From positions 1-64,000 of the forward strand of contig JASAND010024031.1 in assembly GCA_030248195.1 (NCBI GenBank): a DNA stretch of 64,000 bases. The letters are read 5' to 3'. Shown here piece after piece: positions 1-64,000 of the stretch. The notes beneath the pieces were generated by a model that was given only the letters and a program-made list of their open reading frames with translations, was not told the DNA's origin and searched no databases. A program made the translations under genes and the position numbers. This stretch comes from Trissonchulus latispiculum (lineage: Eukaryota > Nematoda > Enoplea > Enoplida > Ironidae). Positions within the stretch are counted from its first letter, which is position 1. Each line of letters opens with the position of its first letter.

Positions 1-3000
1 CTATTTCAGGCCCAAATCATGAAAATTAAAATTCGGGCCGTGTTTAATACTAATTCCGGCCCAAAAGATGAAAATTGAAATTCGGGCCGGGTTTACTACT
101 ATTTCCGGCCCAAAATATGAAAATTGAAATTCGGGCCGGGTTTTATACTATTTCCGGCCCAAAAAATTAAAATTGGAGTTCGGGCCGTGTTTAATACTAT
201 TTCCGGCCCAAAATATGAAAATTGAAATTCGGGCCGGGTTTTATACTATTTCCGGCCCAAAATATTAAAATTGGAGTTCGAGCCGGGTTTTATACTATTT
301 CCGGCACAAAATATTAAAATTGAAATTCGGGCCGGGTTTTATAGTATTTCCGGCCCAAAATATTAAAATTGAAGTTCGGGCCGGGTTTTATACTGTTTCC
401 GGCCCAAATCATGAAAATTGAAGTTCGGGCCGGGTTTTATACTATTTCCGGCCCAAATCATGAAAATTAAAATTCGGGCCGTGTTTAATACTATTTCCGG
501 CCCAAAATATGAAAATTGAAATTCGGGCCGTGTTTAATACTATTTCCGGCCCAAAATATGAAAATTGAAGTTCGGGCCGGGTTTTATACTATTTCTGGCC
601 CAAAATATTAAAATTGGAGTTCGGGCCGGGTTTTATACTGTTTCCGGCCCAAATCATGAAAATTGAAGTTCGGGCCGGGTTTTATACTATTTCCGGCCCA
701 AATCATGAAAATTAAAATTCGGGCCGTGTTTAATACTATTTCCGGCCCAAAATATGAAAATTGAAATTCGGGCCATGTTTAATACTATTTCCGGCCCAAA
801 ATATGAAAATTGAAATTCGGGGAGTGTTTAATACTATTTCCGGCCCAACATATGAAAATTGAAAGTCGGGCCGGGTTTTGTAGTATTTCCGGCCCAAAAT
901 ATTAAAATTGGAGTTCGGGCCGTGTTTAATACTATTTCCGGCCCAAAATATGAAAATTGAAATTCGAGCCGGGTTTTATACTATTTCCGGCCCAAAATAT
1001 TAAAATTGGAGTTCGAGCCGGGTTTTATACTATTTCCGGCACAAAATATTAAAATTGAAATTCGGGCCGGGTTTTATAGTATTTCCGGCCCAAAATATTA
1101 AAATTGAAGTTCGGGCCGGGTTTTATACTGTTTCCGGCCCAAATCATGAAAATTGAAGTTCGGGCCGGGTTTTATACTATTTCCGGCCCAAATCATGAAA
1201 ATTAAAATTCGGGCCGTGTTTAATACTATTTCCGGCCCAAAATATTAAAATTGAAATTCGGGCCGGGTTTTATACTATTTCCGGCCCAAAATATTAAAAT
1301 TGGAGTTCGGGCCGGGTTTTATACTATTTCCGGCCCAAATATGAAAATTAAAATTCAGTGTTAATTTTTCGGCTTGAAAATTAAAATTCGGGCCGTGTTT
1401 AATATTATTTCCGGCCCAAAATATGAAATTAAATTCGGGCCTGTTTAATACTATTTCCGGCCCAAAATATGAAAATTGAAATTCGGGCCGGGTTTTATAC
1501 TATTTCCGGCCCAAAATATTAAAATTGGAGTTCGGGCCGGGTTTTATACTTTTTCCGGCACAAATAATGAAAATTGAACTTCGGGCCGGGTTTTGTACTA
1601 TTTCCGGCCCAAAATATTAAAATTGGAGTTCGGGCCGGGTTTTATCTTTTCAGGCCAAATTGAAAATTAAAATTGGGCGGTTTATCTTCGGCCAAAATAT
1701 AAAATTAATTCGGGCGGTTTTCTTTTGGCCCAAAATATAAATTAAATTCGGGCCGGGTTACTTCGGTCAAATATTAAATGAGTTCGGGCCGTGTTTAATA
1801 CTATTCCGGCCCAAAATATAAAATAAATTCGAGCCGGGTTTTATACTATTCCGCAAAATATTAAAATTAGTTGCGGGTTTTATACTTTTCGGCAAAATAT
1901 AAAATAATTCGGGCCGGGTTTTATACTATTCCGCCCAAAATATTGGAAAATTGGAAGTTCGGGCCGGGTTTTATACTATTTCCGGCCCAAATCATAAAAT
2001 TGAAGTTCGGGCCGGGTTCGTCCGGCCCAAATCATGAAAATTAAAATTCATGCCGTGTTTATACTATTTCCGGAAATATGAATTAAAATTCGGGCCGTGT
2101 TTAATACTATTTCCGGCCCAAAATATGAAAATTGAAATTCGGGCCGTGTTTAATACTATTTCCGGCCCAAAATATGAAAATTGAAATTCGGGCCGGGTTT
2201 TATACTATTTCCGGCCCAAAATATTAAAATTGGAGTTCGGGCCGGGTTTTATACTATTTCCGGCCCAAATCATGAAAATTGAAGTTCGGGCCGGGTTTTA
2301 TAGTATTTCCGGCCCAAAATATTAAAATTGGAGTTCGGGCCGGGTTTTATACTATTTCCGGCCCAAATCGGTTTATATATTTGCAAAAATTAAAATTCGG
2401 GCCGTGTTTAATACTATTTCCGGCCCAAAATATGAAAATTGAAATTCGGGCCGGGTTTTATACTATTTCCGGCCCAAAATATGAAAATTGAAATTCGGGC
2501 CGGGTTTTATACTATTTCCGGTCCAAAATATTAAAATTGGAGTTCGGGCCGTGTTTAATACTATTTCCGGCCCAAAATATGAAAATTGAAATTCGAGCCG
2601 GGTTTTATACTATTTCCGGCCCAAAATATGAAAATTGAAATTCGGGCCGGGTTTTATACTATTTCCGGCCCAAAATATTAAAATTGGAGTTCGGGCCGGG
2701 TTTTATACTGTTTCCGGCACAAATCATGAAAATTGAAGTTCGGGCCGGGTTTTGTAGTATTTCCGGCCCAAAATATTAAAATTGGAGTTCGGGCCGGGTT
2801 TTATACTATTTCAGGCCCAAATCATGAAAATTAAAATTCGGGCCGTGTTTAATACTATTTCCGGCCCAAAATATGAAAATTGAAATTCGGGCCGGGTTTT
2901 ATACTATTTCCGGCCCAAAATATGAAAATTGAAATTCGGGCCGGGTTTTATACTATTTCCGGCCCAAAATATTAAAATTGGAGTTCGGGCCGTGTTTAAT

Positions 3001-6000
3001 ACTATTTCCGGCCCAAAATATGAAAATTGAAATTCGAGCCGGGTTTTATACTATTTCCGGCCCAAAATATTAAAATTGGAGTTCGAGCCGGGTTTTATAC
3101 TATTTCCGGCACAAAATATTAAAATTGAAATTCGGGCCGGGTTTTATAGTATTTCCGGCCCAAAATATTAAAATTGAAGTTCGGGCCGGGTTTTATACTG
3201 TTTCCGGCCCAAATCATGAAAATTGAAGTTCGGGCCGGGTTTTATACTATTTCCGGCCCAAATCATGAAAATTAAAATTCGGGCCGTGTTTAATACTATT
3301 TCCGGCCCAAAATATGAAAATTGAAATTCGGGCCGTGTTTAATACTATTTCCGGCCCAAAATATGAAAATTGAAGTTCGGGCCGGGTTTTATACTATTTC
3401 TGGCCCAAAATATTAAAATTGGAGTTCGGGCCGGGTTTTATACTGTTTCCGGCCCAAATCATGAAAATTGAAGTTCGGGCCGGGTTTTATACTATTTCCG
3501 GCCCAAATCATGAAAATTAAAATTCGGGCCGTGTTTAATACTATTTCCGGCCCAAAATATGAAAATTGAAATTCGGGCCATGTTTAATACTATTTCCGGC
3601 CAAAATATGAAAATTGAAATTCGGGGGGTGTTTAATACTTTTCCGGCCAAAATATGAAAATTGGAGTTCGGGCCGGGTTTTGTAGTATTTCCGGCCCAAA
3701 ATATTAAAATTGGAGTTCGGGCCGTGTTTAATACTATTTCCGGCCCAAAATATGAAAATTGAAATTCGAGCCGGGTTTTATACTATTTCCGGCCCAAAAT
3801 ATTAAAATTGGAGTTCGAGCCGGGTTTTATACTATTTCCGGCACAAAATATTAAAATTGAAATTCGGGCCGGGTTTTATAGTATTTCCGGCCCAAAATAT
3901 TAAAATTGAAGTTCGGGCCGGGTTTTATACTGTTTCCGGCCCAAATCATGAAAATTGAAGTTCGGGCCGGGTTTTATACTATTTCCGGCCCAAATCATGA
4001 AAATTAAAATTCGGGCCGTGTTTAATACTATTTCCGGCCCAAAATATTAAAATTGAAATTCGGGCCGGGTTTTATACTATTTCCGGCCCAAAATATTAAA
4101 ATTGGAGTTCGGGCCGGGTTTTATACTATTTCCGGCCCAAATCATGAAAATTAAAATTCATGCCGTGTTTAATACTATTTCCGGCCCAAATCATGAAAAT
4201 TAAAATTCGGGCCGTGTTTAATACTATTTCCGGCCCAAAATATGAAAATTGAAATTCGGGCCGTGTTTAATACTATTTCCGGCCCAAAATATGAAAATTG
4301 AAATTCGGGCCGGGTTTTATACTATTTCCGGCCCAAAATATTAAAATTGGAGTTCGGGCCGGGTTTTATACTGTTTCCGGCACAAATCATGAAAATTGAA
4401 GTTCGGGCCGGGTTTTGTAGTATTTCCGGCCCAAAATATTAAAATTGGAGTTCGGGCCGGGTTTTATACTTAGCAGTAATCGGGCCGGAACGGCCAAAAT
4501 ATAATAAATTCGCCGGGTTTTATCTATTTCGGCCAAAATATGAAAATTAAATTCGGGCCGGGTTTTATACTATTTCCGGTCCAAAATATTAAAATTGGAG
4601 TTCGGGCCGTGTTACTTTCCGCCAAAATATAAAATAATTCGAGCCGGGTTTATACTTTCCGGCCAAAATATTAAAATTGGAGTTCGAGCCGGGTTTTATC
4701 TTTTGGCAAAAATATTAAAATTAAAATTCGGGCCGTGTTTAATACTATTTCCGGCCCAAAATATTAAAATTGGAGTTTGGACCGGGTTTTATACTATTTC
4801 CGGCCCAAATCATGAAAATTGAAGTTCGGGCCGGGTTTTATACTATTTCCGGCCCAAATCATGAAAATTAAAATTCGGGCCGTGTTTAATACTATTTCCG
4901 GCCCAAAATATGAAAATTGAAATTCGGGCCGTGTTTAATACTATTTCCGGCATAAAATATGAAAATTGAAGTTCGGGCCGGGTTTTATCTTTTCGGCCCA
5001 ATAAATTATCGGCCGTGTAATTTGGGCCGTGTTTAGTAGTTTTCCGGCAATATTAATTCGGGCCGGGTTTTATACTTCGCCCATAAATGAGTCGGGCGGG
5101 GTTTTATACTATTTCTGGCCCAAAATATGAAAATTGAAATTCGGGCCGGGTTTTATACTATTTCCGGCACAAAATATTAAAATTGGAGTTCGGGCCGTGT
5201 TTAATACTATTTCCGGCCCAAAATATGAAAATTGAAATTCGGGCCGGGTTTTATACTATTTCCGGCCCAAAATATTAAAATTGGAGTTCGTGCCGGGTTT
5301 TATACTATTTCCGGCACAAAATATTAAAATTGAAATTCGGGCCGGGTTTTATAGTATTTCCGGCCCAAAATATTAAAACTGAAGTTCGGGCCGGGTTTTA
5401 TACTGTTTCCGGCCCAAATCATGAAAATTGAAGTCCGGGCCGGGTTTTATACTATTTCCGGCCCAAATCATGAAAATTAAAATTCGGACCGTGTTTAATT
5501 CTATTTCCGGCCCAAAATATGAAAATTGAAATTCGGGGAGTGTTTAATACTATTTCCGGCCCAACATATGAAAATTGAAATTCGGGCCGGGTTTTATACT
5601 ATTTCCGGCCCAAAATATTAAAATTGGAGTTTGTTCCGGGTTTTATACTATTTCCGCCAAAATGAAAATTGAGTTGGGCCGGGTTTTATTTATGTGCGGG
5701 TTTTTTTGCCAAATTAAATTAATTGGGCGGGTTTTTTTTTCGGCCAAATATTTAATCGGGGTGTTAATACTCGGCCAAAATATAAAATTAAATTCGGGCG
5801 GGTTTATACTATTTCTGGCCCAATATCTTTTCCGGCCCAAAATATAAAATTAAGTTCGGGCCGGGTTTTATACTATTTCCGGCCCAAAATATTAAAATTG
5901 GAGTTCGGGCAGGGTTTTATACTATTTCCGGCCCAAACTATGAAAATTGAAATTCGGGCCGGGTTTTATACTATTTCCGGCCCAAAATATTAAAATTGGA

Positions 6001-9000
6001 GTTCGGGCCGTGTTTAATACTATATCCGGCCAAATCATGAAAATTGAAATTCGTGCCGGGTTTTATAGTATTTCCGGCCCAAAATATTAAAATTGAAGTT
6101 CGGGCCGGGTTTTATACTATTTCCGGCCCAAATCATGAAAATTGAAGTTCGGGCCGGGTTTTATACTATCCGGCCAAATCATAAAATTAAAATTCGGCCG
6201 TGTTAGAAAAATAATTGGGCCGGGTTTTCTATTCGCCAAAATATAAAATGAGTTCGGCCGGGTTTTGTACTATTTCCGGCCCAAAATATTAAAATTGGAG
6301 TTCGGGCCGTGTTTTATATTTCGGCCCAAAATTAAATTAAATTGGGCCGGGTTTTAATTTCGGCCAAAATATTAAAATTGGAGTTCGGGCCGGGTTTTAT
6401 ACTGTTTTTTTTTTTTTATTATTTCCTGCCCAAATCATTAAAATTGAAGTTCGGGCCGGGTTTTATACTATTTCCGGCCCAAATCATGAAAATTAAAATT
6501 CGGGCCGTGTTTAATACTATTTCCGGCCCAAAATATGAAAATTGAAATTCGGGCCGGGTTTTATACTATTTCCGGCCCAAATCATGAAAATTGAAGTTCG
6601 GGCGATTTATATAGGAAAATATAAAATTGAATTGGGCCGGTTTATATATTTGGCCAAAATATAAAAGGGCCTGTTTATACTATTTCCGGCCCAAAATATG
6701 AAAATTGAAGTTCGGGCCGGGTTTTATACTATTTCCGGCCCAAAATATTAAAATTGGAGTTCGGGCCGTGCTTAATACTATTTCCGGCCCAAAATATGAA
6801 AATTGAAATTCGGGCCGGGTTTTATACTATTTCCGGCCCAAAACATTAAAATTGGAGTTCGGGCCGTGTTTAATACTATTTCCGGCCCAAATCATGAAAA
6901 TTAAAATTCGTGCCGTGTTTTATAGTATTTCCGGCCCAAAATATTAAAATTGAGGAGAATATTTCCGGCACAAAATATTAAAATTGAAATTCGGGCCATG
7001 TTTAATACTATTTCCGGCCCAAAATATGAAAATTGGAGTTCGGGCCGTGTTTAATACTATTTCCGGCCCAAAATATGAAAATTGGAGTTCGAGCCGGGTT
7101 TTATACTATTTCCGGCACAAAATATTAAAATTGAAATTCGGGCCGTGTTTAATACTATTTCCGGCCCAAAATATGAAAATTGAAATTCGGGCCGGGTTTT
7201 ATACTATTTCCGGCCCAAAATATTAAAATTGGAGTTCGGGCCGTGTTTAATACTATTTCCGGCCCAAAATATGAAAATTGAAATTCGGGCCGGGTTTTAT
7301 ACTATTTCCGGCCCAAAATATTAAAATTGGAGTTCGGGCCGGGTTTTATACTATTTCCGGCCCAAAATATTAAAATTGGAGTTCGGGCCGGGTTTTATAC
7401 TGTTTCCGGCCCAAATCATGAAAATTGAAGTCCGGGCCGGGTTTTATACTATTTCCGGCCCAAATCATGAAAATTAAAATTCGGGCCGTGTTTAATATTT
7501 CGTCCGGTTTTATACTATTTCTGGCCCAAAATATTAAAATTGGAGTTCGGGCCGGGTTTTATACTGTTTCCGGCCCAAAATATGAAAATTGAAATTCGGG
7601 CCGGGTTTTATACTATTTCCGGCCCAAAATATTAAAATTGGAGCTCGTTCCGGGTTTTATACTATTTCCTGCCCAAATCATGAAAATTGAAGTTCGGGCC
7701 GGGTTTTATACTATTTCCGGCCCAAATCATGAAAATTAAAATTCGGGCCGTGTTTAATACTTTTCCGGCCCAAAATATAAAATTGAAATTCGGACCAGGT
7801 TTTATATATTTGGCCCAAAATATTAAAATTGGAGTTTGGACCGGGTTTTATACTATTTCCGGCCCAAATCATGAAAATTGAAGTTCGGGCCGGGTTTTAT
7901 ACTATTTCCGGCCCAAATCATGAAAATTAAAATTCGGGCCGTGTTTAATACTATTTCCGGCCCAAAATATTAAAATTGAAATTCGGGCCGGGTTTTATAC
8001 TATTTCCGGCCCAAAATATTAAAATTGGAGTTCGGGCCGGGTTTTGTACTATTTCCGGCCCAAAATATTAAAATTGGAGTTCGGGCCGTGCTTAATACTA
8101 TTTCCGGCCCAAAATATGAAAATTGAAATTCGGGCCGGGTTTTATACTATTTCCGGCCAAAAATTAAAATTGGAGTTGCCGTGTTTAATACTTTTCCGGC
8201 CCAAAAATATTAAAATTGAAATTCGGGCCGTGTTTATCTATTTCCGGCCAAAATATGAAAATAAATCGGGCCGGGTTTTTACTATTCCGGCCTGGTTAGG
8301 CCGGGTTTTTCTTTTCCGGCCCAAAATATTAAAATTGGAGTTCGGGCCGTGTTAATCTATTTCGGCCCAAAATATAAAATTAAATTCGGCCGGGTTTTAT
8401 ACTATTTCCGGCCCAAAACATTAAACTTGAAATTCGGGCCGGGTTTTATACTATTTCCTGCCAAAATAGTTAAAATTGGAATTAGGGCCGGGTTTTATAC
8501 TATTTCCCCCCCCCCCCAAATAATGAAAATTGAAGTTCGGGCCGGGTTTTATACTATTTCCGGCCCAAATCATGAAAATTAAAATTCGGGCCGTGTTTAA
8601 TACTATTTCCGGCCCAAAATATTAAACTTGAAATTCATGCCGTGTTTAATACTATTTCCGGCCCAAATCATGAAAATTAAAATTCGGGCCGTGTTCAATA
8701 CTATTTCCGGCCCAAAATATGAAAATTGAAATTCGGGCCGTGTTTAATACTATTTCCGGCCCAAAATATGAAAATTGAAATTCGGGCCGGGTTTTATACT
8801 ATTTCCGGCCCAAAATATTAAAATTGGAGTTCGGGCCGGGTTTTATACTGTTTCCGGCACAAATCATGAAAATTGAAGTTCGGGCCGGGTTTTGTAGTAT
8901 TTCCGGCCCAAAATATTAAAATTGGAGTTCGGGCCGGGTTTTATACTATTTCAGGCCCAAATCATGAAAATTAAAATTCGGGCCGTGTTTAATACTATTT

Positions 9001-9515
9001 CCGGCCCAAAATATTAAAATTGGAGTTCGGGCCGTGTTTAATACTATTTCCGGCCCAAAATATGAAAATTGAAATTCGGGCCGGGTTTTATACTATTTCC
9101 GGCCCAAAATATTAAAATTGGAGTTCGGGCCGTGTTTAATACTATTTCCGGCCCAAAATATGAAAATTGAAATTCGGGCCGGGTTTTATACTATTTCCGG
9201 CCCAAAATATTAAAATTGGAGTTCGAGCCGGGTTTTATACTATTTCCGGCCCAAAACATTAAAACTGAAATTCGGGCCGGGTTTTATACTATTTCCGGCC
9301 CAAAATATATATTAAAATTGAAATTCGGGCCGGGTTTTATACTATTTCCGGCCCAAAACAGTAAAAATGAAATTCGGGCCGGGTTTTATACTCTTCCCGG
9401 CCCAAAATATACAACGTTTAATAGTGGGCCGGGTTTTATATAGTTGTCGGCACGGCCGGGTTTTATATAGTTTTGGCCCGGCCATGGGCCGGGCGGGGCC
9501 GGGCCGGCTTTTATA
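1..9515. repeat. 49-bp satellite array with 735-bp higher-order repeat
   Basis: This is head-to-tail tandem DNA with a 49-bp monomer. The core TTCGGGCCGGG, a TTTTATACTATTT block, CCGGCCCAAAATAT and a variable tail (GAAAATTGAA, TAAAATTGGAG or GAAAATTAAAA) recur at exact 49-bp steps, for example at 81 and 130. Marker variants show a higher-order unit. A rare monomer containing CCGGCACAAAATATTAAAAT lies at 301, 1036, 3106, 3838 and 5311. These spacings are 735, 732 and 1473, or one or two times 15 monomers; the 1036-3106 gap falls short because it crosses a degraded stretch. Since 49 leaves remainder 1 on division by 3, open frames through the array are by-products and no protein is inferred. 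The right edge, about 9400-9515, decays into GGGCCGGG-rich sequence. Segments near 1640-2080, 4470-4730, 4985-5100, 5640-5860, 6160-6420, 6600-6680 and 8150-8400 carry many small deletions. Confidence 0.97.
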
Positions 9516-9522
9516 CATCCCC

Positions 9523-10867
9523 ACCAAAAAATGTAGGGAACGAAATTGTTTTGCTTATACTGACTTACCGGTACATTTTTGCTGCAGCAATGTATATATT
9601 TTCTGAACCGTCATGGCATGAACTTTCTTTTGGTTGAAAAAAATTTTTAAAAAATTAAAATTCATCAAGAGAAGCCGATTTTTTAAGTTTTGAAAGATCA
9701 GTAGAAGCCAGGAACTAGACGTTCGGTGGAAAATTAGCCCATTTCCAAGACAGTTGGAATCCCGAATATTAGCTCATTTCGTCGAAAATTGCGATAGTTA
9801 TTCAATTTTTTCGACTTTCAAAATCCTTTGATCTTTGCCGCTTTTCGAACTTTGACTGGCTATTACTCACGATTCACTCAATGCAAAAATTTTTTAATTG
9901 GATTTTCAGGACCGCTTACGTGTCAGCTTTCATGTGATATATGTGGCTTTTCAAAATTTGAAAATAGATTTTTTCGAAAAATACCACTTTTTGACCCAAG
10001 ATTTCGACAAAGCGAATCCAGCAAAAGTGTGTAAAAATAACATTACCATAAAGTTTAATCTGAGCTGAATCCAACGATACAAAGTTTTCGTGGCTACGAC
10101 TTATATTGAATCCGCAGCGAATTTTTAAACAATTTCGCTTTTTAGCAGGTTGTTGGCTAGTTTACACTATTTGCGACAAATTAATGCACAATTCGGGTAT
10201 GCTGTATGCTGAATGCACAATGCTGAATCCAACTTGTCAGAAATCAGCTAAAATAGGAAATTTTTTAAAAATTCGTTGCTCGGCCAATTTAAGCCGTAGC
10301 CACGAAAACTTTATATCGTTGGATTCAGCTCAGATTAAACTTTATGATAATGTTATTTTTACCCACTTTTGCTGGATTCGCATTGTCGAAATTTTGGGTC
10401 AAAAAGTGGTATTTTTCGAAAAAAGCGATTTTCTAATTTCGAAAAACCACATAGATCATATGAAAGCTGACAAGCAAGCGGTCCTGAAAATCCAATTTAA
10501 AAATTTTTACATTGAGTGAGTCGCGAGTAATAGCAGTCAAAGTTCAAAAAGCGGCAAAGATCAAAGGATTTTTAAAATCGAAAAAATTGAATAACTATAG
10601 CAATTTTTGACGAAATGAGCTGATATTCGGGATTCCAAATGTCTCGGGCATGGGCTAATTTTCCACCGAACGCTAGTTCCTGGCTTCTACTGATCTTTCA
10701 AAACTTAAAAAATTGGCTTCTTTTGATGAATTTTAATTTTTTAAAAAATTTTTTCAACCAAAAGAAAGTTCATGCCTTGACGGTTCAGAAAATATATACA
10801 TTGCTGCAGCAAAAATGTTCCGGTAATTCAGTATAAACAAACAATTTCGCTCCCTACATTTTTTGGT
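9523..10867. mobile_element. 1.35-kb foldback (near-palindromic) element
   Basis: The sequence is a long inverted repeat. The left arm (9523 to about 10140) reads again as its reverse complement in the right arm (about 10250-10867), leaving a loop of roughly 110 bp. Matching landmarks include ACCAAAAAATGTAGGGA at the left edge against TCCCTACATTTTTTGGT at the right edge, the GCTGCAGCAA blocks near 9580 and 10802, and the CGTGGCTACG blocks near 10088 and 10297. The arms are diverged by scattered substitutions but remain colinear. No transposase ORF is seen, so it is a non-autonomous foldback/MITE. Its terminal motif recurs at 34602-34636, inside a different MITE. No clear target duplication was found, because the left side abuts the satellite edge. 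Confidence 0.9.
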
Positions 10868-13800
10868 CAGACTTTAGTATGCCGTTTGTTTGGCCCGGTT
10901 AATTTGTTGAACGTTCTTTTTCAAAAATTTTTCTTTAAAGAAATTTTTCAAAGAATTTTCTTTTACTTTTCGATTGACTCAAATTTATAAGATTCATATT
11001 TCAATTCTATTTAAATAATTTTCGTCTTCAATTTCAGAACTTACACTCTTATGTACATGTACGTACATATTAGGTGCTTCCACATTTTGTATTTTATATC
11101 CCCAGTACTATTGTCTTTTACTATTTTAGGTTTTCAATGGTTTCGGCACACATGTGTTACCCGCACCTTATACTTTCAACTTGACATTTTAACTCCAGAT
11201 GTTTTTTATTTTGTTCGTATACTCATTTTTTGCACAGCTTCCTGGACGCAGTTTCACATCACACGTTCAAAAATTTCACTTTTGATTTAATTTCAGGTCC
11301 AAGTTTCCACCGCCATTGATCCAGTTGTTTCCAGCGGATAATGGTTGGCGGTCTTCGGGTCAAGAAGTTCATGAAAAATCATCTGATCTACACATGTTTT
11401 CAAATATTGTTGGTAATCTTTGAATTGTTACTGTGCTTGGTTGGGACGCTACGGGTTGGCTGCAGACGGCCCAGGCGTTTTGTACCGGGCATACGTAAAA
11501 TTTGATTGTTCCACTGTTGTACACTACACTTTTCAATTTTGTGAGCAGTATTTTGAAAGCGTGTGACGATTAATTTGAAAACAAATTATCAATTTTTTTT
11601 TCAAAAAACGTTTGCCTGGAAAAATCTATTTCAATCAAAATTAAGGGGGAATTTGCATGGTTCAGTTTCACAGCTGAACACCCACATAGATGTTTATTGT
11701 TAGCAATTCCATGTTCTAACATAACCTGCTTTAGAATGGTCGGGGTTACTGATTTTGGTGAACAGGTAAAAATTTTAGAATTCTGTGTTGAGGTCGGCAC
11801 AGTCAAACTTGAAACTAGACTGGGGAGGCTACAACTTTGTGTGCAATAAGCCCTATCCATGCCATTTCCAAAAATTGTAATGGGAACAATGTTGTCCCAG
11901 GCAATCTTGACCTAGGTAGTTTTTCACCTTTACCTGGCATTCTGTTCACCTGGTTTTACTGTGCCGACCTCGGTACAAAGTTAATTTCACCCTGTTCACC
12001 TGATTTTACTGTGCCGACATCGGCACAAACTCAATGTTCACCCTGTTCACTAGTCTGCCAGGCATGTGCTGCGGTTGGGCATGTTCTGTTTTATACGTAC
12101 ACCTGTATTAACTTTGTTTTAGTCATTCTCTATTTTAACCTACAATTTTACTAATTTTGTGACTAATTATTTTTGTTTTGTGTTTTAGCTCCCTATTTCC
12201 TTGGATTCCCGGTACCGACAAAGCCCCTGATTTGTGGCATATGTTCACTGTTTTTGTATTCTTTGAACGGGGAGGAAGCGGTCCCCGTCGGTTTTGGCCT
12301 CCACTCTCTAAATTAATCGGGCCTTATGCTTATGTACTGTGGGCTGTTGCCCTCTTATTTTTTGTTTGCTACTGTTAGGCTTTTACGTCTATATTATTAT
12401 GTTATTATTATGCCGTATATTATCCATATTTTCTTTGTAATTTCTATTTTATATTCTATTCGTTTCTGTATTTTACTCACTTCCATCCATCCCCTCTGAC
12501 GGCGAGTGTTCCCCTGCTATCGCGTTCTGTATGATTGGTTTGTATGTTTCCCCTTTGTGATACGGGTTGGTCCCGATTGATTCTATCTGGTGAGTTGTAG
12601 GGCCTGGTTGCAAATCGGAAGGCTGGCGGTGTCGGTTCTCGGTAGGGTGGGCGATTAATGCCGAGGGACATCCGCCCAAGGGCCGGAGGATTGTCCGGTA
12701 GAATGTCTGTGATTTGTCCCAAGGTGATTTGGAATTTGGACGTCTTTTCTAGCCGCCTGGAGCTATTTGAACTGTTTTTGAGTCGACTTTTGTGATTAAT
12801 GTTGTGAACCCGGTTGTGTGTCCCCCTACCTCGTCCGTTTCCTCTCCCCCTTTCCTCTTTCTCTAACTGTTGTTTTGTTCTTTATTTTATATGTCTTTTA
12901 CAGATTCAGCGTTGACCTTGGTTGGGTGGGGTCTATTTGGACTTTCTTTATATAATATAATCTTTTTATAAATTCTGTTTTCCTGTTTCTATTTTTCCGA
13001 GATTCTACTTCGGAGTGGGGTGGTCCCTCTAGCTCTGCTTGGTTGTTCTATATCTTGTCGTATGTAATCTTTCTCTTTAATCTTTTCGGGTTCATTTTGT
13101 TTTCTTAACATGGTGCCTTTTTCACTTTTTTTCCTTATCTGTCGCGGTTAATTTTCACATCCAAAATCTTTCCAAAACTGCCATGACCTGCTGCCTTATG
13201 ATTGCCTTTTTCTTTTTCTGTGCAGCTATACAATCTACTGCTTTAATCGCTTTTGTTTTTATCGGCATTTTTATCAGAAATTCTATTTTGTCTGTTTGCC
13301 AGATGAAATGGCAGAGACATTTTTGGAATCTGATACTCCTTTTTCCGCATTTTCTCGCTCCTTGGGAGCATTAAAATTTGTCTCCTCCGGAATCACTCTG
13401 CCTTCCCCCTACTGATTCATTGCTTTGTTCAGAATTGCATTTTGTGACATAAATTCCTTTTCCATGTTGGTAAATTTCTTCCTTTTTCGGACCTTCCATT
13501 TATTTTTTCGCAAAGCATTCACTTTTGTTTCTCAAAAATTTTCTTTCGTTAAAGTTTTCTCCGGTGGAAGCTCTCCCGGAGTTATTTCATCTTGTGTGTT
13601 TTGTCCTCAGAGTGCCCTTTTCTTTGGTTTTGTGCGTTCTCGTCGCGGCTCAAGGGTGTCCCAAGACATTTTCTGTCTTTGTTTAGTCGGTATAATCCGT
13701 ATATGTTTGTAGTAAATGTACCGGTATGTTCCGGAGTAGCTTTATCTGTGTCTCGAAATCCCCTATTATGTGTATAAGTGTGGGGCCCGAGTAGGGTTCC

Positions 13801-13997
13801 AGTGAAGTGCACCTCGAGGGATACGCAATTTTTTATTTTTTTGCCGTTGTCTTTTAACAGGCGTTTTATCCATACTAGTAGCTACGATACGTAGGCTAAA
13901 TCAATTTTATTACTAATCTATGTGCCCGGAGGCCGCGGCGAGGGCGCGAGCTTCAAAAGAGGAAATAATCTGTGAAATATTTCCGTGATTTTTCACT
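10868..13997. other. Unrecognised non-coding stretch
   Basis: No domain-bearing ORF or RNA gene was recognised. The plus strand is pyrimidine-rich, especially 12380-13700. A local imperfect duplication of about 60 bp lies at 11930-12055, where GTTCACCTG..TTTTACTGTGCCGAC..CGGCACA occurs twice; an inverted relative lies near 11785 (GGTCGGCACAGT). Open frames here are short and of low complexity. It could be a decayed retrotransposon UTR or intergenic DNA; nothing visible decides between them. Confidence 0.5.
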
Positions 13998-15699
13998 AGA
14001 ACCGGTTGGAACCGGAACTGGAACCGAACCGGAAGGAATTTTAGAACCGGGACCGGTAGGATTTGGAACCGGCCGATTCCACTCTTAAAAATGGACTTGA
14101 ACTAATTTTTTTGCAGGAGTTTAAATTTTGCAAAGCTGGAATTTGTGGTTGCCACTCAGTGTTGCCATTCATATTATCTTTTTCAAACTAGTGACTGAAA
14201 TTGAAACTAAAGATCTAGTTTGAACTGAAACTAAACAAATTTAGACCTGAAGGCGAAATGTGTAGGATAAAATTGATAATAATTAAGAATTTCAAACTAA
14301 ACGTGAAATGAAGGTACAATTATTGGACCTGAAACTGAAGCTGAAAGTCCATAGAATAAATTTAGAGCCTAAACAGGAAACGGCACAGCTTCAGCTTCCA
14401 CTGAAGGTGACACAAACTCCCAGCTTCCCCTTTTCAGGTGATCGAGGCACGCTTCAGCTTTCGATGAAGCCGAGGCATAGAATTAAGAGAAATTTCAAAT
14501 ATTTCTTTGACTCAACATTAGTGACATTATCCCGTCTGAGTTAAGACAAAAATTAAATGTTAAACATATACTTGAAAAATTAGGAACATGTGTTGCAAGG
14601 GAAAATTCTACTGCCTTTATTCTGGAATTTCGTAATTTTTTATTTTCATGCTTCTGATTTTTCAAATTTTGTTAAGTAATTTTGTGTGTATTACAAAGTG
14701 CAGTTGTGAAAATGTCTCTAAATTAATTTTAACGAATTTTTGAAATTTTCTGTTCTAAAATTCCAATTGTAATTGAAAGACGGGCACTTTCATTCTGACG
14801 TGACCAATAGAGCGCCGAATGAAAACTTTAACCAGCTTACATATCTGAATATTAACCTCATAAGAAAAGGTGAGAGTCCGATGGGATGTACTCGGAAATT
14901 GAGTATATCTTCTCAAAAAATTGGTAAATGGAAGGTGGTGTTGTCAGCACGCAAGATTGAAGCAATATTCTTTAAAAAATAGTAAATTTTACAGGAGAAG
15001 AAAACTTCGAAAGTTGAGTACTTATTTTCTCATTTTTAAGCTATCGGCATCTGAGACGAAAGTTAATCAAAGTTCAAGTAATGAACAGCCTGTTGAAGTA
15101 ATCTGTTAGCTATTTTGTTTAATCAAGCGACTGTACATTTCTTCGTTAAATACAACTTTAGTATATATGTTCTTCTTTCCAATTTGGCTTTCACCTTTTA
15201 AATATTTTAAATGCATTTAAATTTTTTTGGAAACTATTTGCTTCTTTAGAGACATTGTACTCTTTTTAAAGAAATAAAAATTTAAGATCCAGTATATCTC
15301 AATTCTCAGCACGTTTTACTGAAACGTTGTGCTGTTTACAAGATTCTGTTCAGAACTCAGAAGGCACTGTCTGCATGTAGATGCACAGTAGAATCTCACC
15401 GTTAATTATCGAAACAATTTGCTCGACCATACTAAAGTTTTAATTTTTTACAAGTTTTAATGTATGTTGTGTAGTGTTGTTTCAGCAGCTGAAACTGAAA
15501 CAGAAACCTAGTTTCAGCTTGTACATGTTTCAGTTTCAGTTGCTGAAACTGAAACCATAACAGATTTGGAGCTGAAACTGAAACAGAAACTTAGTCGAAG
15601 TGAGAACTGAAACTAAAACTGAAACTGAAACCGAAATTAAAATAATTTTGGAGCTGAAACTGAAACTGAAACTAGAACAATTTTGGAGCTGAAACTGGA

Positions 15700-16300
15700 T
15701 GGTGTCTAAAACCAGGAACAGGAACAGGAATAGGAACAGGAATACAGGTCTAAAACCAGGAATAGGAACAGAACTGGAACAGGAACCGTGGTCTAAAAAC
15801 AGGAACGGAACGGGGGTCTAATTTCAGGAACAGAATCAGGAACGGGGGTCTAATTTCAGGAACAGGAACAAAGGTCTAATTTCAGGAACAGAATCAGGAA
15901 CGGAGGTCTAATTTCAGGAACAGGAACGAAGGTCTAATTTCAGGAACAGAATCAGGAACGGGGGTCTAATTTCAGGAACGGAATCAGGAACGGGGGTCTA
16001 ATTCCAGGAACAGGAACGGGGGTCTAATTTCAGGAACAGAATCAGGAACGGGGGTCAATTCCAGGAACAGGAACTGGTGTCTAATTTCAGGAACAGAATC
16101 AGGAACAGGGGTCTAATTTCAGGAACAGAGTCAGGAACGGGGGTCTAATTCTAGGAACAGGAACAGGGGGGTCTAATTTCAGGAACACGGGTCTAATTTC
16201 AGGAACAGAGGTCTAATTCCTGGAACAGGAGCGGGGGCCTAATTTCAGGAACAGAGTCGGGAATGGAGGTAAATTCTAGGAACGGGATCAGGGCAGTGTT
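15700..16300. repeat. Minisatellite, GGTCTAATTTCAGGAACA units (left arm)
   Basis: Tandem units of about 30-34 bp alternate GGTCTAATTTCAGGAACA with GAATCAGGAACGGG. There are roughly 17 units with small indels. The inverted counterpart lies at 17100-17450. Confidence 0.9.
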
Positions 16301-16739
16301 CTCTTTGTTTCCACTCATACATTTTTGAATCCACCATTGTAAAAATTATAAAAAGCTTTTCAGCACTATTTCGTGATTTGAAATTTTAAGCTCGAAACTT
16401 TTAAAACAGTGAAAACCAAATTAACATAGCAGTTTGAAATAAATTTATCAAACAGTTCCTAAGTGAACATAACAAAGCTATTTTACTGTTGCGTGTAAAC
16501 TCAGCATAAAAACCAGACGCAACTGGATAAAGCACGTCCGTTGGCGCGAGTAACCAGTTCAGACTGGCAATTTCCCAAATTTAGACGTAAACAAAGTCAC
16601 GCGATCACATAGAATATATACTATATCATAATATCATATATATGAGCTGCTTTATGAGGAAGAATTTCGTAGTTTCAAAAAGAATATCAGTAATCGAGTG
16701 ATTCCGCTATGTCGTGCCAAATTACGTTATGTCGTGCCT

Positions 16740-16960
16740 AATTCCCGAAGTTGCCGTCTTCTAGAAATCGGCAAGCAGTTTGGCCAATTTCTAGAAATTG
16801 GCTAGTGCCTTGCTGAATTCTAGAAATAAGCAAAATATTTGCTCACTTCTAGAAATAGGCAGGCGTGTTGCTGATTTCTAGAAATGAGCAAAACAGCTTC
16901 CGATTTCTAGAAGTCGGGAAAATTTCAAATTGCCGAATTCTAGAAATGGGCAAACAAATT
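16740..16960. repeat. Palindromic tandem repeat at the foldback centre
   Basis: Units of about 35-40 bp share TTCTAGAAAT (itself nearly palindromic, centred on an XbaI-like TCTAGA) followed by GGC/AGCA and a short AT tail. Six to seven copies run from the TTCTAGAAATCGGC copy near 16758 to the GAATTCTAGAAATGGG copy near 16945. They sit at the symmetry centre of the larger foldback. Confidence 0.85.
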
Positions 16961-17099
16961 TTCATTAAACGTTCTACTTGGAATTCTTATTTTTAATCAA
17001 GTTTTCTGTCAACGGTTTGCGGTGTGTGGATAGAATTGAAATCATGAAGTCAAGCTACAAATTAGAATTCAGAAATATTGAAACATTTTTTGCAGACCC

Positions 17100-17450
17100 T
17101 ATTCCTGAAATTAGACCCTCGTTCCTGTTCCTGAAATTAGACCTCCGTTCCGTTCCTGTTTTTAGACCACGGTTCCAGTTCCTGTTCCTGAAATTAGACA
17201 CCCATTCCTGACTCTGTTCCTGAAATTAGACCCCTGTTCCTGATTCTGTTCCTGAAATTAGACCCCAGTTCCTGTTCCTGGAATTAGACCCCCGTTCCTG
17301 ATTCTGTTCCTGAAATTAGATCCATGTTCCTGATTCTGTTCCTGAAATTATACCCCAGTTCCTGTTCCTGGAATTAGACCCCCGTTCCTGATTCTGTTCC
17401 TGAAATTAGACCCCGTTCCTGTTCCTGTTCCTGTTCCTGGTTTTAGACAC
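17100..17450. repeat. Minisatellite, inverted copy (right arm)
   Basis: Units CTGAAATTAGACCCCxGTTC and CTGATTCTGTTC alternate. They are the reverse complement of the 15700-16300 array. Confidence 0.9.
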
Positions 17451-19150
17451 CACCCTGAAACTGAAACAGTTTCAGCTTCCACAATAAGACTGAAACTAGT
17501 TTCAGCTCTCGCTGAAGCTGAAACTAGTTTCAGCTCTCGCTGAAACTGAAATAGGTTTCAGCTCCAGCGTATGCATGCTTAGCATAGACGAGTGTTTCAA
17601 AAACTGGGTCTCGTTCACAGCGTGTAAAATTCAAGCCTTATATACAAATATAAATGTTTGACTGGTGCTTTTACTGCTAAAATTGTACAGTAACCAAGTA
17701 AGTAATGATTCACTAAACCATTGTATTAAAATTACTAAAATTACTATTAAAATGTTAAAACACTACTGTATGGCAAAGTTTATTTCATCTGTTTCCAACG
17801 AATCTTCTTTCTTCAGAATATTAACTATTCATTGAACAGAATTTTAAGATTTGCCCGAAGTAATTAGCATTTTTTTATAAAATCATTACGTAAGGACAAG
17901 GAGCTCAGCAGTCAGCACCAACAACGAAAAAGAGCCCCAAATTCAGGGTTAATTGTATTGCGATGAATTCTTCCATTTTAGATTGCTGCAACATAATTTT
18001 TTGGTAAAGATAGCCGCAGTTATAGAAGTGTCAATGGAAAAGCTCGGATGGCATTAGGACAGCTGGGATTGGATTCCAATGGGATTGAGCATTATATATT
18101 GTGCTTCATGTTCTTGATATTATCTATGAAAAAATTCATTAGGACACCGACAATTCGCAGTGCCCTGCCTGTCACGAACAAAAATGTCTAATGAGATTAT
18201 GTGAAAGTTCAGAATTACGAACGGAAACGAAATCGCAGTTTAAAAATAACATAAAGGATAACAAAAGCTGAAACTAATTTTAGTCAGAGCTGAAACTGAA
18301 AACTATAAAAAAACTTGGGCTGAAACTGAAAATTATAAAAGACTTTGAGCTGAAACTGAAACTAAAGCTGAAACTCATTTTAGTCAGAGCTGAAACTGAA
18401 ACTGAAACTAGAACAAATTTTGAGCTGAAACTGAAACTGAAACTAAGCTAAACTAAGAGCTGAAACTGAAACTGAAACTAAACAGGCCAGCGTAAACATC
18501 ACTAATGTTGTGCATATAGTAACAGCATTTGTAATGGAGCAAACTCAAAGTAAGGCAAAAACTTTAAAATTGAAAGTAAAGAAAAAAGTTTAACCCGTTG
18601 GTTATTATCGCATTACCTATTCCAATTGTTTTGCAATATTGCTTTACAATTTTGATTGTATAACCCTTGCTGGGAGCCTGCATCCAATACTAAATAATGT
18701 TAAAATGTAACTACGAATTTTGTACTTGGAACCGGGAATCGGAAGCTAGAACCGGAACCGGAACCGGAACCGGTTTTGAAAATTGGAACCGGTCCCAACT
18801 CTAATTTCAATGCCAATAATTGTAGCTTCATTTCACTTTTATTTTGTAATCTTATTATAATCTTCGTCCTCCCAATTTCAGGTCTAAATTTGTTCAGTTT
18901 CAGTCCAAACTAGATGTTTTAGTTTAAACTTTAGTCACTAGTATGAAAAACAATATGAATAGCAACTCTGTGAATGGCAACTACAAAATCCAGCTTTTGC
19001 AAATTGTAAACTCTTTTAAAGTTAGTTCAAGTCCAATTTTTAACCTTGGAACCGGCCGGTTCCAAATCCTACCGGTTCTTCTAAAAATCCTTCCGGGTTC
19101 GGTTCCGGGTCCGGTACCAACCCGTTGTAATGGAACCGTCCCCACCTCTA

Positions 19151-20238
19151 GTCCAGCTAAAGACAGGACCAGGACACCTATTTGTTATAAACAATAACCA
19201 GTCAAATTTAATAGCAAATATTCACAAACAACAAAATATACAACACAAATATACAACAAGTAGACTAGTTAAAACAACAAACTACATATACTACATATTC
19301 TACAATTTAAACAGTGTGAAAAACCTGTGGCCGTAAGAAGCTGACTACATAAATAGTGAACTCAAGCGATGGTACGATACAACAAAAGACAGACTGAGAA
19401 ATAAAAAGACAACACCTGAATACAGTGAAACGAATCAGTAAAGAATAAAGAGGAACATTGCATAACCTCTATGGTATAGACCAATAACAACTTGACGAGG
19501 TATATACTAGAGCGCAGGGGACGTAACTTACAGTTCTTTTTTGACAGATAGCTCAAGCAGGAAGAGTGAAAAGGAGATTTTGTCAACAGCAGCAGGTGAA
19601 ATACATACGTAATACACCGTAAAAATTGAGTAAAAGTTTTCGTCAAGCTAAAACGAGCACTCTTCCTCCACAAAAGTGAGCATACACTACATTCATCTCT
19701 TCACAGAATACAAATACAAAAAACCGAAGTACACTTGCTTAAATTCCCTTTCTCCCTTTACTTTAATTGCAACTTTTGGGTCAATTCATGCTCCAACCAA
19801 CCATGCAACGGGAAATAGAATACAAAAACGGAGCACTAGAAAGCAGTTCAAAATTGAGAGTGTTATCGGCACATGCTTTTCAGATCGTTTGCACACAAAA
19901 TGTTTACAATTTGACTCTCACTTGGATTTTAAAGTGCACACACAGTTCAACCATTTAAGTTTGCACGGCTACCCATTCACTACGTAATAAAAAATTTGGT
20001 AGCCATTTCATAGTCAATAACACATTTTCAACTAACATCAACTTTTATCTCTTTCTCCATTACAACGCATCAGTGCTATTATGGTGGGTGGCTACCGTTA
20101 ATCCTACTCCAATACACGCAGCCGATGAACAGAGGCTAATGTTGAGTTTTCGTTTTATCCGCTGAAGAATGGGCCGATGAAAGCAGTTGTTAGCAAGGTT
20201 CTTAAAATTTTATCTTATTAAAATTTCATGTTTAGGAA
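19151..20238. other. Downstream flank of the acyltransferase gene
   Basis: No recognised gene. Two overlapping ~100-codon open frames (one per strand, 19362-19673 and 19676-19987) show no recognisable domain and look fortuitous. The minus-strand 3' UTR of the acyltransferase probably occupies the part nearest 20238, but no polyadenylation site was assigned. Confidence 0.4.
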
Positions 20239-20894
20239 TTACGCAGCTTCCCTAATCCACATATAAGCAAATCCACCCAGTGTTAAGACAGCTCCACTGA
20301 CAAGATACAATTTCCTAAGCCATGGTATGTATAGCATGCCAACGGTTATTGATGTAAAAAATATAGCCTGGGGGACAGTATCACGAAATCTAAGGGGGAT
20401 TCGTCGACCACCAACCCCGGAGCTCCTGGAACCGCCAGCCGAACCCATAGGAGAATTATCCAGGAATAGTTCTCCTTGCTTCAGATATCGACTGAAATAG
20501 TTATCCTTCAACAGGAATCGATCATAGAGCCATCCAGTCACGGCCTGCGGGTCCTCATCTGGTGGCAGATCGCCGACGGGGATTCGTTGAATGTGAACAT
20601 GAATCTGAGTAGTGGCAGGGGCTAAGACTAGATCAAACATTGAGGGTGCATCCTGACGCTGCCGATTCAGACCACCCAATTCCGCAAACGTTGAGGGAGG
20701 CCCTCCGTTTGAGGATGCCGCCGTTTTCTTGGGGGAATGCGTAAAACCAGCACGGGCAGTCTCTTTCTTCGGCAAAGAATCAGTATATATAATTGTGACA
20801 TCATACACTGCATCTAAACGAGGTCGGAGATGCTTGAGAACCAGTTGTGTTCCGCTTGTTCTCGGCATATAGTGATGACGCAGTGGCGAGAACC
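20239..20894 (-). CDS. AGPAT5-like coding exon 4 (C-terminus)
   Basis: 656 nt from a CTTTCAG acceptor to TAA at 20241-20239. It encodes LDAVYDVTIIYTD, IHVHIQRIPVGDLP and a hydrophobic tail, colinear with the C-terminal half of AGPAT5. A low-complexity insert (about residues 255-285) lengthens it relative to vertebrate proteins. Confidence 0.88.
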
Positions 20895-23800
20895 CTGAAA
20901 GTAAAACAGAACGCAGCATACCCGATGCAGTGTTTAAGGACCTTGAATGTTTCATTCTGCAGCAGTTTATCTAGCATCATTAGCTGGCTGGTTGAAAGAC
21001 CAAAGACGCAAGGCCGCTACAGGAGGGGTTCATGGGGTTCTAGACCCCCATTTTGGAGTGACAAAATGAAAACTTTTTGCTGTTTTCATGGCAAAAACAA
21101 CTATTTTAATAAATTTACTTTTTGCAAGAAATAAACATCTAATGTACTATATATGTTTTGACAAAAATGCGAAAATTATTCAACTTCTGGGGGGAGCCCC
21201 CAGACCCCTTGCATTTTACCTTGGACCCCCTCCATTTGAAAACCTGGGTGCGGGCTTGCAAAGGCGTTCTATATGCCTACGTCTATCTAGCTTTTTATAG
21301 CTATAATACTATTACTACGACTTACTGCTAACACTATGTATACACTTAGTGAGAGTTCCGAAAAGCACTTCACTAAATCAGTTTAAAGGACGTTACTGTT
21401 GGCAAAATTAACGTAACGCTTATAAACAGCTTGCTATTTAAAACTCGGCCTTTCACGTATAAAATAGATATACTCAAAATGTGTGGGCATAATCAAATTA
21501 ATGAATGAAACAATATGCTACCAAAAAATAAAAACCTAACCATTTTGCAGAGCAAATCGCTGACTCTTTTCTAGAACAGAGGGTTTCTGTAGATTAAATC
21601 GAGTCCCTTCAGGAAATAAAACCATCCAAAAAGGAATGTTCTCAGCAGAAGCCAAATATCCAAGAGATCGTTCAGTGATGTCTCTCCGAAAGACTTTGGT
21701 ACCGCGTCGAACATAGACACAACCATGGTTATAGAAATACCAACCGTACAACGGAATCCATTTTAACTCTTCCTAAATCATAAACTTAAGCGTCACTCTA
21801 AGAAGTAAACTTATTAAAGGATGCTGCGCCTTTTAGTAAAACAATTTGAAACAAAATATCATTGCAAGCAGAGATGCAACGGGCTGTGTTTTATGCGAAA
21901 AAAACTGCGAAATTCCACACTTTTTTGAAAATACCGCAACTTTTTTCGGAGCTCTGCGTTAAGTTCCGCAAAAATTTTTGGCCTTGAGTAGAAATTTTCA
22001 GTTGACTCAGATGAAAATTAAACATGTTTCAGATATAATATACGTTTTGAAGAAAATTTTCAAAAAATTTTTTATGCGTCGTATACACACCTTTCAATCT
22101 TAGCCGAGTTAAAATGCCTACTGACAGCTATGCAATGAAAATCTTTTAGTGTTGAAAAATTTGCCAAACCATAATTTTAAACAATTTTAGCCTTTTAGCA
22201 GTTTGCTTATATTTTAGGATTTTATTGACTGCCGAAACGAAACTTTTGCCAATTTCCACTAAGAAATTTCCTCAGTTTTACAAAATTTTCTCAGCTTCTG
22301 GGGGCTCCGCCCCCGGACCCCCGCGTCTCTCTTCACTATTAAGTTTATACACTTGTAAAACCACGGTTTTTTTGGGCAAAATTGGGGGCATTTGCCAACT
22401 CGGCTAAAAGTTTGCTAACTCAAATTTAAATTTGCAAACTGAAAAATTGGACAACAGAGGTAAAAGAAGTGGTCATTTCTATTACGGTTTTATTGCTAAT
22501 TTTAAAAAATCTTCAATCTTTTTCTGGGGGGCTGCCGCAATTCTAGTGAGGGGGTGGGTTGGGGGCCTCCATAAACACTCTCCCCCCCCCCCACAAAACT
22601 GGGCACCCACTTTCGTACCAAATTTTGTCCGGAACAAATTGCTCAAAAGGCCAAATTTTCAAACACTTCCGGCTACGCCGGTGATTTTGACTCAATTTTT
22701 GTCCTTTTCAACACTAAGTCTGCTTATTTTTGCGATAAAAATCAACTTTTACAGTGCATGCTAGAAAAATAGCGCTTTTTAGCATATTTTTAGAAAAATT
22801 ATCGCCCCCCCACCAAATTCCTTGCCCCTCAGACTTTGGCGGGCCCAAGAAAAAATCCCTGGAATAAGTCCAGGTCAATCGACCCGGACAGCCCACCGGA
22901 GTGGAGCGCCATCCGCACTCCAGAAGAAAAGCTAAGACCTCCAAGGTCTATCCCAGAAGGGCTTGGGCTGAACTGAACTGAGCTGGATCGTCCCAGGTGG
23001 AGTACACGGGTCCTGTCAGCCTGAAGGCAGGCCACCGTAACTTCTACTGTGCTCTCCCTGTACAAAGTTTTGCTGAATATAAACTAAAACGGTACTAAAA
23101 CTGTCCTGCAACGCAAAATAACGTTTACCAAATACCATTATAATTTTACTGCAATAATTTAAAAAGCATTACTTGCTGTAAATTTTACACAGCGCGTGCA
23201 CACTGAAATTCAAATTTATAGGAAATTTACCGAATTTGGATAAATCTTGCAGACTGCAAACTACACTTGTATAATGGTAACGTTAATACAAATCATCACA
23301 AGGCAACCACAAACTATAGAGGAGCTCGCCTTGGTCTAAAATTGATATTCGTTTAGACTACCAAAAACCTATGCTCTCAACAAGATAAAATATTAGTGCT
23401 CACACTTAAGCTTTGGCAGTTAACTACTTTTAAAGCTACGAAACCTGCAATTTTCGATAATGAGCTCAATTTACTCTGGTGGAGACAGACACCCCTAGTG
23501 AGTGTTGAGTTGATTAATATGACCAAAAGTTTATAATACCAAGAGTAAGACACTCAGCTCTTCCTAATAGAATAAGCTTGCAAGATACTCGAAACATTAA
23601 GGACAAAATCTCGGGGGGGGGGGGCTTTTCCGCATGCAAACATGCAACGCTGACATTTTTAAAAACGGGCGTTTTCGACAAATTAAATACTATAACTTCA
23701 GCTAGGAAAATCGTACAGCAATAATTTTTATATCATTATGTTACGTAGAACGAGATCTTTTTAACGACATAAAAATTATATAGTTCGGTTTAGGTAATCT

Positions 23801-26552
23801 ATTTCTATTACAAAGGTAAAGGTAAGGTAAAGTGACCCCTGGAGAGACCTCCAACCTACAGAAGGTTATAGGGTGCCGGTGCTTATCTCCGGATTCACAG
23901 ACCGAAGCCAGGAGCGACAACTCTAATGTTGACTACATCTGTGGAAGGAGGGGCAGCCCTTCATCAGGCATTACGCCAGAACACAGACTCCTGTTACCTT
24001 CCCACCGCAGTGGTACCCATTTACCGACCAGTTAAGGATAGACAGCTGGGTTGGCTGGAGCCCACGGCGAACCGATATGTGCTTAGTCCCTTGCTCAAGG
24101 GGATTTGCGAAAGCCTTGTGGCAGCGGGGGTTCGATCCTAGGACCGTAGGATCTTTAGTCGAACACCTTACCACTGGGCCATCACGGCACAAGAATCTAT
24201 TACAAAACAATAAAGCATCCTTGCAACGAAAATTCGGGGAATTTTATCATTTCTTAGAAATGCCTTACGTTGTTGCTGAATTTATAAGGGATTGCCTAAA
24301 CCGAACTATATAATTTTTATATCGTTAAAAAGTTCTACGCAACATAATGATATAAAAATTATTGCTGTACGATTTTCCTAGCTCTAGTTATAGTATTTAA
24401 TTTGTCGAAAATGCCCGTTTTTGAAAAATGTCAGCGTAGCATGTTTACACGCTGAGAAGCTCCCCCCAGAATGGGCCTTAATGTTTCGAGCATCTTGCAA
24501 GCTTATTCTATTAGGAAGAGCTGAGTGTCTTACTCTTGGTATCATAAACTCTTGATATGACAATGTTGTTGTGAGGGCTTTCAGTGCACACATGAAGCCA
24601 GGATCGCGTTGCAAAGCACTCCTAGTCCTCTAAGTACCATCCTACGAGGGTACTCAGGAGGAGGATGTCAAGAGACTGTCTGCGAAACAGTTAAGAGACC
24701 TCCTAAGTCCATTTCAAAAGATATCTCCCAAGTTTAGCTGGCGCTGGCCCTAACTTAGGAGAAAAGTTAAAAGTAGTGGATATCACTTCTAGCTTAGGAA
24801 AATCTTTTGAAACATAATTCTCCCAAGTGACCACTTAAGCCGATCTGAGGAGCGCTTCTAAGCTTATGCATGCAACGCGGTCCAGGTTTACCCAGCAATC
24901 AGACGTCCAATATTCTGGCTTATTCTTAGGCCAAAATTTATGGGGGGGCGATATGGGGGGATCAAAGTTGCCCCCATCGATGGGGAGCTCACCAAAAATG
25001 GGGGGCATATTTTCGGAAAAAGTATGGAAGTTTTTACGTTTTTTGTGTAAAAACTGCCAAAAATTGCTAAAAAATTTTAGGTGTTTTAGGTGTTTTTATG
25101 CTAAAACCGAGTGGGGGTTTTTACTTCACCCAGTAAAAATAATCCAGATTTTTATACTTAGATTGTGAACTGACCCAATCCCATTTCAAAACAGATTTAT
25201 GCATTAACTTCCTGAAACTTACATAGACTGGTTTTAGACACACAATTCTATTAGAAAGACTGATTTAGCTTTTTAGCTTTTCTGTTATGGTGGTCTGGCT
25301 GTCCTACGGAGAAACCGTCCCGGGGTCCTGGGCTTCCGTGGGGGTACCGGGAGTATCTAGCCCGGCAATATGGTTTCCGCAACCGCCTGACCACAACGAT
25401 GAGGACGATTTAGCTTTTTCTAGGCACAATCTTCTGGAGGAAGCCTGGGGGCCCCCTCGCTCTCCCGGTCTGGGTGGGACCGATTTGTTACTTTGGAAAT
25501 GATCATAGGCTGAATGATAGAATCTTTCCTAACCATTCTTTAAAATTTTGCATCACAAAGTAAACGTATGGATATCATCTGCATTACCTTAAGCATATAT
25601 CTAAGATGGCCCAAACTATGCTGACGAATAGCCAGCATATCAGCTATTATCCAGTCCATAGAGGATTGATGATTACTTATATACAACACATTCTCTTTAC
25701 GCTAAAAATAAGCAAAAAATGCAGTTTCTGTATCACTAAAACCTGAGTCTGCTACAAGCACAAGGATAACCAGAACAGGTTAATCGGTTCATCCAGTGTT
25801 AAAGTTTTAGCTGTGAGATTACCTTGCCCGTGGCATTGTGGCAATATTCACAAGTACGAAACGTATAGATTTTTGTTAGTCTTTGTTTTCTGGGTTTACT
25901 TTTGTGGGGGGGGCATCCTCCCTCGACCTCTTCCCCCCACTTTTTTGGGTTTCCCCCCACTTTCTTAGGCTTCCCCCGACTCACTCTAAGGTACCCAGAA
26001 AATGCCAAATTTTAAGGATTTTTGGTCAAAATTTACAAAAATTTTCCTGCTTCGCCGGAATTTTTTGGTCAAAAATCGTCTATTTTGGTACTCAAACTCA
26101 ATTTTTGAGCACTTTTTCGCATAGTTATCGTAGTGTACCTAGAAAACAGGCTATTTTTACTGTGTCTATGTGTTTGGCATTTTTAGACCATTTTATACCT
26201 CCCCCCTTTTTCGCCTAAAATAAACCCAAGTTTTTAGTGTGCTCCTATTTGTTTGTACTATGGATTAACAAATAATAAATATAAAGCCATAGCTTACCCT
26301 AAAGCATTCCTCATAGTCGCCATAGAAATAGAGTTTGGCACCACTGGCCGTCTCAAAAAAGAATAGAACAAAACGCTGATAGCAACCCCACATAAAATCA
26401 TCCACAATGGCAAACCATCGACGTGGAAGAATGCGGGAGAGAGCGGACCAGCTCACAGCCACAATAGCATAGGGTACTGAGGCAGAGAAAAGGGCTACGG
26501 ATGGAATCAAAGGCTTAAGACGAGCAGCCAGCACCGTGGCTGTCAGCAGCAT
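20239..26552 (-). CDS. AGPAT5-like 1-acyl-glycerol-3-phosphate acyltransferase (4 coding exons)
   Basis: Predicted enzyme that acylates lysophosphatidic acid or related lysophospholipids to phosphatidic acid; AGPAT5-type members are ER/mitochondrial membrane proteins. Coding exons on the minus strand are 26552-26298, 25701-25588, 21772-21541 and 20894-20239. They total 1257 nt (418 residues plus TAA) with every junction in frame and GT/AG introns. Human AGPAT5 is 364 residues; the excess is a serine/glycine-rich C-terminal insert. Residues 1-85 carry hydrophobic N-terminal segments and the LFFFE-containing strand. The HX4D acyltransferase motif (HQSSMD) is at about residues 96-101, FPEGTR at about 176-181, and a paired hydrophobic C-terminus is at about 375-412. 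The start was chosen because it begins the family's MLL-type N-terminus just after an in-exon 5' UTR. Introns hold MITEs and a SINE. Identification rests on remembered family motifs, not a database search. Confidence 0.9.
20995..21275. mobile_element. Possible hAT-like MITE with GC hairpin
   Basis: A short AT-rich segment in the third intron of the acyltransferase gene has G-rich ends (GGGGTTCATGGGG near 21027; CCCCCTCCATTTG near 21226) and an internal CTTCTGGGGGGAGCCCCCAG hairpin at 21183. The same hairpin type recurs near 22282, 36287, 45831 and 46121, the last two inside a well-delimited hAT element. Ends are uncertain. Confidence 0.4.
21541..21772 (-). CDS. AGPAT5-like coding exon 3 (FPEGTR motif)
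   Basis: 232 nt with acceptor TTTAG and donor GTTAGG. It encodes EELKWIPLYGWYF through to the glycerol-phosphate-binding FPEGTR motif. It is preceded by a 3.8-kb intron holding a MITE, a SINE and GC-run repeats. Confidence 0.9.
22842..23065 (+). pseudogene. GC-rich retroelement-like fragment (unassigned)
   Basis: A GC-rich island in an AT-rich intron reads as a broken open frame (WSAIRTPEEKLRPP..) on the plus strand. Its composition matches the LINE 3' remnants elsewhere in the window. No diagnostic motif is visible, so the family is left open. Confidence 0.3.
23524..24554. mobile_element. CAAGAGT-family MITE with 7-bp TSD (ATATGAC), hosting a SINE
   Basis: The left end CAAAAGTTTATAATACCAAG (23524) and the inverted right end (..CTTGGTATCATAAACTCTTG, ending 24554) start arms of about 270 bp. 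The arms match over ACACTCAGCTCTTCCTAATA, AATAAGCTTGCAAGAT, GTTCGACAAATT-like and ATAAAAATTATxxAG blocks. The direct repeat ATATGAC flanks it exactly (23517-23523 and 24555-24561). A tRNA-type SINE interrupts the loop. No transposase is present. It lies in intron 2 of the acyltransferase coding region. Confidence 0.9.
23815..24195 (-). mobile_element. tRNA-derived SINE with 11-bp TSD
   Basis: Read on the minus strand, the 5' end is tRNA-like: an A-box-like TGGCCCAGTGG (24166-24181) and a B-box-like GGATCGAACCC (24138-24128), spaced about 30 nt as in a tRNA. The body ends in a TTACCTTTACC-type tail. The direct repeat TCTATTACAAA flanks it at 23804-23814 and 24196-24206, which supports target-primed insertion. 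It would be transcribed by RNA polymerase III from the internal boxes. It sits inside the loop of a MITE, so it is younger than that MITE. Confidence 0.88.
24940..25170. repeat. G-run bounded AT-rich repeat
   Basis: GGGGGGG blocks alternate with AAAATTGCCAAAA-like AT tracts. It resembles the intervening sequence of the 61242-64000 family (GTAAAAACTGCCAAAAATTG). It is probably a fragment of the same non-coding repeat family. Confidence 0.45.
25588..25701 (-). CDS. AGPAT5-like coding exon 2 (HX4D motif)
   Basis: 114 nt encoding residues 86-123, phase 0 at both ends, between a TTTTTAG acceptor and a GTAATG donor. It contains NHQSSMDW, the catalytic NHX4D block of the acyltransferase family. Confidence 0.9.
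25891..26228. mobile_element. GC-run MITE, copy A (338 bp)
   Basis: The left end TGGGTTTACTTTTGTGGGG matches the inverted right end (CCCCCTTTTTCGCCTAAAATAAACCCA) apart from a gap. The interior (25985-26150) matches 44098-44265 at roughly 90% by eye, including GCTTCGCCGGAATTTTTTGG and TACTCAAACTCAATTTTTGA. It is non-coding and sits in the first coding intron of the acyltransferase gene. Confidence 0.75.
26298..26552 (-). CDS. AGPAT5-like coding exon 1
   Basis: 255 nt encoding residues 1-85, starting at ATG (26552-26550). It ends ..GAATGCTTTAGG before donor GTAAGC. A 5' UTR continues upstream to a plausible AG acceptor at about 26611, which implies a separate upstream 5' UTR exon. Confidence 0.85.
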
Positions 26553-26722
26553 GGTCTATCTTCTGTCTTGAAGCCCCACAAGACGGGCTTTGCTTAGCAG
26601 AATTGTGGAAACCTAAATGTGGAGCAAAAACTAGTTAGTTGATGAAATAAGCCACCGACACTATTTACAAGTAAAATCGAATAAAATAAAGCCCCTCTTT
26701 CACTGTCCCATCCATAACAATG

Positions 26723-26890
26723 CCCTGCGCAAACGGAGAGCATGTCTTGGCTGCACATATTGTCGAAGACCTCCCCTCAAGTTCTGGCCTTTATTCGGGA
26801 TGTGGGGCGGCTCAGAGCTAGCCAAATACATTGGATGTCCTCCACGATGGTCCAGGTATAGGAAGAAAAATGTGAAGAAGACACAAAAAC
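26723..26890 (+). pseudogene. LINE 3'-end fragment (Jockey-like), copy 1
   Basis: The segment reads CTTCTGGCC-type blocks, TCGGGATGTGGGGCGGCTC and CCACGATGGTCCAGGxATAGG. These align with 32845-32945, downstream of a recognisable LINE CCHC motif. It is a short 5'-truncated remnant without a usable frame, located just upstream of the acyltransferase 5' UTR. Confidence 0.65.
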
Positions 26891-27701
26891 GTTTCCTTTG
26901 CCTTCCCACCAAAATCTGGCAACAGCAAAAAGCTAATGGCAATCAATCACTAAGCGATGATATTCGCCAATTGTAGAACCCAACTCTTTCTACTAATCAA
27001 AGCCAGACCTGAACTATCCTGTAAACCCTGAATGGGTTGCAACAAAACTTTCAATTCTCCTGTGGAACACAATCACAAAGCCATAATCAAATTGGCACAA
27101 CTTAATTAGAAAGGATTGAAGTTTAAAAAATTCTTGAAGTTTGGTCCGACCAACTACAAACAAGCGGCCAGGCTCGGTGGGCGTATGGTCTACTCGCTCC
27201 GTATTATTTGAATATCCATTTCAATCTCTTGTCTGAGCTTCGCTTTCCGAAAAATAATACATTTAGGAAACAACCCTTTACTCGTATTCTTCACAAATGC
27301 AAAATATTAGATAATAATATTGGAGTGAATAAAGAGCGAGTTATAGTAATTTTTACTTTTTTCAGTTTGATGAAGAATCGACAACTAATTCAACAGATGT
27401 CTATAGTTGTCTTCATATACCTAATATACTGTAATCATATTACGTAAATGAAGAGATTAGATTTAATCAGACCAAGACAGATTTACTGATGGCTTAGCAC
27501 AATTTGTCCTAAATTTAATAAGAGTACATCTGCTATTTTTATATGGAAAGAAATGTATACCTTTCGCGGGAAACACAACACAAATTTGAGTCATTCTACA
27601 GCAGGTGTCGACCCCCCCCCCCCCGCCCCAGTGGAAAGTCAAACAAGCAACAAATCCATTATTATGACTTTGCAGAAATAGCATTTTTATAATCAATTCA
27701 C

Positions 27702-27825
27702 CTGTCATAAAAGCATCTCCTCCAGTACGAGAATAGCGGTTAAAAAGTGAAGACAGGAAATAGTTTGCTAAGTAAAAGCACTTAGTTGTAACTAATTCGA
27801 TTAGAAGTGCATTAACAAGAGACAT
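27702..27825 (-). CDS. Candidate unassigned exon (LVNALLIELVTTKCF..)
   Basis: A 124-nt open segment between a GTTAG acceptor and a strong ACAG/GTGAAT donor encodes a hydrophobic, non-repetitive peptide containing NALLIELVTTK and FNRYSRTGGDAFMTG. It is not part of either neighbouring gene. No flanking exon was found, so it may be an exon of a third gene or chance. I do not recognise the family. Confidence 0.25.
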
Positions 27826-28006
27826 CTAACGGTGCAGTAACTGACTACAGAAAGTGGCACAAATTCTAGGCGGAGTGTTAGTTATAGAACACAAAGGCGT
27901 AATAGAGGATGGAAAGTTATGCCATTTATGAAATTTAGTTTTGCCCAATGGCAAACTTGTTCCTACATTAAACCAGTGCCAGTGACGAACTTGGTTCAGC
28001 TGCATT

Positions 28007-28973
28007 TAGGCCTGTGACCGGGCCGTGAAGCGGGCCCGGGGCCTGGGCCGGGCCCGGGCCGGCCCCGATTTTATAAAGAGCGGCCCGGCCCCGGCCCGGC
28101 CCGTCTACCCTGCAAAGCCCGGCCCGCTTCAAGGCCCGCGGGGCCTGCCGGGCCGACGGGGCCGACCGAGCTGCCGGGCCTGCGGGGCCGTCGGGGCCTT
28201 CGGGGCCGTCGGTTTCTTAAGCTGCAATTCATTTATGTGCGTGTAGTTTATGTACATACATACACCTAGGTATGTTACATGCATATTAATTAATACACAG
28301 TGAATATGTGAGCACTTAGTGTTTCAATGCAGTGTTCGTGTTTATTTCCTTAAACATTGCGTCCAAAAGTTAAAGAATCAGCAGCCAGCCTTGTTTATAA
28401 CAGAAGCAAAACTTGCCGAATGTCCTCAGTGCGTACTACAGTTATCTTGTACTCAAGCCAGTTTCAAAGCTTCGTGATTTCAGCGACCGTTGTTGTGAGA
28501 ATTGGGATAATTTGCGAAGTTTGTTCCTTTCCGGTTGTTTACTTGTTTTTATTTCACCTGTTTGCGTTTTTTTAATTTTTGGTAATTGCTGTGAAATGCA
28601 TAGGGAAAGGATTCTGACAGTGTGTAGATTAGTCTATGCATGACTGTTTCTGCAGGTTTAGAGAAACCTTGCCGCTCAAAGTCGAGAAATTTAATACATA
28701 TATACCCGGTTAGCGCACACCACACCGCACCACTAACAGGCCCGGGTCGGCAGGTTCAGGCCGTGTAGCGGGTCCCGGACCCTGACCCGCTCGTGGAACC
28801 GTGAAACGGACTCCGGGCCCGGGCCTTCCCGTGAAACGAGCTCCGGGAAGGGGTGGGGCCGTGAAGCGGGCTCCGGGCCCGGGCCGGGCCGTGAAGCGGG
28901 CCGCGGGCCCGGGCCGGGGCCTTGATGCGGGAAAGGGGCCCGGCCCGGCGAAATCCTTAACGGCACAGCCCTA
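28007..28973. mobile_element. Non-autonomous hAT element (967 bp), TSD GCTGCATT
   Basis: The termini TAGGCCTGTG (28007) and, inverted, TAGGGCTGTG (28973) are of the TAGGGxTGTG hAT type. An exact 8-bp direct repeat GCTGCATT flanks it (27999-28006 and 28974-28981). Subterminal GGGCCCGGGCC arrays lie at 28018-28210 and 28735-28960 in inverted arrangement. The interior is AT-rich with two short overlapping ORFs and no transposase. It lies between the two host genes. Confidence 0.92.
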
Positions 28974-29410
28974 GCTGCATTGCATTTTTACTTCGAAATG
29001 TCACATTCTGAAGACGTAATTGTCAACTTGTTAAATGCAAGCAATTTTTACCTAAAATTTGAGATTTCACCTCTTTCAACACACCAAGACCTAGTACAAT
29101 TTTGCGTTCTTCAGGGCTTAAAAAGGATTTCCCAGGCATTAATCAAGTGTGCGTGTGACATTCACGAATGCTGGTCTAGCAGCGAAAAACAATCACGTAA
29201 ACTCAATTAGCCACGAGATAAACATTCAAATAAAAACAACTTTAATATAATAAAACTCCACAGTGACTACAACGCCAACTAAACCTTTATTTCAAAACAA
29301 GATAGACAAAAACAACAATGCACAACAGCGTCATACAAACACCAATATTTACAAAAAAGGGCAGAAAATCCATGTAAAAATGAAAAACCAAGTCCGATAT
29401 GCATTTGGTT

Positions 29411-29588
29411 TTAGTCCCAAAACTTAATATCACCATCCCAGCTAGCGGTAGCAAGTTTACTAGTTTCATGCGGATGCCAAAGGACAGCAATGCAGACATT
29501 ATCATGAGCCTTCCACTTAGCAGACACTTTTTGAGATTTCCAATTCCAAATCCACACACGACCATCTGCATCTCCAGAAACCAAGTAG
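29411..29588 (-). CDS. CDC40 exon L (3' terminal)
   Basis: 178 nt, acceptor TTTTTAG, stop TAA at 29413-29411. It encodes [35 protein letters not shown] and the final WDGDIKFWD. Confidence 0.93.
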
Positions 29589-32500
29589 CTAAAAATAAAA
29601 TTGGGCAGGATAATAATCTTGGCATGCCTGAACACTGACAGTTCCAAGTAACAGCAAGTAAACCACAGTTGCCAACCAGTACGTGACTTTCGCAATTGTG
29701 CACGTTGTACGTTGTACGCAAGAGTTGCAAACTAAACAAGCAAACAAGAAGCCTGGAAAAGTAAGATTTCTGCTTGCTCGTCAGTATTTCAAAGTTAATG
29801 CTTGCTTCCATGCATAACAAAGCAACCACTTTGGGGTTGGCCAATGATAACTTTTCTTGAAAGACTCTAAAACACGGTCATACCAAACAGCCAATATTGC
29901 ACTGAACTAGGAAGTTGCATATTAAAAATATGAATTTTGTGTGTCAGGATAACAATCTAAAATTAAAAATATGACAATGCACTCCAAGCACGCACCTCAT
30001 CTCGGGAGAGAAATCAACAGAACATGCATATCCAGCCACCATGTGGCCTTTGAATTGTTTACGTCGATGAAATCTAATTTTTTCATCAATTATCTGGAAG
30101 ATTAGCACTTTATTATCCATCGATTGACAAGCCAGCCATTTCTCTACAACAAAAAAATGAGCAGACAACGTACAAAAGAAAACGAAATCGCCGAGAATAA
30201 AGTTCCCAGAAAATATGTTAGTATGCCATAAAAAATTGATACACTGGAAATACACGAATTTTTTCGTATTAAGACCGATTTTATTCATAATGGAAGCATT
30301 TAGTTTTAAGCAGGAGCAAACCAATAAACGCGGCTATCCATAGAACTAAGTCTTCGCCATATTAACTTGAGGGCAGATGTTTTTCATTATTTATACCATT
30401 AATTAATTAATTAATTAATGCCTCGTACCCTTCCAAGATAAGCATGCCTACTTTTAATCAATTTTCCGCAAGCTTGCTTTTAACAAAGATTTTCAAAGAT
30501 TTTCTTTCATGTAAACAGAGCTCAGCAAAGGAAAACACGTGCTGTCCGTTACTGCAATTGTCGTTTTGTTCGGTTTCACCGTCTCATCACATTTTTAACA
30601 ACTCGCAAAGCATTATACCAAGAGTGCATAATTGCACTATAATAAGAAGAAGAGTAAGCCACTAGAGGGCTCCTCTTCTTGGCATTGCGTAACGGTGCTC
30701 AGACCACAATACGCGAATGTTCCCCCGTTCGGTGGGGGGGGGTAGCTCTGTTCGACAAAGCATACCCCTTACTCCGTTTGGTGGGGGGCGCTAGCCAACA
30801 GCCAATCAGATTGCAGAGACCCCCTCCCCGTTTGGTGGGGGGGGGGGTAGAGTAGAGGATTACGGTAGTTTTTGTTCTATTCGCAAATGGGTCCCCGTTT
30901 GGTGGGGGGGTAGCAATGAAAAAACCCCGTTTGGTGGGGGGTAGACAAAGGAGGTCCCCGTTTGGGGGGGTCGCTAACCGCCACTCAGATTCATCCAACC
31001 TTAGCCTGACTTTGTGACCCCCCACCAAACGGGGACCCCTTTTGCAGGCCCCCCCACCAAACGGGGACCCTTTTTGCATACCCCCCACCAAACGGGGACC
31101 CTTTTTGCATACCCCCCACCAAACGGGGACCCATTTTGCATACCCCCCCCCCACCAAACGGGGGAACATTCGCGCATTGTGGTCGGAGCACCGTTACGCA
31201 ATGCCAAGAAGAGAAGCCCTCTAGTGGCTTACTCTTCTTCTATAATATAAAGGAATAAATTATGAACTCTTGATTATACTTTTACTCCAAGTTTCCCGCA
31301 GATTTACAAAACGATTAAGACTTCAATGATTTGGTTTGTAAAATGCGGGGTCGCTATGAGGGTGTAGATATCAGAATATTGTGATATAAGTTAATACCCG
31401 CACTATTTTTAATTCCAATGGACCGGTACAATGGACTCCCATTATATTACAAAAAATTATACTAGACCGGAGCTGCCACTAAGGGACAGGGCCTTATCGT
31501 GGTCCCGGCTTGGGCCGCTGTGGAACCTTGCAAAATAAAGTTTTTAGCTATATTAAAACCTGATCTCTGTAGACGGAAAAATATTTGATAATATAATCAA
31601 CTAAAAAGTATGGAAACGTAAGAGAACTAGGAGCGACACCAGCACTCAATTATAGTGGGAGGAGGTTTAAAGCGAAAATTGTTGACGACCACCAACAACT
31701 CTTCTGAATCAATAGAATTTCTTACGATTTGGTGACATGGTCACGGCAGGCATGGAATGAAGGCTCGCATCTTGAATGAGTTTTGTATCAACGGGAATTT
31801 CCCTAAATAATAATCTCGCGTTACAGAATACATTTTGCAACATAGTCTATCAAATCTTAAATTATTTGAAGACAAAAATGCGCATTCCACCAACTGCAAA
31901 CAATACAGATCAAACTAAACTAAGGTGCCAGATTTTTTATACGTAGCATTCTAGATCGTATTTCTAACAACAATGGTTTAGAATATAAGACACACGTGTA
32001 TTAATGTATATATCGAAGCGTGGTGCGTGGCCTCAGCAAACAGCTAGTGAGCACAAGAGTGTTCTTGAGCTGTCGTTTTTCTGCTTGACTGGATTGGAAA
32101 AGCGGCCGACGGCTGACTGACCGGCCCGGCAAACCGGCCCGTCGGCCGGGTAGAAATAGGCCGGACACTACAGGGACAAGTTTTGGTTAATTTACAAACG
32201 ATTTTGACACTTCATTACATGTTTCTACATGTCACTGCATGACGAGAACAGTTACTCTTTGTTTTAATATGACAGACCCTATCATCAAGAATACATAATA
32301 ACTGTGTGACAAGCATCACACGCTTAGTTACTAGACTGAGGCAGAGGGGGACATGAACCTGCACCATAACGGCTGACCCCCACAAATTATATACGTACTC
32401 TAGTGATCCAAAGCGAGTCAGCGTCTGGGGAAATAAAGCTGCTGATATTGCAGCCTAAAATACTCTCTCCCTAAACCAGAGACGGTCTGATGCCGATATG

Positions 32501-35500
32501 CTGACTGCCAAAGCCGCCATAAAACGATACATCAAGGAGAAATGTCATCAGTTGTGGGGTCGGTACGACAGCGAAGGTATCTACCCGAAACATCTACCCG
32601 TGATTGTTGCTTGTTGATAATCACACATTGCGTGATTCTGTCGTAGCTGCGTTGCAAGGATCACTGCTCTATCCTTGCAAAGCAACAATTCCGAATAGGA
32701 ATTGTCCAATCCCCGGTTTGTCCTTCCTGCGGTACCCAAGAGGAGGACCTTGCCCACCTCCTCCTCCATTGCCCCGCCCATAGCGCCGCCCGGCGCCGTC
32801 ACCTGGGGAGTAGGCCTAGGCTGGACATTTTATCGAAGGGCCCCCCTCGGGTTCTGGCCTTCCTCCGGGATGTGGGGCGGCTCTGAGCTGCTCTAGCCAC
32901 ATTGGATATCACTCCACGATGGTCCAGGAATAGGAAGAAGAAGAGCGCTACCCCGTTCCAACCAAATTTGTGGGGGAGGGGGGTTAGCAGTTATCCTGCA
33001 TCTGAAGTCAACAGTCTAACAACTAGGAGTGTATGTACGGTTGTCACACACTCACACGTAGTTATTGTGTACACTTGCTGTCACCTACCGGCCTGGTTCA
33101 GTCGACCACCGTCTGGCTGTTTTGTCCAGCCGATCAGCCGGTCCGCTGGACGGCCAGCTCGTTTGACGCTACTGCTCAAAGGCTAATCCAACCCCAAAAT
33201 AAAAATCTGAAGATTATTTACCATTCCCATATCCGTAGTGATTTATCATCAGAAGTTGAACAAAACCTTCGGTTCTGATCGAAGAACGTAAGCGTATTGA
33301 CTGCACCCAAATGTCTGTCATATTCCTGAACCATTTCCCCGCTCCTAACATCCCACTAAAATACGAAAACTTTACGAATCAAAATTTAAAGCGTCAAAAT
33401 CAGAGAAATCCGTGTCAAAAAATTACCTAGCACACCACAAAAAACAAGAAGTTACAAAATGAATAAATAAGTAAGTAACCTGAATAATTTTCTTATCCGC
33501 CATTCCAGACAAGAAAAAGTGATGCTTATCTTCGTCCGGATTAAATCGAACACAATAAGGCACTTTACCGGTGGTGAATCGCTGTTTGCATTCACCTAAA
33601 CATATTGTCGTTGTACTTTGAGCAAACAAAGAAACCGATCATAAATCCGCAACTAGTCGTTACTGCAAATTGCATTTATTTGACCAAATGCCGTACTGAT
33701 AACATGGGTGTTATAAAATCAATTACATAAAAACTGAAGTTTGCAAGGGTAAACATAATATAAAAACAAAATTCATGAAATATACAAAACAAAACAAAAA
33801 ATAAAAGTTTCTGAATTTTGTGGTATTGCATAATGTGGCAATTGAAAATAAAGTAAATTTATACTATTTACCCTTTCAATTAATTCTGAAAGTTCTCTAA
33901 AGAATTCCTGTCAGAGAAATTCTTATTCGGAAGAATTATTCAACTTATGAAGAGGTCCACAACTAGACCCCGGTGATGATTTTCTGTCTCTCTAAATTGT
34001 TTTCACGTAAGTATCACTTCTGAGTCATCGATCCTAGTCTCCTTACAATATGTAATTCAACAGCATCAAGTCAGTATAAGAATACAAATTCAATGATACC
34101 CACCAGTTTCGGTGTCCCAAAGTTTAATAAATCGATCATAGGAAGCGGAAAGGAATTCGGAGCCATCATTGTTGAAGGTAACATCTCTGACAGCCTGCCG
34201 ATGGCCAGAATAGGTTCTAACACAACGTCGATTATTGTAGACTTCCCACAGCTAAGAAAATTAAACAAAATGACAGTTAATCAATGATACCAAGAGTACA
34301 CAATAGACAACATTGTGACAAACAGGCTCTCAGCTGTCAGCTGCTGAGCCATGCTCTGCACGCTAACGGACCACCACCTCGCAATTGCGTATGCCTAGTA
34401 AACAAAATAATGTGCGCAGCTATGCCCGAGTTCTAAAGCCGGAATAAGACACAATAATTCAGACTAACCGAGCATAAGCAAATGGGTACTGGCAACAGTA
34501 CATAATGATAAGAGTATGCCAATAGGTAGGCTATCTGTTATCAAACCAACAACTATGCTGTGTTCGCTAACGGCTGCCCCCCCCCGCAAATCAGACCCTA
34601 TAGTCTGACCAAAAAATAGGGAGCGAAATTGTTTTCTCACTCGCCGTATCTTTACGTGCTAAAGCTCGAAAACACAACTGTGAGCAGTATTCTTGGCATC
34701 TTCTGTTCTGTCTCCGCGTGACGGTTGATTAGAGTGGTGTGGTGTCCGGGAAACAGCATTGACAGATACAGGTTTCTGTAAATGAGCGTTGTCTAATTGT
34801 GCTGTTTCGGCCGCTTGCATCATTTGATGGATTTTCGCCAAGTTTGGTTCAGGTTCTTCTAGCAGTTTGAGACAAGTTGGACCGTGTTGACATCCGTTTA
34901 CCAACTGTATGGCTAGGAATTTGTCTTCTTGGAGTCCAAAATCGCAGTCAGAAGCCAGAGTTCTCAATGCAGCGAGAAATTCTGCTGCAGTTTCATTGAC
35001 TCCTTGATGTCGGCAGAAGAAGTCCACTGGGGCTCGTACTTTACTCACTGGTTTGTCAAAAAGATCGCGCACGGCTTGAGAGTATTCTTGATACCGCGCA
35101 ACATCTTGCTGAAAGGCGATTGGATGGGAGGAGAACATCCGACATCCCTCTGTTCCAAGTAAGGAAAACAGGTAGTGGTTTTTGTCAGCTTCTGTGAGCT
35201 TATCATCATCCTTGCGGTTACGGTTGTTCAGGTATAGGTAGTTCTCGAACAATCCGAACCAGATTTTGAATGATGGGGCTGAAGGTTCACCAGGCCTCTC
35301 CAGTTATTTCTGAGGTACCGGAAGGCTGGATGTCATCTTGCGTAGGCAAGGCTCGCAGCGCCAATTTGGTGTGTCGGATACTGAGACTAGTTACAGTGCA
35401 ACCGCATCTCAGTATCATAGCATTTACTACAATGAGATTAACAATAAGGTTCATCGTTTATATACGTTTAAGTGACCAATCAGAGTTTATTCTACTTGTC

Positions 35501-38500
35501 GAAGGCTGATGTGTTAATCTCAATAAGTGATCTTCATTGGCCACGCTCATCATCGTGTGTCTCACCATTCCAATAGTGTTGGATCGGATCACGGACACAT
35601 CAATGTGAACATACACGTTTTTGGGGGTGGTCAGCCGATAGCGTGCAGAGCATGTACCTGCAGCTGATAACAGACAACCTGCCAGCTGTAACACTCTTAT
35701 ATATTATGTACTCTTGATGATACTGATTATAGAAGGCAAACTTTAAGTTCCAGCAAGCAGAAAAAAGTTTTCCACCTAATCAATCTCTAAGTACATAACG
35801 TAACTTATAGCCATTAGCGTAGATACGGGGAGGGCGGGGGGAGGAAATGGTTTCGCTCCCCCGAAAAAATTGGTCCGAGAAATAGTTTAAGACCGAGCTT
35901 AAATTTATCACAAACACAAAGAAATAGTGCTGAAATGTCCCAAAATTTAGTGCATTTGTACTTTATTGAAAACTAGCGACTTCAATATTAGCATATACTA
36001 TAATTATATATAGATCTTTACTAGTTTTCTTTACTTTGCTAGTTTTTGTTATTAACTACTTTATTCCAAACACGATTGCCTTACATGGTGGGCATTGTAT
36101 ATGTGCTTAGAATACCCTGTTCATGATGGGAGCATCTTAGTCTGAGTTTTCGTACGAGATTGCAGAAGTAGAAAATATATAGCAAATTAAATTACAAAAT
36201 TTGGTTTGGGAATTGATAATATACGTACACTGCGAATAATTCAATGCTTCAACAGCGTTTTAACGGCAGAATTGAAAGGTTTTCTCAAAGGGGCTCCGAA
36301 CCCCCAGACCTTTTTGAGTTTTAGCATTCCGCTTTCGGTTACAGCAGAATTATTTGCGCTATGAACCTTAGAAAATCTTTGTATGTAGTGTGCATACAAT
36401 TGTTGAGCAAAAAAATTAAAAATTGTACCTACCCCCCCCCAGTTTTCGATCCAAACCGCCCCTGAAACGTTTTTGTTCCTAAGCTACTGCTTAAAGCCAT
36501 GAATAGGAAACCACAACCTTAATTTTCTGATCCATAGCCGCCGAGAGTAATAGATGAGCAGTTTTAGGAAACCATCGAATGGCCTGTACTGATTTACTGT
36601 GTCCCGTCCAAGTATGTATCAATTTCTTAGGTATGAAACATTTGTCTGGGGGAGCTTCTGTTCTCAAATTGACACCAATATCATGAGGGGCATGCAAAAA
36701 TGATCTGCCCTGATAGTCATAGGGATCTTTGACTGAAAAACGTAAATACACAGATCTACAGTTTGCTAACCCTAAACACAACATCAGAAATAACAAGTAG
36801 AAAATAAAGTTGAACAAGTTCACAGAAATTCCATGAATTATATTCCATTCTGGTTTACAATTCATTTTATGTTATTTCTGGCGAAGTTATGATTTCCGAG
36901 AAGACTCCGGCAAGAAGGATTTCATCGTTCTAAGTCTAACGGAAAAACACACACGATACAGCCTTTTCGATACATTTGACCGTCCCACAGAAGCATTGAC
37001 AAGAGTTACCCAATTTTATTAATTTGCGCGACCTAATCTTTTGTATAAACTGAAACAGAAAACGCAAAGATTGGATATTGACTTACTATGAAGTATGCTT
37101 TCTTCTTCCATTGTATCATCCTTCGACACCTTCTGCAGTTTCTTACGCTTCCTGGCGTACTCTTCTAACACTTCCATTGTTTCCTATAACAGTTTATAAT
37201 AATAAAATTATTAACTTAATTAAAACATTAAATTATTATATAACTATGTGACACAGAAATATATATCATTTTGGGACAAAAGAAAAACGAATCTTATTAA
37301 AAGTGTAAAATTATCTGCATACAAGTTTAGTTTACTTTACAAATTTGGCAAGTCTTACTGGGTGGGAACACCCCATGAACACCCCCCTTCTGAAAGCGGG
37401 TGCCCTTTTTGTAACAAATTTTGCCCTGACAACATTGTTTAGAAAACCTTTCAAAACAAATTTTCCAAACTATTCCCACTTCCCACTTTTTAATAAATTT
37501 GTCTTTTCTAGTAAAGTAGCTTGCTTTAACACTAAACATTAAATTTATGGTTACCTAGTCTGTGTAGGATCTAAAAATGGCGCAATTTTTAGCACATTTT
37601 TAGAAAAATTTCAGCCCACTCTAAATGTCTTGCTCACAGAGCACACCTATCCAAAGAGCCCCCCTCCCCTATGATAAACCTAGAGTACACCCTGTACGTC
37701 CAGTTCTTCCTTATTATGAACTAGTCTAAAGGGGAAATAGTTGCTGATAAAAGTAGCAACTAATTTAGTTTAGCGATTTTAACATGAAATCAGGGCATCG
37801 GCTATTGACAAGGATTATAATACAAAACAGTAAAATTAGGTACCGGATCAGGCACTGACACTTTTTCTTCATCAACGTAAGAGGCCCAAGGTCCAGTATA
37901 TCCTTCAATATCACTGGAATCCATATTCTTCGCCTGCTTTCGTTTTACCATTTTCTTTTTAGACGGCTCAAACACAGAAACTCCTGCAATAAAATGGCAT
38001 ACAGTAACACTTCTACAGATTCTTGTTGTCATTTCTAAGACATTTAAGTCATTTAATAAGGATGTCATTTCTAAGACCTTGATTTTCGGCTCATAAACGC
38101 CAAGACTACCTATACACACCTCACAACATCACTCTACGGCGACTTGGGACACACGTTGTACATAATATATCAAGGTTGGGCTTTCTTGGTAAAAGTTATT
38201 GCAAAAAAAACTAGTTTGTGCTTTTCCGATAGTCGCAATGTTTTCAGATTTTTACAGTGCCAGATATTAGCGAACTCCAGCTTCTAAACCTATTTCAAAG
38301 CTACGATATAAGCTATAAATCCAGGTCGAGTTTTCAGAAAACTTTCGTTTTACCGCCTAGTTCTTCCCTTAATCGGTGCCGGTGCCTATACCCAAGCCAT
38401 CCTTATCTTGTACATACACATAGTCTTATACTTCTATGACAAAAGTTCCTGACTTCATTTAGAGATTCATTTGATACACTGATGCACAATGTTTAAAACA

Positions 38501-41500
38501 TTTTTACAGTTATTAATAGTAGCAAAATTTCGGACTTTTTAACAACTTTTTTAAACTTTTTTACACTAGATTTTTTAAACTTTTTAACACCACTTTCTTA
38601 TTTTTTTACACTTTTGAACACTACTTTTTCTTTTTTATACTTATTTTACACCACTTATTTCAATTTACTTGAATTTTTTACAATTTTCTGAGTGTGAAAT
38701 TTACATAAAGATTTACAATAAATTTAATAATTTACAATAAAGACTGGGTGAGACTGTGCTCCGTTGTTGCCCCTGTATAAGCATTTTGAATGAAAAGACT
38801 GTCTTTTTATACAATACAGTGGTTGAATTTAGTAACTTCCATTTTGGAGGGAGGCAAGCTTCTGGACATGTTTCTCTCTTCTGAAACTGTAGAATTTAAA
38901 AAATGGATTCTTTATCTTGATCCTAACAACCAAAAGTGTAAACAAAACATCCTAGCTCTTTCTTACCTTCAATTGATCGTTGTTTGAACCTCAAGAATTT
39001 CAAAGCCAAAACTTTAGTTTCTGAAATATTACTTTCTAGTATATTTTCCAATTTACACCGAATACTTTTTCAATATTTCACCTAAAAATGCTCCGGATTT
39101 CCTGATGTGAAATAGTCAAAAATTATGCCAATTGTATTAGTAAGCTAGCTTGCTTTGCACCTTGAACGCGATTTTGACATTTTTCTAAATTCGGGGTGAA
39201 ATCAATTCAAAGATCAATGGGGATTGGTTATAAGCAAAGGGCTGCCCTGAGATTAAAACATCAGATTCCAAGCAATTAGCTAAAGGCTTGGTCTAATTAA
39301 CGAACGTAATTAACCAGGGTCACCCGCGCGTTGCAATAGATCCTCCTAAGCCTATGATTGCTTCTAAGATCAGCTTAGGTAAGTCAGAAGAATTGGGTTT
39401 CAAAAAGTTCTCCTAGGAGTGCTGTCCAGCACTGTTGACATTTTTCCCAAGCTACAGGGGAGTGCCGGCTAAACTTAGGAGAAAAGTTTTGAATTTGAAG
39501 CGAATGCAGGAGGTCTCCAACTCAATTCTAGACAGCTCCTAAACATCCTCCTAAAGTAACCTCCTAAGAAGGAATCCTTTGCAACCGCCCCGAATATAGT
39601 CTAAAACGAGCAGCTAATGGCCTACATATGTAACTGTTGCACCTGCACGCATGAAATACCTAAGCATCATCCTTGGGACAGTTTAATCATCTATAAAGTG
39701 CCACTATGCTACAGAAAAATCGTAGGAAATGTATTGGGGTTGAAACACTTTTTATCACCTTTTTTATAGTGTTAAAAACAGGTGTAAAAAGTAATTATTT
39801 TTACATGTAAATTAACAACCCATGGTTACAATCAAGACAGGTCAAGCTTTAAACCATTACACCATAGGACACTTAGAAAAACTCTGTTTTTACTAAAAAT
39901 TTAAAACAGTGCTCAGCAGCGCGCTAGTCATCTAAATATCAGATAACATACTGCTACTTGTCATCATCGCACCCAACTAAACTGCCATTATAAAATCTAC
40001 ATAAATATCACTTGCAACATCATTTGTACAAGTTTCATTAACCTAGAATAATCACATGCGTTCAAAAGGAGATTTTTGTTTCTATGAGAAAAATGCAAGA
40101 ATCGTTAAATAATCAAGGCGGTGGTTCCTTCAGTTTAAAAGGTTACATAATAGATCCAAGAGTACATAATATAAGAGTGTGCCACTAGGCACACCCTGTG
40201 TTAACAGAGCAAACACTATGCTAACGGCCCATCCCCCCCAAATCAGACCCTAGTGACCCCCCGCAAATCAGTGACAGACGACAGTACCTAGTCGAAACGG
40301 GGGTACGCTCACTCGCTCTATGTTTATGTGCTTGCTCGAAAACACAAGCACTACGTTTTTTGTTTTGTGTCTGTTCCGAGCTTTAAAATACAAACACAGC
40401 GACGAAATTCTTGCAAGTGATGGGTATAATCTGCGGGGGGGGGGGGTGGGCCGTTAGCGTGCAGAGCAGTTTTTGCTCTGATAACATAGAGCTTGCCTAG
40501 TGGCAGACTCTTATCATTATGTACTTTTGATATTACTAATAAATTATTAGTGATTAATTAATTAGTGTAGCAGTTTAATTAAAAATAACTAAAGTTGTGG
40601 AAGAGTCTGAAGGATATTCTATATGTCGTTTATGCTCTAACGTACATATTCCAAATTGGTGTATAATTAAAGTTTGGACTAAGCCAACGAAAAACCTTAA
40701 AAAAATCGCGTTTTCTTTGTCTTTTTTCACTCACTCAAGGGGATATGACTTTTTTTGAGAGAATAAAATATGGAGAAAGGGGGGGGGGAAAGAAGGAAAA
40801 GAAAAGAAGGAATATTTGTGGTTAAAACTATTCAGTAGAAGAAGATTATTGAAAGCCATTAGTCCTAAAAAATAGTTTTGCCTTGTGTATAAATGTCTAA
40901 AAATTTTCTTTGTACTCAAAACGAAAAGAATGATTTTATTGCAAAAACACAAAATTTCTTCGATTTGTGGTGGATCTGCACCCAGATCCTCGGTAAAACG
41001 TTTCCCTGACGGACCGCGTCCCCCGTCACGAAATCTTGATCTTCCAGTGTGTTTGTGTTTGGCAGCAGCTCAAATTGATACTTTTTAGCTTTAGTACTCG
41101 TTTTACGAAGGTTGAGAAAGTAAATAGACAAATTTCGGGTTGCGTATACATTTATCCAATTTCTCCATAGCGTAGACGGATTTCCCAATATATAACTAAA
41201 AAGAATCACCAACTACGTATTTCATAAAGAAAATATTCCACAAAACATTTTACCTCAGGCTGCACAAAAATAAAAAATTGCCCTCGTTCTGTAATCAGGT
41301 AAAAATTCTGGAAATAGAGGTAAATGAAAGTTGCAGCCGATGAAATAACATAAAATAGAATAAACAATAGATAAAATACGTGGAAAACCAAAATTAGTTT
41401 CATAATAAAGGTCGCGCATGTGTGGAGTGTACTGAATGAGTAGACCACAACATGTTCGTACTGACGTATGTATATTTGGAAAACAGAAGGTACGTATATA

Positions 41501-44500
41501 CAACCACTGAAGGTGGATCTCCTCCACCCCTCCAGACAGACAAGACTTTAGTGCGTGCAAGGGGGGGGGATTTTTCACATCCATCCATTCATTCATTCTT
41601 GGAGGCAATCGGAACATATCCATACGGGGAACGTCCACCTTCACGCCCACGTCTTTGCGAGGCAGACCACAAAGGGAAGCCGGAAAGAAATTAATAGAAA
41701 TTTCAGGCTTCATTTCAATGTGCAAGTGTTCCCATCTTCAAGTAATGCATTAGTAATAATGATTCGAAGATCAAATTTGATGTTTTCAAAAGGAGCCACA
41801 GCCACCACCAATATTTGAGCTCTATTAAATATTTTATCTACGAGATCAGGGATGACCAGTGGTCCGTTGTTCAGGTCTCAGGTGAAAGTGAAGATTCAGA
41901 AACAGCTCAAGACAGATTATAACAATATTTTTTCTACAAAAAACCCAACCGTTCTCATTAGAAATAAATGCCTACCAGATTCCATATCCTTCGTTCGACC
42001 ATCGTTTATTATCTCAGAACAATTGGGATCAGCAGATGGATTTTCAGCAAATCCTAAAGAAATAATGACAACTTTTAGTAAGAGCAGAGCTCCAAAACCA
42101 AAAGTGTTTCATTTCTTACAGGCTGTTTAATATAAAGAGAAGGTTGGATCCGGCAAGTTCAACACCTATTATATAATTACGGAATGGACCATTATTTCCA
42201 AAATAAAAGCCTGAAAACTGGAAACTATGCCAGTATTCTTAAAACTATGTATGGTAAGGGGGGAAACATGCCGGAAAAGAGGGGGAAAACATGGTAGCCT
42301 ACTCCCCAACCACAGCAGATGAAGCTGCCTAGTATAGCCCATTAGAAAGAGCAAGTCTAAAACTATACCATGCAACCAGATTGGTAAGTACAAATTGACC
42401 AAAGTTGACCTCCCAAAATGGGCCGAAATGCTAAGGATTTTTGAAAGTATGCAAATGCAAGTATATATCTAACCAACTATCCAACTTTGGCTACTATAAA
42501 TTCGACTTGCTCTATCATGTGGTAAACGTGGTTTTCCCCTACGTGCACCCAGTAAAAAATGACAATGATTCCCCCCCCCCACATTGGGTCCACTAGAGCG
42601 GGGAAAACATAGTGACCAAATTTTCTAATTTTTGCGTATGCTTCAGGAAGGCGTAACCAATGCTTCTTGTAAGAAATGCGTAGAATGCTTTAAAACCATT
42701 AAAAACATCAAAATATGCCAACTTTGAGCATTTTTGAAGCTTCCAGTTCGAAAATTTGATTTGCTGCATTAACAAGCTAGGTTTCATAAGTTTCAGGTAA
42801 AAATGACAATTTTCAAAAAAAACTGCAAAAAACAATGGGATGTTGCAATTTTTAACACAACTAACTTAACGGTATGCTCAAACCGATCCAAATCCAAACG
42901 AAGAAAAAGTTGGAGGCTTGCTTCCCTATTCATGTCCTTACCCCCTGACTACACGGTACATTTCACGGAAAGCATGACCGTTGGCGAAATTTCGCGAAAA
43001 CACGGCGAATTTAGCAAATTTAGCTAATTTGTGGACCGTAAACTTGAGCATAGTTTTTGCATTAATTTAAGCAACCAAATCGTTCACGAAATAAAATATC
43101 GCAGAATATTTTCGCCAGCTTTTTCTGACATTTCAATAATTTTGGCGAAATTAACAATGTTTTCGAGAAATTACGCTTCGTTGTCAATTTCGCCAACGTT
43201 AATTCTTGCCGTAAAATGTATACATGCCGTACTCTGAATTTTTTTACGACGTAGCGCACGGCAAAATAACAGCACAATAAGTTAAAATAAACGGGATTGA
43301 TTATTAGAAAGATAATCTACCGTAGCTTTCAAAAGTTCGCCGCTGCAATTCAAACTGGAAATGACTGACTTCAGCCGGCTCGACAAAACCAGACAATGTA
43401 TTCTTGTGGGCAATTTGTTGCTGAGTTTTGAACGGATTTTGAGGTCCAACCTAAGCAAATATAATACATGCATAATACACTGAATGAAGTGAAAGCGGGC
43501 TATAATAATGGGTGAACAATACAAGGCGTCACGTAATAATGAATAACGCCTGCTCTGCTGTCACAAGGGCGAAGCCTGTACTTAACTGGTTTTCTTGCAT
43601 AAATGCTGTTTTATGTCCTCGGAAAGCAACCGGCATCCTAATCCTGGCCACAGGATGATCCAGCTAGGGCCTTAAGTATTGAATTGCGCTGTTTCACCCG
43701 AGACACAATGTAATGGCAATGTGGAGCAAAGGTGTTGGCATACATCGTGTTGAAAGTCACACCCAGAATCTTGGGTCATGGTTCCAGAGGGAGCGTATCA
43801 TTTCCGATCCTGACCTGGGGATGCAGGGCTGCCTGTTTAGTATGAGGTGTGACAAGAGTGACTGTGGATTTAGTGGTGGAAATGATAAGTTTTCGGTCGA
43901 GAAAGTGCTGGGCCAGTAATGGTAAGTATTCGTTGATCTTGACCACGACTGACAGGATGAGAGTCCTGGGCTTTTTTTAGTGGGGGGGGGGGGGGGGGGG
44001 GGGCGCCCCGCCCCCCCCACTTTTTGGGTCCCCCCCACTCGACCCCTTCCCCCCCCACTCGGCCCCACCCCCACTTTTTTGGGTTTCCCCCCACTCACTA
44101 TAAGGTGCCCAGAAAATGCCAAATTTTAAGGATTTTTGGTCAAAATTATCAAAAATTTTCCGGCTTCGACGGAATTTTTTGGTCAAAAATCGTCTATTTT
44201 GGTACTCAAACTCAATTTTTGAGCACTTTTAAGCATAGTTATAGCAGTATATGTAGAAAACAGGCTATTTTTACCGCATTTTTAGCGATTTTAGACCACT
44301 TTAGATTCCCCCCACTTTTGGGTCCCCCCCCCCACTAGTGGGGGGGGGGGGCTCCCCCCCACTCTCCCCACTCCCACTTTTTTTCGCCTAGAAAAAGCCC
44401 AGAGAGGGCTAGTGCTGAAAACGGTCACATCGTCAGCATAGCTGACAATTGAGACCCTTTCAGGGGATGTGGGGAGTCTGACAGGTAGAAATTGAATGAT

Positions 44501-46624
44501 CGGAGAGATGATGCTTCCTTGGGGTACCCCGCAACGGACTATCCTGGCGCGCGACCTTACGTCACGGAAGATTGTGATTGCCTGGCAACCTCTGAGATAG
44601 CAGCTGAGCCACCGAGTGATCTAGCAGAGAGAAGCCCGGCATGTGTGGATCTGGCACAGTGGGTCCAAGTTTCGTCTCCTGAATTGCTGCTACACTGATG
44701 CACTCTTCTAGGAGGAAGGCTCCTAGCTCGGTGGACTTAGCTCTCAGACCATTTATATTGAGCTGCAAGAGGCTGAAGTCATTCTGAGTTGAGGAAGCAG
44801 TTGCCCCAGCGGGGGCGGGTAGGAGACCAAGCAGAGGAGGAGGAGGTTGGGTAGGAGGGCTGACAGGGTCCGCTAGGAGAGGGATGGGAGCGGGTTGGGG
44901 GTGAGATGACTGACAAGGAGGGCATAGGTAAAACGCAGTAAAGCCGATAGCTTGCAGACTGTACATGGGAAACAAACGAGGTTAGACTGGACCTGGATTT
45001 GGTTCTATGCCGGCAATGAGGAGGAGTAGAAGGAGCAGCTTTGCGGCCATGGCTACCTTTCAAGCAAAAACCCGACGGTTGTCGAGGCTGAACGGGTGGA
45101 GGGAGGGGGGTTGATGACCATTTGCGGGAGACGATGAATCTTCTGGAACCATCTTCTTCCGACAGCTGTACCACGGGTAGGCGGGCATTGTTGCAGCATT
45201 TAACTCAATTCAAGTTGTTGTTCGAACTAAATTATTATTCTAATTGGTAATTTGATCCAAACTGTTCAAAATTTGAAAGTTTCTGCAGCAGTTAAATGAT
45301 GGAAATGTACAGAAACATTGAAATGTTAATAAAACATGGCATCTCAACGAGAATTCAGAATTGGTAAAGATAATTAAGAAAAAACAAAAACCTTAAACAA
45401 TATTTTCGAGATTTGCCTGAGTCGATAGATAAACTTCGTCCTTGAACCTACACTTCCTTGAAAAACTCCGGCTCCGGCCACCTTGCCTATGAAAAATGCC
45501 CTGGTGCAGCTATTCAGAGAAAACAGTTCACGTCCTACCAAGCTGGTGCCAACCAAACCAGGTGCCCTATACAGACCACCCTCTTCCATGCAGGGTTTTT
45601 TTTGAAAATCGGACCTGCGTAAATTTTGAGTATTTTTGTTTTCGACTGCGTAAAATTACAAAAATCGCTTCTCAACGTTATAAAAGCTATAAACGCATTT
45701 AGCGTCGAATTAATGCTGTTTTTAACAGTTTTAAACAACGTTAAGAATCTTGGCTCGAGATAAATTGCGTGCTCTCTCTGTGGTGTAAGAGTATGAATGA
45801 ATAGGTGGACGAAAAATATATGGATACGCAGGGGGTCTGGAGGGCACAGCCCCCCAGAAGTTGAAGAAAATTTTAAATTTCGGAGTAAATTTGCTCTTAA
45901 AACTTTGACTTCTTTGCCTTGAACAGTTTAATAGTTAAGCCAATATTTGGTTAGACAAATAGAGTTACTGTTCCCTTGATTGAACAAACACATATATAAG
46001 ATTTTAATTTATATACTATATCAAATCAAATATATAGAAAGAAAAGCATCGCATGGTACACCGTGGGCTTAGGCAGAAAGTATAATCAACTGTAGACGGA
46101 AGGAGAATCGAAGATATATGCGGGGGGTCTGGGGGGCGGAAGCCCCCCAGAAGAAGCCAGAGCCCAAACTACGGTAAATTGTCTCAAGAAATTAATTTAG
46201 AGCACTCTAGAAACTCCTACTACCGAATTTTTCGGCTGCGTATTTTGGTGCGTATTTTTGTTTTTGACTGCGTATTTTTAAGCTCGACTGCGTAAATACG
46301 CAGTATTTTACGCAAAAAAACCGTGCTTCCATGTGTGGACGCACTGAAGAGTACGTTCAGAACACAGATCGCGACATACGTACGTGCCGCCTCAACGACT
46401 GCATTTAGCACAACGGTGTGCGCGTCAGAAGCAGTCCAGTCGCCTGCAGTGACTCCGGAGAATAGAAGATAAATACATTTTTATGTTTAGTAAATCTAAG
46501 CCTGAACCGATGGAAAGGACAGGTGAATGAAACGTACCACAGGAGCAAACAGCTGCTCATATCGGGGATTGAACTTCACAACCTTTTCTGTAGGGTCAAT
46601 CATAGGTAATGAATCATCGTCTTT
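29411..46624 (-). CDS. CDC40/PRP17 pre-mRNA splicing factor (12 coding exons, N-terminal exon missing)
   Basis: Predicted spliceosomal WD40 protein needed for the second transesterification step. Twelve minus-strand exons were joined by GT/AG sites: 46624-46538, 43450-43321, 42053-41976, 37983-37844, 37183-37087, 36732-36518, 34251-34104, 33595-33480, 33355-33222, 31802-31726, 30143-29996 and 29588-29411. They sum to 1548 nt (515 residues plus TAA), and all phases agree. The N-terminal half has [28 protein letters not shown] and [12 protein letters not shown]. Then follow [10 protein letters not shown] and seven WD40 blades (for example [88 protein letters not shown]), ending WDGDIKFWD. Human CDC40 has 579 residues, so about 60 N-terminal residues are not found here. 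Introns are loaded with MITEs, LINE pieces and a hAT element. Confidence 0.93.
29996..30143 (-). CDS. CDC40 exon K
   Basis: 148 nt, acceptor TTGTAG, donor GTGCGT. It encodes [15 protein letters not shown] and [18 protein letters not shown]. Confidence 0.93.
30619..31272. mobile_element. CAAGAGT-family MITE with inverted CCCCGTTTGG arrays, TSD ATTATAC
   Basis: The element starts CAAGAGTGCATAAT (30619) and ends with the inverted copy ATTATGAACTCTTG (31272). The exact 7-bp direct repeat ATTATAC flanks it (30612-30618 and 31273-31279). Its arms of about 110 bp share GTAAGCCACTAGAGGGCT and CTTGGCATTGCGTAACGGTG. Inside, 30721-30975 carries seven dispersed CCCCGTTTGGTGGGGG blocks. 31018-31165 carries about five tight units of ~33 bp in the opposite orientation (CCCCACCAAACGGGGACCC). 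It lies in a CDC40 intron and is non-coding. Confidence 0.93.
31726..31802 (-). CDS. CDC40 exon J
   Basis: 77 nt, acceptor ATTTAG, donor GTAAGA. It encodes [25 protein letters not shown], linking the fourth and fifth blades. Confidence 0.9.
32440..32945 (+). pseudogene. LINE ORF2 C-terminal fragment (Jockey-like), copy 2
   Basis: The plus-strand remnant starts with an RNase H-like GNKAADIAA peptide (about 32425-32455). It contains a CCHC zinc motif, [18 protein letters not shown], at 32716-32769, followed by a [15 protein letters not shown] stretch. It ends with CCACGATGGTCCAGGAATAGG before an A/G-rich tail. This layout is typical of the end of Jockey-superfamily LINE ORF2. Frameshifts and stops break it. 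It sits antisense in a CDC40 intron. Confidence 0.75.
33222..33355 (-). CDS. CDC40 exon I
   Basis: 134 nt, acceptor TTTTAG, donor GTAAAT. It encodes [33 protein letters not shown], the fourth blade. Confidence 0.93.
33480..33595 (-). CDS. CDC40 exon H
   Basis: 116 nt, acceptor TTTAG, donor GTTACT. It encodes [18 protein letters not shown] and MADKKIIQ, the third blade. Confidence 0.93.
34104..34251 (-). CDS. CDC40 exon G
   Basis: 148 nt, acceptor TTCTTAG, donor GTGGGT. It encodes [36 protein letters not shown], the second blade. Confidence 0.92.
34659..35330 (-). pseudogene. Ty3/gypsy-like gag fragment
   Basis: The minus-strand frame encodes about 200 residues typical of retrotransposon Gag capsid: [10 protein letters not shown].., [39 protein letters not shown] and LAIQLVNG. 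An in-frame TAA interrupts the frame near 35302, upstream of these residues and after a possible ATG near 35332. The 3' side ends abruptly at about 34690 in MITE sequence, so no nucleocapsid or pol remains. The strand and order fit the LTR-like region on its upstream side. Confidence 0.8.
35345..35610 (-). repeat. LTR/leader remnant upstream of the gag fragment
   Basis: Immediately upstream of the gag fragment, on the minus strand, LTR-like sequence ends in ..CCGACACACCAAAT and is followed by TTGGCGCTGCGAGCC. TGGCGC is a common start of primer-binding sites in Ty3/gypsy elements. The far end of the LTR is not delimited because it passes into MITE sequence near 35620. Confidence 0.5.
35825..36465. 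mobile_element. Possible hAT-like element
   Basis: G-rich left end (ACGGGGAGGGCGGGGGG at about 35825) and right end CGCCCCTG (inverted: CAGGGGCGG). It contains the GGGGCTCCGAACCCCCAG hairpin at 36287. No clean target duplication was found, so the limits are approximate. Confidence 0.4.
36518..36732 (-). CDS. CDC40 exon F
   Basis: 215 nt, acceptor TTTCAG, donor GTTGTG. It encodes [34 protein letters not shown] and the first WD40 blade. Confidence 0.93.
37087..37183 (-). CDS. CDC40 exon E
   Basis: 97 nt, acceptor TTATAG, donor GTAAGT. It encodes a charged helix ([14 protein letters not shown]) preceding the WD40 domain. Confidence 0.85.
37844..37983 (-). CDS. CDC40 exon D
   Basis: 140 nt, acceptor TTGCAG, donor GTACCT. 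It encodes [10 protein letters not shown], a lysine-rich stretch and [17 protein letters not shown], the CDC40 GPWAxYVDE signature. Confidence 0.9.
38520..38680. repeat. T-rich degenerate tandem repeat
   Basis: Repeats of TTTTTAAACTTTTTTACACTA and TTTTTTACACTTTTGAACACTAC type, about 25-30 bp per unit, degenerate, in a CDC40 intron. Confidence 0.6.
40157..40529. mobile_element. CAAGAGT-family MITE (373 bp)
   Basis: The left end CAAGAGTACATAAT (40157) pairs with the inverted right end ATTATGTACTTTTG (40529). Arms of about 90 bp match over AAGAGTGTGCCACTAGGCA, TTAACAGAGCAAA and GCTAACGGCCCA. The flanks ATAGATC and ATATTAC keep only part of a 7-bp duplication. The interior (40300-40420) shares CTCACTCGC and GCTCGAAAACACAA with the composite MITE at 34634-34676. 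Confidence 0.88.
41976..42053 (-). CDS. CDC40 exon C
   Basis: 78 nt, acceptor CTTTAG, donor GTAGGC. It encodes the poorly conserved linker [10 protein letters not shown]..; the frame is fixed by its neighbours. Confidence 0.75.
43321..43450 (-). CDS. CDC40 exon B
   Basis: 130 nt, acceptor GCTTAG, donor GTAGAT. It encodes [21 protein letters not shown] and [11 protein letters not shown], matching the conserved region after FAP in CDC40. Confidence 0.88.
43690..45175 (-). pseudogene. Broken Jockey-like LINE (endonuclease and RT pieces)
   Basis: Minus-strand pieces lie in LINE order with gaps. 45175-44990 is a proline/serine-rich segment. 44975-44700 carries an endonuclease N-terminus with [19 protein letters not shown] and AAIQETKL. 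44535-44405 has RT motifs [10 protein letters not shown] and [11 protein letters not shown]. 43967-43690 has the downstream RT thumb region with [13 protein letters not shown] and ILGVTF. Much of RT between the endonuclease and GVPQGS is deleted, and stops and frameshifts occur. A GC-run MITE (43968-44400) splits the RT just after YADD. It is antisense within no gene of its own, lying in a CDC40 intron. Confidence 0.85.
43968..44400. mobile_element. GC-run MITE, copy B (433 bp) inside the LINE
   Basis: The left end GGGCTTTTTTTAGTGGGG pairs with the inverted right end, whose inverse starts GGGCTTTTTCTAGGCG. The interior 44098-44265 is about 90% identical by eye to 25985-26150 of copy A. Long G and C runs sit subterminally. 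It interrupts the LINE reverse transcriptase between the YADD motif and the thumb region, which defines the insertion site. Confidence 0.82.
45591..46325. mobile_element. Non-autonomous hAT element (735 bp), TSD CTTCCATG
   Basis: The ends CAGGGTTTTTTTTG (45591) and, inverted, CACGGTTTTTTTGCG (46325) are hAT-like. The exact 8-bp direct repeat CTTCCATG flanks it at 45583-45590 and 46326-46333. Subterminal CGACTGCGTAAA motifs are repeated at both ends. The interior has two GGGGGTCTGG..CCCCCCAGAAG hairpins (45829 and 46121). It is non-coding and lies in a CDC40 intron. Confidence 0.93.
46538..46624 (-). CDS. CDC40 exon A
   Basis: 87 nt, phase 0 at both ends, acceptor TTGTAG, donor GTACGT. It encodes [15 protein letters not shown], the conserved N-terminal block. 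It is the most 5' exon located; the initiator exon was not found up to 64000. Confidence 0.85.
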
Positions 46625-47838
46625 CTACAACATCATTATTACAAGTAACAAAGAGTATACGTAATATATGGAATATACTTATGAGGAGTTCCGGAGTCGG
46701 GATATATAAAATTTCGGTTAACAAGCATGAAAACGCTAACATTCGTTAGATTTCTCAGTACGAATCAGAAACAAGCTATATATATATAATGCTGATTTTT
46801 TAGGCTACATGAAGAGGCGTAATAAACGTAGAATGTATAATATCACTTATATATATACTATGTCAATAAAACTTTTCTATCAGCATAGGAATCTTCTGAC
46901 TTATACTCACATATCCAAGTTAGAATTCCATACGATGTATGTATATAGTTCAGAAAACGCAACTGCTATCGTTCTAACTTCTAACGTATATATATATGCC
47001 ATTTGTTGGCGTTTTCAAATAGGTTCAAAATACGTTATGACCTCTGGGCTGGCCCACGGCGGGTGATTTTTTTGCGAACTTTTTCGCAAAAAAAATCACC
47101 CACAACTTTTTGCAAAAAGGTGGCTGCTAGAGCAAAACTAACACCAAATTCGAGCTCTGCGACCCCGAAAACCTATATGGCACATGTTTTTAGGTATATA
47201 CCTCTGACCCGTCTGACCCAGTGACCGGCTGTTAATCATGATCCCGACCCACCGGACCCAAGGGGAGGTCAGGATCACATAAGTGGGCTAAAGCTACATG
47301 AAAACTGCCAAATTTGAATTCTACGCCCCGAAAAACCTATAGGCAAGTTTTTTAGGCTTCCTGGGCCTTGAAATAAAATGTTTGAGCGGTCAAGTGACCC
47401 ACACTAAGGTCACGTGACCCTGGGCCAAGTCACGTGACCAGTCCAGATGCGAAATAACAAAATTTGTTTTCGCTGTGCTTACTACAGCAATAGAACACCA
47501 AATAAGTAGATTTCTAGCTTTCTGGAGTCATTAAACAGTGCTAAGAGAATTGGCCAGGATAGCCACTTTGGACCCAGAGGTCGAGAACCAAAACCAGCCT
47601 GCTCAAAAAAACTTGGGGGTCCAATTTTTTATATAACACTATGGACTATGCTCTATTTATCCATGAAAAGAAAAATTTCCCAGCTGTATCCTGAGATTTG
47701 ATCCGTGGGTGTTTTTTTTGCGAACCCGTGATTTTTTGTGAATTCGTCAACAAAAAAATAACAATTTTTATTACTCTCGCTACACAAGGGCATCGGCATG
47801 AAATTAACAGCATATATAGAGCGGGTCATAATCAGTTG

Positions 47839-47876
<38 letters not shown>

Positions 47877-47968
47877 GTATATACCTAAATTATTTCGATC
47901 GGACTTCATTTGCGAAAATGGCAGCAAAAATTTGATTTTTGATTTTTTATTAACCTTGATATATACAC
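46625..47968. other. Upstream part of CDC40: no gene recognised
   Basis: AT-rich sequence with a strong hairpin at 47049-47090 (GGGTGATTTTTTTGCGAA against TTCGCAAAAAAAATCACCC), repeated GGTCACGTGACC-like hexamers at 47395-47440, and a TA microsatellite. The CDC40 initiator exon was sought here and not found. Confidence 0.5.
47840..47880. repeat. (TA)n microsatellite
   Basis: About 17 consecutive TA dinucleotides from near 47841 to 47874. Confidence 0.95.
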
Positions 47969-48692
47969 AAGTAGGAAAAATGCTCCTTGCAGTCGCATGA
48001 AAAAGTTAATATGAGCTATGATGGTCAACATTTAAATGTGTCAAGGACAAGATTTAAAATGTTTAATATGAGCCAACATCTAAATAAGTAGAGGACAAGA
48101 TGTAAACGGCTAATATGAGGCGCTACGTTTCTCTTGGGCTCATATTGACGCTCAGTTAGCTTTTGCTTACTTTTAATCCAACACTGAAATGGCTTGCATG
48201 AATAACGACACATAAACATTAATTTTGCAAAGCTGTATATACGTAAATGTTTTCTTCTCCACCGCTACATCCAAGTACACATTTAAGGCCACCATATATA
48301 TAAGTCAACAGAACGAAACCGAAGTGCAATCTAATGAAGAAACGAAAATGTGGAACTTACACATGTTGTGAAATCTTGAGAAATCACATTTGAAGTTATC
48401 ATCGCAATCATCACATTAATTCAATACATTCCCAAGAAAATCAAATCGTTTATAAACACTGATGCTAATATGCCAACCGTAAACTGTATATATGGTTGCC
48501 ATTTTAGTCGCGTCAATATGAGCCCAAGAGAAACGTAGCGGCTCATATTAGCCGTTTACATCTTGTCCTCTACTTATTTAGATGTTGGCTCATATTTTAA
48601 ATCTTGTCCTTGACACATTTAAATGTTGACCATCACAGTTCATATTAACTTTTTCATGCGACTGCAAGGAGCATTTTTCCTACTTGTCCTCC
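47969..48692. mobile_element. Foldback MITE (about 724 bp)
   Basis: The left arm 47969-48155 (ACAAGTAGGAAAAATGCTCC.. to GGGCTCATATTGACGC) is repeated inverted at 48509-48692 at high identity by eye. The loop of about 350 bp is unrelated to the arms. No ORF of interest. Target duplication not resolved. Confidence 0.88.
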
Positions 48693-48719
48693 GTCTAGTT
48701 TTTGGGAACGCTGCCATAA

Positions 48720-50880
48720 CTGTGGCAGCAGCATTCACAAATTCCAAAAGTGAACTCCCCATGCCCAATAAGCTTTGCATACAAAGTTTTAAACTTTCAG
48801 CTATCTCCAGTAGCTTGAACCAGGAACTGGTTCAACTTTGAACCAGTTGAACCAGATCTGGCCAGCCATGGGTCGACTCACCAAAGTTACACCACCAGTG
48901 AATTCCCCTTGCCCAATAACCTTTGTATGCAAGACTTCAGCCTTCCAACTATCTCCAGTAGCTTGAACCAGGAACTGGTTCAACTTTGAACCAGTTGAAC
49001 TAGATCTGGCCAGCCATGGGTCAGATCACCAAAGTTACACCACCAGTGAATTCCCCTTACCCAATAACCTTTGTATGCAAGATTTCAGCCTTCCAGCTAT
49101 CTTCAGTAGCTTGAACCAAGAACTGGTTCAACTTTGAACCAGTTGAACCAGATCTGGCCAGCCATATGTCGGATTACCAAAGTAACACCACCAGTGAATT
49201 CCCAATGCCCAGTAACCTTTGTATGCAAAATTTCAGCCTTCTACCTATCTCCAGTTGCTTGAACCAGGACCTGGTTCAACTTTGAACCAGTTGAACCAGA
49301 TCTGGCCAGCCATGGGTTGGATCACCAAAGTTACACCACCAGTGAATTCCCCATGCCTAATAACCTTTGTATGCAAAATTTCAGCCTTCCGACTATGTCC
49401 AGTAGCAGTGAAGTCCCCATGCTCAGTAACCTTTGTATGCAAAATTTCAGCCTTCTAGCTATCTCCAGTTGCTTGAACCAGGAACTGGTTCAATTTTGAA
49501 CCAGTTGAACCAGATCTGGCCAGCCATGGGTTGGATCACCAAAGTTACACCACCAGTGAATTCCCCATGCCTAATAACCTTTGTATGCAAAATTTCAGCC
49601 TTCCGACTATCTCCAGTAGCAGTGAAGTCCCCATGCTCAGTAACCTTTGTATGCAAAATTTCAGCCTTCTAGCTATCTCCAGTTGCTTGAACCAGGAACT
49701 GGTTCAATTTTGAACCAGTTGAACCAGATCTGGCCAGCAATGGGTCGGATCACCTAAGTAGCACCACCAGTGAATTCCCCATGCCCAATAACCTTTGTAT
49801 GCAAAATTTCAGCCTTCTAGCTATCTCCAGTTGCTTGAACCAGGAGCTGGTTCAACTTTGAACCTGTTTTAACCAGATCTGGCCAGCCATGGGTCGGATC
49901 ACCAAAGTAACACCACCAGTGAATTCCCCATGCCCAATAACCTTTGTATGCAAAATTTCAGCCTTCCAACTATCTCCAGTAGCTTGAACCAGGAACTGGT
50001 TCAATTTTGAACCAGTTGAACCAGATCTGGCCAGCAATGGGTCGGATCACCTAAGTAGCACCACCAGTGAATTCCCCATGCCCAATAACCTTTGTATGCA
50101 AAATTTCAGCCTTCTAGCTATCTCCAGTTGCTTGAACCAGGAGCTGGTTCAACTTTGAACCAGTTGAACCAGATCTGGCCAGCCATGGGTCGGATCACCA
50201 AAGTAACACCACCACTGAATTCCCCATGCCCAGTAACCTATGTATGCAAAATTTAAGCCTTCTACCTATCTCCAGTTGCTTGAACCAGGACCTGGTTCAA
50301 CTTTGAACCAGTTGAACCAGATCTGGCCAGCCATGGGTTGGATCACCAAAGTTACACCACCAGTGAATTCCCCATGCCTAATAACCTTTGTATGCAAGAT
50401 TTCAGCCTTCCAGCTATCTCCAGTAGCTTGAACCAGGAACTGGTTCAACTTTGAACCAGTTGAACCAGATCTGGCCAGCAATGGGTCGGATCACCTAAGT
50501 AGCACCACCAGTGAATTCCCCATGCCCAATAAACTTTGTATGCAAAATTTCAGCCTTCTAGCTATCTCCAGTTGCTTGAACCAGGAGCTGGTTCAACTTT
50601 GAACCAGTTGAACCAGATCTGGCCAGCCATGGGTCGGATCACCAAAGTAACACCACCACTGAATTCCCCATGCCCAGTAACCTATGTATGCAAAATTTCA
50701 GCCTTCCGACTATCTCCAGTAGCTTGAACCAGGAGCTGGTTCAATTTTGAACCAGTTGAACCAGATCTGGCCAGCCATGGGTCGGATCACCAAAGTAACA
50801 CCACCAGTGAAGTCCCCATGCTCAGTAACCTTTGTATGCAAAATTTCAGCCTTCTAGCTATCTCCAGTTGCTTGAACCAG
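48720..50880. repeat. 148-bp satellite with 214-bp variants
   Basis: CTTTGTATGC recurs at 48921, 49069, 49217 and 49365 (148-bp steps). The steps then alternate between 66 and 148, giving a 214-bp compound unit. Each monomer contains the imperfect palindrome CTGGTTCAACTTTGAACCAG followed by TTGAACCAGATCTGGCCAGC. About 14 monomers are present. The last is cut at CTTGAACCAGG by the left LTR of the retroelement and does not resume on its far side. Confidence 0.95.
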
Positions 50881-50881
50881 G

Positions 50882-51602
50882 TGTTATAAACATGCCTTTA
50901 CAAATTTTACTAGTTTCTTTAATACTTATATTAATTGTTATTAACATAACATATGCTTATAGTATGGTTATATTCATTGTATTTACACTATAGTTAGGCA
51001 CAATATCTCTACGTAATTGTTTATGATATTATCTACGTGTTATATGTATACGCATTAGTACGTCATTTTTCCTTCATTTTAACACAAAAAGGCTTCGGGC
51101 CACTATTATCTAACTCTAAAATTCTAACAGGCCGCAGGCCATATTAAAATCTATTTTCTCAAACTATGTCATAAAGTCACTTGTAATGTCATGAAAGGGC
51201 ATCTTTAGAGTAGGTCTCTTTTATCCACAGGGGCCATTATACACACAATTTCTATTAATTTTCTCAAAATTTATACTTTTCATAATACATTTCAACCTAC
51301 ATTCTAAAATTAACCTAAATTTAATTGGGCCTCTGCGGTGTATAAAAGGGACCTCCTCAGTAATTTTGGTAGTCAGTAAAGATAGTTAAAGCCTAAGTTG
51401 TCTTGACTAACATTTGGGAAAATCTCCAACTTTGGTTAAACAACTTGGAAGACCATTACACGTGGGCAAACAAACTGGGGACAACGTAAAGACATAATCC
51501 ATTAATTATAAAGTTGGGTAGATCAATTAGGGTTAACTTAGACATTTGGGTTAAACGACTATATACACAGAGTCCTTAACTTAGGTAACACTACTTGTTA
51601 CA
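50882..51602 (+). repeat. LTR copy in inverted (plus) orientation, 721 bp
   Basis: It runs from TGTTATAAACATGCC to ACTACTTGTTACA and matches 61241-60521 in reverse complement over the whole length with no difference seen by eye. As the distal LTR of a minus-strand element it should lie in the other orientation. Its U5 end (..GTTACA) directly abuts the pol ORF, whose stop codon (51583-51581) lies inside this LTR. No polypurine tract is present on this side. Confidence 0.93.
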
Positions 51603-54600
51603 TTTTGCTTTTGAGTGACTTCTGGTTGTAGCTGTGTCAATGTTTGGTCTTGTATCTCCGCGGAGTTTGCTGGTTGGATTTGGTTAGAAGGTGTAAGGGG
51701 AATGTAGTAGGTCGTAGTAACTGGCTTTAGTCGGTTAACGTGTACTTTTTGTGATGGTTTAGTAGGGTTACAACATTCCTGTATGTCAGCAGTAGGTAGG
51801 GTTAAGCTTATTATGCGAAAAGGGCCGTGCCATGGTCGGCTAAGTTTTGTAGTTTTTCCTTTGGTCAATGCCGGAACATAGAGCATAACTAGTTGATTTT
51901 CTGAGAAATTGGTGTCCGTTGTTTTACGGTCATAGTAGTGTTTTTGTTTAGCCTGAGCTAGTTGTATGTGGTGTTTGGCAAGAGTCCATGCTTCTTGCAA
52001 GTTTCGAACAAGGTCGATTCGGTAATCTTCGATTTCGCAATAAAGACTTCCAGTTGGACGTAGTACTGTGTCAAGAGGTAGCCGTGCCTCACGACCGAAG
52101 TTGAGGAAGAACGGGGTGTCGAGGGTTGATGAATGTACTGATGTTCGGTATGCAAAAAGGCAGAAGTTGATGAAACTGGACCAATCCTTCTGTGTGTGAG
52201 ATACGTATTTGCTGATCATTTGCATAAGTGTACCATTGAATCGCTCACATTGACCGTCCGTTTGTGGGTGATAGGCTGTAGTATTGATTTTAGTAACCCC
52301 TAACAGGTTACAAGTTTCCGTCATAAGTGCACTCAGAAAATTAGCTCCACGGTCCGAGAGAAGTTCTTTGGGACAAGAATACCGACAGACAATTTCCTCC
52401 ACAAATATTTTAGCTATTGTTTCGGATTTAGTGTTTACTAGTGGAAAAGCCTCTACCCATTTGGTGAGATATTCCGTAAATACTATAATGTATTTGTATC
52501 CCTCTTCTGTTTGGGGTAGCGGTCCAAGGATGTCAACTGCGACACGATCCCATGGTCCTTCAACCGGGATGGGTACCAATGGTGCTTTTGTAGCTTTGGG
52601 GGGATTCTTTTTACGGATGCAGGCTTCACAAGTTCGGCACCATTCCTTAATGTCCTTTCTTATGGTATCCCACCAGTATCGACTTAAGATTTTTAGGTAC
52701 GTTTTTTCAAAGCCTAGATGTCCTGCTGTGACATGCTCGTGCAATGCCTTGAAGACTTCGTATGTTAGTATTGTTGGGATGACAAGTTGCTGAAATAAAT
52801 TTCCTGGTTTGCTGGCTTGGGGGTATTCGTGATATAGGAGTCCATCCTCGATAAAGTACCGAACTGCTTTTACTGTAATACGGGTTGCTTCTGTTATATC
52901 ATCTGGCAGTGAGCCAGTTTCGAGATAATCAATAAACTTCTTAGTATCGGGTTGTTCTCGCTGTTGCTGGTGTAAGGAAGTGAAATCATTGGGTGTTAGG
53001 GTTAGGACCTTGTGTGCTGTGTCTTCTCCAAAGGTGGATTGGCGAAAGGGCAGTCTTGACATAGCATCGGCGTTACCATGTTTCTTTCCAGGTTTATATT
53101 GTATTTCCAGTTTATATTCTTGTAATTGGAGGATCCATCGCATAAGACGTCCGCTGGGTGATTTGATAGTCATTAGCCATCGTAATGGACTATGATCAGT
53201 GATTATAGTGACCTTCTGACCATAAATAAGATGGCGGAAGTATTTAACGCCGAAAACTATGGCCAGTGTCTCAAGCTCGATAACAGGATAATTTTTCTCA
53301 GATTTTGTTAAAGTTCGACTTGCGTATGCTACGGGGTGCTCCTTGTTCAGGGCGTCTAGCTGTGACAGTACGGCACCTAGACCGAATCCACTTGCGTCAG
53401 TTTGGAGAATGTAGGGTCGATTTATGTCTGGGAAGGCGAGAATAGGCGCTGTAATAAGGTGTTCTTTGAGTGTCGTGAAACTATGTTCACAGTCTTTGGA
53501 CCACTGGAATGAGTTTTCCTTCTTTAGTAGGGTATAGAGCGGGTATGCAACTTGAGCGAAATTCTTAATGAATCTTCTGTAATATGAGGCGAGACCTAGG
53601 AAGCTACGTAGTTCCGTCAAATTCCTTGGTGCTGGGTAGTCACGGACTTTAGCAATTTTGTCATTTTCTGGTTGTAGTCCGTTTCTGGAGATGGTATGTC
53701 CGAGATAGCTAACAGTGCGGCAAGCGAAGTGGCACTTTCTTGCTTTCAGTTTTAGTTGATGATCTCGTAGTCGTTGTAACACGTTGGATATATCGACTAA
53801 ATGTTGTTCAAATGTTGGCGAGAATATTATAATATCATCAAGATAGCATAAACAGAATTTAGTTTGTAGTCCCGATAATACGATGTTCATTAGTCTCTGA
53901 AAGGTTGCTGGTGCGTTACTTAGACCAAATGGCATCACGTTATAGTGGAAAAGGCCTTCTTCACAAATGAATGCTGTTTTTTCTTTATCTTGTTCACTCA
54001 TTTGGACGTTGTAATAGCCAGATTGTAGGTCTAGTGTGCTGAAAAAATGAGCTTTTCCCAGTGAATCTAGGAGATCATCAATTCTAGGTAAAGGGAAAAC
54101 ATCTCGTTTTGTTACTGCATTGATTTTTCTAAAGTCTACGCAGATTCGAATTGATCCGTCCTTTTTAGCCACGAGGACTATTGGCGATGCCCAGGGTGAA
54201 GAGCTTGGCTCGATTATCTTGTGTTTGATCCAGTCTTGAATTGTCCGAGCTACAGTTGAGCGTAGTGAAACAGGGGTGCGATAAGGGCGCTGATAAATGG
54301 GTTTCTGATCACCAGTATCAATAGAATGTTTGATGGCGGTTGCACATCCGACATCGTTGTCATCTTTGGCGAAGACGTCAATGAATTGTTTTAAAAGTTG
54401 TAGCAGCTTATTCTGCTGAGGCGGTGTGAGTTCCGACGATGTGAGATCAATGTCGGATAGAGGATTCCGTGGTGATTCATTATGGTGGTCTAGTGGGGTC
54501 GTGTTTTCGTTTATAGTGTATACAGATCCAATTGTTGTCTTCGCATAGATTTTTATGGGTGCGTTGCTCGTGTTCATGACCCGTAACGGTATTTTTGAGC

Positions 54601-56686
54601 CTTGTGCGACGACGGCCCTCGCAACGTAGAGACCTGTAGATGCTTCAAAGCGTGGATTGGGTTCAAAGAGACCGCCATTTGTGCTTCCTTTTAGGTTGCA
54701 AGAGAACGTAACTTGTGTTCTGGCGGGTATCGTCATTGATTCTTCTATAAAGGCTGTGGCAGCGTCTTTGTCTTTGATCCGTTTACCTTTTTGAATGGTA
54801 ATTGTTTCTGTTTGTAAATCTATAATGATTGGTCCAAGTTTCTTAAGTATGTCTGTACCTAAGATGCAGTCGTGGGGAGACTTTGAGACTATATAGGTAA
54901 GGTGGTCAATTACCGAAGTACCAATTTTGAGGGATAAACGGGCTTGCCCCGTAATTTTTAGTTCATGCCCAGTCATACTGGTTGCGGATATTGCAGCAGC
55001 GAGTTTTGGTAGATTAGGATTGCCTTGTACGATGTTTTCGTAAGTTACTTCATCCACCAGTGTTATCGTTGATCCAGTGTCAATCAAAGCTTTGGTTGGT
55101 GTATTGTTAATGTAAATAGGTATGGAGGTTGTAGCAGGTCCTATGCAGTTGGTCATTTCGGTTTGAGTTGGCGTTTTAAGTGTTTCGGGCCAATATTGGG
55201 AGGTTGTCGGAATTTCGATTGAACGTTGTATGGGTATAAAAGAGTTTAACGAAGGAGAAACCTGGGTCTGGCGATTTGACTTCAGGTCTTTTTGAGGGTA
55301 TAGTGATTCCATTTCTCGAGTTCCCTGTCCCGTCTGAGGAAGCTGCTCCTGATCGTTCTCTGTAGAAAAGGCTGGAATATTTAGGATTGTTGGAACTCGA
55401 TACGGTGTAGATAGCCTTCGTACACGTTCGATGATACTGGGTGCAGTTGGTGGTTGGCATGGTGGCGGCAGAGTTATCATCTCTTCGGCTTCTGGGTCTC
55501 TGTTGTCCATTGAACTCCCGTTAGGGCTGCTTCTTTTCTGGCGTTGACGTAGCCGTAGCATTAGGGCTCGTGAGGTAGACCGTTTTCGTTTATGGGCCCA
55601 TCTTCGAAAGCGTGGCCAAACTCTTGGAAGGTTGACAGCCATCCCATTCCGTATTTCCACAGGGCAACAGTGGATAAGGAGGAAGCTAATTGTTACATAT
55701 GCACATACTAGGAATACCCATAGTTGCCACGGACTAATAGCAAATCCGTGTAGAAATCCAAAGAACCCTTTATTGATGATACCATTGACCACTCCTTGGG
55801 CTACTTGTTTGGGAGTCTTTTGAGTTGTCCGGTCACTGAGTTCTTGTAGTATTTTTTGTTGATACTGCAATCCTCCTATGATTTCATTCAAGCTAATTTC
55901 GGATGTGATTTCTGAAAAATTGTACATAACTATTTGACTGAATATTGTAGGTTGAAAGCTCCAGGGTTCGGTTGTATTCCATGAAAACGCTCGTAATTCT
56001 GGGATGTGTAGCAGTGGGGTCAGATCTCCAGTTTCACTCTGATAGGTATACATTTTCCCATGTAACTGCACCGGGACTTCTCTGTTAAGTCTGCAGTCCA
56101 CTGGGTACGGATTTTTATGTACAATATTTGTAATAGGATCAAGGTAGGCTGAGTATTCTTGTGAATTTAATAGAAATTTAATGGGTATCTCCATGCTGCA
56201 TGTTTCATTCATAGGTTCAAAGTGGTAGAATCCAGTTTCAATTTCTTGACAGGGCCATGTTGATATTACGTTGCCTCCGGCTCTGGCAATTATATCATTG
56301 CGGCCCAAGATAGCCCTAATGGCTAATGTCGGATTAGCCATCATGTCCGCTTTTAGGACCTCCATGATAGTTGCCATTGAGCGACAAGCTGCGTTCATTG
56401 CTTGTTTGAAAGCAAAGTTAAGGTTTCTTTGTACTTTGAATTCTTGTGCTTGTAGTGACGAGGCCATTAAGTCAGTTGTTACAATGCCGTTGTCAACTGC
56501 CCATTGTTTCAACTGGGGAACGGCGGTTTCGCTTTTTTGTAGGCTGGCTATTAACTGTTGGGAGGTGGAGGTATTTCCAATTGAGCGTTTATTTTTGTAA
56601 ATCGGTGGATGTATTCGTACAGGGATGCCTTGATCAGTTAACACGTTCCTTACCAGGGACGTATTTTTACGTCTTTTTGAATACAA
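51581..56686 (-). CDS. Envelope C-terminal half fused to PR-RT-RNaseH-IN polyprotein (1701 aa)
   Basis: Residues 1 to about 350 are envelope-like: a KNKR furin-type site near residue 33, an ectodomain with paired cysteines and several N-glycosylation sequons, a hydrophobic anchor (LWVFLVCAYVTISFLLIH) at about 320-340, and a basic cytoplasmic tail. Then come an aspartic protease (ALIDTGSTI, about 533), reverse transcriptase (CVDFRKIN about 846; YLDD about 946), RNase H (TDASGFGLGAVLS about 1095), the integrase HHCC zinc domain (about 1315-1355), and a catalytic D,D-35-E core (VDILGP, LSDRGANF, CERFNG; about 1387, 1446, 1481). No in-frame stop until 51581, within the inverted LTR. The ATG sits just inside the 1-kb insertion, so the native start of this reading frame is lost. 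The envelope half resembles glycoproteins of chuvirus-like viruses captured by retroelements; this is inference. Confidence 0.9.
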   Translation of the reverse strand: MYSKRRKNTSLVRNVLTDQGIPVRIHPPIYKNKRSIGNTSTSQQLIASLQKSETAVPQLKQWAVDNGIVTTDLMASSLQAQEFKVQRNLNFAFKQAMNAACRSMATIMEVLKADMMANPTLAIRAILGRNDIIARAGGNVISTWPCQEIETGFYHFEPMNETCSMEIPIKFLLNSQEYSAYLDPITNIVHKNPYPVDCRLNREVPVQLHGKMYTYQSETGDLTPLLHIPELRAFSWNTTEPWSFQPTIFSQIVMYNFSEITSEISLNEIIGGLQYQQKILQELSDRTTQKTPKQVAQGVVNGIINKGFFGFLHGFAISPWQLWVFLVCAYVTISFLLIHCCPVEIRNGMAVNLPRVWPRFRRWAHKRKRSTSRALMLRLRQRQKRSSPNGSSMDNRDPEAEEMITLPPPCQPPTAPSIIERVRRLSTPYRVPTILNIPAFSTENDQEQLPQTGQGTREMESLYPQKDLKSNRQTQVSPSLNSFIPIQRSIEIPTTSQYWPETLKTPTQTEMTNCIGPATTSIPIYINNTPTKALIDTGSTITLVDEVTYENIVQGNPNLPKLAAAISATSMTGHELKITGQARLSLKIGTSVIDHLTYIVSKSPHDCILGTDILKKLGPIIIDLQTETITIQKGKRIKDKDAATAFIEESMTIPARTQVTFSCNLKGSTNGGLFEPNPRFEASTGLYVARAVVAQGSKIPLRVMNTSNAPIKIYAKTTIGSVYTINENTTPLDHHNESPRNPLSDIDLTSSELTPPQQNKLLQLLKQFIDVFAKDDNDVGCATAIKHSIDTGDQKPIYQRPYRTPVSLRSTVARTIQDWIKHKIIEPSSSPWASPIVLVAKKDGSIRICVDFRKINAVTKRDVFPLPRIDDLLDSLGKAHFFSTLDLQSGYYNVQMSEQDKEKTAFICEEGLFHYNVMPFGLSNAPATFQRLMNIVLSGLQTKFCLCYLDDIIIFSPTFEQHLVDISNVLQRLRDHQLKLKARKCHFACRTVSYLGHTISRNGLQPENDKIAKVRDYPAPRNLTELRSFLGLASYYRRFIKNFAQVAYPLYTLLKKENSFQWSKDCEHSFTTLKEHLITAPILAFPDINRPYILQTDASGFGLGAVLSQLDALNKEHPVAYASRTLTKSEKNYPVIELETLAIVFGVKYFRHLIYGQKVTIITDHSPLRWLMTIKSPSGRLMRWILQLQEYKLEIQYKPGKKHGNADAMSRLPFRQSTFGEDTAHKVLTLTPNDFTSLHQQQREQPDTKKFIDYLETGSLPDDITEATRITVKAVRYFIEDGLLYHEYPQASKPGNLFQQLVIPTILTYEVFKALHEHVTAGHLGFEKTYLKILSRYWWDTIRKDIKEWCRTCEACIRKKNPPKATKAPLVPIPVEGPWDRVAVDILGPLPQTEEGYKYIIVFTEYLTKWVEAFPLVNTKSETIAKIFVEEIVCRYSCPKELLSDRGANFLSALMTETCNLLGVTKINTTAYHPQTDGQCERFNGTLMQMISKYVSHTQKDWSSFINFCLFAYRTSVHSSTLDTPFFLNFGREARLPLDTVLRPTGSLYCEIEDYRIDLVRNLQEAWTLAKHHIQLAQAKQKHYYDRKTTDTNFSENQLVMLYVPALTKGKTTKLSRPWHGPFRIISLTLPTADIQECCNPTKPSQKVHVNRLKPVTTTYYIPLTPSNQIQPANSAEIQDQTLTQLQPEVTQKQNVTSSVT

Positions 56687-56977
56687 TAATTGGTCGGGGG
56701 ACGTAAAAACACGCCAAAAAAATTGGTTGTTATAGCTGTTTCAAAAGAAAAATAAAATCCCCAAAAAAAAAAAAATAAGGAAAAAAAAAATAAAATACAC
56801 AACCCCGCCCCCCTGGGTACAGGGCACGTGCGCGGGAAAACCACAAAACCCATATCCCCCCCATTCCCAAATTCTTATTTTCTCCCCCCCGCCGCCTCCA
56901 CAAACCAACAAATATTTTATTTCCAGATAAATGGACCAAGGAGGGAAGACAAATTATGGAAATGAGGATGGGAGGGA

Positions 56978-56987
56978 TATATAAAAA
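56978..56987 (+). promoter_or_regulatory. TATA box of the 99-codon ORF
   Basis: TATATAAAAA lies about 66 bp upstream of the ATG at 57053, a plausible Pol II core promoter spacing with a short 5' UTR. Confidence 0.4.
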
Positions 56988-57052
56988 TTTTTATATTCTT
57001 GTGGTGGTTTACTGATCGCCTAGGCCAATATGGCATCATCTAGAATCTAGAT

Positions 57053-57352
57053 ATGAACGAATTCAAAACGTTTACTGGCACTGCTATGTCTTCACATGGG
57101 TCTAGTGAATTTTCTAAGGTATGCTGCCTCTCGGATGGACTGTTCAAACTGACTGTGTATAAGAACTTACCTTTGAGACGTGGTAGATTCTCGGCTTATT
57201 TGATCTTCAGTAACCTTCATTTGACGGATAATTTCTTCGGTGGGGGTCCTGATAGACTAGCCAAACTTTACTTTAGGTGCAAAGAAAGTGCCACAGAAAA
57301 ATATACTGTGTGCTCTAGCAGAGGAAGCCAGCTTGATGAGTTTTCATTGTAA
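57053..57352 (+). CDS. Hypothetical 99-aa protein inside the hAT-like insertion
   Basis: Open frame of 99 codons on the strand opposite to the host retroelement. It starts MNEFKTFTG and ends SRGSQLDEFSL. It is mixed-composition, mildly basic, with four cysteines (a CC pair at about 24-25 and two more near 75 and 87). No signal peptide, membrane segment or known motif is recognised. A TATA-like box lies 66 bp upstream and an AATAAA signal about 43 bp downstream, so it looks like a compact transcription unit. It could be a passenger gene, a captured host exon or a transposase remnant. Confidence 0.5.
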   Translation: MNEFKTFTGTAMSSHGSSEFSKVCCLSDGLFKLTVYKNLPLRRGRFSAYLIFSNLHLTDNFFGGGPDRLAKLYFRCKESATEKYTVCSSRGSQLDEFSL

Positions 57353-57394
57353 ACTGCCTGAAAACGTTTTGATTTGTCGATTTGAACTTTTTTC

Positions 57395-57400
57395 AATAAA
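57395..57400 (+). terminator. AATAAA polyadenylation signal
   Basis: AATAAA 43 bp after the stop codon of the 99-codon ORF, on the same strand. Confidence 0.45.
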
Positions 57401-57751
57401 TCCATGACTTTTCTTAGTCAGTAAACCTTTTTCCTTTTAATGGGTTTTTATACACGTATTTTTTTTCTTTTTGAAAAAAAAGGACGGAAAGAGAACGAAA
57501 ATACCCCAAAATTAAATAGTAGCAGAAACCCAAAATAAGACGTAATAGTACGTCCAATGGAATAGCCTGTAGTAAACGTAAAATTACGTTGTTTAACATA
57601 TTTCTAGAACGTATAATGAAAAAAGTTTATAGACGTAAATTTACGTCCAAGGTATTTTGTGCTTACCAGATAGAGTTCGTAGAGTGGAGCAGATGTGTAT
57701 ACTTGGATTGGAAATTGGTCAAGTATTGAGAGTGGAAGGCTAATTTCAAAT

Positions 57752-60475
57752 CTACGGTAACGGGGGTGAAAAGTGTGGTAAGGAACGTGTTAATTGTATC
57801 TCCCGATTGTGACAGTCCTTGGCAAACTTTCCACCTTGGAATGTTAGTGCGAGTTGATCATTGTCTGCTAACCAATTGGCTCCCCACATCTCTCCTGGTA
57901 AGGTTTGCCATTCCAGAAATTCGCATCTTTCGTCCTGATTTGGTTCCCACAGTAGGTAGCTACCGTCTCGAAGTTGACATCCTCCAGATCTGTAATCACA
58001 GTGTTCAACCCATCCGGCAGTAGATTCCATGTTCTCACTGCTGTGGCGTTTATAGACGTAGGCTTCATACATGAAGCAATTAGTAGCTGTATAGGTGTGC
58101 CAGTGGCAACAGTCAATGCCTCCACCTGACCACTTATATTCGACTTTATTGTCAGTCTGCCACAGACCCCCACGTAGTGTTAGGGGACCGGCGTCACATT
58201 GATGGAATCGCCTCATGGATTCACATTCAGTACCGGTTACTCGAATGTCATGTTTTTCTTCTTCTTTGAGGTGGTGAGTGGCGAAAAAGTATGTGAAAGT
58301 ACGTACTGTTTGTTTCACAATTGTACATTTCCATGCTTTGGACTTGTATTTTACGTAGTTGCGTTTGTACAATGTTAGCTCTACAGTTTGCAAGTCTTGA
58401 CGTGACGTGCTGACTGCTGAATTACAACGGAGTCGTCCTGGTAGTCGCCACAGCGCTCTACCTTGCTCCGTTTGACAAACCATTGGCCCGCTCGCCATTT
58501 CGGTAATGCTTCGCACGGACGTTACAGGTACTATAAGGCATATGATAGTTAGTAAGAGTATTGATTTCGGAAAATAGCCGCCAACGAGATTTTGGAGAGG
58601 TGTAATTTTTGAAAAATTGTCACAATTGTTGTCAGTTGTGTCCTGTAGCAAATCTTTCTTGGTGTTATCTGTTCTGGCATGTCTTGATTTTTTCTTTCGG
58701 TTGACCTGGGATTCAGTATTATTGCTGAGATTCGCCGGTATAGGACTTGCACCAGACATCTGAGTTACACCAGCAATGTGGCTGTTGTCCAGTTGCTCGT
58801 GATTTATAGTGAACTCGTCGGCAGGAGAAACTGATATAGTTCCCACGAATTCCGAATATTGACTGTTCAGGAGTTCCTGGTTTTGTTCTGTCAGCATCTT
58901 GATAGTCTCCTGTAATTCTGAGACGTTTACACTGCTGTCGTTAGTGTCAGTAGGTGTAACATCATGGGCAGTCACGGCGTAAGTGCGATTATTTGGCTGG
59001 TTTCGGTTTGTAGTAAAATTTCTCCTGTTTGTACCCCAAATATTCTGCCCGTTTTGATTTTGACGCCAGTTGTTATAGTTGCCGGTATTGTTTCCATTGG
59101 ATTCTCTGTCACGTTTTCTTTTGCGACAGTTGATGACAAAATGGCCTGGCTTTTTGCAGTAGTGACAAATTATGCGGCTATCCGTTGTCCAACCACGTAC
59201 TGACGCAGGTCGTGTATTGGTATCTCGGCTGGAAGCAGATTGTGGAGTCGTAGAATTAGATGTCCTCTCCATTAGACCCAATACATATCCACTCTGACGC
59301 TGGTGATCAATTGTTAAAGTTTGTAATTTGTCGTTAATCTCTTTTATAGCTTGCTTCCACTCCGTATCGTCGGTATGTGTCGCTTGAGTGATAGCCAAAG
59401 TTTCTGCTGAAGTTGCTGTTAATGCTGTGCCAGCTGGGTTGAGGCCGGTAGTCAGAAATTCTCCAGCTTCTATAAGTTTGGCAGACTTCAATGCTTCTTC
59501 AAAATTTATCGGCTCCTTAGCCATTACTAAACGTCCGTAATGTGGTAGTAACCCGGCAATGAAAAATTCCAAACATAGTTTTTCTTGATGATCTGCGTCA
59601 AATTTTGGATATGCACCCTTAACTAGTTTCTTAATGCTAGCCCCGAAGTCGGAAACACGCTCATGTGGCTGCTGGGACCTTCGGTGTAATTGGGCACTTT
59701 TGAACCTGGCCATCTCTGCTGGTTCCAGAGCAGATTTTAACGCACGGATTAGGTCCGGGTAACTGGATTTCACAGCACTGTCGAGTGCCGCGTAGATGTC
59801 TCTTGCCTGTTTTTCCAAACAAACAGGCAGCATTCTGGCTTTTTCGTCGGCAGTCCAGCCATTAGCCGTCCCAATAATGTCGAAAGAGTCTATAAACTCC
59901 TTCCAACTTTCGTGGGCTTGTCCTGAATACCGCAGTCCGATAAGACTAGTTACTCCGCTCATGCTGGATATAGCTTGCTTTAAGCTACCGGGCAAATTCT
60001 GAAGAGCAGTTTGAAGTTGGGAGAAATCCGGGACTTGTTGTCCTCCTTGCATTGGTGGTTCTGGAGACTGTTGTAGTGTGGCGATAATCCTTTCTGTTTC
60101 TTCGACGTCGGAGGGGTTAAAGCCAGAAAAGGCTGAGTTGCTAGAGTCGTCACTGTCTGAACTTGATTTCTCAGACTTCAGTCTGACAGTGCGCTGGCTA
60201 TTCTGGGTAATTTCTTCGGAAAAACTTTGAGTCTGCTGAAGTCGATCGATCGACTGGTTTATTCTATTGCTTAGACTTCGAATTCGTTCCGCGAATTCGG
60301 ATCCTCTAAATAGTTGATACTGTGTTTGCGTAGATTGTGTGGATAGCCCAAATGCTTGACTTTCAGGAACTTGTACAGATTGTACAGATATATCTAGGGC
60401 TTCTGACTTGAGAGTGGCGTTTGCTTTAGTCGTACTAGTTGTTGGTTCACTCTGCCTGTCAGTTCCCGAGTCCAC
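57752..60475 (-). CDS. Gag fused to envelope N-terminal half (907 aa)
   Basis: Residues 1-150 are Ser/Gln/Thr-rich with a coiled-coil-like stretch. About 175-345 is a Ty3/gypsy-type capsid domain (SWKEFIDSFD, ARDIYAALDS, RVSDFGASIKKL). A CCHC zinc knuckle (CHYCKKPGHFVINC) is at about 436-449, followed by an Arg/Asn-rich tail, as in nucleocapsid. From about 637 a hydrophobic SILLLTIICLIVPVTSV segment looks like an internal signal peptide. It leads into a cysteine-rich ectodomain (GRALWRLPGRLRCN, DCCHWHTYTATNC, QLRDGSYLLWEPNQDERC). The frame closes with TAG at 57754-57752 beside a C5 run, while another frame remains open up to the 1-kb insertion, which suggests a one-base frame change in this copy or an assembly error. 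The gag-to-env fusion without a stop is unusual. Confidence 0.88.
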   Translation of the reverse strand: MDSGTDRQSEPTTSTTKANATLKSEALDISVQSVQVPESQAFGLSTQSTQTQYQLFRGSEFAERIRSLSNRINQSIDRLQQTQSFSEEITQNSQRTVRLKSEKSSSDSDDSSNSAFSGFNPSDVEETERIIATLQQSPEPPMQGGQQVPDFSQLQTALQNLPGSLKQAISSMSGVTSLIGLRYSGQAHESWKEFIDSFDIIGTANGWTADEKARMLPVCLEKQARDIYAALDSAVKSSYPDLIRALKSALEPAEMARFKSAQLHRRSQQPHERVSDFGASIKKLVKGAYPKFDADHQEKLCLEFFIAGLLPHYGRLVMAKEPINFEEALKSAKLIEAGEFLTTGLNPAGTALTATSAETLAITQATHTDDTEWKQAIKEINDKLQTLTIDHQRQSGYVLGLMERTSNSTTPQSASSRDTNTRPASVRGWTTDSRIICHYCKKPGHFVINCRKRKRDRESNGNNTGNYNNWRQNQNGQNIWGTNRRNFTTNRNQPNNRTYAVTAHDVTPTDTNDSSVNVSELQETIKMLTEQNQELLNSQYSEFVGTISVSPADEFTINHEQLDNSHIAGVTQMSGASPIPANLSNNTESQVNRKKKSRHARTDNTKKDLLQDTTDNNCDNFSKITPLQNLVGGYFPKSILLLTIICLIVPVTSVRSITEMASGPMVCQTEQGRALWRLPGRLRCNSAVSTSRQDLQTVELTLYKRNYVKYKSKAWKCTIVKQTVRTFTYFFATHHLKEEEKHDIRVTGTECESMRRFHQCDAGPLTLRGGLWQTDNKVEYKWSGGGIDCCHWHTYTATNCFMYEAYVYKRHSSENMESTAGWVEHCDYRSGGCQLRDGSYLLWEPNQDERCEFLEWQTLPGEMWGANWLADNDQLALTFQGGKFAKDCHNREIQLTRSLPHFSPPLP

Positions 60476-60490
60476 GACAATGTAATCTCA

Positions 60491-60516
60491 CCGCTCAAAT
60501 CTCGGTGGAACCTCCA
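60491..60516 (-). promoter_or_regulatory. Primer-binding site, tRNA-Gln type
   Basis: On the minus strand, four bases after the proximal LTR, TGGAGGTTCCACCGAGATTT and following bases are complementary to the 3' end (CCA plus acceptor and T arm) of a metazoan tRNA-Gln, with one apparent mismatch over 26 nt. This marks 60521-61241 as the true 5' LTR. Confidence 0.8.
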
Positions 60517-60520
60517 AAAA

Positions 60521-61241
60521 TGTAACAAGTAGTGTTACCTAAGTTAAGGACTCTGTGTATATAGTCGTTTAACCCAAATGTCTAAGTTAACCCTAATTGA
60601 TCTACCCAACTTTATAATTAATGGATTATGTCTTTACGTTGTCCCCAGTTTGTTTGCCCACGTGTAATGGTCTTCCAAGTTGTTTAACCAAAGTTGGAGA
60701 TTTTCCCAAATGTTAGTCAAGACAACTTAGGCTTTAACTATCTTTACTGACTACCAAAATTACTGAGGAGGTCCCTTTTATACACCGCAGAGGCCCAATT
60801 AAATTTAGGTTAATTTTAGAATGTAGGTTGAAATGTATTATGAAAAGTATAAATTTTGAGAAAATTAATAGAAATTGTGTGTATAATGGCCCCTGTGGAT
60901 AAAAGAGACCTACTCTAAAGATGCCCTTTCATGACATTACAAGTGACTTTATGACATAGTTTGAGAAAATAGATTTTAATATGGCCTGCGGCCTGTTAGA
61001 ATTTTAGAGTTAGATAATAGTGGCCCGAAGCCTTTTTGTGTTAAAATGAAGGAAAAATGACGTACTAATGCGTATACATATAACACGTAGATAATATCAT
61101 AAACAATTACGTAGAGATATTGTGCCTAACTATAGTGTAAATACAATGAATATAACCATACTATAAGCATATGTTATGTTAATAACAATTAATATAAGTA
61201 TTAAAGAAACTAGTAAAATTTGTAAAGGCATGTTTATAACA
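60521..61241 (-). repeat. 5' LTR of the retroelement, 721 bp
   Basis: On the minus strand it runs TGTTATAAACATGCC to CTTGTTACA, with TG..CA ends, directly before the primer-binding site. It is the same length as the inverted copy at 50882-51602. Confidence 0.93.
60776..60784 (-). promoter_or_regulatory. LTR TATA box
   Basis: TGTATAAAAGGG on the minus strand inside the 5' LTR. It is a strong Pol II TATA box that would start transcription towards gag about 30 bp further on. The inverted LTR has the same box on the plus strand at about 51337-51346, pointing into pol antisense. Confidence 0.65.
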
Positions 61242-63690
61242 TTTCCCCCAACATTTTCTGGGGGGGGCCCCCTCTGGCGACCCCCCCAACCCCCCCCCCC
61301 CAGGACCCCCCCCCAACCCTCCCCCAAAAAATTTTTCATTTTTTATGCCAAAAATTGCATTTTCAGCCGTTTCTAATGATAAAAAACATCTAACCATAAA
61401 GTAATTTTAACATTAGACAGTGGTTTTAAACTCAAAAACCTGATTGCCAACATGTAAGTCCAAAATAAGGACAATATTGAGTCATAAGATCCATAATACA
61501 GCTAAAAACGTGTATTTCTCATAATAATAAACAGTTTAAGCCAAAAATTTGGACATTTTTGAAAATTTTTTCAAAATTTACCCTAAAAATACCCAATTTT
61601 GGCCATTTTTCGCGCCTTCGGCGCGACTACCCCCCCCCCCCCCCAGTTGGGGGGGGGGGACGTCCCCCCCCAAATGTTTGGGGGGCGGGTTGAAAAAAGG
61701 CTTGGGGGGGCTACCCCCCCAACCCCCCCCCCACCTTACACCGATGCTGGGTGGGGTCCGGAAAAATCGAATTTGGGGGGGGGGGGGGTAAAAATTTTTT
61801 GGTCAAAAATTTAGAAAAAATTCGCAAATTTGCTAAAAAAGCGTTATCTCCAATTAAAAATCAACAATATTTCTTTATTTTTGCTCATTTGCTCGAAAAA
61901 ACTTGAATTTTTTGCAAAAATTTCGAATTTTTCCAAAAAATTTCGAATTTTTCCAAAAAATTTCGAATTTTTATTAATTTTGAGGCAAGATTTTGAAAAT
62001 TTTGAGGGTGGGGTCTGGCAAATTTGGGTGGGTGGGGACTGGGGTCTGGGATTTGGCCATTTGGGGTCTGCCTCCAAAATTTCGATGGTGGGGTCGGCAT
62101 TTTTCCATTTGGGGCATAGGTGTACCACCTGTTTGTTTGGCTTGGGGGGGGGTAGACTGGCTTATCCCTAGTGGGGGGGGGGGTGGGGGGGGCCGCCCCC
62201 ATTCGGCGACCTCCCCCCCCCCATTCGAGGAGCCCCCCCCATGAAAAGCCCCCCCCCCATAAATCCCGACCTCCCCCCCCATAACCCCAAAAATTGCCAA
62301 ATTTTACCATTTTTACCCTAAATTTTCAAAAAATTTTCCGGCTTCGCCGGATTTTTGACTAAATTTTCGCTATTTTAGCTTAAAAAACACCTAAAATTAG
62401 TCATTTTTTAGCGATTTTTAGCAGTTAGTACGCAAAAAACCCACAAAAATTCGAAAAAAATTTCTAAAATATGCCCCCCCATTTTGGGTGACCCCCCCCC
62501 CAGCGCTGGGGGGGGCCCCCCCCCATGAAGCCCCCCCCCATAAAAAATTGCCAAGGGATAAGCCAGGTAGAAGGTCCAAATTTGGCTCGGGGGACCCCAC
62601 CCAAATCCGAAATTTGGGGGGGGGGGAGTACCCCCTAAACTGTACCCAAGGTTTTTTAGCTAAAGATGCTCCTTTTTCGATGTGCAAGTGCAGTACATTA
62701 AACGTACTCAAAAGCTTCTGCCAATAGTTTTCGTATGCGAAAATAGGGCTTAAAAATTGACAAATTTATACTAAAATATGCCTAAATTAGCCCAGATTGT
62801 GGTTTATAATTGCGTATATTACCTTTTAATTGCTATAAATAACCATATTTAGCTGTTTATAGGTGATTTATAGCCTATTTTTCTAATTTTTTTCAAAAAT
62901 TTTCAGAAGTTGCAAAAAATTATTTTAAAAATTTTGCAGTTTTTACTTGGTTTGGACCCAATTTTAGGGGGGGGAGGGGGGGTTTGAGCTCGGCTTGGGG
63001 GGGGAGTAGTTGAGGTCGGGTCGGTGTAGGGGCGGGCGGGGAGGGGGGGCGCGGGGGCTGGGCTCTCCGTGGGGGGGGGGTCTCACAGGGGTAAACTGTA
63101 GCCTGGTACACCTATGATTTGGGGGGAGGGGTTCCCCCCACCCCCCCCCCCACCCCCCACGTATGCCCCGAACCGAACCCCCCCCCCAAATTGGGACCTC
63201 AAAAAATCCAAAAAATGGCCTAAAAATGCATAATTTTCTGTATTTTAACGCTTTTTCCGTGAAAACAAGGCTTGTTTTGACAGTTTTAGGCGTTTATACG
63301 CGGTTGTAAAGCGTTGGGGAGCACCCCCCCAACCCCCCCCCCCTGGTGAAGTGAAACTATGCTCATGTATAAGGTATGTACGAACCTTGCTGTCCAGGAA
63401 CCCCCCCCCCCCCAACTCTCCCTCAAAAATTTTTTCTATTTTTATGCCGAAATTCGCATTTTCAGCCGTTTCCAGTGCCAATGAGCAATCAACTATGAAG
63501 TAATTTTTACGTTTGTCATTGTTTTTAAACTCGAAAACCTTGATTGCCAACATGTTTCTGAGTCCAGAATAAGGTTAATATTGAGTCTAGAAGTCCATAA
63601 AACCGTTACGAACGTATATTTCTCGCGATAAAAACATGTTAAGCCAAAAATTGGACTTTTTTGAAATTTCTGACCAAATTAATAGAGTTT
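61242..63690. repeat. G/C-run-bounded repeat family
   Basis: Blocks of AT-rich sequence separated by runs of 7-15 G or C. 61336-61580 is related to 63440-63670 at roughly 75-80% by eye (GCATTTTCAGCCGTTTC, CTTGATTGCCAACATG, AAGCCAAAAATTGGAC). 62290-62400 contains TTTTCCGGCTTCGCCGGA and is related to the interior of the GC-run MITEs at 26035 and 44158. The frames through the homopolymers encode Gly/Pro-rich peptides and are not accepted as genes. It directly follows the 5' LTR of the retroelement. Confidence 0.7.
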
Positions 63691-63707
63691 AGGGTAAATC
63701 GAGGTCG

Positions 63708-64000
63708 CTGATTTCAAAAATCGAATCGAGAGATCGATCCGATTGATCGATCGATCAGTAGAATCTGCAGTCGAAATTTAATAAAAATCGATCGTTCGCC
63801 CGCAAAAACCGATTTTCATCGATTTTTCAAAAATTCGATAACTCGATTTTGGCAGCTCGGATCGAAAATTCGACTGCAGATCCGGAATCAGCGCCCCGAA
63901 TTACCCTAGGGGCGACTTTTCGCGAAAATCGGAGAGAAAAAATTTTTGATCTATTGTGATCGATCGATCGGATCGATCTCTCGATTCGATTTTTGAAATC
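63708..64000. repeat. GATC-rich inverted repeat at the window edge
   Basis: 63708-63757 (GATTTCAAAAATCGAATCGA, GAGATCGATCCGAT..) is repeated inverted at 63956-64000. The interior also contains inverted motifs (GAATCTGCAGTCGAA against TTCGACTGCAGATCCG). The right end may continue beyond the window. Confidence 0.85.

What the first reader, a model, noticed from the sequence alone, without database searches (positions are those of the whole stretch)
50882..61241. Retroelement with envelope placed between gag and pol, split across two fused polyproteins
In known retroviruses and env-bearing Ty3/gypsy or Bel/Pao elements, env lies downstream of pol. Here the first half of a cysteine-rich glycoprotein is fused to Gag (57752-60475). 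The second half, with a KNKR site and a membrane anchor, is fused in one frame to protease-RT-RNaseH-integrase (51581-56686). Both junctions are open with no stop between domains. This implies that an uninterrupted element makes a gag-env-pro-pol polyprotein, or uses an internal signal peptide to route Env to the ER. It would need a way to keep Pol separate from a membrane protein (splicing, ribosome skipping or protease cleavage).
Basis: partly seen in the sequence, partly recalled or inferred. Interest (0 to 1): 0.92.

Follow-up and report, generated by a model that had tools for sequence, protein, structure and literature searches.

The report
Retroelement family with mid-polyprotein envelope gene

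Summary
In the window, Gag plus the first part of a Cys-rich glycoprotein (57752-60475, -) and the rest of it plus PR-RT-RNaseH-IN (51581-56686, -) were one gene, split by a TTAA-flanked 1.15-kb DNA transposon with 11 other end-to-end copies in the genome. Of 20 sister copies chosen for complete RT-IN, 17 show gag-env-PR-RT in order and 12 stay open in frame for at least 4.8 kb upstream of RT. Of 62 RT-IN places, 45 have env upstream, none downstream, 17 no listed env. Env is under purifying selection (median dN/dS 0.03-0.04). Five unnamed database proteins (2293-2707 aa) have the same layout, with 16-Cys ectodomains. Env matches a class III fusogen family. Most likely the element makes one membrane-threading polyprotein cut by signal peptidase and its own protease; this processing is inferred, and splicing remains a rival. 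The window copy is truncated in the pol tail and ends in an inverted LTR copy; four other copies have direct LTRs. Ten paper searches found no such gene order.

The parts
60521..61241 (-). 5' LTR (721 bp, TG...CA)
   Evidence: the same LTR lies twice in direct orientation around sister copy C12730
60499..60516 (-). primer binding site TGGAGGTTCCACCGAGAT, 4 nt after the LTR; the tRNA-Gln assignment is recalled
   Evidence: PBS core at the expected place in 16 of 20 sister copies, and in a 17th (C17388) only 723 bases before RT
58568..60475 (-). Gag part of the polyprotein (no in-frame ATG near its start)
59126..59167 (-). CCHC zinc knuckle
58514..58564 (-). internal signal-peptide-like hydrophobic segment
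57790..58567 (-). Env, signal peptide and N part of ectodomain (12 Cys)
56642..57789 (.). DNA transposon insert, TTAA on both sides and 18-bp inverted ends including TTAA; piggyBac-like by recalled features
   Evidence: 11 other end-to-end copies in the genome
55577..56637 (-). Env, C part of ectodomain (4 Cys), anchor and part of the tail
56585..56596 (-). KNKR furin-like site
55673..55723 (-). membrane anchor, followed by a positively charged tail
54833..55123 (-). aspartyl protease
53690..54169 (-). reverse transcriptase
53114..53428 (-). RNase H
52265..52780 (-). integrase (zinc-binding and core)
51607..52186 (-). pol tail, truncated: it lacks the YNLRPR-like C-terminus seen in 16 of 20 sister copies
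50882..51602 (+). inverted copy of the LTR in place of the 3' LTR; four further bases (51603-51606) mirror the four between LTR and PBS

Best explanation
The window holds a damaged copy of a Ty3/gypsy-type LTR retroelement whose normal genome is LTR - PBS - [Gag - signal peptide - class III fusogen ectodomain - anchor - PR - RT - RNase H - IN, one open reading frame of about 2540-2650 codons] - ORF3 (about 250-276 aa) - LTR. Shown: the order, the single frame, conservation of the fusogen, the transposon insertion and the rearranged 3' end. Inferred: translation threads the ER membrane twice. Gag stays in the cytosol, the internal signal peptide sends Env into the lumen, and the anchor returns the chain so that PR-RT-RH-IN is cytosolic. 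Signal peptidase would cut Gag from Env, the element's protease would cut Env's tail from Pol, and in some members a furin-like site would prime Env. Gag, Env and Pol would be made together at the membrane from one unspliced RNA, a strategy of the kind known from flavivirus and alphavirus polyproteins. Translation probably starts at a non-AUG codon.
For: Sister copies: gag, env N, env C and PR in sequence before RT in 17 of 20, frame open for at least 4.8 kb in 12 of 20, no env in 20 downstream stretches. 45 of 62 RT-IN places have env upstream, 0 downstream, 17 no listed env. 29 of 121 env-C rows lie in open frames of 2400 aa or more; on 14 contigs the RT-IN row shows the same frame. Four divergent copies (RT-IN 51-56% identical) have env before RT, 3 of 4 open through the piece. 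Five unnamed database proteins have the same order, each with a signal-peptide-like segment, 16 Cys in 531-571 aa and an anchor; the window's pieces have 12+4 Cys. PF24664 at 53-66.8 bits in those five. dN/dS medians: gag 0.085, env N 0.043, env C 0.034. C3506 and C20827 have 100% identical direct LTRs with duplications GTAC and TTAC. Basic exceed acidic residues in the 40 aa after the anchor in 6 of 6.
Against: No RNA or protein data: processing is untested. The copies were picked for a complete, stop-free RT-IN match, and the five database proteins were found as single chains with RT, so elements with a stop between env and PR would be under-seen. A 1:1 Gag:Pol ratio is unusual. Before the window's signal peptide acidic residues outnumber basic (4 to 2), unlike the five relatives. 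The furin-like site is absent from the ectodomain of 4 of the 5 database proteins. C9787 has four stops between env and PR. Three of 20 copies lack the full order within 6 kb. The tree leaves a single origin open. PF24664 is below its cut-off in 3 of 5 own-genome env pieces. The structure prediction failed (mean pLDDT 35).
Confidence: 0.75

Rival explanations
1. Env sits inside an alternatively spliced intron: Gag-Pol is made from a message with env removed, Env from another message, and the in-frame fusion is incidental.
For: Retroviral env is normally made from spliced RNA (established knowledge). Individual copies have donor-like sites before env and acceptor-like sites before PR, some at places shared by related copies.
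Against: Among the top-scoring sites no donor or acceptor position is shared by all 17 copies scanned (simple weights from recall, a weak test). The frame runs on from env into PR without a stop in 12 of 20 sister copies picked for a good RT-IN.
Confidence: 0.2
2. The order is a rearrangement of this single copy, and intact elements have env after pol or none.
For: The window copy is rearranged: inverted LTR, no target duplication, pol tail truncated.
Against: Sister copies and database relatives share the order.
Confidence: 0.01
3. Env is a non-functional passenger in the frame, carried along by gag-pol.
For: C10968 and C17388 have no env within 6 kb of RT, and relatives P0120 and P0121, in the same weakly supported RT set, have no room for env between CCHC and PR.
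Against: Env dN/dS is lower than that of gag (0.03-0.04 against 0.085); 16 Cys, signal-peptide-like segment and anchor are kept in 5 of 5 distant relatives.
Confidence: 0.03
4. Each half was always a separate gene (Gag-EnvN and EnvC-Pol) and the spacer belongs to the element.
For: The window alone looks so.
Against: The spacer is a dispersed repeat with 11 other end-to-end copies, bounded by TTAA and inverted ends, and the 18 of 20 sister copies that show env lack it.
Confidence: 0.01

Closest known systems
Dingle (Ty3/gypsy of Dimorphilus; PMC7854359, passages read)
   Same: Ty3/gypsy-type element with an env resembling cytomegalovirus and herpesvirus gB
   Different: There the env-like protein is found downstream of integrase; here it lies between Gag and PR in one frame
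Anakin (BEL/Pao with chuvirus glycoprotein; PMC7642597, passages read)
   Same: LTR element that captured a chuvirus-type glycoprotein, the class of virus to which the best Pfam match points
   Different: BEL/Pao backbone; that paper says the env-like proteins of Roo, Tas and Cer-7 lie downstream of the polyprotein; Anakin's own order is in a figure that I did not see
MDG1-group elements with sORF2 (PMC11952523, passages read)
   Same: Ty3/gypsy-type elements with a fusogen-like gene that is not after pol
   Different: A short FAST-like membrane protein in its own ORF upstream of gag, not a large glycoprotein inside the gag-pol frame
Errantiviruses (recalled; baculovirus-like env noted in PMC12440569, passages read)
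   Same: Ty3/gypsy elements with env
   Different: Baculovirus-type env, downstream of pol, from spliced RNA (recalled)
Cer1 / CERV (PMC10309623, passages read)
   Different: No env-like protein known in it
P0092 (unnamed database protein)
   Same: Gag-Pol and a class III-type fusion domain in one chain
   Different: Fusion domain lies after IN and a chromodomain

Membership tests
Ty3/gypsy (Metaviridae) LTR retroelement | Pol order PR-RT-RNaseH-IN with a DDE integrase core | tested here: met
   relatives
Ty3/gypsy (Metaviridae) LTR retroelement | Direct LTRs TG...CA with 4-6 bp target duplication | tested here: met
   Sister copies C3506 (GTAC) and C20827 (TTAC); C8840 has direct LTRs but no clear duplication. 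Not met in the window copy itself (inverted repeat, no duplication)
Ty3/gypsy (Metaviridae) LTR retroelement | tRNA primer binding site after the 5' LTR | tested here: met
   PBS core in the window and at the expected place in 16 of 20 sister copies; that the tRNA is Gln is recalled, the genome check did not complete
Ty3/gypsy (Metaviridae) LTR retroelement | Place in an RT phylogeny with named reference clades | tested here: inconclusive
   window in a 12-row set with the env-middle proteins, support 88, no reference clades included by me
Class III viral fusion glycoprotein (Monjiviricetes/gB/rhabdo type) | Match to a family profile above its cut-off | tested here: met
   PF24664, cut-off 27: window C part 27.6, C3506 34.5 and C15787 31.7, but C8840 24.8, C11603 25.5 and C19664 17.4 below it; five database relatives 53-66.8
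Class III viral fusion glycoprotein (Monjiviricetes/gB/rhabdo type) | Class III fold with fusion loops | tested here: inconclusive
   single-sequence model of the C part of no use
Errantivirus / Dingle type env-bearing Ty3/gypsy elements | env downstream of pol | tested here: not met
Retroviridae | gag-pol-env order | tested here: not met
Retroviridae | Env from a spliced RNA | not testable with these tools
   no RNA data; only a weak splice-site scan

The most novel reading that the evidence does not exclude
A lineage of retrovirus-like elements expresses its whole virion (capsid, fusogen, protease, polymerase, integrase) as a single membrane-threading polyprotein from one unspliced, non-AUG-initiated frame. 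This is a polyprotein strategy of flavivirus/alphavirus type in a reverse-transcribing element, in which Pol reaches the particle tethered to the envelope anchor, while the usual env place after pol is taken by an unrelated soluble accessory gene.
Probability: 0.6. Interest if true: 0.9.

Novelty: new variant of a known kind. Interest (0 to 1): 0.82.

Why it matters
The order gag-pol-env is treated as the rule for env-bearing retroelements, and env capture is usually pictured as adding a gene after pol. Here a class III fusogen sits inside the gag-pol frame in many copies of one genome and in distant relatives. It shows that env can be taken up in frame and kept under selection there, raises the question how Env and Pol are separated and how the Gag:Pol ratio is set, and suggests that order-based annotation would miss such elements. 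Uninterrupted copies and distant relatives make the processing question directly testable by RNA and peptide data.

Tried and rejected
The env C region of P0001 against 5.8 billion proteins gave no hit; the RT-IN query found the relatives instead. Six scans of viral contigs gave no relative. The one scan of prokaryote contigs gave eight contigs matching RT or IN, not pursued. Structure prediction from one sequence was useless, so no fold search was made. Troyka was considered and dropped: CG...CG termini and no env (PMC12440569, abstract and passages). DIRS and Penelope were considered because of the inverted terminal repeats and dropped: an integrase core is present and other copies have direct LTRs. 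Kuafuorterviruses: no env gene in the passages read (PMC11673190). Also looked at, passages only: PMC5408684, PMC2577118, PMC8220671; PMC12992720 held none of the six terms asked. Ten paper searches showed no title or passage describing env between gag and pol; most subscription journals and preprints are not in that library, and listed papers not opened were judged by title and abstract start only.

Choices behind counts. The RT-IN search scored 62 of 9634 candidates and the env search 118 of 721, so both lists are the best-matching part. The 20 sister copies have complete, stop-free RT-IN matches; C12730, C20743, C1036, C10122 and C16237 (partial or with stops) and C11340 (complete, near a contig end) were passed over. 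In the dN/dS medians copies with stops were dropped (env N 18 of 19 kept, gag 18 of 18, env C 19 of 19, window included) and only pairs with dS 0.05-1.2 counted (28, 13 and 27 pairs). The tree used 106 of 122 proteins. The 29 of 121 and 14-contig counts were made by eye.
Full report
What is there. On the minus strand the window carries an LTR (60521-61241), a primer binding site four bases later, and two long open frames: 57752-60475 (907 aa) and 51581-56686 (1701 aa). The first contains Gag with a CCHC knuckle, then a hydrophobic 17-mer of signal-peptide type and 242 aa with 12 cysteines. The second contains 309 aa with 4 cysteines, among them KNKR, then an anchor, a basic tail, PR, RT, RNase H and IN.

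What the glycoprotein is. The C part matches Pfam PF24664 (Monjiviricetes fusion glycoprotein) at 27.6 bits against a cut-off of 27; Borna disease virus G and herpesvirus gB match below their cut-offs. The N part alone matches nothing in Pfam. A profile of the ectodomains of five relatives matches both parts in collinear order, positions 8-229 in the first ORF and 218-395 in the second. A contiguous copy of the gene from the same genome (C3506) scores 34.5 bits and C15787 31.7; C8840 (24.8), C11603 (25.5) and C19664 (17.4) fall below the cut-off. The fold was not confirmed.

Why it is split. The spacer 56642-57789 is bounded by TTAA on both sides and by inverted ends of 18 bp including TTAA, as in piggyBac-type elements (recalled). 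It has 11 other end-to-end copies in the genome at 83-89% identity. In the 18 of 20 sister copies that show env within 6 kb, env N and env C abut. So the two ORFs are one gene hit by a DNA transposon.

Sister copies. The window belongs to an assembly of 734 Mb in 21,732 contigs, in which the RT-IN piece has 63 matches among the 62 of 9634 candidates scored. For 20 copies with complete, stop-free RT-IN I took up to 6 kb upstream and 2.6 kb downstream; the choice favours well-kept copies. Seventeen of 20 show gag, env N, env C and PR in that order before RT. C16316 shows env N, env C and, 2.9 kb later, PR, with no gag in the stretch. C10968 and C17388 show PR only; C10968 has env 8.6 kb upstream. 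The frame of RT is open for at least 4.8 kb upstream in 12 of 20, and no env match lies in any of the 20 downstream stretches. Over 62 RT-IN places, 45 have env upstream on the same strand, none downstream, and 17 have no listed env match; three of those 17 (C19664, C11603, C15787) were shown directly to have env upstream. Env C has 121 matches, a lower bound, 29 of them in open frames of 2400 aa or more; on 14 contigs the RT-IN row shows the same frame. In two of these, C4619 and C659, the frame stops 37 and 20 codons after the RT-IN piece. Four divergent copies with RT-IN 51-56% identical also have env before RT, with the frame open through the 933-codon piece in three and four stops after env in C9787.

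Boundaries. C3506 has direct LTRs of 634 bp, 100% identical, with a GTAC target duplication and a purine-rich stretch before the 3' LTR; C20827 has direct LTRs of about 860 bp, 100% identical, with TTAC. C8840 has direct LTRs at 99.7% but no clear duplication. In the other 17 of the 20 no LTR pair lay within the stretches held, and only C3506 and C20827 were extended. The window's LTR flanks copy C12730 twice in direct orientation. The identical LTRs suggest recent activity.

Relatives elsewhere. A search with RT-IN of 5.8 billion proteins gave 7876 of 8000 scored candidates at or below E 1e-10, the best 120 listed. Four of these (P0071, P0075, P0093, P0103), and P0123 found with the env region of P0075 (which found 4 proteins and not P0093), contain PF24664 before PR in a single chain of 2293-2707 aa, with a CCHC before it. 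They are unnamed and come from contigs of 8.8-15.2 kb. All five have a signal-peptide-like segment after Gag, an anchor before PR, and 16 cysteines in 531-571 aa. P0093 also has a dUTPase between CCHC and Env. P0100 and P0108 have hydrophobic segments between CCHC and PR without a match to the env profile, while P0120 and P0121 have no room for env there. P0092 has a rhabdovirus-type fusion domain after IN and a chromodomain, so a fusogen after pol exists too. In an RT-IN tree of 106 proteins the window falls with the env-middle proteins in a 12-row set with support 88, which also holds P0120-P0122 and does not settle a single origin.

Selection. Median dN/dS is 0.085 for gag, 0.043 for env N and 0.034 for env C (filters in Tried and rejected). 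Env is constrained at least as strongly as this part of Gag.

How it most likely works. The segments predict a chain with Gag in the cytosol, Env in the lumen and Pol in the cytosol; basic residues outnumber acidic ones after the anchor in 6 of 6 proteins. Before the signal peptide they do so in the five relatives but not in the window (2 against 4). Signal peptidase and the element's protease would then suffice to separate the parts. Among top-scoring sites I found no splice signal shared by all 17 copies scanned, though related copies share some. These steps are inference. I put the architecture at about 0.97 and the whole statement with processing at 0.75; the latter was lowered from 0.9 in checking so that it agrees with the 0.2 given to splicing.

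Start. In the 12 open copies the first in-frame ATG is 105-196 codons into the frame. The part before it changes with dN/dS 0.20-0.41 in 8 pairs, and GTGGACTCGG lies just after the PBS in 11 of these 12 copies; in C20827 a stop lies between that motif and the open frame. A non-AUG start is likely, not shown.

Downstream gene. Thirteen of 20 downstream stretches hold an open frame of at least 225 aa, starting after the end of pol. In six copies measured it has 251-276 aa from its first Met and no hydrophobic segment; it has no convincing Pfam match in six copies, and identities of 26-34% to the C659 protein across subfamilies. The genome holds 93 matches, fragments included. The window copy lacks it.

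The window's 3' end. The pol tail stops before the YNLRPR-like C-terminus seen in 16 of 20 sister copies, and the next sequence is the LTR in inverted orientation, identical over 721 bp plus four bases that mirror the four between LTR and PBS. The flanks show no target duplication: one is a 148-bp tandem array, the other a C-rich stretch. This may be an aberrant joining of a cDNA end, a later rearrangement or an assembly error; I cannot tell which. It does not bear on the gene order.

Known systems. A gB-like env in a Ty3/gypsy element is known (Dingle, downstream of integrase, PMC7854359 passages), a chuvirus glycoprotein in BEL/Pao elements is known (Anakin, PMC7642597 passages), and a short fusogen-like ORF upstream of gag is known in MDG1-group elements (PMC11952523 passages). 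I found no paper with env between gag and pol in ten full-text searches (listed in Tried and rejected); other literature may hold one. I rate it a new variant of a known kind: known parts in an order and frame that I did not find described.

Noticed in passing
50882-51606 and 60517-61241: The flanking LTR copies are inverted; the inverted copy includes four bases beyond the LTR, exactly up to the PBS edge, as the 5' end of minus-strand cDNA would.
   Followed up: partly
L041:1803-2564 and homologous places in other copies: Conserved soluble ORF3 downstream of pol, no convincing Pfam match, 93 matches in the genome, fragments included.
   Followed up: partly
60440-60490 and sister copies: No in-frame ATG near the start of Gag; GTGGACTCGG just after the PBS in 11 of 12 open copies, coding part before the first ATG under purifying selection: possible non-AUG initiation.
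   Followed up: partly
P0092: Unnamed chromodomain-bearing polyprotein with a rhabdovirus-type fusion domain after integrase.
   Followed up: partly
P0093: dUTPase domain between CCHC and Env in one of the env-middle relatives.
   Followed up: no
P0100, P0108: Related polyproteins with hydrophobic segments between CCHC and PR but no match to the env profile; P0100 matches the window's anchor region.
   Followed up: partly
1-9483: Very long tandem array with a 49-bp unit.
   Followed up: no
48749-50881: 148-bp tandem array ending exactly at the inverted LTR.
   Followed up: no
34662-35303: Open frame on the minus strand that looks like a Gag of another retroelement (impression, recalled).
   Followed up: no
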